Source of the DNA: Ruminococcus sp. YE71 | Lineage (GTDB): Bacteria > Bacillota > Clostridia > Oscillospirales > Ruminococcaceae | Length of the DNA: 48,470 nt | Direction: 5' to 3' | NCBI RefSeq assembly: GCF_900119155.1 | Contig: NZ_FPIR01000024.1 | Coordinates: 1-48,470 of the forward strand | Shown here: positions 1 through 48,470 of the stretch, piece after piece | How positions within the stretch are numbered: position 1 is the stretch's first letter | Layout of the letters: the number at the start of each line of letters is the position of its first letter | The notes under the pieces: generated by a model | The model's database searches: none | Seen by the model: only the letters and a program-made list of their open reading frames with translations | Told to the model about the DNA's origin: nothing | Translations under genes and position numbers: made by a program

Positions 1-1
1 C

Positions 2-31
2 GACAGTCTCGATGATTTCATCGACTTTTGA
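2..31 (+). CDS. Possible 3' tail of an upstream gene
   Basis: One frame reads D-S-L-D-D-F-I-D-F and then TGA, an acidic tail plausible for the end of a gene lying outside the window. A second frame is also open until a TAG at about 41-43, so the frame choice is uncertain. No function can be read from this fragment. Confidence 0.25.
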   Translation, partial: DSLDDFIDF

Positions 32-55
32 TATTACATAGTAGGAGGTTATACT

Positions 56-463
56 ATGAACGATAATGATAACATTGAATTCATGAGTGATGAAGAACTC
101 AGAGAAATGGAAAAGAATTTCGGCTTCGATATTTGCCTTAACGATGAAGAACGTCAGCTTATGCAAGAGCCTATTCGTTATTGGGGGCAGAAGTGGCAGG
201 AGTGGATAAGAGACTTCTATCCAACTGAGTATGAGATACTCAGAGGGAATGGGCGTTATTGGGTTATCCCCCGCATCATCGACAAGGAAGCGGCTGAAAT
301 GCGCAACAATCTTAGTGAATCCTATGATAATGCGTATTATCACACAAGACCCGATGGCAGCGATACGCTTGCTGTGATCCGCTGGGAGACTGAAAAGGGA
401 AACTACATTGACCATCAGATTTCAAGTAATGTGGTTTATGGCAGAACGAGAGTTGATGAGTAA
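56..463 (+). CDS. TnpV-like small protein
   Basis: A 135-residue acidic, soluble protein with no signal peptide or membrane segment. The start is set by AGGAGG 7-8 bases upstream of the ATG. The middle (about residues 39-80) has P-I-x-x-W-G-Q followed by an aromatic/charged helix, an E-I-L-x-x-G-x-x-W-x-I-P segment and I-D-K-E-A-A. This is the pattern I associate with the TnpV (transposon-encoded) family of Clostridia elements, whose biochemical role is not established. The C-terminal 45 residues do not match my memory of TnpV, so this may be a diverged relative. A strong hairpin follows the gene, so it probably ends a transcript. Confidence 0.5.
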   Translation: MNDNDNIEFMSDEELREMEKNFGFDICLNDEERQLMQEPIRYWGQKWQEWIRDFYPTEYEILRGNGRYWVIPRIIDKEAAEMRNNLSESYDNAYYHTRPDGSDTLAVIRWETEKGNYIDHQISSNVVYGRTRVDE

Positions 464-472
464 ATAAAAAAG

Positions 473-507
473 ATAAGAGAGCGGTTATCCGACCGTTCTC
501 TTATTGT
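473..507 (+). terminator. Rho-independent-type terminator
   Basis: A 13-bp stem (473-485 pairing with 492-504, one G-T pair) closes a 6-base loop and is followed by a short T-rich run. It lies just after the TnpV-like gene and separates it from the next gene. Confidence 0.7.
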
Positions 508-525
508 TTAGGAGGTTTTTGAAAA

Positions 526-942
526 ATGCAAAAGAATAAGAAACGTGATACTAATGATTCCTCTATCAAGCTGATACTTTCCGTAGGCGGCGAACAAACG
601 GAGATCTCGGCGCTTGATCTGAGAAAGTTTGAATTGATAAACTACTATATGCAGCAGAACAAGTCAGAGCGTAACGATTTCTTTTCAACCATTACGCAAA
701 GGCTTGCAAAAGAGTTTGAATCGGCAATTGAATCTGAGTACAAGAAACGTGTCCCGCGCTCGGTGCGTGAAATGTATGAAGGTCTGCTGACAAAATCGGC
801 TGTTTTCGGCGGTGAGGAAGAATCTGAACCGAACAAAGCTGCTGCCGAGCCGACAGTAAATGCTGAAAAGGCTGAATCCATAAGTGGTGAAAGGGTCGAA
901 TCCATCAGTACAGAAAAGGCTAAACCGAATGATGACACTTGA
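526..942 (+). CDS. Hypothetical protein, DUF6103-like
   Basis: A 138-residue soluble protein with AGGAGG 8-9 bases before the ATG. Residues 15-90 form a likely alpha/helical domain that includes the segment Y-K-K-R-V-P-R-S-V-R-E-M. This resembles the small DUF6103-type proteins often carried on Clostridia conjugative elements, a comparison made from memory and not verified. The last 45 residues are a low-complexity tail rich in A, E, S and K with imperfect E-K-A-E-S-I-S/E-R-V-E-S-I-S repeats. The gene overlaps the next one by 14 bp, suggesting translational coupling. Function unknown. Confidence 0.7.
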   Translation: MQKNKKRDTNDSSIKLILSVGGEQTEISALDLRKFELINYYMQQNKSERNDFFSTITQRLAKEFESAIESEYKKRVPRSVREMYEGLLTKSAVFGGEEESEPNKAAAEPTVNAEKAESISGERVESISTEKAKPNDDT

Positions 943-1294
943 AAAAAGGCTGCTCAAAAAGGGGTATGAAGAATTTTTCTTTTCTTTTAAAGAAATGAAA
1001 ATATACAAGCTCTGTGATTTGAACGTTAATACTGCGGTCATTCGTTCTGAGGACAGAACAGACGAATATTATGTTATAGTCAAACCGCAGCTTGACAAGG
1101 ATTCAATTAAGTGGGATCTCAAATTTGGAGTATATAAGGAAAAAGAAGCAAGGGAATATGCAAGAGAGCTTGATAATAAACTCGCAAGCAGTATAGAGAT
1201 CGTGACCGAGAAACCGCAAACGAAACAAATTACTGAACCTTCTGATGTAAAGAATACGGATAATATAATAAAGCCGAAACGTGGAAGAAAATAA
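929..1294 (+). CDS. Hypothetical basic protein
   Basis: The reading frame is open from 884, but the ATG-ATG pair at 929/932 is preferred. It begins a typical amphipathic helix (M-M-T-L-E-K-R-L-L-K-K) and overlaps the end of the previous gene by 14 bp, the usual arrangement for coupled genes. The product is about 121 residues, mixed alpha/beta, with no membrane segment, and ends in a basic K-P-K-R-G-R-K tail that could touch nucleic acid. I do not recognise the family. Its job is probably linked to that of the preceding gene. The start choice is uncertain. Confidence 0.65.
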   Translation: MMTLEKRLLKKGYEEFFFSFKEMKIYKLCDLNVNTAVIRSEDRTDEYYVIVKPQLDKDSIKWDLKFGVYKEKEAREYARELDNKLASSIEIVTEKPQTKQITEPSDVKNTDNIIKPKRGRK

Positions 1295-1364
1295 AAGCAA
1301 CTATAAAAGTAATTTGATAATAGTCAAACATTTACAGTTTATTAACTAATTGTTTCTGAAAATG

Positions 1365-1373
1365 TGTTATACT
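1365..1373 (+). promoter_or_regulatory. Extended -10 promoter for the CAP-domain gene
   Basis: TGT-TATACT is an extended -10 element. No good -35 hexamer sits 16-18 bases upstream. The region from 1295 to 1413 is AT-rich and non-coding, and AAGGAGG before the ATG at 1414 follows. Confidence 0.5.
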
Positions 1374-1413
1374 TTATATAAGGAAAAACTTTCTTACATA
1401 AGGAGGTCAGTGT

Positions 1414-2757
1414 ATGACAACAAAGAAAGCACTAACGGCGGCAATATCGTGTGCATCCGCTGCCATTCTCGTTTTCGGCGGTTTGATCGCTGTGCGAAAG
1501 ATGAAATCTGATAAAATAAAAACTGATGATTCGGATTCATCTGAAAGTGTGACTGTCACAGAGGATTTTTCCGATGAAGATGAAACCGTTGAAACTACTG
1601 TTGCTCCGGTAACTGAAAAATCTGAAACTTCGGTTGAAACAACTGCACCTGTTTCAACAACAATTTCAAGTACAACAAAGGCTGCTTCGACCACCAAAAA
1701 GACCACTACTACCAAAAAGGGAAATACGACCGGAACTACAACAAAAACAGTTGGTGGACATACAACTGTTGTTACCAACAGCGGCGGTACTAATGGCGGC
1801 GGGGGCGGCAATACTACTCAGGCTACTACTAAGTCAACCACCAAAAACACAACTACAACTGCAAAGCCGAACACAACAACTACTACAACTACGGCAAACA
1901 ATCAGCAGACTGAAACGCAAGAGATCACTCCGCCGGATATAAGTTATGTTACTTCAACAAGTGTTAATGGTACAAGTTGTACATTGACATGGAAACAGGT
2001 TGAATGTGATGGATATGAAATTTGGTATGCTGGTGCTGATACTCTTTTTGTTGAGAACTGGCCCATTAATTACTATAAACTTGGTATTGATATTCCAAAC
2101 GGGAATATAACAACTGCAACGGTAAGCAATCTTGTTTCTGAATCAAACTACTGTTTCCAGATTCAACCTTACAAATATAACAATGATGGAAGTAAACTTT
2201 ATGGATTTTATAGTGTTGAAAATAATACATGGCATGAAGAAATTGAAACAGAAGGCAATGCCGATGAGGAATACTCAAATGCACCGACTTGGGAAACAAC
2301 AACTAATGGTGTGACTGTAAGAATAGATTACGAAAAAACAAAAGAGTTTATAGATGCTGTTAATCAAGAACGAGTGTCTGCGGGTGTTCAACCTCTTGCA
2401 ATCAGCGCAAGATTTATGAATACAGCGGCATTAAGAGCAGCCGAGTTTTCTGTTCTTGCAAGTTTTCATCACGTTAGACCAAATGGACTTATTTGTTCGT
2501 CAGTAGGCGCAAATAATGAAAACATAGGCGGTGGGTATTCTCCATTTACTGATACTCCGCATAGAAATCTGATGCTTGGTTCACAATTCAGTTCAACAGG
2601 AGCGGCTGTTGTAGAACTGAACGATAAGTATGGTACGTCTTACTTTGTTGTTCAGCATTACGGCGGTGATGCGGATATTACTGAATCATATCAGTATCCG
2701 GCAACCGGAGACTATACTTTTCAAATAGAATCTAAAGTATATCACTGGAGCTATTAA
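1414..2757 (+). CDS. Exported CAP/SCP-domain protein with Thr-rich linker and Fn3-like domain
   Basis: A 447-residue surface protein. Residues 5-27 form an uncleaved-looking signal anchor. A negatively charged and then Thr/Ser/Lys-rich linker follows (about 35-168), interrupted by a Gly run. Residues 170-260 look like a fibronectin type III or similar beta-sandwich (C-T-L-T-W-K-Q then G-Y-E-I-W-Y). Residues 305-425 are a CAP (SCP/PR1, YkwD-like) domain: V-N-Q-E-R-V near the start, A-A-L-R-A-A-E-F, F-H-H-V-R-P-N-G, N-E-N-I-G-G-G and P-H-R-N-L-M-L. Bacterial CAP proteins are secreted and mostly of unknown activity. The start is fixed by AAGGAGG 7-8 bases upstream. The Thr-rich plus poly-Gly linker recurs in the Big2 protein at 42570. 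Confidence 0.85.
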   Translation: MTTKKALTAAISCASAAILVFGGLIAVRKMKSDKIKTDDSDSSESVTVTEDFSDEDETVETTVAPVTEKSETSVETTAPVSTTISSTTKAASTTKKTTTTKKGNTTGTTTKTVGGHTTVVTNSGGTNGGGGGNTTQATTKSTTKNTTTTAKPNTTTTTTTANNQQTETQEITPPDISYVTSTSVNGTSCTLTWKQVECDGYEIWYAGADTLFVENWPINYYKLGIDIPNGNITTATVSNLVSESNYCFQIQPYKYNNDGSKLYGFYSVENNTWHEEIETEGNADEEYSNAPTWETTTNGVTVRIDYEKTKEFIDAVNQERVSAGVQPLAISARFMNTAALRAAEFSVLASFHHVRPNGLICSSVGANNENIGGGYSPFTDTPHRNLMLGSQFSSTGAAVVELNDKYGTSYFVVQHYGGDADITESYQYPATGDYTFQIESKVYHWSY

Positions 2758-2760
2758 ATC

Positions 2761-2776
2761 TCTGCCACATGGCAGA
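2761..2776. repeat. 16-bp dispersed palindrome, copy 1
   Basis: TCTGCCACATGGCAGA: 7-bp arms TCTGCCA and TGGCAGA around a CA centre. It sits between the CAP-gene stop and its terminator. The same unit recurs at 9732, 17842, 30681, 33234, 33289 and 34263, in either orientation (CA or TG centre). Confidence 0.85.
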
Positions 2777-2794
2777 AAAAGAGAAAAAATAATC

Positions 2795-2831
2795 AAAAAA
2801 GTCGAGCATATAAAAAGTGCTCGGCTTTTTT
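2795..2831 (+). terminator. Terminator after the CAP-domain gene
   Basis: An A-run, an 8-bp stem (GTCGAGCA pairing with TGCTCGGC, one G-T pair), a 9-base loop and a T-run. The A and T runs can extend the stem, giving a possibly bidirectional terminator. Confidence 0.75.
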
Positions 2832-2880
2832 GTTTAAATAAAATTTTAGCCGAAAGGCAGAAAGGTAAGGTGTTGAACGT

Positions 2881-5800
2881 ATGAGTTTTAAATTTTCTAA
2901 GCTGGCGAAACGAATATGTTCAAGCGTTATGGCGGGTCTGACAGCCTTTTCAATTATTGGTTCGTCGTTACCTGTTATGACAGTACCGATCACAGCGGCT
3001 GCTGCGGAGGATAAGATCGAATTTCCTACAAGTGACGAATTTATCTCCAAAGCCTGTGAGCTGTTAGGTACAAAGTACACACTTGGCGGCAAGGGAGCTT
3101 CTGATCCGTGGGGAAACAATAAAATATCCTCGACGGTAGGAACCGGAGGAACACTCTACTCGGCAAGTGATGTTAAGAAGTATGGTGTTGACTGCACAGG
3201 TATCATCTATTGGTCTATGAGACAGCTTGGACTGTCCTCGACCGGGTATATCTGGCAGGCTCCCGTTCCGGTTGACACAGAGCATTGGCTGTATGATTCT
3301 AAAAGTCAGCGTATCACGTCGGCTTCACAGTTCCATTGGTATTGCACCAAAAATGGAATAACAGTTGAAGAAGTTGAAAAAACGGTTAAGAACGCTGTTT
3401 ACAACGAGGATTATGCCAATACTACTGCTTACAAGAATGCTACTGACAAGCCTATCCTCAGACCGTATTGGGAAGATGAGAATGGTAAAACACTTGCTCC
3501 CGGTTCTATAATCTTTGGCGAGGGGTATTATGCTAATGGTTCAAGTGTCGGTTGGCAGAACAATCATGCGTGGATATATCTCGGCGAGTTTGCAAACCGC
3601 GAAATGGTTATTGAAAAGCTTGTCAGCAAGTGGGGCGTAAGTCAGTCCGTTGCCGAGAAATGCACAATAGATACTGGTAACGGCAGCACACATTGGAGAC
3701 TTGAAGCGACTTCGGCGGTTCGCAACGGTATATCGGGTGTTATGGTCGATAATGCCAACGATGGTAAGGTTGCATCGGCTATGAGCGTCACCGGATATGA
3801 TGTATTCTATCATGATCTTGAGTTCAAAAAAGTCAATTCCGATAGCGCACTTGTAGCCGGATACAGCAGCACAAGTTCTCTTGCAAATGCAAAATGCACC
3901 TACGGTATCTATACTTCTGAATCAAACGCAAAGTCTGATACCAACAGAGTAGCGGTGCTTGAAATTGGCGCTGATGGATCAGGTTCTTTAAGTCTGCCGT
4001 ATTCTGCAAACGGGTATTATGCTAAAGAACTTACAGCTCCGGCTGGATTCAAGGTTTCTTCTCATGTTTACAAGCTCGATTACAGTAATGTAAATGAGTT
4101 TGAGGACGATAATGAAGTCGGCTCGATCACAATCAACAAGAACGTTGAAAGCACAAAGGCTGCAAATGTAACGTTTGTTGTCGAGGGCGGCGGTAAAACC
4201 TACACAAAGTCCGCAAAGATCAAAAATAACGGGACGATAGAGTTCAATGATCTTCCGGTTTATAGCTATGCTCGAAATGCGGATAATGCGATCTATGCAA
4301 AGTCTCCTATAACATACAAGGTTACAGAGACTATTTCGGTTGCTGACGATGGTGCTAAGTTTATTCTGCCTGCAACATGGAGCGTTTGCCTTGCTGACTA
4401 TGCTAATGCTGATTTTACTGTTGCACATAAATTCGTAAACAAGGAAACAAGCGGCAATCTTAACGTAACTAAGAATTTCCTCGATCAGAGCGGACACACG
4501 GTAGATATTTCGACTGTTGATGCAAGCGAGATCAACTTCGTGATCTATAACGAAGATAAGTCAAAGATCGTTAAGGCAAGCAAGGGAACAGACGGAAAAT
4601 TCATTTATCTTGATATGGTAAATGGTACACCGAGCGTTTCAAATTCAACTCGATTTGTTGTATCAGCAAATGGAAAGCTGTCTATTGCAAATCTGCCTGC
4701 TGGCACATACATTCTGCATGAAATCTCCGGCATCGAGAACAATTACACTCCTGCGGAGGACATTCAGTTCACGATTATTGCTGGCAAGACCGCTTCAATT
4801 CCAGTATCCAACTGGGAAGTTTCTTCTAACGCGACCGTTGAGAAGCGCGTTATCGACATTGACGGCGAATTACTTTACGATGAAGATCAGCTTTCAAGTG
4901 TTTACCGCCGCATCTCTTTCAAGGCGCACATTGTAGGAGGAAAATACATTATTGCTGAAAAGCTGTCCGATGGAGTATATTCCTATGTAGGACTTGCGGA
5001 CAGCGCTGCAAAGGGAACGAATTTCCTTCTTGACTATAATAAGGAAAGCGACCTTTTCGGAAAGGCAATACTGAATAATATTCCAAATACTGATGATATT
5101 GTCTTTGAAGAAAATGATCTTCCCGGTGATATGTGCAATTCTGAGAGAACAAGTGCAACTTCTCACTATTCTGATGGAGTTCGTACAACTGCGGTTATCA
5201 CAAACTCTTATAAGTACATTGAAGCATCCTTTACTAAGAAAGATGCGGACAGCGGTAATGACATTACCGGAGGTCTTTTCGGTTTATATGCAAACGAGGA
5301 CATTGTTGTTGACGGTGTGACTAAGTTTGTCAAGGACGAAGAGATCGAAGTTATTCCGGCTAATGGCGGAGTAAACGCATTCGCTGCAAAGCTGCCCGCC
5401 GGAAAGCGACTTGATATTACGGTGGCAGAAGGAATTACGGCTTATAGGTATGTTCCTTATCAGTATTATATCAAGGAAATAACTGCTCCTGACGGCTATG
5501 TGCCGGATGATACTAAGCACATTTTCAGTTGTTCTAAGAACATTGAAATGACATTCACTCAGATCGGCACTCCGTTCAGCACAGAAAATGTTGATCTTAC
5601 TAATGAACTGATACTTGGTCAGGTCAACATAATCAAGACTGATGCTGACACAAATGAACCTATCAAGGGCGCAAAATTTGATCTGTTCCGCTTCGGCGAA
5701 ACAACAGCATTTACTCAGCTTGTTACCGACGAAAACGGCAGAGCAACTGTAAAGGATCTGCCGCTTGGAAAGTATTCTATTGCTGAAACTGACCCGGCTG

Positions 5801-8800
5801 CTCCTTACTATCTGCCGAAGAATGCCGTAAGGACATTTGAACTTACAACAGATATGCTTGTGGCTGGCACAAGATATGCTGTTGCCGATTATCACTGCAA
5901 GAATAATAAGCAGAAAGTCAAGCTGACAGTATATAAGAAATGTGCTGAAACCAATAAGTATCTTGAAGGTGCTGTATTTGAGATTCTTGACGGAAACAAG
6001 ATCATTGATACTATCACAACAGATGCAAATGGTATTGCTGTAAATAATACCACACTTTACGCAGACAAGGAATACACGCTGTCCGAAAAGACACCTCCTA
6101 CCGGCTACTACGACACCGGTTACAGCGAGAAGTTCAAAGCAGATTATACCGATAAGACTATCGAGTACACCGAAATTGTCAAGAGCGTTGAGAACACACC
6201 TACTAATATCATTGTCAGCAAGAAAACGCTTACCGGCGAGGACGAGCTGCCCGGAGCAACACTTGTTGTTCTTGATATGAATGAGAATATAATCGACAAG
6301 TGGGAATCGACTTCCGAGGAACACAAGATCATCGGAAAACTTGTTCCCGGTGAGAGTTATATTCTCCGTGAAACTCAGTCTCCTAACGGCTATACCGTAG
6401 CTGAGGATGTTGAGTTCACTGTAAACCTTGACGGTACTGTACAGCACGTTGAAATGCGTGATGCTCAGACCGAGGTTCGTATCACAAAGTATGATTCTGA
6501 AACAAATGAACCGCTCAAGGGTGCTGTATTACAGATTCTTGACGGAACAAAGGTCGTTGACGAATGGACTTCAACGAATAAGGCACACGTCATAGCGGCA
6601 AAGCTCATTGCCGGAAAGGAGTATGTACTGCATGAGGTATCTGCTCCAAAGGGCTACTGCATAGCACCCGATCAGATGTTCACTGTATCGACTGACGGCA
6701 CTATCGACAAGATAAGCATGAAGGATAAGCCGACAGATGTATTTTTTGAAAAGAAAGACGATGAAGGCAACAATATCCCTGGTGCTACCTTACAGGTTAT
6801 CGGACCTGACGGTGAGGTAATCAAGGAGTGGGTAACTGATGAGTATGCGTATGAGATCAAAGCTGAACTTGAATCAGGCTTGACTTATACTTTGCATGAG
6901 AAAACCGCTCCGAAGGGCTACTACCTTGCGGCAGATGTTACGTTTACTGTTTCGACAGACGGAACCAAAGATCATGTAGTAATGATCGAAAAGCCGACTG
7001 TTGTGATTTTCTCGAAGAAGTCGCTTACCGGCGATGATGAGCTGCCCGGTGCGGAAATGTGGGTTACTGATGAAAACGGTACTATCTATGATAAGTGGAT
7101 AAGCACCAACGAGCCGCACATTGTCAAGGCTATGCTCGAAGTTGGTAAAACTTATTATCTGCATGAGGAAGTTGCTCCGAAGGGTTACTGTCTTGCAGAC
7201 GATATTAAATTCAAGGTTTCGACCGATGGCAGCGCAACATTGATTACAATGAACGACAAGCCTACTCACGTTGAGATTCTAAAGACCGATGATGAAGGAA
7301 ATCCGGTTATCGGTGCTGCGCTTGAACTTTACAATATGAATGGCGAGCTTATCGACGGATGGATAACAACTGAATATGCTTACGTCATTGAAGCTGAACT
7401 TGAAGCCGGTATCCAGTACAGACTTCATGAAGCTGATGTGCCGAAGGGTTACACCCTTGCGGCAGACATTTATTTTACCGTTTCTACTGACGGCAGCATT
7501 GATGAAATCATCATGCTTGAAAAGCCGACTATCGTATCGTTCAGCAAGAAGTCGCTTACCGGCGAGGACGAGCTGCCCGGTGCTGAAATGTGGGTCACTG
7601 ATGAGACTGGCGCGATCTACGATAAGTGGATAAGCACAACTAAGCCGCATATCGTCAAGGCTATGCTCGAAGCCGGCAAGGAGTACATTCTTCATGAGGA
7701 AGTTGCTCCGGTCGGTTACGTTGTAGCAGATGATATTAAGTTTAAGGTTTCCGAAGATGGCAGCGTTGACATAGTTACTATGTATGATACGCCGACAAGC
7801 ATTGAGATCACCAAGTATGATGCTGATACTGGCAAGGCACTTGCCGGTGCTGTATTACAGATCATTGATCCTGATGATATGAGCGTTATCGAGGAATGGA
7901 CTTCTACGGAAGAAGCACACACGATCGTCGCAGTTCTTATGGCTGGCAAGGAATACATTCTCCATGAAGTATCTGCTCCCGAAAATTATGAACTTGCTGA
8001 TGATGTTACATTCATCGTTTCAACTGACGGCTCTATCGACACAATTTCAATGTCAGACGTTCAGAAGAAGGGCAACGTTGAAATCCACAAGACAACTGAG
8101 GGTATGCTCAATCTCGGCGGCATCAAGTTTACTCTGAGCGGCACTTCTGACTTTGGTACAGAGGTAAGCATCGAGAGCGTAACTAATGACGATGGTATTG
8201 CTTACTTTGACCATATCCCGGTAGGCACTTACGTTATTACTGAGGACGGCGAGACTGCTCCTTACGCATACCTTGTTGCGGATGCAGTTGAAGTGAACGT
8301 TATGTATGCCGAGACAAGCATCGTTGAGATCTACAACGATGAAAAGAAGGGCAGCATCGAGGTTCACAAAACAACTGAGGGTATGACCGATCTCGGCGGC
8401 ATCAGATTCGTTCTTGAAGGAACTTCTGACAGCGGTCGTGAAATCATGATCGATGCTGTTACCGATGATAACGGTATCGCACTCTTTGAAAACATTCCTA
8501 TCGGCACTTATGTAATCACTGAGGACGGAGATACCGTACCGACTGCATACATGGTAGCCGAGCCGGAGAGCGTTGAGGTTTTCTATGCTGAAACTACTAC
8601 TAAAGAAATCTTCAATGATCTGAAAACCGGCAGCATCGAGATAGTCAAGAAAACAGAAGGACAGTTCAACATTGAGGGTATTGAGTTTATCCTTGAAGGC
8701 ACTTCCGATAACGGAAAAGAAGTCTCTGTAAGCGGAAAGACTGACGAGAACGGTAAGGTAACATTTATCAATGTTCCTGTCGGCACTTACACCATAACTG

Positions 8801-9600
8801 AGAACGGTGAGACTGTTCCGACAGCTTACCTTGTAGCAGAGCCGGAAACCGTCGAAGTATTCTATGCTGAGACTACCATCAAGGAGATTTTCAATGGTGA
8901 GAAAACCGGAACGTTCTCGGTTCAGAAAAAGACTGAGGGCATGACCAATCTTTCAGGCATTGATTTTGTTCTTGAAGGTACTTCTGACAGCGGCAGAGAA
9001 ATCTCAATTACAGCTACAACTGACGAAAAGGGACTTGCTGAGTTTGGTGAGATTCCTGTCGGCACTTACACAATAACAGAGGTTGGTTCTACTGTTCCCG
9101 CCGGTTATCTTGTAGCTGCTCCTGAAACAGTTGAGATCTTCTACGCTGAAACAACGGTCAAGGAGATCAAGAACGAGGAAACAAAGATCGAGATCTCCAA
9201 GCAGGATGCAACTACGGGCAAGGAACTTCCCGGCGCTCATCTGAAGCTGGTCGATAAGGACGGAAACACTATTGACGAATGGGTATCTACGACCGAGGTA
9301 CATAAGATCTACGGTAAGCTGAAAGCCGGAGAAACATATACACTTGTTGAGACAATGGCTCCTGATGGATACCTTATCGCAACAGCTGTAACATTCACGG
9401 TCAACAGCGATGGCACGGTACAGAAGGTCGTAATGAAGGACGAGCATAAGCCTACTGATTCTTCTAAGCCCGATACGCCTACAACTAATACTGGAACGCC
9501 GAATACTGATACTCCTAACCCCTCAACGGGTACAGCAGCCGGCACAGTTGTGATCTTAGCATCTGCCTGTGCGCTTGTTTTCTTTAAAAGAAAAAAATAA
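2881..9600 (+). CDS. Wall-anchored SpaA/Cna-B repeat adhesin with N-terminal NlpC/P60-like domain
   Basis: A 2239-residue surface protein. The signal peptide is about 1-42 (ends A-A-A-A-E-D-K). Residues 45-290 look like an NlpC/P60 cysteine peptidase fold: D-C-T-G at 104-107 (candidate nucleophile C105), N-H-A-W-I-Y-L-G with H229, and a possible third residue H271. From about 308 to 1100 there are several SpaA/Cna-B-like beta domains. Then come seven units of about 82 residues (from about 1108) with an early Lys and a Y-x-L-x-E motif, typical of internal Lys-Asn/Asp isopeptide folds. Four units beginning K-T-T-E-G or K-K-T-E-G follow (from about 1728), and an eighth 82-residue unit starts near 2101. 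The C-terminus is a Pro/Thr/Asp spacer, N-P-S-T-G (about 2213), a hydrophobic segment and K-R-K-K, a sortase substrate pattern. It probably forms a stalk for host or mating-pair contact. The enzymatic activity of the N-terminus is inferred only. Confidence 0.88.
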   Translation: MSFKFSKLAKRICSSVMAGLTAFSIIGSSLPVMTVPITAAAAEDKIEFPTSDEFISKACELLGTKYTLGGKGASDPWGNNKISSTVGTGGTLYSASDVKKYGVDCTGIIYWSMRQLGLSSTGYIWQAPVPVDTEHWLYDSKSQRITSASQFHWYCTKNGITVEEVEKTVKNAVYNEDYANTTAYKNATDKPILRPYWEDENGKTLAPGSIIFGEGYYANGSSVGWQNNHAWIYLGEFANREMVIEKLVSKWGVSQSVAEKCTIDTGNGSTHWRLEATSAVRNGISGVMVDNANDGKVASAMSVTGYDVFYHDLEFKKVNSDSALVAGYSSTSSLANAKCTYGIYTSESNAKSDTNRVAVLEIGADGSGSLSLPYSANGYYAKELTAPAGFKVSSHVYKLDYSNVNEFEDDNEVGSITINKNVESTKAANVTFVVEGGGKTYTKSAKIKNNGTIEFNDLPVYSYARNADNAIYAKSPITYKVTETISVADDGAKFILPATWSVCLADYANADFTVAHKFVNKETSGNLNVTKNFLDQSGHTVDISTVDASEINFVIYNEDKSKIVKASKGTDGKFIYLDMVNGTPSVSNSTRFVVSANGKLSIANLPAGTYILHEISGIENNYTPAEDIQFTIIAGKTASIPVSNWEVSSNATVEKRVIDIDGELLYDEDQLSSVYRRISFKAHIVGGKYIIAEKLSDGVYSYVGLADSAAKGTNFLLDYNKESDLFGKAILNNIPNTDDIVFEENDLPGDMCNSERTSATSHYSDGVRTTAVITNSYKYIEASFTKKDADSGNDITGGLFGLYANEDIVVDGVTKFVKDEEIEVIPANGGVNAFAAKLPAGKRLDITVAEGITAYRYVPYQYYIKEITAPDGYVPDDTKHIFSCSKNIEMTFTQIGTPFSTENVDLTNELILGQVNIIKTDADTNEPIKGAKFDLFRFGETTAFTQLVTDENGRATVKDLPLGKYSIAETDPAAPYYLPKNAVRTFELTTDMLVAGTRYAVADYHCKNNKQKVKLTVYKKCAETNKYLEGAVFEILDGNKIIDTITTDANGIAVNNTTLYADKEYTLSEKTPPTGYYDTGYSEKFKADYTDKTIEYTEIVKSVENTPTNIIVSKKTLTGEDELPGATLVVLDMNENIIDKWESTSEEHKIIGKLVPGESYILRETQSPNGYTVAEDVEFTVNLDGTVQHVEMRDAQTEVRITKYDSETNEPLKGAVLQILDGTKVVDEWTSTNKAHVIAAKLIAGKEYVLHEVSAPKGYCIAPDQMFTVSTDGTIDKISMKDKPTDVFFEKKDDEGNNIPGATLQVIGPDGEVIKEWVTDEYAYEIKAELESGLTYTLHEKTAPKGYYLAADVTFTVSTDGTKDHVVMIEKPTVVIFSKKSLTGDDELPGAEMWVTDENGTIYDKWISTNEPHIVKAMLEVGKTYYLHEEVAPKGYCLADDIKFKVSTDGSATLITMNDKPTHVEILKTDDEGNPVIGAALELYNMNGELIDGWITTEYAYVIEAELEAGIQYRLHEADVPKGYTLAADIYFTVSTDGSIDEIIMLEKPTIVSFSKKSLTGEDELPGAEMWVTDETGAIYDKWISTTKPHIVKAMLEAGKEYILHEEVAPVGYVVADDIKFKVSEDGSVDIVTMYDTPTSIEITKYDADTGKALAGAVLQIIDPDDMSVIEEWTSTEEAHTIVAVLMAGKEYILHEVSAPENYELADDVTFIVSTDGSIDTISMSDVQKKGNVEIHKTTEGMLNLGGIKFTLSGTSDFGTEVSIESVTNDDGIAYFDHIPVGTYVITEDGETAPYAYLVADAVEVNVMYAETSIVEIYNDEKKGSIEVHKTTEGMTDLGGIRFVLEGTSDSGREIMIDAVTDDNGIALFENIPIGTYVITEDGDTVPTAYMVAEPESVEVFYAETTTKEIFNDLKTGSIEIVKKTEGQFNIEGIEFILEGTSDNGKEVSVSGKTDENGKVTFINVPVGTYTITENGETVPTAYLVAEPETVEVFYAETTIKEIFNGEKTGTFSVQKKTEGMTNLSGIDFVLEGTSDSGREISITATTDEKGLAEFGEIPVGTYTITEVGSTVPAGYLVAAPETVEIFYAETTVKEIKNEETKIEISKQDATTGKELPGAHLKLVDKDGNTIDEWVSTTEVHKIYGKLKAGETYTLVETMAPDGYLIATAVTFTVNSDGTVQKVVMKDEHKPTDSSKPDTPTTNTGTPNTDTPNPSTGTAAGTVVILASACALVFFKRKK

Positions 9601-9633
9601 GCATCAAAATAACAGATAGCTAATCACCCTTTT

Positions 9634-9679
9634 GGGCATCTGCTCTTTAACGAAAGTTAAAAGAGCAGGTGCCTTTTTA
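9634..9679 (+). terminator. Strong terminator after the adhesin
   Basis: A long near-perfect stem, beginning GGGCATCTGCTCTTT, around a GAAA loop and followed by T5. It ends the adhesin transcript. Confidence 0.85.
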
Positions 9680-9683
9680 TGAG

Positions 9684-9710
9684 CGGCAGAGCCTTATATA
9701 AGTTCTGCCG
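9684..9710. repeat. Nested hairpin upstream of 9771
   Basis: CGGCAGA (9684-9690) pairs with TCTGCCG (9704-9710). The loop contains the self-complementary CTTATATAAG. The outer arms share the GGCAGA/TCTGCC core with the dispersed 16-bp palindrome that lies 22 bp downstream. Confidence 0.6.
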
Positions 9711-9730
9711 TTGATAAAAGGTTGTTTTTT

Positions 9731-9745
9731 ATGCCACATGGCAGA
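9731..9745. repeat. Dispersed palindrome, copy 2 (one arm mismatch)
   Basis: TGCCACATGGCAGA with TATGCCA instead of TCTGCCA in the left arm. It lies 25 bp upstream of the ATG at 9771. The reading frame through it gives a C-H-M-A-E-K peptide, which I treat as an artefact. Confidence 0.75.
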
Positions 9746-9770
9746 AAAGTCATTGAAAGGAGGTGGTCTT

Positions 9771-9992
9771 ATGGCATTGATTCTAAAGCAGAAGGACAGC
9801 TCGCCGTGTTTGTATTTTACAGGACATAAATGCCGGCTGTCATCTGGAGTTGTTCCCGAAACAGTTGATTGTATTGAAGATGCAAGGAAGTATAATTCAT
9901 ACGCATCTGCCAAAAGCGTATGCCGAAGGCTTATGCAACTGTATGGAATTGAATTTATTGTGCAGTCAGTTCCGATCAATGATACTGCATAG
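9771..9992 (+). CDS. Small hypothetical protein
   Basis: A 73-residue protein. The frame is open from 9711, but AAAGGAGG sits 8-9 bases before the ATG at 9771, and the upstream codons merely translate the dispersed palindrome. The product is small, mixed alpha/beta and slightly basic, with three cysteines (P-C-L, K-C-R, D-C-I) and a Y-A-S-A-K-S-V-C-R-R-L helix. No signal peptide or membrane segment. I do not recognise the family. It is 18 bp from the next gene and probably cotranscribed with the 10011 and 10499 genes. Confidence 0.65.
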   Translation: MALILKQKDSSPCLYFTGHKCRLSSGVVPETVDCIEDARKYNSYASAKSVCRRLMQLYGIEFIVQSVPINDTA

Positions 9993-10010
9993 AAAAAAGG
10001 AGTAATTATT

Positions 10011-10481
10011 TTGCGAGTTGTAAATGCCGGATTATTTTCGTACTATGTAGGGTGGGAAAACTCTTTTTCAAGCGTGGTAACTCATCTGCCGATCAAACTC
10101 ATGGATGATCTTGGTTTAAAAGCCGGTGATGTGTTATATGGTTATCACGAGAGGAGCTATTACTTTTTAGTGCCAACTAAACCTGATAGAGATGAAGTTA
10201 AAAAAATGACTTTAACTTCAACCGGAAAAATCCGTTATTACCCGAAAAACAACAACGAATATCTTGAGATCGCAGATAAAAAGCCGGCAGCTGCATTTTA
10301 TAGACTGTTCGACGGTAAAAAGCTGGTAGGTGTAGCAGTTAAGCTGATGTACCTTAAAACAGTTTGTTCATTCTGTTATTCAGAAGTCGGCTTGTGTTCA
10401 TTCGGTGGTAAGTATATCTGCGCAGATTGTCTCAATGGTATGCTAAATGAATTTGGAAAGCTCAAAGGAAACGACAAGTAA
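10011..10481 (+). CDS. Hypothetical protein with AbrB-like N-terminus and CxxC pair
   Basis: A 156-residue protein starting at TTG, chosen because AAGGAG lies 9 bases upstream and no better ATG exists. Residues 25-45 read L-P-I-K-L-M-D-D-L-G-L-K-A-G-D, which resembles the swapped-hairpin AbrB/SpoVT DNA-binding fold. Residues 117-140 contain C-S-F-C and C-A-D-C, a probable zinc ribbon. This suggests a small DNA-binding or regulatory protein, but the assignment rests on short motifs. It lies 17 bp upstream of the SpoVG-like gene and is probably in one operon with it. Confidence 0.7.
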   Translation: MRVVNAGLFSYYVGWENSFSSVVTHLPIKLMDDLGLKAGDVLYGYHERSYYFLVPTKPDRDEVKKMTLTSTGKIRYYPKNNNEYLEIADKKPAAAFYRLFDGKKLVGVAVKLMYLKTVCSFCYSEVGLCSFGGKYICADCLNGMLNEFGKLKGNDK

Positions 10482-10498
10482 TTAAAGGAGTAATCATT

Positions 10499-11317
10499 AT
10501 GAAATTTGAAGTAACAGTAACTACTGGCGGAGTAGATCAGTACAACGCAAAGGTTGACGAAAATCTGCGCGAAGGTCAGACAAGAAAAAGCAAATTGCTT
10601 GCTAACGCAAGTATTCTGCTGAAAGATTCTGATATTGCTGTCAGCAACATTAGGCTCTATGAAGTTTATAAGACTGATGAGCAGACCGGAGAAGTTCAGA
10701 CAAAGCTGTATGTGTCTATGCCGCACATTATGGGTACAGACAAAGAAACCGGCAGGCGTGAATCAAAAGATGTGTTTTTTGCTTATAAACAGGAAACACA
10801 GGAAGCTCTGAACAAAGCGATATGTACCGAGTATCAGCACATGACAAAATCCGAAAGGCATTTCAGCAGAGGGTCGTATGATCCCCCGGCACTTAAAAGC
10901 GTGGATTCCAACATAAATGAAATGACTGTTACACCGAGAAAGACCCCTCCGACCTCAGAAAATGACAAGTCTGTCGGCATGGCATATATTACGCTCGGCG
11001 GCAGCGAGGGTGCGCCGGAATTTGGAATCCGCAGTATTTCGCTTGTAAAGCCTTCAAAGCCAAACAGCGAGAAGCCGATCATTATTTCTTCTCCTTCGGA
11101 AAAGGTATTCAAGTATAATAAAGAGGATGGCTCTTACCATGAGGACTATCAGAGTGCGATAATGATCGTAAATAGTGGTTCGTATGCAAAGCTCAGTCAG
11201 CAGCTTGCGGCGCAGCTTAATGCAAAAATGGGCATTGCGCTTAATAATGAACAGCAGAACACACAGGCACAGCAGCAGACAGTATCAAGACCGCATATGC
11301 GTTCAAAGCCGAGGTAA
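10499..11317 (+). CDS. Tandem SpoVG-like protein
   Basis: A 272-residue soluble protein with AAAGGAG before the ATG. Residues 30-115 follow the SpoVG pattern: L-L-A-N-A-S-I-L-L-K-D (SpoVG A-S-I-T-L-D-E), I-A-V-S-N-I-R-L-Y-E, K-L-Y-V-S-M-P (SpoVG F-V-A-M-P), then a long helix with Q-E-A-L-N-K-A-I. Residues 155-250 repeat the plan more loosely (S-V-G-M-A-Y-I-T-L-G-G, I-R-S-I-S-L-V-K, final Q-L-A-A-Q-L-N helix). SpoVG proteins bind nucleic acid and act as global regulators. A double version on an element suggests control of element or host genes. The Gln-rich basic tail may be disordered. A terminator follows. Confidence 0.75.
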   Translation: MKFEVTVTTGGVDQYNAKVDENLREGQTRKSKLLANASILLKDSDIAVSNIRLYEVYKTDEQTGEVQTKLYVSMPHIMGTDKETGRRESKDVFFAYKQETQEALNKAICTEYQHMTKSERHFSRGSYDPPALKSVDSNINEMTVTPRKTPPTSENDKSVGMAYITLGGSEGAPEFGIRSISLVKPSKPNSEKPIIISSPSEKVFKYNKEDGSYHEDYQSAIMIVNSGSYAKLSQQLAAQLNAKMGIALNNEQQNTQAQQQTVSRPHMRSKPR

Positions 11318-11354
11318 ACTAAGAAATTTTAAACGATAGGATAATTCAAATCAG

Positions 11355-11388
11355 CCGCATGACAGCTAAAAACTGTCATGCGGTTTGT
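11355..11388 (+). terminator. Terminator before the giant gene
   Basis: A perfect 11-bp stem CCGCATGACAG/CTGTCATGCGG with a 7-base loop, followed by a T-rich stretch. Confidence 0.75.
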
Positions 11389-11412
11389 ATTACATAAGAA
11401 AGAAGGATTTAT

Positions 11413-14400
11413 ATGTCACAGCTTGTTTCCTATAAACAAAGATATGATGAAGCACTTAATCATATTGCTGACAAGTCATCGTTTAAGGATTTCTTAGATT
11501 TTACAATAAAACTTAATGAAATGAGTTTTAACGATGCACTTATGCTTTTTTATTATGACCCGTCAATAGAAATGGCTGCCGCTCCCGATGAGTGGAAAGT
11601 GCTCGGTCGCAGAGTTAAGCGCGATGCAAACGGAATTCCGGTTATCAGAGAGGACGGAAAGGGAGTATTTCTGTTTTCTGATAAAGATACAGTGGGCGCT
11701 CCGCTCCCCGAAAGACCAATACTTGATGTTAATGATCTCTATAACATAAACAGAATGTTAAGAGTAAGATATGAAACGAAATTCGTATCTATTGAGGAAG
11801 CATTAAATCAGCTTGCTTCTGATTATTTTGATAAGCACAGTGACAAACTCAATGAACTGTGCAGCAATTATGATGAAGAAACCAAAGACAGCATAGCCTA
11901 CACTTATAAAAGCTGCCTGCGTTATGCTGCTTCGGTTCGTTGTGAATACGGAAAAAACGATAGTTCGTTTGCAATGGCAAAAGAACTTTACATTGATAAT
12001 AGAATATTCTCCGATACGGTGTTTTTCAAAAACTTCTGTGCTCTGCTGCAAGACGGCACACATGAAATGCTCAATGATTTTGAAAAGACGGTGACGGACT
12101 ACTTAAATAAAAAGAATAATAATGAAAATAAGTGCAAATATCAGATCTATCAGCTTAAAAGCGGTGACGAATATCGCGGTATTCGCTTTATGAGTATGGA
12201 AACCATCAAACGCGATGGAATACAGCTCAGTCAGAATGATTATAGACTTGTCTATGAGGGAGAGATTAGAGAGTTCGAGGGTAATGCTACGCTTGAAGCA
12301 CTTTATAAAAAGTTCAATACTGATCGTCCCGACGATTTCAAAGGGCATAGTCTTTCTATATCTGATGTTATCGCTGTTTCTGTTGATGGGAAAGATACCG
12401 CATACTACTGTGACAGCTTCGGCTTCAAGGAAATGCCGGAGTTTTTCCGTGAAAAGGAACTTGTGCAAGATGAATCAGAAACAGCAAAGGTTGCTGAACC
12501 TGATAGCAAGATGCTTTTAGCACAGGTGTTCCCGGATATGTTCGGCGGTGAACTGGTAAATGCTTATGAGATATATGATGATGTCAACGGAAAGCGTACA
12601 GAACTTCGTTTTCTGACACATGGCAGAGATTTTACGGCTGCGGAGATTCTGACTGACGATCATGAGCCTATCCGTTTTGCTCTTGATAGTTTGGAAGAAA
12701 TGAGCGATGAAGATGCAAAATATCTGAACGAGCTGCTTCGCAGCTTCGATCACAGCAAGAATACGCTTGTTGACAGCATGACCGTAACAGAATACAGAAA
12801 AATGCTTGATTCTGCAACTCTGTCACTTGATGCTTTCGATTTGCATATCAATCTTTCATCAATAGATGAGATTGTAATGTTTGCAAGCGAGAACAAGGTT
12901 GTAGGCAGAGTATTTCTTAATGAGTACGGCTTCATTCAGTTTGATGACAACAGAGTTGATAATAAAATCAATTATTATGACCCTATGGAAACTGTGGAAT
13001 GTGCGGCGCTTGAAAAGGATGTTACCGAATTTCTTAATTCGACAAGCGGTGTTAGCTTGAAAACTGTAAACGGAAACGAAATTACCGCTATTCCCCTTGT
13101 TAATTCTACGGCAATAAGAACAGCATTAAAGCATTTGGCAGACTATGTTTACAGAGAGTATAATGAAGAATTAGACTTTAAATATACACTTAATCATCTT
13201 GAACATATAGATCTTGCTTATACCATAATTGACGATGACAACGATGCTGAACACGAACTGACCGTTTATGCCGATCTGACTAACTTTACGCTTGTAACCG
13301 AGATAGACGGCAGACATTTCAAAACCGACCAATACGACAGCATCGACCAGATGAATCGAAACGTATTTGACGGCTTGCATTTTGATGACCTTATTGCATT
13401 CAATACCGAGGAATATGAGAGGATAACCAAAGAGTACGGTGAAAACGAGCCGGCTGCTGTTCCGGTGCCTGAAGTGGCTGAACTGAACGCCGAATCTGCG
13501 GAGGTATCTTCTGCTGAGGTGCCGGTGATAACTGACGAGAATATTATCTACGAGATTCTAAAGCACGATCAGTTTTTCAATAATACTGCTGCCGATATTC
13601 ACGAATTCTTTTCGGCGGAACACAGCACAGAAGAACGCATTACCTTTTTAAAAGAAACCATTAACGATGATTTTTCACAGATATTCTTAGGTGACGGTGA
13701 TAATGTCTATGGTTACAAAACCTACGATTGGGGCATAGTTCTGTGGGAGGGAAACTATCTCACAAGAACAAAAGAAGTTGATCTGCCGTGGGGCGAGGTC
13801 GCTGAGATTTACAGTTTCATGGTTGAAAACGGCATAATTTCATCTGATTCAGAAGAAATTGATTCCGATATAGAAGATGTTTATTTCTCAGCCGATGACG
13901 ATGTGGACGAAATGGAAGATAACGGCGAACAGCAATCATTCTTTGTAGATCTGCCCGCTGAAAAGCCAAAATCTAAAAAAGGCGGTCGTAAATCCAAAAA
14001 AGAAGAAACAGTTCAAAGAAATCTGAAAGCAACAGCCGAGATAAGCGATGAAATGATCGACTTCGTTCTTAAATGCGGAAGTACCGAGAGAGAATCGCTC
14101 GAACGTATAACCGCTTACTATCAGAAGAATAAAAACGAATATGATAATGTAGAATTTCTCAAAGCTGAGTATTGCGGTACTATGAGAAAATATGTATCAT
14201 ATCTTCCGACAAAAGAGATAGTATCCTTAAATCAGATAGGAAGGCTCAAAGTTACAAGCCGCGACAGCAGAGGTTACTTCTTTCCGCTATCCGATGGAGC
14301 ATATGTACAGCTTACCGCAAGATTTGATGAAAACGGTATAACCATAGGTGAAGGAACACGCTCCGAAGCTATCGTTTCAAGACACATATCGTGGGAAGAA

Positions 14401-17400
14401 GCTGCCGGACGCATTGAAGCGATGTTCATGAACGGAACTTTCTGCGCTAAAGAGATAATCGACAGAGCTGAGGATAATGAACTGACTGATATTTCAGCTT
14501 CGTTGTGGTATCTGAATCAGGATACTGATAGTGAGGTGTATCAGTATTTTATTCCCGAAGAAATGTTCAAAGGCGGCTTTCCCGACAGCACAGAGCGCAT
14601 AAAAAATGCTCTTTACAATAAGGATACATTACAGGAATACATAGACGGGCTTGAACAGTTTATTGCCGACTATGCGCAGAACCGCGACATTCTGCGTTGG
14701 CATTTTCACGAGCCACAAGTGCTGCTGAACAGGCTCAAGGATATTCAGATCGAGCGCAGACAGTTTGATTCAAGCCTTGATAATCAGCCAACCTATGAGC
14801 ATTTTGTATCCGAAGATGAAATAGATGATATTATTTTAGATTCTCATTTTGGCAAGAAGTTTTCCTTTGCAGCGTATCTTCCAGAAGAGCATACAGACAA
14901 AGAAAAAGCCGATTATGTTAAGAATTACTACGGATGGGGCGGCGGTTCTACTCGCGGCGGCTGGGTTAGTTATGAAAGCAAAGGGTTTTCATTGACTCGC
15001 GGCGACTATTCTCATTCAAAGCCCGAATGCACTAAAACAATTTCTTGGAAAGAGTATGTCAGCCGTGTCGAGAAATTCATAGCAGATGATGTTTATATTC
15101 GTCGTGACGATCATCTCGAAAGAATACGCGATTGTCTGTGGGATATTAAAGACTATATTGAAGAACAGAATCAGTATAGAAACGGTACGATCAATTATTA
15201 TGACAAGGAGTATGAAAACAGGCGATATAAGAAGAATATTGACATACTTAATGATTATGGAATAAGGACAGACGTTGTTTTACAGCGTATGACCGGAAAG
15301 CTGATAAGTGCGTCAGCATCAGACCTTCGTGCAGGTGATGTTATCCGCTATGACGATCATATTATGGAGGTTGAAGAAGTCAGTGAGAGCGGTATCACGA
15401 TGAGATACTGTGATGCTGATACCTTTGGCGGTATTCTTCAGAGCAGCCGTCTGAGTCTTATACACGATGAATGGGTCGATGAAATGAATGAGAAAGGCAT
15501 AGCTTTTATTTCTCGCGATCAGCGTGATGAAGCGCTTGCTGATGAAGATGCTGAAACGCTCTTGCCTGAGAAGATCGACCTTACAGAAACCGAAAACAAT
15601 CAGCCGGGAGAAACCGAAGCTGTCAAGATCACTAACACTTTGGTTCACAGGAACTATAAGGCGCTGTGCAAGTTATATCCTGACGTTATGAGCGGCGCTC
15701 ATATTTCCGAGATTTATTCTGCTGAGGGCTTTGATGATTTAGTTATCGACAGGTACGGTACTCAGCTTATTATGTCGCATAACTATGTTCAGAACAGCGA
15801 TATAATGTATGACCCTCGAATCGACTTCAAGATCGACGATGAAAAGCAGACAGTTACGGCAGTCAGCTATGAACAATCAGCACTCGGCATTTATGATGAG
15901 TACACGGAAGGCTCGGTCGGTCAGAAGGACTGCAACAATTTTGTGCAGCAGTGGCTCAAAAATCTTGGAAATCAGCCGTACAGACTTAGCCGTGTATATC
16001 TGAACTATAATGATTGTGACCTTGCAATCGACTATGATGAAAATGGAATTATCGTAAAAATTGACGGTGATGATGAAGCAAGAGCAGCTTATATCAAGGA
16101 AAACAATATTTCTTTTAAAGAAGAAAAAAAGATTCATCAGGTAATAACCAATGCCGGTTCTGACGGCGGTATTGACGATAAGATGGAATACTCGTCTGTC
16201 GAAGAAGCTGTCAAGGCAGGCGATGATTATTTAGCTGATGGCTATCTCGGTTATGCGGTTTACAATCAGGAAACAAAGCTGATCGAGAAGATCGAAGGTG
16301 ATTTTCCGGCTGAAAGAGCTTTCAGCGATGAGGTCCTCAAAATAAATGGTATCACTGAAAGATACTATGGAAACATAATGCTCTATAAAGTGGGTGATTT
16401 TTATGAGATTTACGGAGAAGAAGCAAGGATAGCATCTGAAAAACTTGGCTTGTATCTGACACGAAAGCAAGGCAAGGAAATGTGCGGTTTTCCTGACCAT
16501 GCTAAGAACGATTATATTGACAAACTCCGTGAAGCGGGCTATGTTGTACTTGTAACCGATAAAGATAACGACAGGACTGACGGATTCAAACTTAGTGTCG
16601 GTGATGTCATCTATCTGCCGCCGCAGAAGATGCTTGACAGCAGATTTAAGCCGGTAATGACTGATGAAGTCTATGCTGAGATCGTCGAAGCTAACGAAGA
16701 AAACGTCAGGATGAGAACCTATAAGGATGCTGAACTTACCGAACATAATGGTCAGCAGACTATATTCTCCGATGCGGCTTGGAGTGACAGGAGCAGAACA
16801 TGGCAAGACAAACTCGATAATATCGGATATAGATACGTCGGTGATGCTGAACTTATACGCGCTCAGAGAGAACAGCGTGACAGTTCCGCACTCAAAGAAG
16901 TCGTATTTGTATGCAGCGCAAACGAGACTTCTCTTGCCGAGATAAAGGATACAGTTCTTTCATATGGTACGACTGTAACAGACGGAAACAAGCTGACACT
17001 GTTTACTTCCGAAAACTACATTGAGGAAGTAAAGAAGATTATCGACCTGTACGGCGGCGGTATTCTTTTCGATAACGAAAACAATCAGATCTATCCCGAA
17101 ATCGAAGAAAAAACAATTACAGCTGATAAGGTGGCAGTCGGTGACAGATTCCGTCATCGCGTGACCGGAGAGATCTCCGAGGTCGTATCTCTGACAGGTG
17201 CGCTCGAATGGTACACAGATCAATGCACAATCACAACGGATAAAGGCAGCTACGCTACTACTGAGAATATCGGATATGATAAGCTGCTGAATAACGACTT
17301 TTATGAATACATAGGAAGAATCGAACAAGAGCAAACGATAACAGTTACTGATAATAATAAGGTTACTGAGAATAAAAAGACTGATATTCCAACAGTCAAG

Positions 17401-20400
17401 AACTTGAATCAGCTCAAAAAGGCTGTAAAGCCGGGTATGGTATTCGAGATAAGTGAACACGGTGTACGTCCTCAATGTGTAGGCGAACTCAGATACATAT
17501 CATCTGTAAATACGGTCGGTTTTACTTCACAGCGTTTTGGTGCTGACGGAAAGCCCGACGGAAAAGACCGTCATATGGAATGGGGCAAGGCATCTGAATG
17601 GACTTTTAACGGAAACGAGTACACTTCTCATCTTGAAGATGGCAGCGTTTTGATGAGTTTTCATTTTGTTGACAGCCCGGAACCGGCAAGGATACAAGAG
17701 AACAAAGCTGAGAATGAAGCTGCTGAAGATACTGTGACAGTAAGCTATTCTGATTACAGCGATACTGAGACTACTGAAAATCAGCAGATGTCAATGTTTG
17801 ACGATCAATCACCGATTGAGGAATCTGTTGAAACGAATAATTCTGCCACATGGCAGAAAACGCAGAGTAAGGCTCAAAATTATGTATTCGACCCGGATAA
17901 TATCACAGAGCGCGGAGCAAGAAAACGCTTCGCGGCGAATTATGAAGCGGTCACACTGCTGAAAAAGCTCGAAGCTGAGAACAGAAATGCAACAGCCGAC
18001 GAACAGAAGATACTTGCAAAATACGTCGGTTGGGGAGGATTAAAGGATGCTTTTGATGCAAATAATGCGTCATGGGCAGATGAGTATGCAAAACTGAAAG
18101 AACTGCTTACAGACAGCGAGTACAGCGCGGCAAGATCGTCCATGCTTACCGCTTACTATTCGTCCCCCGAAATCATAAATGGTATCTATACGGCGCTTGG
18201 CAATCTCGGATTCAAGGGCGGCAACGTTCTTGAACCGTCTATGGGTATAGGCAATTTCTTCGCTCAGTACCCGGCTGACTGGAAAGACAATTCACAGCTT
18301 TATGGTATCGAGATCGACGATCTTACCGGACGTATCGCAAAACAGCTTTATCCCGAAGCGGCTATTCAGATCAAGGGATTTGAGAAAACCGCTTATTCGG
18401 ACAACAGCTTTGATGTAATAATCGGAAATGTGCCGTTTGGTGATTTTGGTGTCAATGACAAGCGGTACAACAAGCTGAATCTTAACATTCACGATTATTT
18501 CTTAGCGAAGTCGATAGATCAGGTTCGTCCCGGCGGCGTTATCGCGGTCGTTACTTCGACTTTCACGCTCGATAAGAAAACCGAGAAATTCAGAAATTAT
18601 CTTGCTGCCCGAAGTGAACTTCTTGGTGCTGTGAGATTGCCTAAAGGCACGTTCGCGGATACTGATACCGCGACCGACATTCTGTTTTTACAGAAGCGTG
18701 AGGGTATGACAACAATAATGCCTGAATGGACTAAGGTCGGCTACAATGAAGATGGTTTCCGGCTTAATGAGTATTTTATCAAGCATCCTGACATGATACT
18801 TGGTACGATAAAGAAAAACACACGTTATGGAGAGGATAGTGAGAACATTGACATAATTGCCGACCCGACACGCGGAACGCTTGATGAACAAATTCAAGAA
18901 GCGGTATCGAAAATCCGCGGCAGAATAACGGAATCGGAACTTGCAAGACTATCAATGCAAAATGGCAGCGATGAAGAAGTCATACCAGCGGATCCGAACA
19001 TACCTAATCAGACCTATACTATTATAGATAGTGGCGAGGTTTATTTCAGAAACAATGAAATAATGCAAAAATGCAAAGAGAGCGGTAAAAGGCTTGAACG
19101 TATCAAGGGTATGTGCAAGATACGCGATATTGGTATGCAACTTATCAGAGCCGAAGCTGACGGCTGTGACGACCGGGAAATGCTGAAACTGCAAAGTCAG
19201 CTTAATTCTGAGTATGACAGATTCGTAAAGAAGTACGGATATTTATCGGATAGTGCTAACTCAGTATTTTCATCAGACCGTTATTACAATACGATCTGTT
19301 CGTTTGAAGTCAAGGAAAAAGAGGACGATACAGTAAAGTATTCTAAGGCAGCTATTTTCTATCGTAGAACAATTCAACCGGAGGTTGAAGTTCTGAAAGT
19401 AGATACTCCGCAGGATGCGCTGATCGTGTCTATCGACAAGTTGTGCCGCGTTGACATTGCGTATATGTCGGAACTGACTTCAATGCCGGCTGAAGAGGTT
19501 ATTTCTTCTCTTAAAGGAAAAATTTACAGAGATCCCGCTAAGATAAAGGATGATGACCCGCTGTCGGGATATGTTGAAGCGAGCGAATACCTTTCCGGTG
19601 ACGTTCGTGAAAAACTCAGAACCGCGAAGTTAGTAGCCGCGATTGAGCCGGAATTCAATGATAACGTTTCGGTACTTGAAAGCATTCAACCTCAAATGCT
19701 TCAGCCCGGTGAAATAGTTCTTCAGCTTGGACACCCGATAGTTGAAACAGACGATTACAATCAGTTTATTGAAGAATACGCGAATGTAAACGTTGATTAT
19801 AAGAACACAGTTACAAGAACACCATTAGGCGAGTATAAACTTGTTAATCGTACATTTGGCACAAGTGAAGCTGAAACTGTTATCTACGGCACAAAGCGCA
19901 TGGACTGCTATGAGATACTTGTACGTCAGCTTAACGGTCGTGATCTGAAAGTAAATGACCGCATTGACCTTCCTGACGGTTCACATAAATATGTGGTCAA
20001 TGAAGCTGAAACACGAAAAGCACAGGAAAAGGGCAAGCAGATGGAAGCTGCCTTCAAAAAATGGATATGGGATGACCCGGAAAGGAGCGATAAGTATGTA
20101 AAGCTGTACAATGATAGATATAACTGTAACGTACTGCGCACCTATAACGGTGAAGGACTTTCGCACCCCGGAATGAATCCCGATATTAAGCTCTATCCGC
20201 ATCAGCAGAATGCTGTTGCAAGGGCGATGTACGGAAATATGCTGCTTGCACACGATGTCGGTGCCGGAAAGACCTACACAATGGGCTGTATAGCCGCTGA
20301 CAGAGTATCGAGAGGGCTTGCTTCAAGAGTTCTGTGGCTGTCTCCGAAGTCGATAATAAAGCAGAGCGCAGACGAGGTACAGAAGCTGTATCCGAATCTG

Positions 20401-22779
20401 AAAATCTATGTGCTTTCTGACAATCTGAGCACAAAGAAAAACAGACAGCGTTCAGTTGCTTCGATACTTTCATCTGATGCCGAGGTGGTTTTCATGACAC
20501 CTGAAACATTCGGCATGATACCGATGAGTGACGAATATCAAATCGACTACCTTAACCGGAATATAGATCAGTACCGTAAATATCTCGAACAGTTCGATAG
20601 CAGATGGAGTACCTCAGAAGAAAAAATCAGCATTAAGGCAATAGAAGCTGCAATAAAGAAACTTGAAGAACAGCTTGAGGAATTGACGGAAAAACACAGA
20701 GATAACAGCTATACTTTTGAAGATTTCGGGTTTAACTACCTTATCGTCGATGAGTATCATCTGTATTTCAAAAATATGTATCAGCCGACAAAGATGGGCA
20801 ATATCCCCGGATTACAGAACAGCCCGTCAAAACGTGCTGAGGATTTCCGAATGAAGATCGGGTATATGCGCGAACAGTACGGTACCGGATTTATGACGCT
20901 GGCAACGGCAACACCGGAAACCAATTCGCATCTTGAATGGTACAATATGATGAGCGTTTGTGACCCGGAGGGACTGCAAAAAGCCGGAATAATGACAGCT
21001 GATGACTGGATCAAGTCTTACGTTGTTATTGAGAGCAAGTATGCACCGTCACCGAGCGGTTCGGGACTTGTACTCAGAAAGCAAGCTAACTCATTCAATA
21101 ATGTACCGGAACTTAAAATGCAGATTCACGAATTTGCGGACATTGTTCCGACAGAAAAAACGAATATAATTATTCCGAAGCGTTACAGCGGTAAGGAGAT
21201 AATCGTAAGCTGTGAACAGAGCGAAGCACAGAAGGCGGCTCTTGAATCATTTATGGAGAGGGCAGAGCGCATACATTCGGGCGGTGTTTCTCCCGATATA
21301 GATAATATGCTGCTCATAATGCATGAATCCAACCTTTGCAGCTTAGACCAAAGATACTTAGACCCGGCGCTGCCGAGTGACCCGAACGGAAAGCTCGAAA
21401 CGTGCGCACGGTTGGTGAAGGAGTGGTACGATAAGAAAAATGACAGCAAGGGAGTACAGATCGTATTCCTGGATCGCGGCGTAAACGAAATAAACGGATT
21501 CTCGGCATATAATGCTCTGAGAGATGATCTTGTGGCGCAAGGCATACCGCGTGAAGAAATTTGTATGGCGAACGACCCGAAAAATGACAAGGAGCGTGAA
21601 GCCATGTACGATGATCTTCGTAACGGCAGAAAGCGAGTTGTAATTGGTTCGCGTCAGAAGCTGGGTACTGGCGTTAATATTCAGAACAAGGTAGTTGCTA
21701 TGTATAACATTGATCTTCCCTTTACTCCGGCAAATAAGAAACAGGGCGAGGGCAGAGGTCTGAGACAAGGAAATGAAAACTCAGAGGTAGCCGTGTACAC
21801 CCTTGTTACCAAAGGATCATTTGATGCGTACATGGCAAATCTGCTCGGAAACAAGGAAACGGGACAGCAGCAGCTTCTCGACCCCGAAATAGCTTGTTCA
21901 CGCTCGATCTCTGATATTAGTGAAAGTGCTATGACATTCAGGGATATGCAGATTGCCACAACTGACAATCCGTATCTTGCTGAGTTCCTGACACTCAAAG
22001 ATGAGCTTGTACACCTTGAAGCACTTGAACGCGATCACAATAGGCTGATAATTGAACTTGAACGCAAAATAAAACATGAGTTGCCGCAGCAGATTGAGAA
22101 TATTGAATCTGTAATTCAAAAGGAGACCGATGATCTGAAACGCTTTGAGGATAGTAAGCCCGAAAAATTCGAGATGATGATTAACGGTGTAAAGATAGAC
22201 GAACGTGAAAAATGCGCGGCATACATGGAACGAACCAAAGCCGCGGCAGCAACAGCAGACGAAAGCGTTCTCGTTGGCTACTACTCCGGATTTCCTGTCT
22301 ATATTTCTCCGAGTAAGGTATATAGTGAAACGATGTTCACTTTGCGGTCAGCGTATGAGATAAGCGTACAAGGAAATTTCAAATACAGAACCGATTACGG
22401 AACTAAAACCAATGACGATCAGGCGAATATTGGCAATACAACGAGACTTGAAAACATATTCGCTAACAGCTTGCCTAAGCTGCTGAAACAGAACAACGAA
22501 CGTCTTGAAAAGCTGAATACCGATTTGCGGCTTGCAAAGGAAACCGTAGAGAAACCGTTCGATCATGCGGAGGAGTTAAAGACCAAGCGTGAAAGAATGG
22601 AGTTCTTGACTAAGCAGCTTACAAACGATAAAAAAACAAGTAACTTAATGGATGATACTCCGGAGGATGATGTATTCTTTGCTATGGAAGATGCAAGTCC
22701 GGCGGATGATCCTGATACGGAAGTTCAGAAAAAGCCGGATACGATGATGAAAACAACTTCCGGCAGAATAAAGAGGTAA
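11413..22779 (+). CDS. Giant polyvalent protein: YodL-like, MutS-I-like, N6-adenine methylase and SNF2-type helicase
   Basis: 3788 residues, cytoplasmic or transferred; no signal peptide. Residues 1-80 resemble the ArdC N-terminal ssDNA-binding region (M-S-F-N-D-A-L-M-L). Residues 243-350 contain a YodL-like unit (Y-Q-I-Y-Q-L, G-H-S-L-S-I-S-D-V). Two related segments near 930-1020 and 1160-1220 share S-W-E/K and G-x-x-L-T features. Residues 1647-1722 resemble MutS domain I (L-Y-K-V-G-D-F-Y-E-I-Y-G). A methylase spans about 2165-2420: motif I L-E-P-S-M-G-I-G at 2272-2279 and catalytic N-V-P-F at 2339-2342. A SNF2-type helicase spans about 2930-3500: H-D-V-G-A-G-K-T at 2947, D-E-Y-H at 3113 and a motif VI-like Q-G-E-G-R-G-L-R-Q near 3444. 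A coiled coil follows near 3530-3580. Likely role: protecting, modifying and remodelling transferred DNA (inference from domain content). Confidence 0.9.
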   Translation: MSQLVSYKQRYDEALNHIADKSSFKDFLDFTIKLNEMSFNDALMLFYYDPSIEMAAAPDEWKVLGRRVKRDANGIPVIREDGKGVFLFSDKDTVGAPLPERPILDVNDLYNINRMLRVRYETKFVSIEEALNQLASDYFDKHSDKLNELCSNYDEETKDSIAYTYKSCLRYAASVRCEYGKNDSSFAMAKELYIDNRIFSDTVFFKNFCALLQDGTHEMLNDFEKTVTDYLNKKNNNENKCKYQIYQLKSGDEYRGIRFMSMETIKRDGIQLSQNDYRLVYEGEIREFEGNATLEALYKKFNTDRPDDFKGHSLSISDVIAVSVDGKDTAYYCDSFGFKEMPEFFREKELVQDESETAKVAEPDSKMLLAQVFPDMFGGELVNAYEIYDDVNGKRTELRFLTHGRDFTAAEILTDDHEPIRFALDSLEEMSDEDAKYLNELLRSFDHSKNTLVDSMTVTEYRKMLDSATLSLDAFDLHINLSSIDEIVMFASENKVVGRVFLNEYGFIQFDDNRVDNKINYYDPMETVECAALEKDVTEFLNSTSGVSLKTVNGNEITAIPLVNSTAIRTALKHLADYVYREYNEELDFKYTLNHLEHIDLAYTIIDDDNDAEHELTVYADLTNFTLVTEIDGRHFKTDQYDSIDQMNRNVFDGLHFDDLIAFNTEEYERITKEYGENEPAAVPVPEVAELNAESAEVSSAEVPVITDENIIYEILKHDQFFNNTAADIHEFFSAEHSTEERITFLKETINDDFSQIFLGDGDNVYGYKTYDWGIVLWEGNYLTRTKEVDLPWGEVAEIYSFMVENGIISSDSEEIDSDIEDVYFSADDDVDEMEDNGEQQSFFVDLPAEKPKSKKGGRKSKKEETVQRNLKATAEISDEMIDFVLKCGSTERESLERITAYYQKNKNEYDNVEFLKAEYCGTMRKYVSYLPTKEIVSLNQIGRLKVTSRDSRGYFFPLSDGAYVQLTARFDENGITIGEGTRSEAIVSRHISWEEAAGRIEAMFMNGTFCAKEIIDRAEDNELTDISASLWYLNQDTDSEVYQYFIPEEMFKGGFPDSTERIKNALYNKDTLQEYIDGLEQFIADYAQNRDILRWHFHEPQVLLNRLKDIQIERRQFDSSLDNQPTYEHFVSEDEIDDIILDSHFGKKFSFAAYLPEEHTDKEKADYVKNYYGWGGGSTRGGWVSYESKGFSLTRGDYSHSKPECTKTISWKEYVSRVEKFIADDVYIRRDDHLERIRDCLWDIKDYIEEQNQYRNGTINYYDKEYENRRYKKNIDILNDYGIRTDVVLQRMTGKLISASASDLRAGDVIRYDDHIMEVEEVSESGITMRYCDADTFGGILQSSRLSLIHDEWVDEMNEKGIAFISRDQRDEALADEDAETLLPEKIDLTETENNQPGETEAVKITNTLVHRNYKALCKLYPDVMSGAHISEIYSAEGFDDLVIDRYGTQLIMSHNYVQNSDIMYDPRIDFKIDDEKQTVTAVSYEQSALGIYDEYTEGSVGQKDCNNFVQQWLKNLGNQPYRLSRVYLNYNDCDLAIDYDENGIIVKIDGDDEARAAYIKENNISFKEEKKIHQVITNAGSDGGIDDKMEYSSVEEAVKAGDDYLADGYLGYAVYNQETKLIEKIEGDFPAERAFSDEVLKINGITERYYGNIMLYKVGDFYEIYGEEARIASEKLGLYLTRKQGKEMCGFPDHAKNDYIDKLREAGYVVLVTDKDNDRTDGFKLSVGDVIYLPPQKMLDSRFKPVMTDEVYAEIVEANEENVRMRTYKDAELTEHNGQQTIFSDAAWSDRSRTWQDKLDNIGYRYVGDAELIRAQREQRDSSALKEVVFVCSANETSLAEIKDTVLSYGTTVTDGNKLTLFTSENYIEEVKKIIDLYGGGILFDNENNQIYPEIEEKTITADKVAVGDRFRHRVTGEISEVVSLTGALEWYTDQCTITTDKGSYATTENIGYDKLLNNDFYEYIGRIEQEQTITVTDNNKVTENKKTDIPTVKNLNQLKKAVKPGMVFEISEHGVRPQCVGELRYISSVNTVGFTSQRFGADGKPDGKDRHMEWGKASEWTFNGNEYTSHLEDGSVLMSFHFVDSPEPARIQENKAENEAAEDTVTVSYSDYSDTETTENQQMSMFDDQSPIEESVETNNSATWQKTQSKAQNYVFDPDNITERGARKRFAANYEAVTLLKKLEAENRNATADEQKILAKYVGWGGLKDAFDANNASWADEYAKLKELLTDSEYSAARSSMLTAYYSSPEIINGIYTALGNLGFKGGNVLEPSMGIGNFFAQYPADWKDNSQLYGIEIDDLTGRIAKQLYPEAAIQIKGFEKTAYSDNSFDVIIGNVPFGDFGVNDKRYNKLNLNIHDYFLAKSIDQVRPGGVIAVVTSTFTLDKKTEKFRNYLAARSELLGAVRLPKGTFADTDTATDILFLQKREGMTTIMPEWTKVGYNEDGFRLNEYFIKHPDMILGTIKKNTRYGEDSENIDIIADPTRGTLDEQIQEAVSKIRGRITESELARLSMQNGSDEEVIPADPNIPNQTYTIIDSGEVYFRNNEIMQKCKESGKRLERIKGMCKIRDIGMQLIRAEADGCDDREMLKLQSQLNSEYDRFVKKYGYLSDSANSVFSSDRYYNTICSFEVKEKEDDTVKYSKAAIFYRRTIQPEVEVLKVDTPQDALIVSIDKLCRVDIAYMSELTSMPAEEVISSLKGKIYRDPAKIKDDDPLSGYVEASEYLSGDVREKLRTAKLVAAIEPEFNDNVSVLESIQPQMLQPGEIVLQLGHPIVETDDYNQFIEEYANVNVDYKNTVTRTPLGEYKLVNRTFGTSEAETVIYGTKRMDCYEILVRQLNGRDLKVNDRIDLPDGSHKYVVNEAETRKAQEKGKQMEAAFKKWIWDDPERSDKYVKLYNDRYNCNVLRTYNGEGLSHPGMNPDIKLYPHQQNAVARAMYGNMLLAHDVGAGKTYTMGCIAADRVSRGLASRVLWLSPKSIIKQSADEVQKLYPNLKIYVLSDNLSTKKNRQRSVASILSSDAEVVFMTPETFGMIPMSDEYQIDYLNRNIDQYRKYLEQFDSRWSTSEEKISIKAIEAAIKKLEEQLEELTEKHRDNSYTFEDFGFNYLIVDEYHLYFKNMYQPTKMGNIPGLQNSPSKRAEDFRMKIGYMREQYGTGFMTLATATPETNSHLEWYNMMSVCDPEGLQKAGIMTADDWIKSYVVIESKYAPSPSGSGLVLRKQANSFNNVPELKMQIHEFADIVPTEKTNIIIPKRYSGKEIIVSCEQSEAQKAALESFMERAERIHSGGVSPDIDNMLLIMHESNLCSLDQRYLDPALPSDPNGKLETCARLVKEWYDKKNDSKGVQIVFLDRGVNEINGFSAYNALRDDLVAQGIPREEICMANDPKNDKEREAMYDDLRNGRKRVVIGSRQKLGTGVNIQNKVVAMYNIDLPFTPANKKQGEGRGLRQGNENSEVAVYTLVTKGSFDAYMANLLGNKETGQQQLLDPEIACSRSISDISESAMTFRDMQIATTDNPYLAEFLTLKDELVHLEALERDHNRLIIELERKIKHELPQQIENIESVIQKETDDLKRFEDSKPEKFEMMINGVKIDEREKCAAYMERTKAAAATADESVLVGYYSGFPVYISPSKVYSETMFTLRSAYEISVQGNFKYRTDYGTKTNDDQANIGNTTRLENIFANSLPKLLKQNNERLEKLNTDLRLAKETVEKPFDHAEELKTKRERMEFLTKQLTNDKKTSNLMDDTPEDDVFFAMEDASPADDPDTEVQKKPDTMMKTTSGRIKR
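12612..12627. repeat. Degenerate copy of the dispersed palindrome (15 of 16 bases)
   Basis: TCTGACACATGGCAGA, inside the giant gene, differs from the consensus at one base. It may be chance or a decayed copy; it encodes L-T-H-G-R. Confidence 0.35.
17842..17857. repeat. Dispersed palindrome, copy 3, inside the giant gene
   Basis: An exact TCTGCCACATGGCAGA within coding sequence (A-T-W-Q in frame), in the low-complexity linker just before the methylase domain. It adds in-frame codons without breaking the gene. Confidence 0.85.
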
Positions 22780-22797
22780 TAAAAACAGTCAGGTCTG

Positions 22798-22822
22798 ATG
22801 CGCGGTAGTATGTGCCGCGTAT
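22798..22822 (+). terminator. Weak hairpin between the giant gene and the metallopeptidase gene
   Basis: An 8-bp GC-rich stem (ATGCGCGG with CCGCGTAT, one mismatch-type pair) and a 9-base loop, followed by only a short T-run. It could be an attenuator rather than a full stop. Confidence 0.4.
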
Positions 22823-22866
22823 TGGATTTGACATAATAATGGATTAAAAAATAGGAGCTATGGACT

Positions 22867-25767
22867 ATGGAACAATACGGCTTTTATTCAGTACAGCTAT
22901 ACGAAAAGCTGTCTGCCGAACTTAGAAGTTATAACGATATTTCGCATGAAGAACGAACTATCATGCGTGATCTTTCAGAGTACGATTTCTTTGGTGAGAT
23001 AGAAAGAGGTAGCATAGAACCAACAAGCGGAGTGCTGCGCGGAACAGCCACAACTCAGCTTATCGAGTTACAGTATGCGGTTCTAATGTCTATGCCTGAT
23101 GCATTAAAGACTATCTATGATAGCTATACTGATGATCGCACAAGGGACTATGACGGTGCTTTCATGACCGCTGCCGACAATGCTTTTTCTCTTTTAAAAG
23201 AAAATAAACTTCAAAGCGATAGCGATATTCTTATTACAAGCGATCTGATCGAGACTTGTAAGGCTCATGATATTCCTGTTGATTTTCGTGAGAACAGTTC
23301 AACAGTAGGAACAATAAGCAGCCGTGACTATTTTCTGAGCACTATACCCGAATACACCGAAAAACATGATGCGATAGTTGATTTAAGGGACAAATGGAGA
23401 ATCAGGATCAACTTGAATAATCATGAGAAGGCAAATGTTATTATAGTTGAATCGGATACAGACACTTCGATCAGAACGTATGAATTACAGACTGATAAAT
23501 TTGGTTATATCAAGAAAAAGGAATATGCTGATAACGGAACAAGCACAGAAAGCATAATTTCACTTGATGCTGCAACTTCGTTAATAGATCAGTCCTTATC
23601 TAACAACGAGCGGATCACAGCAATCAGTGACCGCGGTGAAAGAAGAATAATAGAAGCTAAAAATGGAAGAGCAGTTGTATCTTCTGATAAAGATAAAACG
23701 ATCAAAGGAACAATTCAGACAGGCAAGAATAAAAAATCATTTTCAGCCGAGGAAAAGAAAGAATATTGGGAGAGGAAAGAAAACGAGAAAAAAGAAGCCT
23801 ACGAAAAACTGTTGTCTAAGGTCGATGATGTATTCAGTTCAGATGAGTTTATGAACTACCTGAATTTCAGCGCACAGCTTCACAAATATTCTACAAAGAA
23901 TAAGCTGCTTATATATATGCAATATCCTGAAGCAACTTACGTTGGTTCAAAAACAGCATGGAATAAGCTCGGTGGACATATTACAGCCGGAGAGAAATGC
24001 AAGATATGGGTTTTTGCTCCTGTCACCAAAAAGATAGAGGACGAAGATAAGGATGATGACGAAAAGTCAAAAGATCAGAATGAGGATTCAAAAACCAAAT
24101 CTGAAAGAGTGATAGCGGGATATAAGCTGATGCCGGTATATGATATTTCTCAGATAACAGGTGTTCAGCCGCCGGAACTGGTGAAGCCATTGCAAGGTGA
24201 GATAGATGAGGAAACGTTCAACGCTATTTTTACCGGAATTGAAAAGGTCTGCGGGATAAAACCAACATTCAAGCCGCTGAAAGATGGTCTTGACGGTTAT
24301 TTTAGTCTGGAACATAATACGATAACGCTAAATTCAAACATGAGCGATCTCCAAAAGGTACTTGCTTACGTTCATGAATCGGCTCACTCGGTATTTCACA
24401 GAAAAGGTGGTCCCTTTGAGAATGAAAGCAAAGAAAATCAGGAGATACAAGCCGAATCTTCCGCATACCTTGTATGTAAGCAGTTAGGTTATGAGACAGA
24501 CATTAACTCTATACCGTATATTGCAACATACAAAAAGAGTAAATCAAAAGAAGAATTGCTGAAAACGCTTGAAGTTACTGAGCATTTCGTTGAAGCGATG
24601 GTAAAGTCCATAAGTCAGCAGATAGATGAACTTGAAAAGCGCAGACAGAGTGCCAAACAGACGATAACTTATTCGCTTGCTCCCGACGGTGACGGATTTG
24701 TCATCAGTACAAATGCTGATGACAGACAGCTCACTGAAACATGGGGCGATGCTGATTATATAAAAGATGCTTGGTTTGAAACCGTTGAGGATGCTCTTGA
24801 ATTTGCAAAAAAGGACAATATAGTATTTGACAACTCGGATGATGAACTGAGAGAGTGGAGCGATATTGATATTCTGCTTGATAAGCAAAAACTTGAAAGG
24901 TTTGATAAGTTCTATTCTATGCCGCCCGAAAGAGTAATGTGGAATTACTATAACCCGGATGCAAATTCCGGCGAAGGTGAACTGGTCGAAGCGATAATAT
25001 ATGAGCGTGATATGCGCGGCGCGTATGATGAATATATGAATTCATTAGCTTATGATCCGCAGAATGCGGAAAAGCATTTTATGGATTCTCTTTATACCTC
25101 ATGCCGGCAAACAGCGTATGCTGATAATGCTGATAATAGCGGATATTTTGAAACCTATAAAAACGAATCTGCCGATCTCATGATCGAGGGTAAGCTGATA
25201 AATAAACGTGAAAGCGCGGAGCGGCTTATTGAGTTTTTCAAGGAAAACTGTCGGTCATTTGCATTGTATGTAAGCTATCGTGAAAACGAGGGTGTGCAAA
25301 AAACCGATACGGACATGGCGGTAAAAATGTGGGAAAATGGTTTTGAAATCAAGACAAATGACGGAATGAGTTTGCCTGCATACGCATCTGTCGGTGATAT
25401 TGGATACTCGGCATTTGATAATGACGGACAGCTTTTTATCTGTTCAAAAGTTGATTACAAAATGCAAAAACTGATAGATAGAATTTCTACCTCAGCAGAG
25501 GAACTTAACAGGTACGGGTATAATTTAGGAATTGTAGGTCAGAAACTTAGAAATTATAGTCCTATGAGAACTGTTGAACAGAATATGCAAGAAGCCCTGT
25601 CAGGCAAGGAATACTCCGTTATTGAAGAATACTTCAGAACGGCTCACAGTCAGGAATTTGGTAATGGTGAGATAGCCGTGACCGCAAAAAATGCTGCAAA
25701 GGCTCTCGAAGAACTGATTAATCTCGACAGCTCTAAAGCGGCATACCAAAACAATACACGAAAGTAA
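22867..25767 (+). CDS. ArdC/LtrC-like polyvalent protein with HExxH metallopeptidase
   Basis: 966 residues. The start at 22867 is set by AGGAG 9 bases upstream; an ATG at 22860 is out of frame. Residues 1-100 loosely resemble DUF3848-type N-termini. Residues 300-400 are an ArdC N-terminal-like ssDNA-binding region (F-M-N-Y-L-N-F-S-A-Q, S-T-K-N-K-L-L-I, W-N-K-L-G-G-H-I, K-I-W-V-F-A-P-V). Residues 440-600 form a zinc peptidase: H-E-S-A-H at 503-507 and a likely third ligand in E-I-Q-A-E-S-S-A-Y. ArdC-type proteins counter restriction in the recipient, so an anti-defence role is the best inference. The last 350 residues are acidic/alpha-helical, of families I do not recognise. The gene sits 87 bp after the giant gene. 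Confidence 0.82.
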   Translation: MEQYGFYSVQLYEKLSAELRSYNDISHEERTIMRDLSEYDFFGEIERGSIEPTSGVLRGTATTQLIELQYAVLMSMPDALKTIYDSYTDDRTRDYDGAFMTAADNAFSLLKENKLQSDSDILITSDLIETCKAHDIPVDFRENSSTVGTISSRDYFLSTIPEYTEKHDAIVDLRDKWRIRINLNNHEKANVIIVESDTDTSIRTYELQTDKFGYIKKKEYADNGTSTESIISLDAATSLIDQSLSNNERITAISDRGERRIIEAKNGRAVVSSDKDKTIKGTIQTGKNKKSFSAEEKKEYWERKENEKKEAYEKLLSKVDDVFSSDEFMNYLNFSAQLHKYSTKNKLLIYMQYPEATYVGSKTAWNKLGGHITAGEKCKIWVFAPVTKKIEDEDKDDDEKSKDQNEDSKTKSERVIAGYKLMPVYDISQITGVQPPELVKPLQGEIDEETFNAIFTGIEKVCGIKPTFKPLKDGLDGYFSLEHNTITLNSNMSDLQKVLAYVHESAHSVFHRKGGPFENESKENQEIQAESSAYLVCKQLGYETDINSIPYIATYKKSKSKEELLKTLEVTEHFVEAMVKSISQQIDELEKRRQSAKQTITYSLAPDGDGFVISTNADDRQLTETWGDADYIKDAWFETVEDALEFAKKDNIVFDNSDDELREWSDIDILLDKQKLERFDKFYSMPPERVMWNYYNPDANSGEGELVEAIIYERDMRGAYDEYMNSLAYDPQNAEKHFMDSLYTSCRQTAYADNADNSGYFETYKNESADLMIEGKLINKRESAERLIEFFKENCRSFALYVSYRENEGVQKTDTDMAVKMWENGFEIKTNDGMSLPAYASVGDIGYSAFDNDGQLFICSKVDYKMQKLIDRISTSAEELNRYGYNLGIVGQKLRNYSPMRTVEQNMQEALSGKEYSVIEEYFRTAHSQEFGNGEIAVTAKNAAKALEELINLDSSKAAYQNNTRK

Positions 25768-25799
25768 CATTTGTAACATTTCAGAAAGGATGGTTCACC

Positions 25800-26291
25800 A
25801 TGAGTGAAAAATACAAGATGATGTTTGGCGCTGAGGGAGGATTTGAAAACAAGGCTCATGTCAGAGCGTATATCAACTACTTATGCAGAACTGATGAATC
25901 ACAGACCTGGACTGCGGATAACACCGGGAACGATCAGATAATTCTCTGTACACCGGAACTGTCAATAGATAAGCTGACTGATATTCTTGATACAAGAAGG
26001 AGCTTTGCAAGGGAAACAGACCTTATCGTTCAGCATCTCGGCGCATACGTCGATGCAAACAAGCTGCTGGCTCTCAGAAAAAGCACCATAGAATTTGACA
26101 ACAAGGAGCTTACCGAGTTTGACGGCGATATGACAAGGCTTTTCATCGAGCTGATCGAGAAGATGCAAAAGCATGAAAACATAATTCCGGTCGCTGCTGT
26201 TTCTCACGAAGAAAAAGACGATGATCTCGGCTGCCGTATCGAGCTGCTTTACTTCAACTATACCGAGTATTCGCTGATAGATGTGATTTAA
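25800..26291 (+). CDS. Hypothetical acidic protein
   Basis: A 163-residue soluble protein with GAAAGGATGG before the ATG. It is mostly alpha-helical by eye, with no cysteine cluster and no membrane segment. Features include M-F-G-A-E-G-G-F-E near the start, R-A-Y-I-N-Y-L-C and a C-terminal acidic stretch E-E-K-D-D-D. Base composition is like the preceding polyvalent genes rather than the AT-rich island that begins just after it. Function unknown; position suggests it belongs to the polyvalent-protein operon. Confidence 0.7.
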   Translation: MSEKYKMMFGAEGGFENKAHVRAYINYLCRTDESQTWTADNTGNDQIILCTPELSIDKLTDILDTRRSFARETDLIVQHLGAYVDANKLLALRKSTIEFDNKELTEFDGDMTRLFIELIEKMQKHENIIPVAAVSHEEKDDDLGCRIELLYFNYTEYSLIDVI

Positions 26292-26320
26292 AACCAAAAG
26301 TTGACAAAGGGGTGTAAAGA

Positions 26321-26695
26321 ATGAAGCATAGATATTTTGTGACTGATGATACACATATCGGGGATTTGATTATAGGTGAATTAAACTCACAAGAAATGCT
26401 GATTTTGCTTGGTAAACTCGCGGTCGAGAATCAGGTGGTATCAGAGATCACATCATTATTGGTTTCAAAATTCGGTTTTATAATCGAGGGGACAAATTTG
26501 AGTTTTTCACAGATAAATTCAGACGATCTGTATCCATATACTTATTATGACCTGATAAGCGAACGAGTTAACGAACGTGATGGTTATTTATACTCAAATA
26601 TCTGTAAAATAAAAGAGTATTATGCGGGTGTCGAATGTGAAGAAATGTTAAGGTCGATTGACTTGGACAATATCCTGAAAAACGATTTTTGCTGA
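26321..26695 (+). CDS. Hypothetical protein at the edge of the AT-rich island
   Basis: A 124-residue acidic protein with AAAGGGG about 11 bases before the ATG. It begins M-K-H-R-Y-F-V-T-D-D-T-H and is predicted by eye to be mixed alpha/beta, with no signal or membrane segment. Its last 48 bp overlap the 3' end of the opposite-strand gene, a tail-to-tail overlap that is unusual in this otherwise one-directional window and suggests a junction created by insertion. No family recognised. Confidence 0.6.
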   Translation: MKHRYFVTDDTHIGDLIIGELNSQEMLILLGKLAVENQVVSEITSLLVSKFGFIIEGTNLSFSQINSDDLYPYTYYDLISERVNERDGYLYSNICKIKEYYAGVECEEMLRSIDLDNILKNDFC

Positions 26696-27481
26696 GTTAT
26701 TTATGACACCTTCAAAAAATGTATTGCCAACTACTCTTGAATCTTTTTTATAATAACTTGTCATTTTAGTGTAAAATGCTATATTGCATGAATAAACATA
26801 ATTATCATTATTATCTTTACAATTTTTAATTGCTTTAACCGTATCAGGCAAATGATTATAGACATTATCAGAGAATTTTAAAGAACAAACCAGTCGATTT
26901 TCTTTGAAATGGTATATTCTAAAAATGTGAGGATGATATTTATCAGAAATCAATATTGATTTTAATTTAACTTTGCCATAAAAGATGTAAAACTGGTCTG
27001 CATAATCACTATCCATGTATTGTGTAAGTCTTTTTCTCGGAATATAGTAATCAGAATCATAGTTTATTTTGGTAGGCATTGCCTTTTTTAGTAATTGTTC
27101 ATTTCTGAAAACCTTAAATGGATTGTTCGCAACGGCTTTATCATTAATAAGCAAAGATAAGCAATCTTCGAGTCTGTTTTTAATTCTCGATAAGCTAATA
27201 TCTTGGTCAACTTGAACAAGTATTTTTCGATCAGCTTTCTGACATATACACGAACAATTTTCATCATGTTCATCTTTAGGATATGTGGAAAAATAATCTG
27301 TTTTATTATTACAAGAATTGTGTGCAAGATGTGGTAGATTACACTCCGGACAAAATAAGAAACCTTTAACACTAAGAAATTGATCAAGATCATTTCTACG
27401 CATTTCACTTATTTCTTCAACAGAATACGGCTTTCTGATGTTATTATTGATATAAATAGCTTCTTCAAATTTTGTATTCAT
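26648..27481 (-). CDS. Minus-strand zinc-cluster protein of unknown function
   Basis: 277 residues, the only gene on the minus strand that I accept. TTAGGAG lies 7-8 bases before its ATG. Residues 44-80 form a Cys/His cluster: C44-P-E-C47, H51, H54, C57, H72, C76-S-C78-I-C80. A C-x-x-C...H...H-x(3)-C plan occurs in some nuclease-associated zinc domains (CoiA-like proteins come to mind), but I see no catalytic nuclease motif. Residues 160-277 look beta-rich with many aromatic and Asn/Lys residues. It is AT-rich and lies divergently next to the 27511 gene with about 29 bp between starts. A cargo or defence-type gene is possible; function unknown. Confidence 0.72.
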   Translation of the reverse strand: MNTKFEEAIYINNNIRKPYSVEEISEMRRNDLDQFLSVKGFLFCPECNLPHLAHNSCNNKTDYFSTYPKDEHDENCSCICQKADRKILVQVDQDISLSRIKNRLEDCLSLLINDKAVANNPFKVFRNEQLLKKAMPTKINYDSDYYIPRKRLTQYMDSDYADQFYIFYGKVKLKSILISDKYHPHIFRIYHFKENRLVCSLKFSDNVYNHLPDTVKAIKNCKDNNDNYVYSCNIAFYTKMTSYYKKDSRVVGNTFFEGVINNSAKIVFQDIVQVNRP

Positions 27482-27510
27482 AATTAATCTCCTAACATAG
27501 GGTGGTAAAA

Positions 27511-27870
27511 ATGATTATTAAGTTATCAAATATACATTTTGATTCATATAGCGATATTTGTATTTATTCAGATAAGTGTGTCATATACACTAAATATCTG
27601 ATTATTTATATCCAGTATGAATTTTTCAAAGCATATCCCAATTATGGTCTTTCTCCCGAACAGCTTGCAAATATCCTAAGTGATCTTTATGGTTTTATGA
27701 AAATAGAAAAAGAAAACGTTAAGGAAGATTTTATGATAGATACATTCTTGACATGGGAAGAATTATGTATGGCAGCGTCTTTCATTGAAAACATAAAGCT
27801 CTTTGAAAAAAAGATGCTAAATAGTATATTAAAAAAATGCTATTTAGAAATAATAACTCAAAATTGCTGA
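27511..27870 (+). CDS. Hypothetical protein of the AT-rich island
   Basis: 119 residues from ATG 27511. AGGGTGG lies about 6 bases upstream, and the GTG at 27502 would overlap that site, so the ATG is preferred. It is rich in Ile, Tyr, Lys and Asn. The first 45 residues are beta-like (I-I-K-L-S-N-I-H-F-D-S-Y-S-D-I-C-I-Y-S-D) and the rest helical. No signal peptide or known motif. It starts about 29 bp from the opposite-strand gene and ends 14 bp before the MuF-fusion gene, so it could form a small unit with it. Function unknown. Confidence 0.6.
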   Translation: MIIKLSNIHFDSYSDICIYSDKCVIYTKYLIIYIQYEFFKAYPNYGLSPEQLANILSDLYGFMKIEKENVKEDFMIDTFLTWEELCMAASFIENIKLFEKKMLNSILKKCYLEIITQNC

Positions 27871-27884
27871 AGGTATAAAAAGCT

Positions 27885-30677
27885 ATGTCAGATTTTACAG
27901 ATGTTGAAAAAGAAAGAATGAGGCTTAACAATGCTGATGACCTACTGTATTCTGAACAAATAGATAGGTTTATAAGTGGTGAAATACCACATTATGAAAC
28001 GGTTTCTTTGGGACATACTCCTCTTATATTGCATTATTTTGGAGCAAGTTCAGAAAAAATAACGGTGAAGCAAAGTGTTTTAAAAAATTGTCTGTTAGAC
28101 AGCAATAATAAAGTAAATCATCATAGTCAGGGGCATGATATATCTGAAAATGTGTTAAGACAACTATCAAAAGCCATAAGAGTCCCATTGTTGGTAATAA
28201 AAGGACAACATGAGGGTACTTTAGTTTTGATCACAGAATTAAAAAACAAAGAAAATAATAATATACTTGTGCCGATAGCACTTGATCTTAGAGGTACAAA
28301 AGGAACGGTTAATAAAGTAACGAGCGCTTATGGCAAAGAAAACTTATTGAATTATTTGCTTAAACATGAGAAAGATATTTTAGCAATAAAAAAAGAAAAA
28401 GCAGATAAACTGTTCACGACTATAGGATACCAATTATCCAAAACGACTTCAGTTTACTGCTTTGATATTAGTATAGCATACACGACAAAAAATGTCAAGC
28501 CCCTATCTGAGTATTTAAAGGAAATTTCACAGCAAAAAGGAGCGAAAAAAATGAAGAATCCATTTGAAGAATACGGTTTTGAGCCGTTTTCAGAATCCTT
28601 TGACGAAGAAACGAACAGAGACACAGTTTATTACATTTCAGTTAACGGATTTACATATTATATTGATCTTGCAGATATTAACGGTAGAACATGGTATTGG
28701 AATATTACAGATAGTAGCTTTAATCCGTTGTATCATGATGAACTTGGCAGAGCTGAAAATCTGATAGCCGTTGAATGCGGCGATTATCTTTCGGAATACT
28801 TTCCGCTTGTGTATGGTTTCTCACTGGAAGATCGTGAGGAATTTATGAAAGCCGATCTTGCACGTTTTGTTGCAAAGGAATCGCTTTCCTCCGATGAATG
28901 GGAAAGTTTAGCTTATCCGTTATTTGAGAACAATTATATTGATAAGCATAAACCGAGCGAAAAAAGCATACTTGGACATTTAGGAGAACCGGAGGTATTT
29001 GAGATAGCCCGCCGCTTTCATAATGGTGAAGATATACGAAAAGAACTTGCACTCGGTCTTTTGGATTATAATGGTGATACAGAAATCGTCTTTGGCGATG
29101 ATGGCATAACAAGCTCAACCTATAAGTATGATAGGGATACCCCTCGTTATAAGCTGCACATGGAAAAAGCGGAAGATGGCGTAAAGCTGAGTTTGTTTGA
29201 CAGAGAACGCATTGTGTCCTATGAGGAAGTCGGACAGACTTTTATCGACATGATACATGATGAGTTTGATGATCTTGCTTTCTGGTGGGTGCGCGATGAT
29301 ATGAAAGTAGCTGTTCCCGATATCTCAGACGAAACGATCAGAAATATCCTTACGGCTTTTGACGGTGCTGCCATTCATGGTTGGGAGAACGATCAGATCA
29401 AAATGAATCGCATCAAAAAGGCTATATATGATGAACTGGGTAATGAGGATCTGACTGAAAAGGTTTTTGCTTGTATATCAAAAAATAAGTATAATGTTTC
29501 TTTTGAAAATAATAATACCGAGAATGAAGGTATAATAAATGCAGCCGAGATAAAAAAGCAGCAGATAATAGATGAAGTTTTCACTGACTGCAAAGAACGC
29601 TTGAAATATATTGGTGTTGAGACCGAACCTGTCCGTTCCGAGTTTGCAAAGGCGGCGGAAGTACCTGTTGATGAGATCACTGAGCTTCTTGAAAACGAAC
29701 GGTTTGTTTTTTTAGCGAATGACTATCTGAATGGAATTGAGCAGATAAGCGGCATGGACGCTGCGGATATAAAAGCAGCAGAAGAATTATTGTTGCAGAC
29801 AACAGGTACAGATATGCCCGGTCTGCGCTTTGACCTTTACGAAACTGCAAGAGAGCTTTTTTCAAAGGAATTAGAGAAAAATATGGAACACGGCGATCAG
29901 GATATTGTTTTCACAAAATTCCATTTTGAGGGAGATATGGTAAAGCTATATCCGGGTCGTTATTCAGATGTTACCGATGTTCCCGATTGGGAGAACGTAA
30001 GAAAATCGCTGCTTCGTCCCGAAAATGGTGTAGATGATAATGTTAAGGTGCGCTGCGAACAGTTTGTAATAAGCTGCGGAGATGAACGTGAGAAAAGAAA
30101 CGAACGAGATGCAGTATCATCTGAACTTTTGATTCTTGAAGCATACTTTAAAAATGACCCTCGTACCTACGAATTGCCTAAGTATTTGGAGGACAGACTG
30201 AAAAGAACCTATGATGATTCGGAGTTTGTGATGATGTACCTTGATCCCGATGATGTTGTTTACGATCTTCTTTTAAATGGAGAAAAGAAGCATACTGATA
30301 CACCGGAAATGTCAAATTCGGCGTTCAAAGGGATATACATAATGAGTAATCCCCGGTTTGCTTTGGAGCAAATAAAACTGAATAGCTGCGAGTGGAAAAA
30401 GTGGGATGAAGCTATCATGTATATGACCGATAACAAGCTGTCAGCAGACAGTATTGATATGGTCGCTGTAAAGTGTTACGATAATGACGGTCGTCCCGGA
30501 GTAAAAGACCTTACTCCCGAAGGGCTGTACGTTCTGAATCAGCATACAATTAAGAGCAGCATAGCGGCGGGAATAGCAAGGCAGAAGTATGAGGAATTGT
30601 TAAAAAGTGCGGAAACAGTTAGTGCATCAGAGGATAGTCAGTCTGATAGTCGCAAAAAGAATGTCGGCAGGAAATGA
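27885..30677 (+). CDS. Fusion: MuF-C/PBECR-like N-terminus joined to a polyvalent-type protein
   Basis: 930 residues. Residues 40-165 match the MuF C-terminal / PBECR-like (barnase-EndoU-ColicinE5-RelE superfamily) pattern: L-G-H-T-P-L-I-L at 42-49, H84-D-I-S-E-N-V-L-R-Q-L, V-P-L-L-V-I, L-V-L-I-T-E-L, I-A-L-D-L-R-G and T-S-A-Y-G-K. Such domains are predicted RNases or modulators on phages and conjugative elements. From residue 223 the protein changes character: base composition rises, and an ATG at 28551 has its own ribosome site. Residues 223-930 are an acidic multidomain protein of unknown function ending in a W-x-x-W-x-x-A unit (about 805-885) that is also found in the next gene. The start at 27885 has only a weak ribosome site. 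Confidence 0.78.
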   Translation: MSDFTDVEKERMRLNNADDLLYSEQIDRFISGEIPHYETVSLGHTPLILHYFGASSEKITVKQSVLKNCLLDSNNKVNHHSQGHDISENVLRQLSKAIRVPLLVIKGQHEGTLVLITELKNKENNNILVPIALDLRGTKGTVNKVTSAYGKENLLNYLLKHEKDILAIKKEKADKLFTTIGYQLSKTTSVYCFDISIAYTTKNVKPLSEYLKEISQQKGAKKMKNPFEEYGFEPFSESFDEETNRDTVYYISVNGFTYYIDLADINGRTWYWNITDSSFNPLYHDELGRAENLIAVECGDYLSEYFPLVYGFSLEDREEFMKADLARFVAKESLSSDEWESLAYPLFENNYIDKHKPSEKSILGHLGEPEVFEIARRFHNGEDIRKELALGLLDYNGDTEIVFGDDGITSSTYKYDRDTPRYKLHMEKAEDGVKLSLFDRERIVSYEEVGQTFIDMIHDEFDDLAFWWVRDDMKVAVPDISDETIRNILTAFDGAAIHGWENDQIKMNRIKKAIYDELGNEDLTEKVFACISKNKYNVSFENNNTENEGIINAAEIKKQQIIDEVFTDCKERLKYIGVETEPVRSEFAKAAEVPVDEITELLENERFVFLANDYLNGIEQISGMDAADIKAAEELLLQTTGTDMPGLRFDLYETARELFSKELEKNMEHGDQDIVFTKFHFEGDMVKLYPGRYSDVTDVPDWENVRKSLLRPENGVDDNVKVRCEQFVISCGDEREKRNERDAVSSELLILEAYFKNDPRTYELPKYLEDRLKRTYDDSEFVMMYLDPDDVVYDLLLNGEKKHTDTPEMSNSAFKGIYIMSNPRFALEQIKLNSCEWKKWDEAIMYMTDNKLSADSIDMVAVKCYDNDGRPGVKDLTPEGLYVLNQHTIKSSIAAGIARQKYEELLKSAETVSASEDSQSDSRKKNVGRK
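28536..28542 (+). promoter_or_regulatory. Internal ribosome binding site inside the fusion gene
   Basis: AAAGGAG lies 8 bases before the in-frame ATG at 28551 (residue 223, M-K-N-P-F-E-E-Y). It coincides with the shift from AT-rich to average composition. It probably marks the original start of the downstream gene and could still direct a 708-residue second product. Confidence 0.6.
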
Positions 30678-30680
30678 TTT

Positions 30681-30696
30681 TCTGCCATGTGGCAGA
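30681..30696. repeat. Dispersed palindrome, copy 4
   Basis: TCTGCCATGTGGCAGA (TG centre, opposite orientation to copies 1-3), in the 35-bp gap between two genes. The ribosome site of the next gene begins 4-5 bases after it. Confidence 0.85.
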
Positions 30697-30712
30697 AAGT
30701 GAGGTGGATATT

Positions 30713-31150
30713 ATGCAGACTGATAGCTTTATGAGTGAAATAATTGAAGAAGGCAAGAGAACACATGAAAACGGCGGCGAACTAAATTGCAAAGTTTTTT
30801 CAGGCTGTTATCTGTGTGAATTGCCTGTTTTAAGTGCTGAGAGTTTGCTTTTAAAAGGTGTGGACGACTGGATGTCATACGATCATGCAAGAGAATACAT
30901 TAACAAAAATGGTCTGAAAGCATCAGACGTACAGATGGTATCTGTGAAATGCGTCGATAGTGACGGCGATGCTTATAAGGTTGATATGTCTCCCGAAGCG
31001 CTTTACATTATCAGTGAGCGTAATAAGCATGAAACTATAGCAAGAGCCTATGCTTTAAATGCATATCAAAGAAAAAGCATTGCGGCTGAAATAAGTCAGC
31101 GACAAGGTGTTGATCTGTCAATCAGTAATCAGCAAGGTTATCGCAGATAA
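30713..31150 (+). CDS. Small protein paralogous to the C-terminus of the preceding gene
   Basis: 145 residues from ATG 30713, supported by GAGGTGG 5 bases upstream. The longer frame from 30674 only translates the palindrome. Residues 50-120 (D-W-M-S-Y-D-H-A-R-E-Y-I, L-K-A-S-D-V-Q-M-V-S-V-K-C, D-x-D-G, S-P-E-A-L-Y-I) align with the end of the 930-residue protein (K-W-D-E-A-I-M-Y-M, L-S-A-D-S-I-D-M-V-A-V-K-C, N-D-G, T-P-E-G-L-Y-V-L). This points to a duplicated domain of about 75 residues whose function I do not know. A short Gln-rich helix ends the protein. Confidence 0.72.
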   Translation: MQTDSFMSEIIEEGKRTHENGGELNCKVFSGCYLCELPVLSAESLLLKGVDDWMSYDHAREYINKNGLKASDVQMVSVKCVDSDGDAYKVDMSPEALYIISERNKHETIARAYALNAYQRKSIAAEISQRQGVDLSISNQQGYRR

Positions 31151-31165
31151 GGAGGTATGCGGAAA

Positions 31166-31417
31166 ATGAGTGCTGTGATCGAGTTTTTTATCGCACAGCG
31201 TAAAGCATATCTCAGCTTTGACAAGAAAATAATACTTAGATTCTTTGAAGAGTACGGCATAACCGTTCCCGACGATGAAAACGAAATGTGGCGTAATATT
31301 TGTTTTATTATTCTCGATATGAGTGATGTACCTTCTGAAATCCGAGAAAAAGCTGAAAGTTGGCTTGCTGAGCATGGATATGTAAAAAGGCGAATGATAA
31401 AAAAGCGAGGAAGATAG
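31166..31417 (+). CDS. Small basic hypothetical protein
   Basis: 83 residues from ATG 31166. GGAGGT at 31151-31156 is correctly spaced for this ATG and abuts the ATG at 31157, which is therefore rejected. It is helical and rich in aromatics (V-I-E-F-F-I-A-Q-R-K-A-Y), with a strongly basic end K-R-R-M-I-K-K-R-G-R. One base separates its stop from the next ATG, so it is probably coupled to it. Function unknown; the basic tail may bind nucleic acid. Confidence 0.65.
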   Translation: MSAVIEFFIAQRKAYLSFDKKIILRFFEEYGITVPDDENEMWRNICFIILDMSDVPSEIREKAESWLAEHGYVKRRMIKKRGR

Positions 31418-31418
31418 T

Positions 31419-32069
31419 ATGGAAATACAGCGCGAGATTAACGGACGAAAATATATTATTGAATTGTCTGATGATGAATTATTCAAAGCGTATCTTGAAA
31501 AGAAAGACGAGATAATGCTCGATCAGATAATGCAGTACCTCGATCAGACAGAGCGGATCGGGAAGTATCCGGGCGAATTGCTGCGGAGTGAGCGCTTTGC
31601 TGACAAAGTGCTTACACAGCTTAAAATGGTTGAGGACAGCTATGCTGAAAACATTGGTCAGGCTGTCGCTATGGCAATAGATTATGAAATAAAATCGAAT
31701 ACGATGGAAGATCTTGTGACAGCATCAACTGCCGATATTATTATGTACAAACTCAATGCTGCGGGTTATCAGCTTAGTGCGAGCGGAGCGGAACTTCAAG
31801 CCGAGCTTTCCAAAAATCCAAACGAGATATTGAAATCATTGAAAGAAGCACCGGCTATCGCGGCGGCTGCAAGCGGACAGAAGAAAATGATGGAAAGCTG
31901 TATTTCTACGGTTGAAAAATATACCGCTTCGGCTATGATAGGCAGAGGCATTAACGAACTTGGCGATCATGATGATCTTATCCCCGATAAGGGGCTTGAC
32001 AAGGATGAGCAATACCAACAGCCCAAAAAGGAGATTCCGCTTCGCCCGTCACCAAAACTTAAAAGATAG
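31419..32069 (+). CDS. Hypothetical helical protein
   Basis: 216 residues with GAGGAAG 6-7 bases before the ATG. It starts with a short beta hairpin (E-I-Q-R-E-I-N-G-R-K-Y-I-I-E-L) and is then almost entirely helical to about residue 180, ending in a Pro/Lys-rich tail. No membrane segment or catalytic motif. It lies between a small basic protein and the Toprim protein, with short gaps, so it is probably part of the DNA-processing operon. I do not recognise the family. Confidence 0.7.
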   Translation: MEIQREINGRKYIIELSDDELFKAYLEKKDEIMLDQIMQYLDQTERIGKYPGELLRSERFADKVLTQLKMVEDSYAENIGQAVAMAIDYEIKSNTMEDLVTASTADIIMYKLNAAGYQLSASGAELQAELSKNPNEILKSLKEAPAIAAAASGQKKMMESCISTVEKYTASAMIGRGINELGDHDDLIPDKGLDKDEQYQQPKKEIPLRPSPKLKR

Positions 32070-32083
32070 TAGGAGGGATAAAA

Positions 32084-33229
32084 ATGCCGAGATGGAGAAC
32101 AAAATGGGACGGTAATGTATATATTCAGTATCTTCCGGAGGAGGTTGAACAAGTCAAGCAGACAAGTATGATAGACTTTCTTAATTCTGAGTATGGGTTC
32201 ACCTTCGAGAATAAAGGTTCAGCGTATATTTGTAAAGAACATGACAGTCTTGTTGTAATGCCCGATCAGCGTTCATGGTACTGGAATTCAAGAAAATCTC
32301 ATGGCAGAAATGTCATAGACTGGCTTGAGAATATAGAGGGATATGATTATCAATCATCCTTGCAAAAGCTGATAGGGACACCCGATGAACCACCACGGCA
32401 AAGCGGATACAAAAAAGCGCCGCAGCTTGATGGAATAAGACCAGCACCTGAGACTAAGGATTTTGTTCTGCCGCCTAAAGCCGAAGGACAAATGAAAAGA
32501 GTATTTGCATATCTTATAAATGAAAGAAAACTTGATCCTTTTGTTGTTTCAGAACTTGTAAAAGAAAAAATGATATATGAAGAAGCTAAGTATCATAATT
32601 GTGTATTTGTAGGCTACGACGAGAGTGGAACAGCACGTTTTGCGGAGAGTAAGATTACAAACACTTACATAGCCGCGCTAAAAAACGAAAATGGAAAGAA
32701 GAAATTTCACCCTATAAATATTGCCGGTTCTGACAAAGCATACAGCTTCAATGTATCGGCTGACAGAGAACGTTATCCTGCCGGGAATAACGTTCTTTAT
32801 ATTTTTGAAGCTCCGGTTGACCTTATGAGCCACATGACCTTTTCTCTGATGACTGAGAAAAGAAAAGCTGAAAGCGAAAACCGAATGCCTGATAATAGAT
32901 GTATTCGCAGCGTTAATCGGCTGTCGCTGTCGGGAAAATCTGATAAAGCATTGTCAGCGTATCTTTCGAGAAACAGTAATATCACAATGCTGATGTTCGC
33001 ACTTGATAACGATGATGCCGGGAACGGTGAATCTGAGATGCTCATGGAGAAATACAGAGAACTTGGATATGTCTGTAAGAGAATCAAGCCACGGTTCGGC
33101 AAGGACTATAATGAATGCTTACAGATAGTAAAATGCAAGACCGAAGTTCAAAACAGCAGACCTCAGATAACAACAAGAACTGAAAATGCTATACCAATAA
33201 TGCCAAACAGCGGATATGGCAGACGCTGA
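32084..33229 (+). CDS. DUF3991/Toprim-domain primase-like protein
   Basis: 381 residues, GGAGGG 8-9 bases before the ATG. Residues 25-100 resemble a primase CHC2-type N-terminus (Y-I-C-K-E-H-D-S-L-V-V, S-W-Y-W-N-S-R, N-V-I-D-W-L), but most zinc-ligand cysteines are missing. Residues 135-215 fit DUF3991. Residues 235-345 are a Toprim fold: Y-I-F-E242-A-P-V-D supplies the Glu and A-L-D308-N-D310-D311-A-G the Asp motif. Such proteins are common on Firmicutes ICEs and are thought to help complementary-strand synthesis or DNA processing after transfer. The last 15 codons (E-N-A-I-P-I-M-P-N-S-G-Y-G-R-R) lie inside a 46-bp direct repeat found again at 34209. Confidence 0.83.
   Translation: MPRWRTKWDGNVYIQYLPEEVEQVKQTSMIDFLNSEYGFTFENKGSAYICKEHDSLVVMPDQRSWYWNSRKSHGRNVIDWLENIEGYDYQSSLQKLIGTPDEPPRQSGYKKAPQLDGIRPAPETKDFVLPPKAEGQMKRVFAYLINERKLDPFVVSELVKEKMIYEEAKYHNCVFVGYDESGTARFAESKITNTYIAALKNENGKKKFHPINIAGSDKAYSFNVSADRERYPAGNNVLYIFEAPVDLMSHMTFSLMTEKRKAESENRMPDNRCIRSVNRLSLSGKSDKALSAYLSRNSNITMLMFALDNDDAGNGESEMLMEKYRELGYVCKRIKPRFGKDYNECLQIVKCKTEVQNSRPQITTRTENAIPIMPNSGYGRR
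33180..33225 (+). repeat. 46-bp direct repeat, left copy
   Basis: An exact match to 34209-34254. It encodes the end of the Toprim protein. A dispersed palindrome follows 9 bp later, as it does after the right copy. Confidence 0.9.
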
Positions 33230-33233
33230 TTTT

Positions 33234-33249
33234 TCTGCCATGTGGCAGA
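33234..33249. repeat. Dispersed palindrome, copy 5
   Basis: TCTGCCATGTGGCAGA, immediately after the Toprim gene stop. Confidence 0.85.
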
Positions 33250-33288
33250 GAATCATAGAATGCTGAAAAAGAAATATGCGATATAAAT

Positions 33289-33304
33289 TCTGCCATGTGG
33301 CAGA
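33289..33304. repeat. Dispersed palindrome, copy 6
   Basis: TCTGCCATGTGGCAGA, 55 bp after copy 5 and in the same orientation. The AGAGGG just after it may serve as ribosome site for the next gene. Confidence 0.85.
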
Positions 33305-33350
33305 AAGAGGGTTGATTTTCATTAACAAATATGATAAAATATCAAAGAGA

Positions 33351-33701
33351 ATGGAACAAAGCTGTCGAGAGTTCAATGAAATACTCGGAAATGCTTTTTT
33401 GAAAAAACAACAGGACGAAGCCCTGTTGGGTCTAAAGGATTTTTTTCAAAGGCTGAACGAGTATGAATGTGAAAAATACACAGAAGCAGACAGCTCATCG
33501 CTCCGTTCAAGTTTTTTGACATATTCTTCGTTTTATGCTTTTCTGACTGAGTTTAGAATATGCTATTTAAACGGTGATTATTCCAAAGCCGCATATGCAC
33601 TCAGTGAAGCAATTGATGTGCGCTCTTGTACTTACAGAGGGGCAAGAGCGGCAATTCTTGAAGCGGGAAAGATCGTGATGAAAGATGATTTTCCAAAGTA
33701 A
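33351..33701 (+). CDS. Hypothetical helical protein of the repeat-bracketed module
   Basis: About 116 residues from ATG 33351. The start is uncertain: the frame is open from ATG 33276, but that would translate the palindrome (F-C-H-V-A-E). TTG 33312 or ATT 33321 would sit near AGAGGG. The product is largely helical (R-E-F-N-E-I-L-G-N-A-F-L-K-K-Q, G-L-K-D-F-F-Q-R-L), with a T-E-F-R-I-C-Y-L-N-G-D-Y-S-K-A-A-Y-A-L segment that is reminiscent of a single TPR-like helix pair. It overlaps the next gene by 17 bp. The pair lies inside the region bracketed by 46-bp direct repeats. Function unknown. Confidence 0.6.
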   Translation: MEQSCREFNEILGNAFLKKQQDEALLGLKDFFQRLNEYECEKYTEADSSSLRSSFLTYSSFYAFLTEFRICYLNGDYSKAAYALSEAIDVRSCTYRGARAAILEAGKIVMKDDFPK

Positions 33702-34206
33702 ACGTAGAAAAGAACGTGAGAGCCTTGAAAATAAAAAACAAGATCCGACAATTCAGTATTTTACGAGTATTGAAACTATATTAGGATATTTGAATATAGC
33801 CGAAAATGATTATGAAAAAATAATGCTTTTGGATTATTACATTCGGGTCATAAAAAAAGATATGGAAGCTGACAATCTTAGCTTTATGATATATCCTGAA
33901 TCAAATAAAAGTGGTCAGAAGAATAATATTCCTAAGCCGCCGCTTTTCAGTCATTATTATAATTCTGAAAAAGATAAGATCATCAGGATGAATGAATCTG
34001 AGATAATCGAATTTGATGATGTGTCAACAAATGGCGTGAAGTGGGTGCATCGTTTTTTTGATGAACATGAAATATGTTATGATTTCAGAATGTCGCTTAT
34101 CTATACACTCGCAAAGTTGAAATACTATTATGAAAATCATAACAACAGATTATTTTATGATAAATACATTATGATCGAAAGCGATGATTCGCTTAAAATT
34201 CACTAA
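33685..34206 (+). CDS. Hypothetical AT-rich protein of the repeat-bracketed module
   Basis: 173 residues, overlapping the previous gene by 17 bp with GATGAAAG just upstream, so probably translated by coupling. Very AT-rich: I counted 14 G+C in the 60 bases 33781-33840. It starts with a basic stretch (S-K-R-R-K-E-R-E) followed by helices with many Ile, Tyr, Lys and Asp residues, including D-E-H-E-I-C-Y-D-F-R-M-S and a Tyr-rich helix K-L-K-Y-Y-Y-E-N. No known motif. The two genes could be a small cargo pair (toxin-antitoxin-like architecture is possible, but nothing in the sequence shows it). Confidence 0.62.
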   Translation: MIFQSKRRKERESLENKKQDPTIQYFTSIETILGYLNIAENDYEKIMLLDYYIRVIKKDMEADNLSFMIYPESNKSGQKNNIPKPPLFSHYYNSEKDKIIRMNESEIIEFDDVSTNGVKWVHRFFDEHEICYDFRMSLIYTLAKLKYYYENHNNRLFYDKYIMIESDDSLKIH

Positions 34207-34208
34207 GT

Positions 34209-34254
34209 CTGAAAATGCTATACCAATAATGCCAAACAGCGGATATGGCAGACG
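34209..34254 (+). repeat. 46-bp direct repeat, right copy
   Basis: An exact match to 33180-33225, but here it lies outside any gene, starting 2 bp after the stop at 34206. It ends in GACGGTAA where the left copy ends in GACGCTGA, so both preserve a stop codon at the end of the Toprim reading frame. Confidence 0.9.
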
Positions 34255-34262
34255 GTAATAAT

Positions 34263-34278
34263 TCTGCCATGTGGCAGA
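34263..34278. repeat. Dispersed palindrome, copy 7
   Basis: TCTGCCATGTGGCAGA, 8 bp after the right direct repeat, mirroring the layout of copy 5 after the left direct repeat. Confidence 0.85.
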
Positions 34279-34311
34279 ATTTCAAATTACACAACACTTG
34301 TTTTTTTAGTA

Positions 34312-34340
34312 TTGACTATTGTTGATTTATGTGGTAAAAT
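34312..34340 (+). promoter_or_regulatory. Sigma-A-type promoter for the lipoprotein gene
   Basis: TTGACT, a 17-base spacer and TAAAAT, followed about 31 bases later by the ATG at 34372 with GAAAGGAG before it. Confidence 0.75.
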
Positions 34341-34371
34341 TGTAAATAGTTTTTGAAAGGAGTGCTTTGAA

Positions 34372-35337
34372 ATGTACAAAGGAAAAAGCAAAAAACTACT
34401 GACAGCAGCGTTGATTATCTCCGCATTGACCGCAACAGCCTGCGGAAACAGCGCTGATGACAGCGAAGCAACTTCATCGAAGGAAGAAACAAAAGCAACG
34501 ACAGCGGAATCGGTTCAGAGTGCCGATGTTAGTTCAATCAGCATATCTGAAAGTGTCGCTGACGAAACAAGTACAGTCCCCGATACCGATACCAGCACCG
34601 ATGAATCAAGCGATGCAAGCGAGCCGACTTATAGTGAGTTTGACAGTATATCACCTGAGCCTTCAACAGTCAAGATAAGCAGCGACTGGACTGATCTTGA
34701 GTTTGTGCTGAATAATGAAGTTTATACACTTGGCGAAACAACATTAAAGGACTTATATGACAGAGGATGGTCTGATTGCTTAGGTTGGGGATATGATGAT
34801 TTAGTTGAATCTTATGGGACTGCTCAATCCCTTGAATATTTTGAATTTATAAGAGAAGAAGGTAGCATACATATTAACATACAACCAAAGGATAATAAAA
34901 GTGTTTTGACTGCATTAGAACTTGACAATACTCGTTTTTTATATAAAAAAATGCTCTCAACAAACGATGAATACGGTACCGTTTATATTATCGGTTTAAC
35001 TACACCGGGTAAGATCACCTTTGGTTCATCAAAAGAAGAAGTAATTGATGTTTTCGGACAACCTGATGAATTAGAAGAAGTCATAACCGATTCTGCTGAA
35101 AAGTGGCTAAATGATTTTAATTCCCGCCCCGCTACATCATCAATTTATTATGAGAATAAATCAAAAACTGAAGAACCATCTGTTGATCACAGAAACTATA
35201 CAGAAGAAGATTTTAGAACTGAAAAGCTCACCTACTACTCGGATAATAAAGAAATCAGTTTTGAGATTAGTAATTTAGTTGGTGTGTGTAAAATAACAAT
35301 ACGACAAGATAAAAATGAAAGTTTTGGAGATAATTAA
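34372..35337 (+). CDS. Lipoprotein with Ser/Thr-rich spacer
   Basis: 321 residues with AAAGGAG before the ATG. A lipoprotein signal peptide covers residues 1-23 (K-K-L-L-T-A-A-L-I-I-S-A-L-T-A-T-A) with the lipobox Cys at 24 followed by G-N-S. A Ser/Thr/Glu/Asp-rich spacer follows to about 100. The C-terminal 220 residues are an alpha/beta domain with W-T-D-L-E-F-V-L, I-x-F-G-S-S-K-E-E-V-I-D-V-F-G-Q-P and a late beta sheet. The F-G-S-S-x-x-x-V-x-x-x-F-G-x-P motif is common in small SmpA/BamE-like lipoprotein repeats, though that is only a resemblance. It has its own promoter and terminator and so is a separate unit upstream of the mating-channel genes. Role at the cell surface unknown. Confidence 0.8.
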   Translation: MYKGKSKKLLTAALIISALTATACGNSADDSEATSSKEETKATTAESVQSADVSSISISESVADETSTVPDTDTSTDESSDASEPTYSEFDSISPEPSTVKISSDWTDLEFVLNNEVYTLGETTLKDLYDRGWSDCLGWGYDDLVESYGTAQSLEYFEFIREEGSIHINIQPKDNKSVLTALELDNTRFLYKKMLSTNDEYGTVYIIGLTTPGKITFGSSKEEVIDVFGQPDELEEVITDSAEKWLNDFNSRPATSSIYYENKSKTEEPSVDHRNYTEEDFRTEKLTYYSDNKEISFEISNLVGVCKITIRQDKNESFGDN

Positions 35338-35380
35338 GTCATCATAATTATCAGCATGATGTAATATTTATAATAGTTTA

Positions 35381-35411
35381 AACGCTCTTGCAACCTGCAA
35401 GGGCGTTTTTA
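35381..35411 (+). terminator. Terminator after the lipoprotein gene
   Basis: A 12-bp near-perfect stem (AACGCTCTTGCA with TGCAAGGGCGTT), a 3-base loop and a T-run. Confidence 0.8.
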
Positions 35412-35432
35412 TTACCCCAAAGACCAAATTGA

Positions 35433-35463
35433 CGGCACAGAGCAAATATCTTTGTGCCGTTTT
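35433..35463 (+). terminator. Leader hairpin before the pilin gene
   Basis: CGGCACA (35433-35439) pairs with TGTGCCG (35453-35459), with a T4 run after it. It lies 20-30 bp upstream of the pilin ribosome site and could be a terminator or attenuator controlling entry into the transfer operon. Confidence 0.55.
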
Positions 35464-35496
35464 GGTATATAAAAATATTTAAAGGAGGTTTTTCTT

Positions 35497-35871
35497 ATGA
35501 AAAAGAAAAACAAGAAGCTCGCGACATTCTGCATGATGCTTGTTATGCTCTTTGCCGCAATGTTCACCAATGCGCTCACCTGTTCGGCTTTAGGACTTGG
35601 TGATGCCCCTGCCGCGATCCCCGTACTCACACCTATGGTCGATGTCGGCGGCATCACCTCGTTTCTGAATGAGATCTCCGGTGCTTTAAAGATCATTGCA
35701 GCTGCTATTGCCGGTATCTCAGTGATTGCTCTCGCTATCGTACTTATCGCAGGCGGTGCGCAGGGTTTACAGAAAGCTAAGCCGTTTGCGATTTCAATCG
35801 GTGTCGGAGTAGTTGTACTCGCGGCGGGTCCTGATTTGCTCTCGGCACTTATGTCATCGGCTGGTGCATGA
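35497..35871 (+). CDS. VirB2/TrbC-like pilin subunit
   Basis: 124 residues, AAAGGAGG 9 bases before the ATG. The signal peptide is about 1-31 (K-K-K-N-K-K-L-A then a hydrophobic core ending C-S-A-L). After an amphipathic segment (G-G-I-T-S-F-L-N-E-I-S-G-A-L) come two hydrophobic helices (about 65-87 and 97-116) separated by a short basic loop Q-K-A-K-P, the VirB2/TrbC layout. It would be the channel or pilus subunit of the type IV secretion system at the membrane. It is the first gene of the mating cluster, lies between two hairpins and could therefore be made in excess over the downstream proteins. Confidence 0.78.
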   Translation: MKKKNKKLATFCMMLVMLFAAMFTNALTCSALGLGDAPAAIPVLTPMVDVGGITSFLNEISGALKIIAAAIAGISVIALAIVLIAGGAQGLQKAKPFAISIGVGVVVLAAGPDLLSALMSSAGA

Positions 35872-35880
35872 TTTAAACGC

Positions 35881-35913
35881 AGGCGCACATACTGAAAGGT
35901 CTGTGCGCCTTTT
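35881..35913 (+). terminator. Hairpin between the pilin and VirB6-like genes
   Basis: A perfect 9-bp stem AGGCGCACA/TGTGCGCCT with a 12-base loop and a T-run. It is probably a partial terminator that lowers expression of the large downstream genes relative to the pilin. Confidence 0.7.
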
Positions 35914-35989
35914 ACAAGGTGTGTGATGCGTGAATCATGTATCTTGCAAAGGGCGTAAGACCCCAAAAACTTCAAAAAGGAGATCGACT

Positions 35990-38900
35990 ATGAAAAAGTA
36001 TGTTGAACTTGGGCGAAAAAAGAGTTGTAAAAGTGTTTTTTCTTTTTTTTTCGTCTCATTATTATTATCCTTGACAACCGGAATAACAGCTTTTGCAAAG
36101 GATTGGGAGAGCTTAAGTGCATGGATAACCAAACACGCAACTGTACGAACTATTTGGCTCGATCATATTAGATCGTTTGGTTTTCTAATAATCACTTTTT
36201 TAGCAGATGTGATAAATGGATTTGATAAAGCGATAGATAAACTGATAGAATTGAATTTGTATGAGTTGATCAAGGATATATTCAATATTAAATCAACTAT
36301 CTACCCAATTGCAGGTGCTGTCGCATCTGCGGCTTTGATATTTGCTACGTTACTGCTCTTTTTGAATGCTGATAAAGCAAGGATAAGTGATTTTTTGCGA
36401 AATATTCTGTGCAGTGCCATGCTCATAATTGCGCTGCCGGCACTTTCCTCGACAGTTACCGATTTGAAAACAAAGGGTACAAGTTTTGCAGATACTGCTT
36501 TCGATGGTTATGCTGATTATAGTATTGATGATGGTTCGGGAACAGTACAGGAAGTAAAACTCGGAGACAGAATCGTAATAAATCAGCTATATGATATGGG
36601 TGAATCCATAGATAATAATGAACCTACACTTGTATCTGAAAAAATCACCGTAGATACGATAAATATCAATGAAGCTCTTGACCCCGATGAATATGAGAAA
36701 AAACCAAAAAAGAATTTAAAATACTATTATACTGATGCATATTCTTTTCAAACCGATTATAAAGATTTGAATGAACTGGAAAAACTAAAACTGATAGATA
36801 GAATGTCAACAAAGTATTCCGATGTCTCTGGACCTCATACAGAAACCGGCATAGCTGAATATCTTACCATTTGGGAAAACAAATCGGATTCTACAGTAGT
36901 AAAATATGGTAATGTATATTATTGTAAGGTCGGTGGAAAGATACACGCAAATGATGGCGCTACGATCTATTGCGTTGTCAAGAAAGAAGGAAACGAATGG
37001 AATCCCGCTTATCAAATATTTGAAACAGGTGAGCTTTTACCTGCATATGAGGATGTTGATGCTGTTAGTGAAGCCGAAAAAGAAGGTAAAAGTTTAGCAG
37101 AACAAAGAGAACTGTATTATAGACCGATCAGATGGGGAACTGAATGGAAAAGGGGGCTTGGTCTTGCTTGGAATGAAGTTAAGCAATATGATAATGTTGA
37201 CTTTGTTTGGAATTATCAGCATTTCCTTTGTCTCAAATTAGCCAATGCGCTTTCCGCTAATAGAATTGGAAATCACTTGCCCCCTAATTGGTATTATTAT
37301 GTTAATCCAGCTTGGATAAGCACACATATTTTACAAGCTTCTACAATTTATGATGCACTACAAGCACTTGAATCCTTGAAAATCGAGTATCAAGGTCATT
37401 CCTTATCCGTAATGGAATGGCTTAATATTGAAGAAAACATCGGCATAATAGAAAAACTCAAAGAAGAAGAAAAAGAACTAAAGGTAATGGGAAAAAACGT
37501 CGATGATATTAAGTGGAAAAACCTTGCGGAATACGATGAAGATGATGCTGAGATAGGTGAGATCATAAATGCAGTATTAGTTGGCGGAAAAGAGTATGCT
37601 AACGAATCTTTGTATCGTTATCACTATAATTTTTGGGGACTTCTCGTAATGTTGATAGTAACTGCTGTTTGTATGCTTTTTGCAGGTATCAAATTAGCTT
37701 CGCTTTTATTCGATGTTTTATTTGCACAGATCGTTGCTCCGATAGCACTTGCAACTGATATGACAAATAGCGGCAGGGGCAAACAGGTCATTATGAATTT
37801 GTTGGGCTGTAATATTTGCTATATCGCTGTTATTTTCATTTTAAGGCTTTATCTTGCGGTAATGAGTGCTGTCTATGAGAAGTACCCTTTAGGGACCGGA
37901 AGTATAAGTGACGGCATGGTAAATTTTTGGGTCATTCTTTTTATCACACTTGCAGGCGCTAAATTCGTGATTGACGGACCCGATCTCATTGTAAAGCTGA
38001 CCGGAATTGATGCCGGCGTTAAGAGTGGTCTGAATACGATCATGGGTCTGAGAAGTGCGGCACAGCTCACTAAGGGCGCTGTTCAGGGTGCCGTTGGTTT
38101 GGCAAAAGCTCCTTCTAAGATTGCGGGAGCTGTTGGCAGAGGAGTAGGAAAGGCTGCGGCAGAGGGTAAGAGTATTTCAAATAGCGTTAAGAATGCCGAG
38201 GGAGCAGCCGGGAAAACAGCGGCTGTTGCCGGAGCTGTATTGGGTCATGCTCCAGTATTAAGCAGTGCTCGTAAAGGCTTTAAAGGCGGTTATTCAGAGA
38301 ATGCAAGAGCGATTCAAGACTATGATAACGCAAAAAGTATAATGGACAGCGGTGAAAGCAGCACGGCTGTTCCGAATGAAAGTTCAAAAGTAAGCGGCGG
38401 TAATTCAGTTTCAGGTTCTTCATCGGCTGTATCGGGAACAGCTGAACACAGTTCCGGAGAAAGCAATAATTCATCATCGGAAAGTATGGGCGGCAGTTCG
38501 CCAGCGAGACGGCAGATGAATGACAGAGTTAATAACTCCGGTGATGGAAAGAGAGGACTTGACCCTCGGACAGTACAAAGAGAACGCCATAAGCCCATTG
38601 ATGAAACAAACACGGCAGTACCAAATGGTACAAGCAACACAGACAGTAATACCGCAGCAAGTACCGCTGATACACCATCAACAGCCGGGGGGAAAGCGGT
38701 TAGCGGAAATGCTGATGTTCGTTTCTTTGGAGAGGATGCAAACGGCAATCTTGTATCTGCCGTTGATGACGGTTCGGGCAATTTTGTGAGCAATAGCGGA
38801 AAGCCTTTGTCGAATGTTAAGGGATACAGCGGCACAGGCAACAGCGGTAAACTCAACATGGCTGCCGTATCTTCAACCGGAGGTCTGACACCTGTTAAGG

Positions 38901-39505
38901 GCGCTAACGGCGGTTATATCGACAACGATGGAAATCTGTACAATGAATCTCAGATTATCGCTTTTGGCGGCTCAGGATTTGCATCGGGCGGTCTTTCTGT
39001 CAAGGGTATTGACGGTGCCGGAAATCTTGTCGATGCGTGTCCTGACAGCTCGGGCGGCTTTACAGACAGCTCCGGCGGTGCATTACAGAATGTCGGCGTT
39101 TATACTTCGAGAGGGAAAATGATGTCGAGTGTAATGAAACCTGTTGTCACGTCAGCACAGACAGCCGGATTTTCTTCTGCTCCGGTCAGCTCCGATGCTC
39201 CGACACCTTCATATTCGGCTCCAGTACAAACTGCTTATTCAGCTCCAGCCGAAGCGCCGGGTGGCGGTATTATCACAAGCGGCAGCTCAACTTCACCGAT
39301 TGATGAAGCATACTTCTCCGAAGCCTATACTGACAGTTCCTATGCTGATTTTGACCCGTTCGGTGATGTCGGTGCAAGCAGCGGAGGTTTCTATGATCCG
39401 AGTGATTTTACCGGAAGTAAAACAAATCTGAAGCGCACCAAACCCGCCGATTCTAAGAAACCTCGTCAGAAATTCGACCCGAATATGAAAAAGCCCAAAA
39501 ACTAA
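35990..39505 (+). CDS. VirB6/TrbL-like polytopic membrane protein
   Basis: 1171 residues from ATG 35990. AAAAAGGAG lies 8 bases upstream; the frame is open from 35930, but that start lacks a ribosome site. The N-terminus is a signal/anchor helix (F-S-F-F-F-V-S-L-L-L) encoded over a T6-C-T9 tract. Further hydrophobic helices occur at about 45-62, 100-125 and 135-155. A soluble loop spans about 160-540, then three or four helices (about 545-690) and a Gly/Ala-rich amphipathic region. The C-terminal 400 residues are low-complexity Ser/Gly/Ala/Pro with repeated D-x-x-G-N-L-V and S-S-G-G-F motifs, ending in a basic K-K-P-R-Q-K tail. This is the layout of VirB6/TrbL-type channel scaffolds in Gram-positive ICEs. 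Confidence 0.8.
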   Translation: MKKYVELGRKKSCKSVFSFFFVSLLLSLTTGITAFAKDWESLSAWITKHATVRTIWLDHIRSFGFLIITFLADVINGFDKAIDKLIELNLYELIKDIFNIKSTIYPIAGAVASAALIFATLLLFLNADKARISDFLRNILCSAMLIIALPALSSTVTDLKTKGTSFADTAFDGYADYSIDDGSGTVQEVKLGDRIVINQLYDMGESIDNNEPTLVSEKITVDTININEALDPDEYEKKPKKNLKYYYTDAYSFQTDYKDLNELEKLKLIDRMSTKYSDVSGPHTETGIAEYLTIWENKSDSTVVKYGNVYYCKVGGKIHANDGATIYCVVKKEGNEWNPAYQIFETGELLPAYEDVDAVSEAEKEGKSLAEQRELYYRPIRWGTEWKRGLGLAWNEVKQYDNVDFVWNYQHFLCLKLANALSANRIGNHLPPNWYYYVNPAWISTHILQASTIYDALQALESLKIEYQGHSLSVMEWLNIEENIGIIEKLKEEEKELKVMGKNVDDIKWKNLAEYDEDDAEIGEIINAVLVGGKEYANESLYRYHYNFWGLLVMLIVTAVCMLFAGIKLASLLFDVLFAQIVAPIALATDMTNSGRGKQVIMNLLGCNICYIAVIFILRLYLAVMSAVYEKYPLGTGSISDGMVNFWVILFITLAGAKFVIDGPDLIVKLTGIDAGVKSGLNTIMGLRSAAQLTKGAVQGAVGLAKAPSKIAGAVGRGVGKAAAEGKSISNSVKNAEGAAGKTAAVAGAVLGHAPVLSSARKGFKGGYSENARAIQDYDNAKSIMDSGESSTAVPNESSKVSGGNSVSGSSSAVSGTAEHSSGESNNSSSESMGGSSPARRQMNDRVNNSGDGKRGLDPRTVQRERHKPIDETNTAVPNGTSNTDSNTAASTADTPSTAGGKAVSGNADVRFFGEDANGNLVSAVDDGSGNFVSNSGKPLSNVKGYSGTGNSGKLNMAAVSSTGGLTPVKGANGGYIDNDGNLYNESQIIAFGGSGFASGGLSVKGIDGAGNLVDACPDSSGGFTDSSGGALQNVGVYTSRGKMMSSVMKPVVTSAQTAGFSSAPVSSDAPTPSYSAPVQTAYSAPAEAPGGGIITSGSSTSPIDEAYFSEAYTDSSYADFDPFGDVGASSGGFYDPSDFTGSKTNLKRTKPADSKKPRQKFDPNMKKPKN

Positions 39506-39516
39506 ACATAGATAGT

Positions 39517-39550
39517 AATAGCCGTTCAGAGATGAGCGGCTATTATTTTA
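39517..39550 (+). terminator. Hairpin before the PrgI-like gene
   Basis: AATAGCCG pairs with CGGCTATT, with an inner TCA/TGA pair around a GAGA loop, followed by ATTTTA. It is probably a weak terminator or RNA processing signal inside the transfer operon. Confidence 0.6.
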
Positions 39551-39568
39551 TGATTGGAGGAAATGTTT

Positions 39569-39952
39569 ATGGGACTTGTTCCTAAATCTACAAAACAAGA
39601 AAACAAGATACATAACAGTATCAGTTTCTTCAAGATCGTCGGACTTATTGTGACGATTGTGATATGCGCTGTGATTATAAATCCTCTCTTTTTTGAAGGA
39701 GTTTGGTCTAAGCTGCTTTTTACCTTGTTTAGCTGTGCTGTTTATATTGTATGTGTTCTCAAAGCACCGACCGACCCGACAAAGCTGTTTATTCAAGGCT
39801 TAAAGGACTGGATATTCTACGCTGTGCAGCCTAAGTCTATATACGGAGAGAGCAGTGAGGAATACAAGGAATACAGAAGGAGGCAAGAGCAAAGTGAAGC
39901 TGCTAAGGAAAGAAAACAAGAAAAGAAAGCAGAAAAGCGGAGAAAATCTTAA
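39569..39952 (+). CDS. PrgI-family (VirB3-like) membrane protein
   Basis: 127 residues from ATG 39569. GGAGG at 39556-39560 is 8 bases from this ATG and too close to ATG 39563 or to the TTG that opens the frame. The N-terminus M-G-L-V-P-K-S-T-K-Q-E-N-K-I is followed by two hydrophobic helices (about 22-42 and 49-66) and K-A-P-T-D-P-T-K-L-F-I-Q-G-L-K-D-W. This is the PrgI pattern seen next to VirB4 in Gram-positive conjugative elements. The tail is highly charged (Q-E-Q-S-E-A-A-K-E-R-K-Q-E-K-K). It would sit in the membrane beside the VirB4 ATPase. Its 3' end overlaps that gene by 59 bp. Confidence 0.78.
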   Translation: MGLVPKSTKQENKIHNSISFFKIVGLIVTIVICAVIINPLFFEGVWSKLLFTLFSCAVYIVCVLKAPTDPTKLFIQGLKDWIFYAVQPKSIYGESSEEYKEYRRRQEQSEAAKERKQEKKAEKRRKS

Positions 39953-42566
39953 TCCGTCAAAGATAACCGGCGGCTATGTTACATTCGAGCGTACTGAAAG
40001 CGGCGGTGAAAACGGATGTGTAAAACTTACCGATGTGATGAAAAAGAAAACCTATTACGTTGGTGCATTAGCAATTATGGGAATAGATATTTTTCATTAC
40101 AGCGATTCAGAACGAAGCAGTGTATTTAATAATTTTGCACAGGCATCTGCCGCATTGGAGATCGAACACAAGTATATATTCACTGATATTGTACCCGATC
40201 TGAGTACGCAAAAGGATTTTCTCAGATATAAAAGCACTTACTCTGATGATTTTGTCAGATATAATCTGTTACAGAGACTTGATGAATATGAAAGATTATC
40301 CAACGAACACAGAGATAGATTGTCGTATCTGTTGCTGTATGCCGATAGTCAGAAACAGCTTGAGGATTCAGTGGAAATGTTTTCTCGTTCTATGTCCGAC
40401 GTACTTATCAAAAGGCTCGATCAGTATTCGCTTGAAATGCTTTTGCATAAAACCGCTTGCGTTGATTCAGAACCTCGCAAGAAACACAGTACGGATTTGA
40501 ACGAGTATATCTATCCTGACCGAATAGATTTTAAACAAGACAGATTTACTATTGATGGGATCTGCCATACTTCGGTGTTTGTAATTAACGATTATCCGGC
40601 GAATCTTAATGACCTTACAGTTGCAAGCTATGTGCTTCAAAATAGTGATGTCAGCATCATGCTTGACGTAAAAAAGCGTGACCGTGAGGAACTGAAAGGC
40701 GAAATAAAGCGTTCTATGGACGAGCTTATGAGCCGGAGCAGCATTAAGCAGAATGTTTCGGATGCTATGGATAATAGCACAGAGTTTGAGAAAATCCAAT
40801 GGCTTTATAATAATATTGTTAATGGAAATGAACAGGTATATCAGGTCACATGGCGCTTTATATTGTCGGCAGAGCAAGATAATGAGCTTGATGACAAGCT
40901 GAAAAAACTCCGTAAAATACTTGAAGATGACGGTATTCACGGCTTCATTCCTATCAATCTGATGATAGATGAATACTTCAATATGGTGCTGCCGTCGAAT
41001 AAGATCGGCAATCCTTTTCCGCTCTATGATACATTTTCAAGGCAGTTTCCGTTCTACTATCAACAGCATATTGACCCTATGGGAATGTACTTCGGACAGA
41101 CAGATACCGGAGGGCTTGTGCTGTTAAACACCTTTACGCGAGACAAAAGCCGACCATCTTTTGATATGATCGCTATGGGTGTTAAGGGCGGCGGTAAGTC
41201 AATAACTCTCAAAACAATGCTCGAAGATCAGCTGCTTATCGGAAACAAGATAATGGTTATTGATATAGAAAACGAGTATTCTCCGATGGTAAAGGTCTAT
41301 GGCGGTCAGATAATTCGTATGACAAAGGACAGTTGTATCAACCCCTTGCAGCTTAATATCACAGTCGATGCGGCGGCAGAGGAAATGACCGAAAAAGAAG
41401 CCGCAGAACAGAATTTCCTGCAAGAATTATCGAGGATACAAACGTTTTTCACGGAACTGAATCCCGATTCTTCGGACGATGAACTGCGTATCCTTTCAGA
41501 CCTTTTGCTTGAAGCATACCGTCAGAAAAACATAGACAACACGACCAATCTCAGCACGGTAAGCAACGAACAATTTCCTATTTTCAGCGATGTTCTGAGC
41601 ATCTGTAATGCTCGCTATGATGCCGCAGACAACGAGTTTGACAAGGAAATACTTGCCCGATTAAAGCCAAAGCTGAGACAGCTTTCTAAGGGCGGCAGCT
41701 ATGAAATATTCGACCATTACACAAACGTTGAGGTCGAAAATAAAGACCTTATCGTATATAACGTTAAGTCATTATCGGAAATGGACGAGAAGATCTATAA
41801 CGCACAGCTGTTCAATATATTGTCGATGATGTGGGCTGAGATATGCAAAAACAGAGGAATAAACCGCAACATAATCAATCCTTATGACCGCAAATATGTT
41901 GTCGCGCTTATCGACGAAGCGCACAGATTCATCTCGGAATACAAGCCGATGTGTACAGAATTCATTGAAAAACTTGTGCGCCGTTCGAGAAAATACTTTT
42001 CGGGACTGTGGTTTGCAACACAGTCTATCCTCGATTTTCTTCCCAACGGTATCAATTCATCGGGGAGAGTTGCGGACAGGATAAAGATAATTTTTCAGCT
42101 TGTGCAGTATAAAGTTTTGCTGAAACAGGAAAGCTCCGCACTCCCTGTTCTGCATCAGGCTTTCCCTCAGTTTACGGAAAGTGAGCTGAAAAGTACAACA
42201 GATTTTGAGCCGGGTGAAATGCTTATGGCTCTTGACAGCGCACGCAACAAGCTGCATTGTACGCGCCGTGCGACCGATCTGAATCTGCTTTATATGGGTA
42301 ATTCGGAGGATACACAGGTGATTTTCAACCGCTATTTCTCAGAATTGTATATCGAAAACAATAACCCGAACGCTCTTGATGAAGCAGATTACGGCTATCA
42401 ACTAAGCGGAAATGAGCAGCTCAGAATTGACTTCAAGGAAGAATTTGTTGAGTATATGCATAAGAGAATGAACCTACAAATTGGATATTCAGACACACTC
42501 GATGCTATTATCGCAGACGGCACGGACGATCTGATAGGCTCGCTCATGCGGAAAGCAGAGGTGTAA
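39894..42566 (+). CDS. VirB4/TraE-type conjugation ATPase
   Basis: 890 residues from GTG 39894. AGGAGG at 39878-39883 is 10 bases upstream; the ATG 39855 that opens the frame has no ribosome site. The N-terminal half is a VirB4 CagE/TrbE-type domain (Y-Y-V-G-A-L-A-I-M-G-I-D near the start). The ATPase half has Walker A G-V-K-G-G-G-K-S at 429-436, V-I-D-I-E-N-E-Y-S-P after it, and Walker B L-I-D-E-A-H at 672-677 followed by R-R-S-R-K-Y and W-F-A-T-Q-S motifs. It powers assembly and transfer through the mating channel on the cytoplasmic face. It overlaps the PrgI-like gene by 59 bp, so the two are translationally coupled. Confidence 0.92.
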   Translation: MKLLRKENKKRKQKSGENLNPSKITGGYVTFERTESGGENGCVKLTDVMKKKTYYVGALAIMGIDIFHYSDSERSSVFNNFAQASAALEIEHKYIFTDIVPDLSTQKDFLRYKSTYSDDFVRYNLLQRLDEYERLSNEHRDRLSYLLLYADSQKQLEDSVEMFSRSMSDVLIKRLDQYSLEMLLHKTACVDSEPRKKHSTDLNEYIYPDRIDFKQDRFTIDGICHTSVFVINDYPANLNDLTVASYVLQNSDVSIMLDVKKRDREELKGEIKRSMDELMSRSSIKQNVSDAMDNSTEFEKIQWLYNNIVNGNEQVYQVTWRFILSAEQDNELDDKLKKLRKILEDDGIHGFIPINLMIDEYFNMVLPSNKIGNPFPLYDTFSRQFPFYYQQHIDPMGMYFGQTDTGGLVLLNTFTRDKSRPSFDMIAMGVKGGGKSITLKTMLEDQLLIGNKIMVIDIENEYSPMVKVYGGQIIRMTKDSCINPLQLNITVDAAAEEMTEKEAAEQNFLQELSRIQTFFTELNPDSSDDELRILSDLLLEAYRQKNIDNTTNLSTVSNEQFPIFSDVLSICNARYDAADNEFDKEILARLKPKLRQLSKGGSYEIFDHYTNVEVENKDLIVYNVKSLSEMDEKIYNAQLFNILSMMWAEICKNRGINRNIINPYDRKYVVALIDEAHRFISEYKPMCTEFIEKLVRRSRKYFSGLWFATQSILDFLPNGINSSGRVADRIKIIFQLVQYKVLLKQESSALPVLHQAFPQFTESELKSTTDFEPGEMLMALDSARNKLHCTRRATDLNLLYMGNSEDTQVIFNRYFSELYIENNNPNALDEADYGYQLSGNEQLRIDFKEEFVEYMHKRMNLQIGYSDTLDAIIADGTDDLIGSLMRKAEV

Positions 42567-42569
42567 AAA

Positions 42570-43820
42570 ATGATGAATGCAAGAAAAAGTAATGCTATAT
42601 ATCTGACATTTATCATCACAACTCTTACTGTTCTGTCGCTGTTTATCATCTATGCTGCCGTCAGAGCAAGCGCTAAAAACACTTCATATACTATCGACCT
42701 TAATACGCCGATAGTCATGAACAACTACAAAATAAAGGTAACAGAACCTATGTATCTGACCGATAAAAAAGAGTTTGTTTATGCATTAAGTGTAATAAAA
42801 GAAGCCGGAGCAGATGACAGAGCAAAGCCTGTTCCGTATGACTTCGAGACGTTTTCAAAGCATGAAAAAAAGACTTCTTACGCTCCCGAATACAGCTTTT
42901 CCGAGCGTACAGATATATCAGAATATGTCCATGTTGCGGGTGTTATCGACGATTATATGTACGTCAGAGTGTTTGTTGAATCAGTCATTCCAGAGTATCG
43001 TGATCCACCAACAACGGATGAATTTGGCGACGAAATTGAAGGTCAGCTTCACGAAGAAGTCAAGAAACAGATATATGTTCAGATAGATAAAAAGGACGTA
43101 AAGTATCTTAAATACGATGAGTTTTTGAAGCTGAAACCAGTTGATGATAATGACAGTCAGACAGATGAAACAAGCACAATTCTTGATTCTGATGACAGTA
43201 AATCCTATGATGAGATAGATATAAATGTATCAAGTGAGGATGCATCTGAGAGCATTGAAGAAAGCATAGAATCATCATCTTTGAGTGCTCTGACTGATCT
43301 TTCAAGTGTGCCTGACAGCTCATCATCAAGCACAATATCATCTGAAACTAACTCCGGTCAGCCCGAGAACGGCGGCGGTGGAGGTGGTGGAAACGGTGGC
43401 GGCGGCGGTGGAAATGAACCAACTGAAACAACAAAATTAACTGAAACAGAGCCGGTTCAGACAGAGCCGCCGGCTACAACAACTACTACAACACCCACAA
43501 CAACTACAACAACAACTACAACAACTACTACTATAAAAGTTACAGAACCGCCTGTTGTTCACGTTGATACCATAAGCATCGAGAGCGATTTTCCCGGCAA
43601 TCTTATTAAGCTGAGTATAGGCGGCAAGACCATTGTCCATGCCGTTATAGGACCCGAAAACGCGACAAATAAAGCCGTTAAATGGTCAAGTAACCGCGAG
43701 GATATTGCTAAGGTAGATGAGAACGGAGAGATAACAGCAGTCGGAAATGGCAAGGCGATCATCACCTGTGAGAGCATTGACGGCGGTTTGAAAGCAAGCT
43801 GTATGGTTACTGTTTCATAA
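42570..43820 (+). CDS. Membrane-anchored Big2-domain surface protein
   Basis: 416 residues, GAGGTG 8-9 bases before the ATG and 3 bp after the VirB4 stop, so cotranscribed. One N-terminal membrane helix (about 9-30) is followed by an extracellular beta-rich region (35-195) with Y-T-I-D-L-N-T-P-I-V and Q-I-Y-V-Q-I-D. Then come an Asp/Ser-rich linker, two poly-Gly runs and a long poly-Thr stretch (about 295-320). Residues 335-416 are a Big2 (Ig-like) domain: V-D-T-I-S-I-E-S, A-V-I-G-P-E-N-A-T-N-K-A-V-K-W-S-S and I-A-K-V-D-E-N-G-E-I-T-A-V-G-N-G-K-A. It would present an Ig-like tip outside the wall, perhaps aiding mating contact (inference). The repetitive Thr codons may vary in number. Confidence 0.82.
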   Translation: MMNARKSNAIYLTFIITTLTVLSLFIIYAAVRASAKNTSYTIDLNTPIVMNNYKIKVTEPMYLTDKKEFVYALSVIKEAGADDRAKPVPYDFETFSKHEKKTSYAPEYSFSERTDISEYVHVAGVIDDYMYVRVFVESVIPEYRDPPTTDEFGDEIEGQLHEEVKKQIYVQIDKKDVKYLKYDEFLKLKPVDDNDSQTDETSTILDSDDSKSYDEIDINVSSEDASESIEESIESSSLSALTDLSSVPDSSSSSTISSETNSGQPENGGGGGGGNGGGGGGNEPTETTKLTETEPVQTEPPATTTTTTPTTTTTTTTTTTTIKVTEPPVVHVDTISIESDFPGNLIKLSIGGKTIVHAVIGPENATNKAVKWSSNREDIAKVDENGEITAVGNGKAIITCESIDGGLKASCMVTVS

Positions 43821-43838
43821 GAAAAAGGGAGTAAAATC

Positions 43839-44471
43839 ATGAACGATTATTACTATAAATACCCCGAAGATGAAGAAATAATAGAAGAACACTTCAAAGA
43901 AAAACTGAGAAAAGAATCAAAAAACAAGAAGAAAATTGCAATAATAGTCGGCGAAAACCTTGTACTGTTATTACTTTTTCTGATGCCGTTTCTTGAAAAA
44001 ATCTCATCGCTTTTCCTCATTCTTATCGTGATTCAGGTAGTTTTTTTCTTCTATTATTTCAAAACAAAAGCACAAAAAGAAGCCGTGACTATGCTGTCAA
44101 TTGAAGCATACGAAGATAAAATGCGGCTTTCCTATTACAATGGCAGACGAAAAAAAGTGCTGAATGTATCGTATGAAGATATAGTTTCAGCACGGTTTTC
44201 CGATGATGAATACACAAAATTTCAGATAGGAATTGCCGAAACAAGCAATACATTTATTGAGGAATTTGACATTTTATCCGGCAAAAAACTCATGCCAAAC
44301 ACCGATAATTTGTTTCTATTCTCGATAAATCCGATGAGCTACGAACAGTTTTTCTTTCTCTATGCCGTCGATGAATTGTTTACGATCAATGGTTTTGAGA
44401 GGTCGAAAAAGTTCCTGAAACAATACGGAAATGCCGATGATTATCTTGCGGCATTGAATGAAAGTGAGTGA
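43839..44471 (+). CDS. Two-helix membrane protein, hypothetical
   Basis: 210 residues with AAAAGGGAG 8-9 bases before the ATG. A charged cytoplasmic head (1-32) is followed by two adjacent membrane helices (about 34-53 and 57-74) with a short loop. A soluble domain of about 130 residues (Y-E-D-K-M-R-L-S-Y-Y-N-G-R-R-K-K-V-L-N-V-S-Y-E-D-I) follows and looks like the PH-like/YcxB-type beta domain. Such proteins occur next to conjugation clusters, but no function is established. It lies between the Big2 protein and the RHH gene in the same direction. Confidence 0.68.
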   Translation: MNDYYYKYPEDEEIIEEHFKEKLRKESKNKKKIAIIVGENLVLLLLFLMPFLEKISSLFLILIVIQVVFFFYYFKTKAQKEAVTMLSIEAYEDKMRLSYYNGRRKKVLNVSYEDIVSARFSDDEYTKFQIGIAETSNTFIEEFDILSGKKLMPNTDNLFLFSINPMSYEQFFFLYAVDELFTINGFERSKKFLKQYGNADDYLAALNESE

Positions 44472-44478
44472 AAAATCA

Positions 44479-44886
44479 ATGGGAAACACGATCTATATAC
44501 GAGATGTTTCAGATGAAACATTGCGGCAGATTGATGAATTGTCTTATAAAAGAGGAATGTCTCGTAATCAGCTTTGCAATGAAATTCTGAAAGTTTACCT
44601 TGATTGTCAGCGTGAGGGGATGCATAAAATGCTCCCCGATGTGGTTCAGTCTGTTCTCAGAAGTGAGATAAAAGATATGCGTTCAGAGGTCAGATCTATG
44701 ATGAATCTGATACTGATTTGCGCTGTGAGAATGACAAAAACGAATGAAAAACTCAACGATTTTTTGTTCCCGCAGCTTGAAAATCTCAGCGTTGACGGCA
44801 TGGATTCAAAGCAATTGTTTGCAATTCTGTCGTCTGAAAATGATTTTTCAGACGATGAAATCGAAAAAATCATCGCTGCGCTGTGA
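44479..44886 (+). CDS. Ribbon-helix-helix DNA-binding protein next to the tandem array
   Basis: About 135 residues from ATG 44479; ATG 44458 is an alternative overlapping the previous gene by 14 bp. Residues 2-42 fit the RHH/CopG fold: T-I-Y-I-R-D-V as the beta strand, then D-E-T-L-R-Q-I-D-E-L-S and G-M-S-R-N-Q-L-C-N-E-I-L. The rest is helical with an acidic end and may oligomerise (S-E-I-K-D-M-R-S-E-V-R-S-M-M). The stop is 7 bp before a five-unit 44-bp tandem repeat, the usual place for the operator or centromere of an RHH protein. It could be a partition adaptor, a relaxosome accessory factor or an autorepressor. Confidence 0.75.
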   Translation: MGNTIYIRDVSDETLRQIDELSYKRGMSRNQLCNEILKVYLDCQREGMHKMLPDVVQSVLRSEIKDMRSEVRSMMNLILICAVRMTKTNEKLNDFLFPQLENLSVDGMDSKQLFAILSSENDFSDDEIEKIIAAL

Positions 44887-44893
44887 AAAAACG

Positions 44894-45113
44894 GTATGGC
44901 TATACATACTAAAAAGTATGGTCGTACATACTCGAAAGTATGGCTATACATACTAAAAAGTATGGTCGTACATACTCGAAAGTATGGCTATACATACTAA
45001 AAAGTATGGTCGTACATACTCGAAAGTATGGCTATACATACTAAAAAGTATGGTCGTACATACTCGAAAGTATGGCTATACATACTAAAAAGTATGGTCG
45101 TACATACTGTTTT
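44894..45113. repeat. Tandem array of five 44-bp units (ten 22-bp half-units)
   Basis: Each 44-bp unit has two related 22-mers, starting GTATGGCTATACATACT and GTATGGTCGTACATACT. Each half-unit carries inverted arms AGTATG and CATACT around a 6-base centre (GCTATA or GTCGTA). The units are essentially identical; only the end of the last one diverges. There are no variable spacers. It has the features of iterons, a centromere or a relaxosome binding array. Confidence 0.92.
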
Positions 45114-45119
45114 GAAAAA

Positions 45120-45188
45120 AAGTGCAAGCACTCAAAAGTGTAAAAAAAGTCCGCACTGCGGACTTTTTCGTTAGAAGTGCTTGCACTT
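45120..45188. other. Nested hairpin structure in the 44.9-45.4 kb intergenic region
   Basis: The outer arms, 45120-45132 (AAGTGCAAGCACT) and 45176-45188 (AGTGCTTGCACTT), are exact reverse complements, and each arm is itself a short palindrome. The terminator-like hairpin at 45144-45168 lies between them. The 523-bp gap 44887-45409 holds the array, this structure and the promoter at 45350. I see no gene in it. Confidence 0.75.
45144..45168. terminator. Bidirectional terminator-like hairpin
   Basis: GTCCGC/GCGGAC with an ACT loop, extended by A5 and T5 to an 11-bp stem. The run of As on one side and Ts on the other would work on both strands. Confidence 0.75.
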
Positions 45189-45349
45189 CCTTTATGCTCA
45201 TTAACTTTTTTACCACTGTGAATTTCAAAAACAATGATTACTTTGTAGTTAAAAGCTGTGGAAACTGTGTCGTGAAAAAAGCAAGGTCTATGCAAGTTTG
45301 ATACTGATTTTTAGGCTTTAAAAATCTTTGCTTTTGAATCATATCTTGC

Positions 45350-45378
45350 TTGACAAAAAGAGAGAGTTATGATAAAAT
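45350..45378 (+). promoter_or_regulatory. Promoter of the toxin-antitoxin pair
   Basis: TTGACA, a 17-base spacer and TAAAAT form a near-consensus sigma-A promoter about 32 bases before the ATG at 45410. AAAGGA is the ribosome site. Confidence 0.8.
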
Positions 45379-45409
45379 AAAGTAAAGAATCACCAAAGGA
45401 AATGATGCA

Positions 45410-45724
45410 ATGCTTGACATTGAAGAACTGAAAAGAATGATAAAGAACGATGACCATGTGATCGTTTCAGGTCATGCCGCACAAAGGCTCAGAGTGCGCG
45501 GCATAAGATACGGTGATATTGTTTCGGCGGTTGACAACGGTGAGATCATCGAACAGTATCCCGAAGATTATCCATATCCGAGTTGTCTTGTTCTTGGCAT
45601 GGCATTGAACAAGCGTTATCTGCACGTTGTCTGCGGTTCAGACGGTGAATATATTTGGATAATCACAGCATACTATCCATCGGAGGATAAATGGCTCGAT
45701 GACTACAAGACAAGGAGGTCATAA
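45410..45724 (+). CDS. DUF4258-domain putative toxin
   Basis: 104 residues. The sequence follows the DUF4258 pattern: S-G-H-A-A-Q-R-L-R-V-R-G-I, then D-I-V-S-A-V-D-N-G-E-I-I-E-Q-Y-P-E-D-Y-P-Y-P-S-C-L-V-L-G, L-H-V-V-C-G and a C-terminal I-I-T-A-Y-Y-P-S-E-D-K-W. DUF4258 proteins are predicted RelE/BrnT-like RNase toxins and often lie directly upstream of a YgiT-type zinc-finger gene, as here (2-bp gap). It has a near-consensus promoter. A plasmid/ICE maintenance role is the usual interpretation. Toxicity itself is not shown by sequence. Confidence 0.82.
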   Translation: MLDIEELKRMIKNDDHVIVSGHAAQRLRVRGIRYGDIVSAVDNGEIIEQYPEDYPYPSCLVLGMALNKRYLHVVCGSDGEYIWIITAYYPSEDKWLDDYKTRRS

Positions 45725-45726
45725 GT

Positions 45727-45957
45727 ATGAAATGCTTTTACTGTAAAGGCGATATTACCGAATCGGTCACAACATACATGACCGAACTGGAAAACTGTAT
45801 CGTTATCATCAGAAATGTCCCATGCCTGAAATGTTCACAGTGCGGAGAGGTCAGCTTCACAGGTGCTACGATGAAGAAGATAGAAGCTATTCTCGATAAG
45901 TGTGAGGGACTTCTGACGGAGATCGCTGTGTTCAACTTCAAAGACACAGCGGCGTGA
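45727..45957 (+). CDS. YgiT/MqsA-type zinc-finger antitoxin
   Basis: 76 residues; AAGGAGG just before the ATG overlaps the end of the toxin gene. Two Cys pairs, C3-F-Y-C6 near the start and C-L-K-C-S-Q-C-G in the middle (about 33-39), form the YgiT/MqsA N-terminal zinc finger. The C-terminal helix has A-T-M-K-K-I-E-A-I-L-D-K-C. No separate helix-turn-helix domain is present, so this is the short, zinc-finger-only version. Paired with the upstream DUF4258 protein, it is the likely antitoxin. Confidence 0.82.
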   Translation: MKCFYCKGDITESVTTYMTELENCIVIIRNVPCLKCSQCGEVSFTGATMKKIEAILDKCEGLLTEIAVFNFKDTAA

Positions 45958-45984
45958 TTTAAAATAGCATAACAGGTATAAAAC

Positions 45985-46020
45985 CAATGCCCATTAGGTC
46001 AAATGACTTAATGGGCATTG
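45985..46020. promoter_or_regulatory. 36-nt inverted repeat upstream of the second RHH gene and relaxase
   Basis: CAATGCCCATTA (45985-45996) pairs with TAATGGGCATTG (46009-46020), and an inner GTCA/TGAC pair surrounds an AA loop, giving a stem of about 17 bp with one G-T pair. It lacks a T-run, so it is a poor terminator. It could be the relaxase recognition hairpin of oriT or the operator of the RHH gene that starts 36 bp later. Confidence 0.7.
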
Positions 46021-46056
46021 TTCATTTCAAATAACAGAAAGTGAGGAGTAATTATC

Positions 46057-46578
46057 ATGGCAAAAGTAAAGAAAACATACACACTTGATAAAGAAGCAGT
46101 AGCTGTCCTTGAACAGATCAGCCTGTCTGAAAATATTCCGGTATCGACGCTGCTTAACAGCTTCATTCTTCAGAAGGGTGTTGAACTTGGAATACTGGAG
46201 ATCGACGAAGTGAAAGACAGCATATACGATGACCGTGAGATCAAGTATAATTATACGGAAGGTCAGACGAGATTTGAAAACCTTTTGCTCACTTCAACTT
46301 CAAAAGTTGTTGACACAGCCGACAAAACAAACTCTACCATACGCGAGGTTGATCTTCGTGTCGGTGACGTTGAGAAGATCGTTTATCAGCTTCGTGATCT
46401 GATAAACATTTTTATAGGCTACTCGCTCCCGCAAGACGGTTCGGTTCCGTTCAGTTCTGCTGATGAGGACAGCGACAATTACGATGGCAGCATCTTTTTG
46501 AAAAAATCGTTGGAGAATTACCGTCGTAAGGCAGAAAGACTGAGAACCGACAGCACGAATTTCGGAGGTCGGAAATAA
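46057..46578 (+). CDS. RHH-type relaxosome accessory protein
   Basis: 173 residues with GTGAGGAG 8-9 bases before the ATG. The N-terminus K-K-T-Y-T-L-D-K-E-A-V-A-V-L-E-Q-I followed by I-P-V-S-T-L-L-N-S-F-I matches a ribbon-helix-helix domain (residues 3-45). The rest is helical (V-D-L-R-V-G-D-V-E-K-I-V-Y-Q-L-R-D-L-I), with an acidic linker and a basic tail. Its stop shares a base with the relaxase start (TAATG), so the two are translated together. This is the usual position of MobC-like nicking accessory proteins. It probably binds the inverted repeat at 45985 or the oriT. Confidence 0.76.
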   Translation: MAKVKKTYTLDKEAVAVLEQISLSENIPVSTLLNSFILQKGVELGILEIDEVKDSIYDDREIKYNYTEGQTRFENLLLTSTSKVVDTADKTNSTIREVDLRVGDVEKIVYQLRDLINIFIGYSLPQDGSVPFSSADEDSDNYDGSIFLKKSLENYRRKAERLRTDSTNFGGRK

Positions 46579-48470
46579 TGCCCGCCGTTGTGCTTAAAAC
46601 TTCGTTCCGTTATACATGGGACATAGGCGGTTATCTTGACTACATGGAAAGACCCGAAGCGTTCAGCAACAGAATAGCTGACAAGAAATCGGAGTATTAC
46701 GATTATCTCGAATACATGGGTAACGATGATAAATCTGACGGTTTGTTTTCAGCTTCAAGTGATCTTCTCGGTGAAGCTGAAAAACAGCAGCTTCGTCAGC
46801 TTGAACGTTCAGCTATGGAACAGGGGTGTCCTAAGTATCTTGGCGTTATCAGCTTTGACAACAACTATCTCATTCAGAACGGCTGGATAGTCGGAACAAC
46901 TCTCGATAAGGATAAGCTAAAGGACTGCGCACGAAAAGCGATAGCCGCTATGATAAATGAATCTGACAAGCTCGATGCGGATAATGTAGTGTGGATTGCG
47001 GCAATACATACCAACACGGATAACGTCCACATACACTTTCAGCTAATAGAAAAAGAGCGCCGTGAGGACAGACGAGTGACCTATTCCGGAAAGGGCAGGG
47101 ACAAGATAGAAACCGGCGCTTTTGAAAAACTTAAATCAACTGTTCTGAGTGACACTCTGACCCGGAAACAGACTCCGATCATTACTGAAATCGAACGGAA
47201 GATACTTGTGCCGTCTATCACGGAAAAGTTTTCACCGACAGCAGAGGTAAATGATCTGATGAACGATCTGCCGCCGACCAATAAGGCATGGCAGTACGGA
47301 CGCGCAAAAATGCTGCCGTACCGTGACAGGATCAAACGCTGTGTTGATGAAATAATCGAGAGCGACAGCGAGCTGTCTGCACAGTTTGACGAGTTCAAAG
47401 CTAAGCTCGAAAATATGAGCAGACAGTATCGGGAACTATACGGAAAACGAACCGACATAAAAACTCCGGTTGAAGAATATGCCGTAAATCATATTGAAGA
47501 TTTTTATAACGCTGCCGGAAACAAGCTGCTTCAGGAAATATACAAGCTGAAATACGAAGATGATGCTCACGAACCTACAATGACGGAAGAAGTAAAAAAA
47601 GCTGCCGCACCCAATCTTATAAAAGAAAAAAATAGGAATTTACGTTCAAATGTTCCTATCCCGGAGGATAGTGATCCGGTTGATGAGAGCTACACCTATG
47701 AATATGAAAAGACTGAACATGAAAAACAAAATATCAGCGATAACAGAAAAGGATATAAACTCGATTGGTCGAAAGAATATAAAAAGGCTCAGAAGATCAT
47801 CTACAACAGAGATTCGACAGCCGATGATATAAAAACAGCCGAAAAAATATTGCTTGCTGAGAGTGGCAAAGGAAATGCCCTTGCGACTTTTGCACTTGGT
47901 AAGCTGTACTCGACTGAAAAGCTCGGAACAAAAGACGAAACAAAATCTTATCAGTATTATGAACTTGCGCTGACTGCTTTTAGGGAACTTGAAAAGACAG
48001 CGGACAAGCAAAAGCCGTACTTACAGTACCGGATAGGCAAAATGTATCAGTACGGACTTGGAACAGAAACAGATTACATTGAAGCGCATGATTGGTTTGA
48101 ACGTTCTGCTAATCAGAACAACAAGTATGCACAGTTTTCGCTTGCCAATATGTATTATTACGGCACCGGAGTTGAACAAGATTTTCAGAAAGCCTTTGAA
48201 TGGTATGAAAGATCATATCAGCAAGGAATGCCGTATGCGGCATTCGCACTTGGTCAGATGTACAGCCGGGGACAGTATGTTGATAAGGATGATGAAAAAG
48301 CGCAAAAATGCTATAAAGAAGCACTTCAAGGCTTTCTCAATATGGAAACGGATGCTGCCGATGATAACCTGCTGTATAAAATCGGGCAGATGTACCGTGA
48401 CGGAAAAGGAACAAAATCAGATATAGCAAAGGCATTGAAGTTTTTTGAGAGATCGGCAGAACTGAACAAC
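46578..48470 (+). CDS. MobP-type relaxase with Sel1 repeats, 3' end outside the window
   Basis: At least 631 residues, open to the last base. The start ATG overlaps the stop of the RHH gene (TAATG) and has GGAGG about 12 bases upstream. Residues 1-200 are the relaxase: conserved G-G-Y-L-D-Y-M early (Y12, Y19 and Y22 are candidate nicking tyrosines), A-A-I-H144-T-N-T-D-N-V-H151-I-H153-F as the metal-binding His motif and Q-Y-G-R-A-K near 252. A charged helical linker follows. From about residue 430 come Sel1-like repeats (A-x-F-A-L-G-K-L-Y, A-Q-F-S-L-A-N-M-Y-Y-Y-G-T-G, A-A-F-A-L-G-Q-M-Y). It would nick oriT and pilot the strand through the channel; the Sel1 part may bind the coupling protein (inference). 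Fits MobP2/MobP3-type relaxases of Clostridia ICEs. Confidence 0.87.
   Translation, partial: MPAVVLKTSFRYTWDIGGYLDYMERPEAFSNRIADKKSEYYDYLEYMGNDDKSDGLFSASSDLLGEAEKQQLRQLERSAMEQGCPKYLGVISFDNNYLIQNGWIVGTTLDKDKLKDCARKAIAAMINESDKLDADNVVWIAAIHTNTDNVHIHFQLIEKERREDRRVTYSGKGRDKIETGAFEKLKSTVLSDTLTRKQTPIITEIERKILVPSITEKFSPTAEVNDLMNDLPPTNKAWQYGRAKMLPYRDRIKRCVDEIIESDSELSAQFDEFKAKLENMSRQYRELYGKRTDIKTPVEEYAVNHIEDFYNAAGNKLLQEIYKLKYEDDAHEPTMTEEVKKAAAPNLIKEKNRNLRSNVPIPEDSDPVDESYTYEYEKTEHEKQNISDNRKGYKLDWSKEYKKAQKIIYNRDSTADDIKTAEKILLAESGKGNALATFALGKLYSTEKLGTKDETKSYQYYELALTAFRELEKTADKQKPYLQYRIGKMYQYGLGTETDYIEAHDWFERSANQNNKYAQFSLANMYYYGTGVEQDFQKAFEWYERSYQQGMPYAAFALGQMYSRGQYVDKDDEKAQKCYKEALQGFLNMETDAADDNLLYKIGQMYRDGKGTKSDIAKALKFFERSAELNN

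Follow-up and report, generated by a model that had tools for sequence, protein, structure and literature searches.

A phased 22-bp repeat array between two RHH genes in Ruminococcus sp. YE71, probably the accessory-repeat half of a conjugative transfer origin

The DNA analysed here (the window) is a stretch of 48,470 nucleotides from Ruminococcus sp. YE71, one contig (NZ_FPIR01000024.1) out of the 43 in the genome, and it carries a tandem repeat array between two genes for RHH proteins, in the company of conjugation genes. The features of the locus, with the method or evidence for each in brackets, are:

35930..39505, + strand: T4SS membrane protein of the pLS20_p028 family (NCBIfam NF045890, E 7.5e-52, 176.4 bits, cut-off 150)
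39855..42566, + strand: VirB4/TraC-like T4SS ATPase (Pfam P-loop_TraG, 44.7 bits, cut-off 25.8)
44479..44886, + strand: RHH1, 135 aa, relaxosome auxiliary protein of Aux1/SmpO type by profile (hhalign)
44894..45108, no strand: accessory-repeat array (Tandem Repeats Finder, unit positions, shuffle test)
45121..45132, no strand: ossA-like palindrome AGTGCAAGCACT, candidate RHH1 site (identical in the close relative L072; placed as the published ossA)
45149..45163, no strand: hairpin GTCCGCACTGCGGAC (sequence)
45176..45187, no strand: ossB-like palindrome AGTGCTTGCACT, the arm adjoining the core, candidate RHH1 site (sequence)
45189..45199, + strand: oriT core CCTTTATGCTC (8-mer TTATGCTC common to the class)
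46057..46578, + strand: RHH2, 173 aa, auxiliary protein of Aux2 type by profile (hhalign)
46578..48470, + strand: MobL/MobP2 relaxase with Sel1 repeats, cut by the contig end (Pfam, NCBIfam)

The T4SS genes lie upstream of the array, their run being closed by RHH1 and then by the array itself; downstream of the array comes a hairpin within an 18-nt inverted pair (89% complementary), and the order at the locus is RHH1-array-oriT-(toxin-antitoxin-like pair)-RHH2-relaxase. The VirB4/TraC-like ATPase also matches the NCBIfam VirB4-type model (E 1e-101, under that model's cut-off). An in-frame ATG at 44458 would lengthen RHH1 by 7 residues, and the TAA of RHH2 and the ATG of the relaxase overlap as TAATG. 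The relaxase scores 238 bits against Pfam MobL (cut-off 28.5) and 195.1 bits against NCBIfam MobP2, slightly below the cut-off of 200. The toxin-antitoxin-like pair consists of a DUF4258 gene and, after it, a gene for a YgiT-type zinc finger; it occupies 45410-45957 between the oriT core and RHH2 and is not present in L072; the side of oriT that bears it is the one expected to enter a recipient first. Farther upstream, the window encodes a protein of 2239 aa with 16 SpaA-type domain stretches (2881-9600) and one of 3788 aa with domain matches to YodL, MutS-I-like, N6-methylase and DEAD-helicase (11413-22779). At the other end, window positions 47966-48470 agree at 504 of 505 bases with the end of another contig of the same genome (C27), which continues through the remaining relaxase frame and then a 783-aa ORF that by eye resembles a VirD4-type coupling protein; this overlap may be either the element's continuation or a second copy.

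Tandem Repeats Finder described the array as 4.9 copies of a 44-bp period with 100% matches, bearing out the perfect identity of 44-bp units noted in the initial annotation, which had been made from the letters of the sequence. The array consists of ten 22-bp units, with ten GTATG half-sites at exact 22-bp steps and ten CATAC half-sites 11 bp beyond each, such that the two half-sites take turns every 11 bp; the claimed alternation of half-units centred in turn on GCTATA and GTCGTA held when unit positions were determined. The arms proposed for every unit (AGTATG...CATACT) are complete in nine of the ten, the first unit having G, not A, before GTATG. The pattern GTATG-6 bases-CATAC is its own reverse complement, and all ten of its occurrences in the window fall inside the array. 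Repeated 7-mer pairs in the array region numbered 506, against 13.8 expected as the mean of 400 dinucleotide shuffles, none of which (0/400) gave a value as high. The array does begin 7 bp past the RHH1 stop (TGA at 44884-44886), as first described; its end had been put at 45113, which takes in 5 bp (GTTTT) outside the repeat, the repeat itself ending at 45108. The array is regular to an unusual degree.

What follows the array has the layout of a known kind of transfer origin. The hairpin stands between two related palindromes (GTGCAAGCAC, GTGCTTGCAC), with the phased repeats 5' of it, and the centres of the ossB-like and ossA-like palindromes are 55 bp apart. The published ossA likewise has accessory repeats on one side and the hairpin on the other (PMC8136818). 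The hairpin core CCGCACTGCGG is common to the oriTs of the window, pLS20, L092, L095 and L100. The core CCTTTATGCTC at 45189-45199, which is presumed to hold nic, reads CTTTATGCTCATT in the window against the published CTTATGCTCTT, the 8-mer TTATGCTC being exact and the surrounding bases different. That 8-mer occurs near a MobL/MobP2 relaxase in 28 of 29 plasmid records, typically past a hairpin and inverted repeat and with repeats ahead, and also in the seven loci of the window's family. The class is defined by the oriT of pWBG749, with its core CTTATGCTCTT, IR1-IR3 and accessory repeats AR1-AR3 (O'Brien 2015, PMC4652767), and the window has an adjacent relaxase, the core (with variation), inverted repeats and hairpin directly 5' of it, and accessory repeats 5' of those. 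According to the available text of the same paper, mobilisation of pWBG749 is undetectable once AR1-AR3 are all removed, and pMG2200 and pHTbeta carry distinct repetitive sequences at the equivalent place (PMC4652767). The array therefore belongs to a known kind of oriT element, and transfer-essential accessory repeats are already published; the initial annotation correctly saw a repeat zone related to RHH proteins, and of its alternatives the second, an accessory binding zone of oriT, was correct. New here are the order of the genes, the regular alternation and a division of labour proposed for the two RHH proteins. As a separate observation, in pLS20 (L088 27745-27794) the published nic, after GAATCGGGGGCCGG (27781-27794), lies ~40 bp beyond the shared TTATGCTC core, whereas the pWBG749 work places nic inside the shared core (PMC4652767); one of the two positions may need remapping.

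The two RHH proteins belong by profile to different auxiliary families. Alignment of the RHH1 family with the plasmid Aux1 family by hhalign gave 97.0% (E 8.6e-11, RHH1 residues 3-97 of 135) and with the Aux2 family 39.9%; the RHH2 family gave 96.6% with the plasmid Aux2 family (E 5.5e-10, profile columns 2-148 of 156) and 10.9% with Aux1. The four cross comparisons among these families came to 39.9, 10.9, 2.8 and 2.5%. Profile comparison thus types RHH1 as Aux1/SmpO and RHH2 as Aux2, and upholds the initial description of the array's neighbour as an RHH protein, although its Pfam RHH matches are far under cut-off (RHH_1 13.4 bits vs 20.5). Aux1/SmpO genes are found between oriT and relaxase, whereas RHH1 precedes oriT; this is a matter of gene order and not of protein family. 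AlphaFold2 models were too poor for use in fold searches (pLDDT 49.3 for RHH1, 38.8 for RHH2). PDB searches at E<=1 with the RHH1 profile and the RHH2 sequence matched no TraM or TraY chain, and a phmmer run on the RHH2 sequence by itself hit neither an Aux2 nor a TraM chain there; entries 7nuv and 7qnq bear the pLS20 Aux2 sequence. The C-terminal domain of pLS20 Aux2 is reportedly a TraM-like tetramer.

Two described systems resemble the locus closely. In the staphylococcal pWBG749 family, which has the proteins SmpO and SmpP, as in the window, a MobP2-class relaxase is accompanied by the core 8-mer, a hairpin flanked by sites and accessory repeats 5', and the pWBG637 protein at the SmpO position falls in the Aux1 alignment that matches RHH1. 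That family differs in having one to three AR copies where the window has ten 22-bp units, in placing smpO between oriT and relaxase where the window has RHH1 upstream of oriT, and, for pWBG637, in an Aux2-type gene after rather than before the relaxase. SmpO, an RHH protein, binds ossA and ossB, both outside the accessory repeats (Yui Eto 2021, PMC8136818). pLS20 of Bacillus subtilis shares with the window a MobL relaxase (RelLS20), RHH auxiliaries of both families, a stop-start overlap of Aux2 and relaxase genes, the CCGCACTGCGG hairpin, 5' repeats and a pLS20_p028-type T4SS protein; its order is oriT-aux1-aux2-rel, against RHH1-array-oriT-pair-RHH2-relaxase in the window, and it has three TGTGCAT repeats where the window has ten units. 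Both of its RHH proteins are essential, Aux1 being bound on a 25-bp stretch containing TGGTACCA and Aux2 being placed on the 5' part that bears the three TGTGCAT, and the overlap of gene 57 with the relLS20 start is reported (Miguel-Arribas 2017, PMC5675868). The gene order of the window is not described in the available parts of the pLS20 and pWBG749 papers.

Relatives were collected from genomes and plasmids. The close relative, from an uncultured Ruminococcus MAG (L003/L072), has RHH1 80% and RHH2 76% identical to the window's, with the core-side sites AGTGCAAGCACT and AGTGCTTGCACT identical and the RHH1 ribbon identical as well. Its array, at the equivalent place, has six units 21-22 bp apart that alternate between GTATG..AGTATG and GTATG..AGTACG, and inverted arms are missing from five of the six, only the last unit having them; spacing and two-type alternation are therefore kept between the two arrays, and hairpin potential is not. 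For this reason we rejected a hairpin role for the units. For the alternation the initial annotation had offered recent expansion or selection for two site types; recent expansion is not its sole cause, since this relative keeps the 22/44-bp rhythm with another unit sequence. Relaxase and RHH1 searches in genomes of the window's family found five further elements (L046, L047, L049, L051 and L052), all with the order RHH1-repeats-hairpin-core-RHH2-relaxase and with RHH1 18-29% identical to the window's. The RHH1 profile matched in 7 of 394 genomes of the order, and the relaxase profile in 5 of these 394 and 1 of 391 genomes of the class, and none of the elements from these profile searches entered the analysed set; an RHH1 protein search of plasmids and viral contigs gave no match.

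Among plasmids, tblastn found 914 records with a MobP2-type relaxase, and the relaxase/oriT neighbourhood was read in 28 of them, picked for spread and nine of them as Priestia, as well as in pLS20. Aux2-type genes lie downstream of the relaxase in Priestia, Bacillus pumilus, Exiguobacterium, CP053689, Listeria grayi and pWBG637, so both RHH types are present there too. A third short RHH-like gene lies between aux1 and the relaxase in 9 of 13 Priestia plasmids (L093, L094, L105, L107-L111, L115); the remaining four have arrays without it. Of 29 loci searched, TTTATG[CT]TC occurred upstream of the relaxase in seven; apart from L064, L065 and L068, the other loci matched the relaxase domain weakly and partly, or not at all.

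Repeats 5' of the core proved to be a common feature of this class, an excess being found in 31 of 34 regions tested, although these counts are not of independent events, as the elements sampled share ancestry. Of 31 upstream regions, 29 exceeded shuffles at p<=0.025 (exceptions L051, p 0.06, and P111, p 0.087); the commonest 7-mer of the region Bsub is a poly-A run. In three plasmids with oriT inverted relative to the genes, the repeats are still on the 5' side of the core when read on the same strand as the core, with an excess in two of the three (p 0.0025, 0.0025 and 0.18). The test left out L096 (core 8-mer absent from the stretch), L114 (core at 2093) and the distant L059, L064, L065 and L068; of these distant loci, L065 carries the 8-mer on the strand opposite the genes, and the other three carry it on the gene strand, upstream of the relaxase. 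By eye, L064 and L068 show one or two palindromes and no long array, and long arrays are therefore not universal. Same-strand repeat distances in 22 representatives peaked mainly at 11, 21-22, 31-33, 42-44, 54-55, 64-65 and 75 bp, with minor peaks off the 11-bp grid at 12, 14, 23 and 29, and the periodicity score (lags to 70) was 0.68 at 11 and 0.63 at 10.5, against <=0.20 at 10, 11.5, 12 and 13. Two 22-mers also alternate in a Paenibacillus larvae plasmid (L097 792-940), and their sequences are unrelated to those of the window.

Covariation was used to ask which RHH protein follows the array. Mantel tests were run on 30 elements (Lgrayi without a ribbon entry) and later on 33 in two groups; their permutation p-values ignore shared ancestry, and the ribbons were aligned by eye. 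In Priestia (n=13) the array correlated with the Aux2 N-terminal ribbon (r 0.79, partial 0.80, p 0.0002) and not with Aux1 (r 0.07, p 0.23). Raw correlations of the array with relaxase and Aux2 C-part were 0.65 and 0.48, yet the first 12 residues of Aux2 kept partial correlations of 0.63, 0.73 and 0.80 controlling for relaxase, Aux2 C-part and downstream gene, and the converse partials with those residues fixed fell to -0.10, 0.06 and 0.04. By eye, the pairings of Aux2 ribbon with array type were RRTISL with GGTTCAC (6/6), RMKL with GGGAC (3/3) and RHKVTV with GTCGCCA (3/4). The core-proximal arm behaved differently: in Priestia the K type of Aux1 ribbon went by eye with CCCCAC (CTCCAC in P111) in six of seven cases and the L/I type with TATCAC in five of six, and over three sets the arm had partial correlations with Aux1 of 0.32, 0.46 and 0.32 (p 0.014, 0.0003, 0.0007), those with Aux2 being not significant (raw r 0.21, p 0.002 in the set of 30). 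In Priestia about 2 kb, including Aux1, separate the Aux2 gene from the array; linkage by itself would thus produce the reverse pattern, and these mosaic combinations outweigh the permutation p-values.

Outside Priestia (20 elements) the array correlated with Aux2 at 0.15, 0.21 and 0.30 for word lengths 4, 5 and 6 (p 0.12, 0.04 and 0.002), the value at word length 5 moving to p 0.08 without L072 and Balt, and no correlation with Aux1 appeared in these 20. Within the window's family alone (seven elements) the array correlated about equally with the two RHHs (0.27 and 0.28, p 0.12), neither significantly. By eye there is a hint that half-site and ribbon residue may be paired: two residues ahead of a Thr in the Aux2 ribbon, Lys or Arg is found in elements with GTATG half-sites (window, L072, L052 and B. 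subtilis L089), and Ile, Thr or Asn in those with TAAATA (L046, L047, L049).

Two plasmids depart from these pairings. In P107 (L107, p-LAD2) array and core-proximal arm match neither RHH type of the plasmid; in P108 (L108, p-LAD5) the Aux1 ribbon mismatches the core-proximal arm, and the ossA position has TATCAC, as the Aux1 type predicts. Both are plasmids of one Priestia strain, and our guess is that the mismatches reflect exchange between co-resident plasmids. Two other candidate array binders were rejected. The first is the protein of 257-306 aa encoded directly upstream of Bacilli arrays. As read from sequence, it begins with a hydrophobic stretch and ends in a charged part that resembles a coiled coil, and the Pmeg1 protein is 94.9-95.6% identical to those of three plasmids that carry a different array; a Priestia gene annotated as MerR has a hydrophobic N-terminus and by eye is near identical across array types.

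On this evidence we consider it likely that a pLS20-like conjugative element has its oriT here and that the array forms the accessory-repeat half of it, with RHH2 reading the array and RHH1 the nic-side palindromes. That the same oriT array is instead read by the adjacent RHH1, or by both RHHs together, seems to us rather unlikely. The RHH1 stop is only 7 bp away, all six other elements of the family set likewise have an RHH1-family gene upstream of their repeats, and SmpO has two binding sites in oriT, to which Aux1 also binds (PMC8136818, PMC5675868), all of which would suit such a reader. Plasmid Aux1, however, is encoded on the other side of the core and the repeats persist; the GGTTCAC array accompanies both Aux1 ribbon types in Priestia; the array~Aux1 correlation is significant in no set; and the window and L072 have different unit sequences despite identical RHH1 ribbons. 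The pairing of the array with its adjacent RHH gene in the initial annotation is probably wrong, since relatives tie the array to the Aux2-type protein, here RHH2, and RHH1 belongs to the Aux1/SmpO type, which binds beside nic in staphylococcal plasmids (PMC8136818). By analogy with the relatives, the window array is probably bound by RHH2, and the GTGC..GCAC sites by RHH1.

Readings outside conjugation fare worse. It is very improbable that the array is an operator or transcription-end structure of the T4SS operon, serving RHH1 autoregulation or forming RNA hairpins: it does follow RHH1 where the run of T4SS genes ends, and the hairpin at 45149-45163 with its T run resembles an intrinsic terminator, but the array is downstream of RHH1 and not at the position of its promoter, RNA hairpins are not the kept feature because L072 has inverted arms missing in five of six units, and in inverted oriTs the repeats keep their place relative to the core. 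In ParR/parC partition an RHH protein sits on phased repeats, an outline that an RHH gene adjoining regular palindromic repeats recalls. A partition centromere, with a single- or two-protein Par system, is more doubtful still, as Pfam matched no ParA, ParM or TubZ among 30 distinct window proteins (the ParA-like ATPase which the initial annotation did not see is indeed not among them), and relatives' repeats stay 5' of the oriT core, including the three inverted oriTs, which together speak against the single-protein partition it had offered; the equivalent repeats of pWBG749, moreover, are needed for mobilisation (PMC4652767). Replication iterons have next to no probability: direct repeats near 22 bp are typical of iterons, but no Rep-type family was found among the 30 window proteins scanned, and plasmids from several replicon clusters, as well as genome contigs, have such repeats at their oriT. 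The partition and iteron readings have no support.

If RHH2 does read the array, multimers of this Aux2-type protein would coat the ten 22-bp units on one face of the DNA, and Aux1-type RHH1 would hold the two GTGC..GCAC palindromes around the hairpin, beside nic, both steps being suggested by covariation in relatives. Other systems offer a model for what may follow. In F, one auxiliary, TraM, acts on distal repeats (sbmA-C) needed for transfer and for the coupling protein, and TraY acts near nic; the TraM sites are required for efficient transfer and not for relaxosome formation, and absence of TraM costs 10,000-fold (PMC12117103, in the text available). TraM and TraY serve here as a working analogy for RHH2 and RHH1; the PDB search at E<=1 showed no sequence homology to TraM, and family membership is not claimed. 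By that analogy the RHH1 complex may aid the relaxase at nic, like TraY and as is thought for SmpO, and the RHH2 array may bend the DNA and offer oriT to the coupling protein, like TraM on its sbm sites; RHH1 and RHH2 together would prepare nic for the MobL relaxase. The proposed coupling step leans on F TraM and on the TraM-like tetramer reported for the C-terminal domain of pLS20 Aux2.

More generally, we lean towards the view that MobL/MobP2 oriTs of Firmicutes carry two independent codes, one read by an Aux1-type protein at the nic sites and one by an Aux2-type protein at the phased array, that the codes assort separately, and that the array reader in pWBG749 is the RHH protein whose gene directly follows that of the relaxase. 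Mobilisation in pWBG749 requires the accessory repeats, and the literature searched, in the parts available, names no binding protein for them in that plasmid. As a rule for locating such oriTs, one can look for phased repeats 5' of TTATGCTC. If the Aux2 pairing is true, both specificity determinants of a common class of Firmicutes oriT would be predictable from sequence, which would bear on which non-conjugative plasmids a conjugative element is able to carry.
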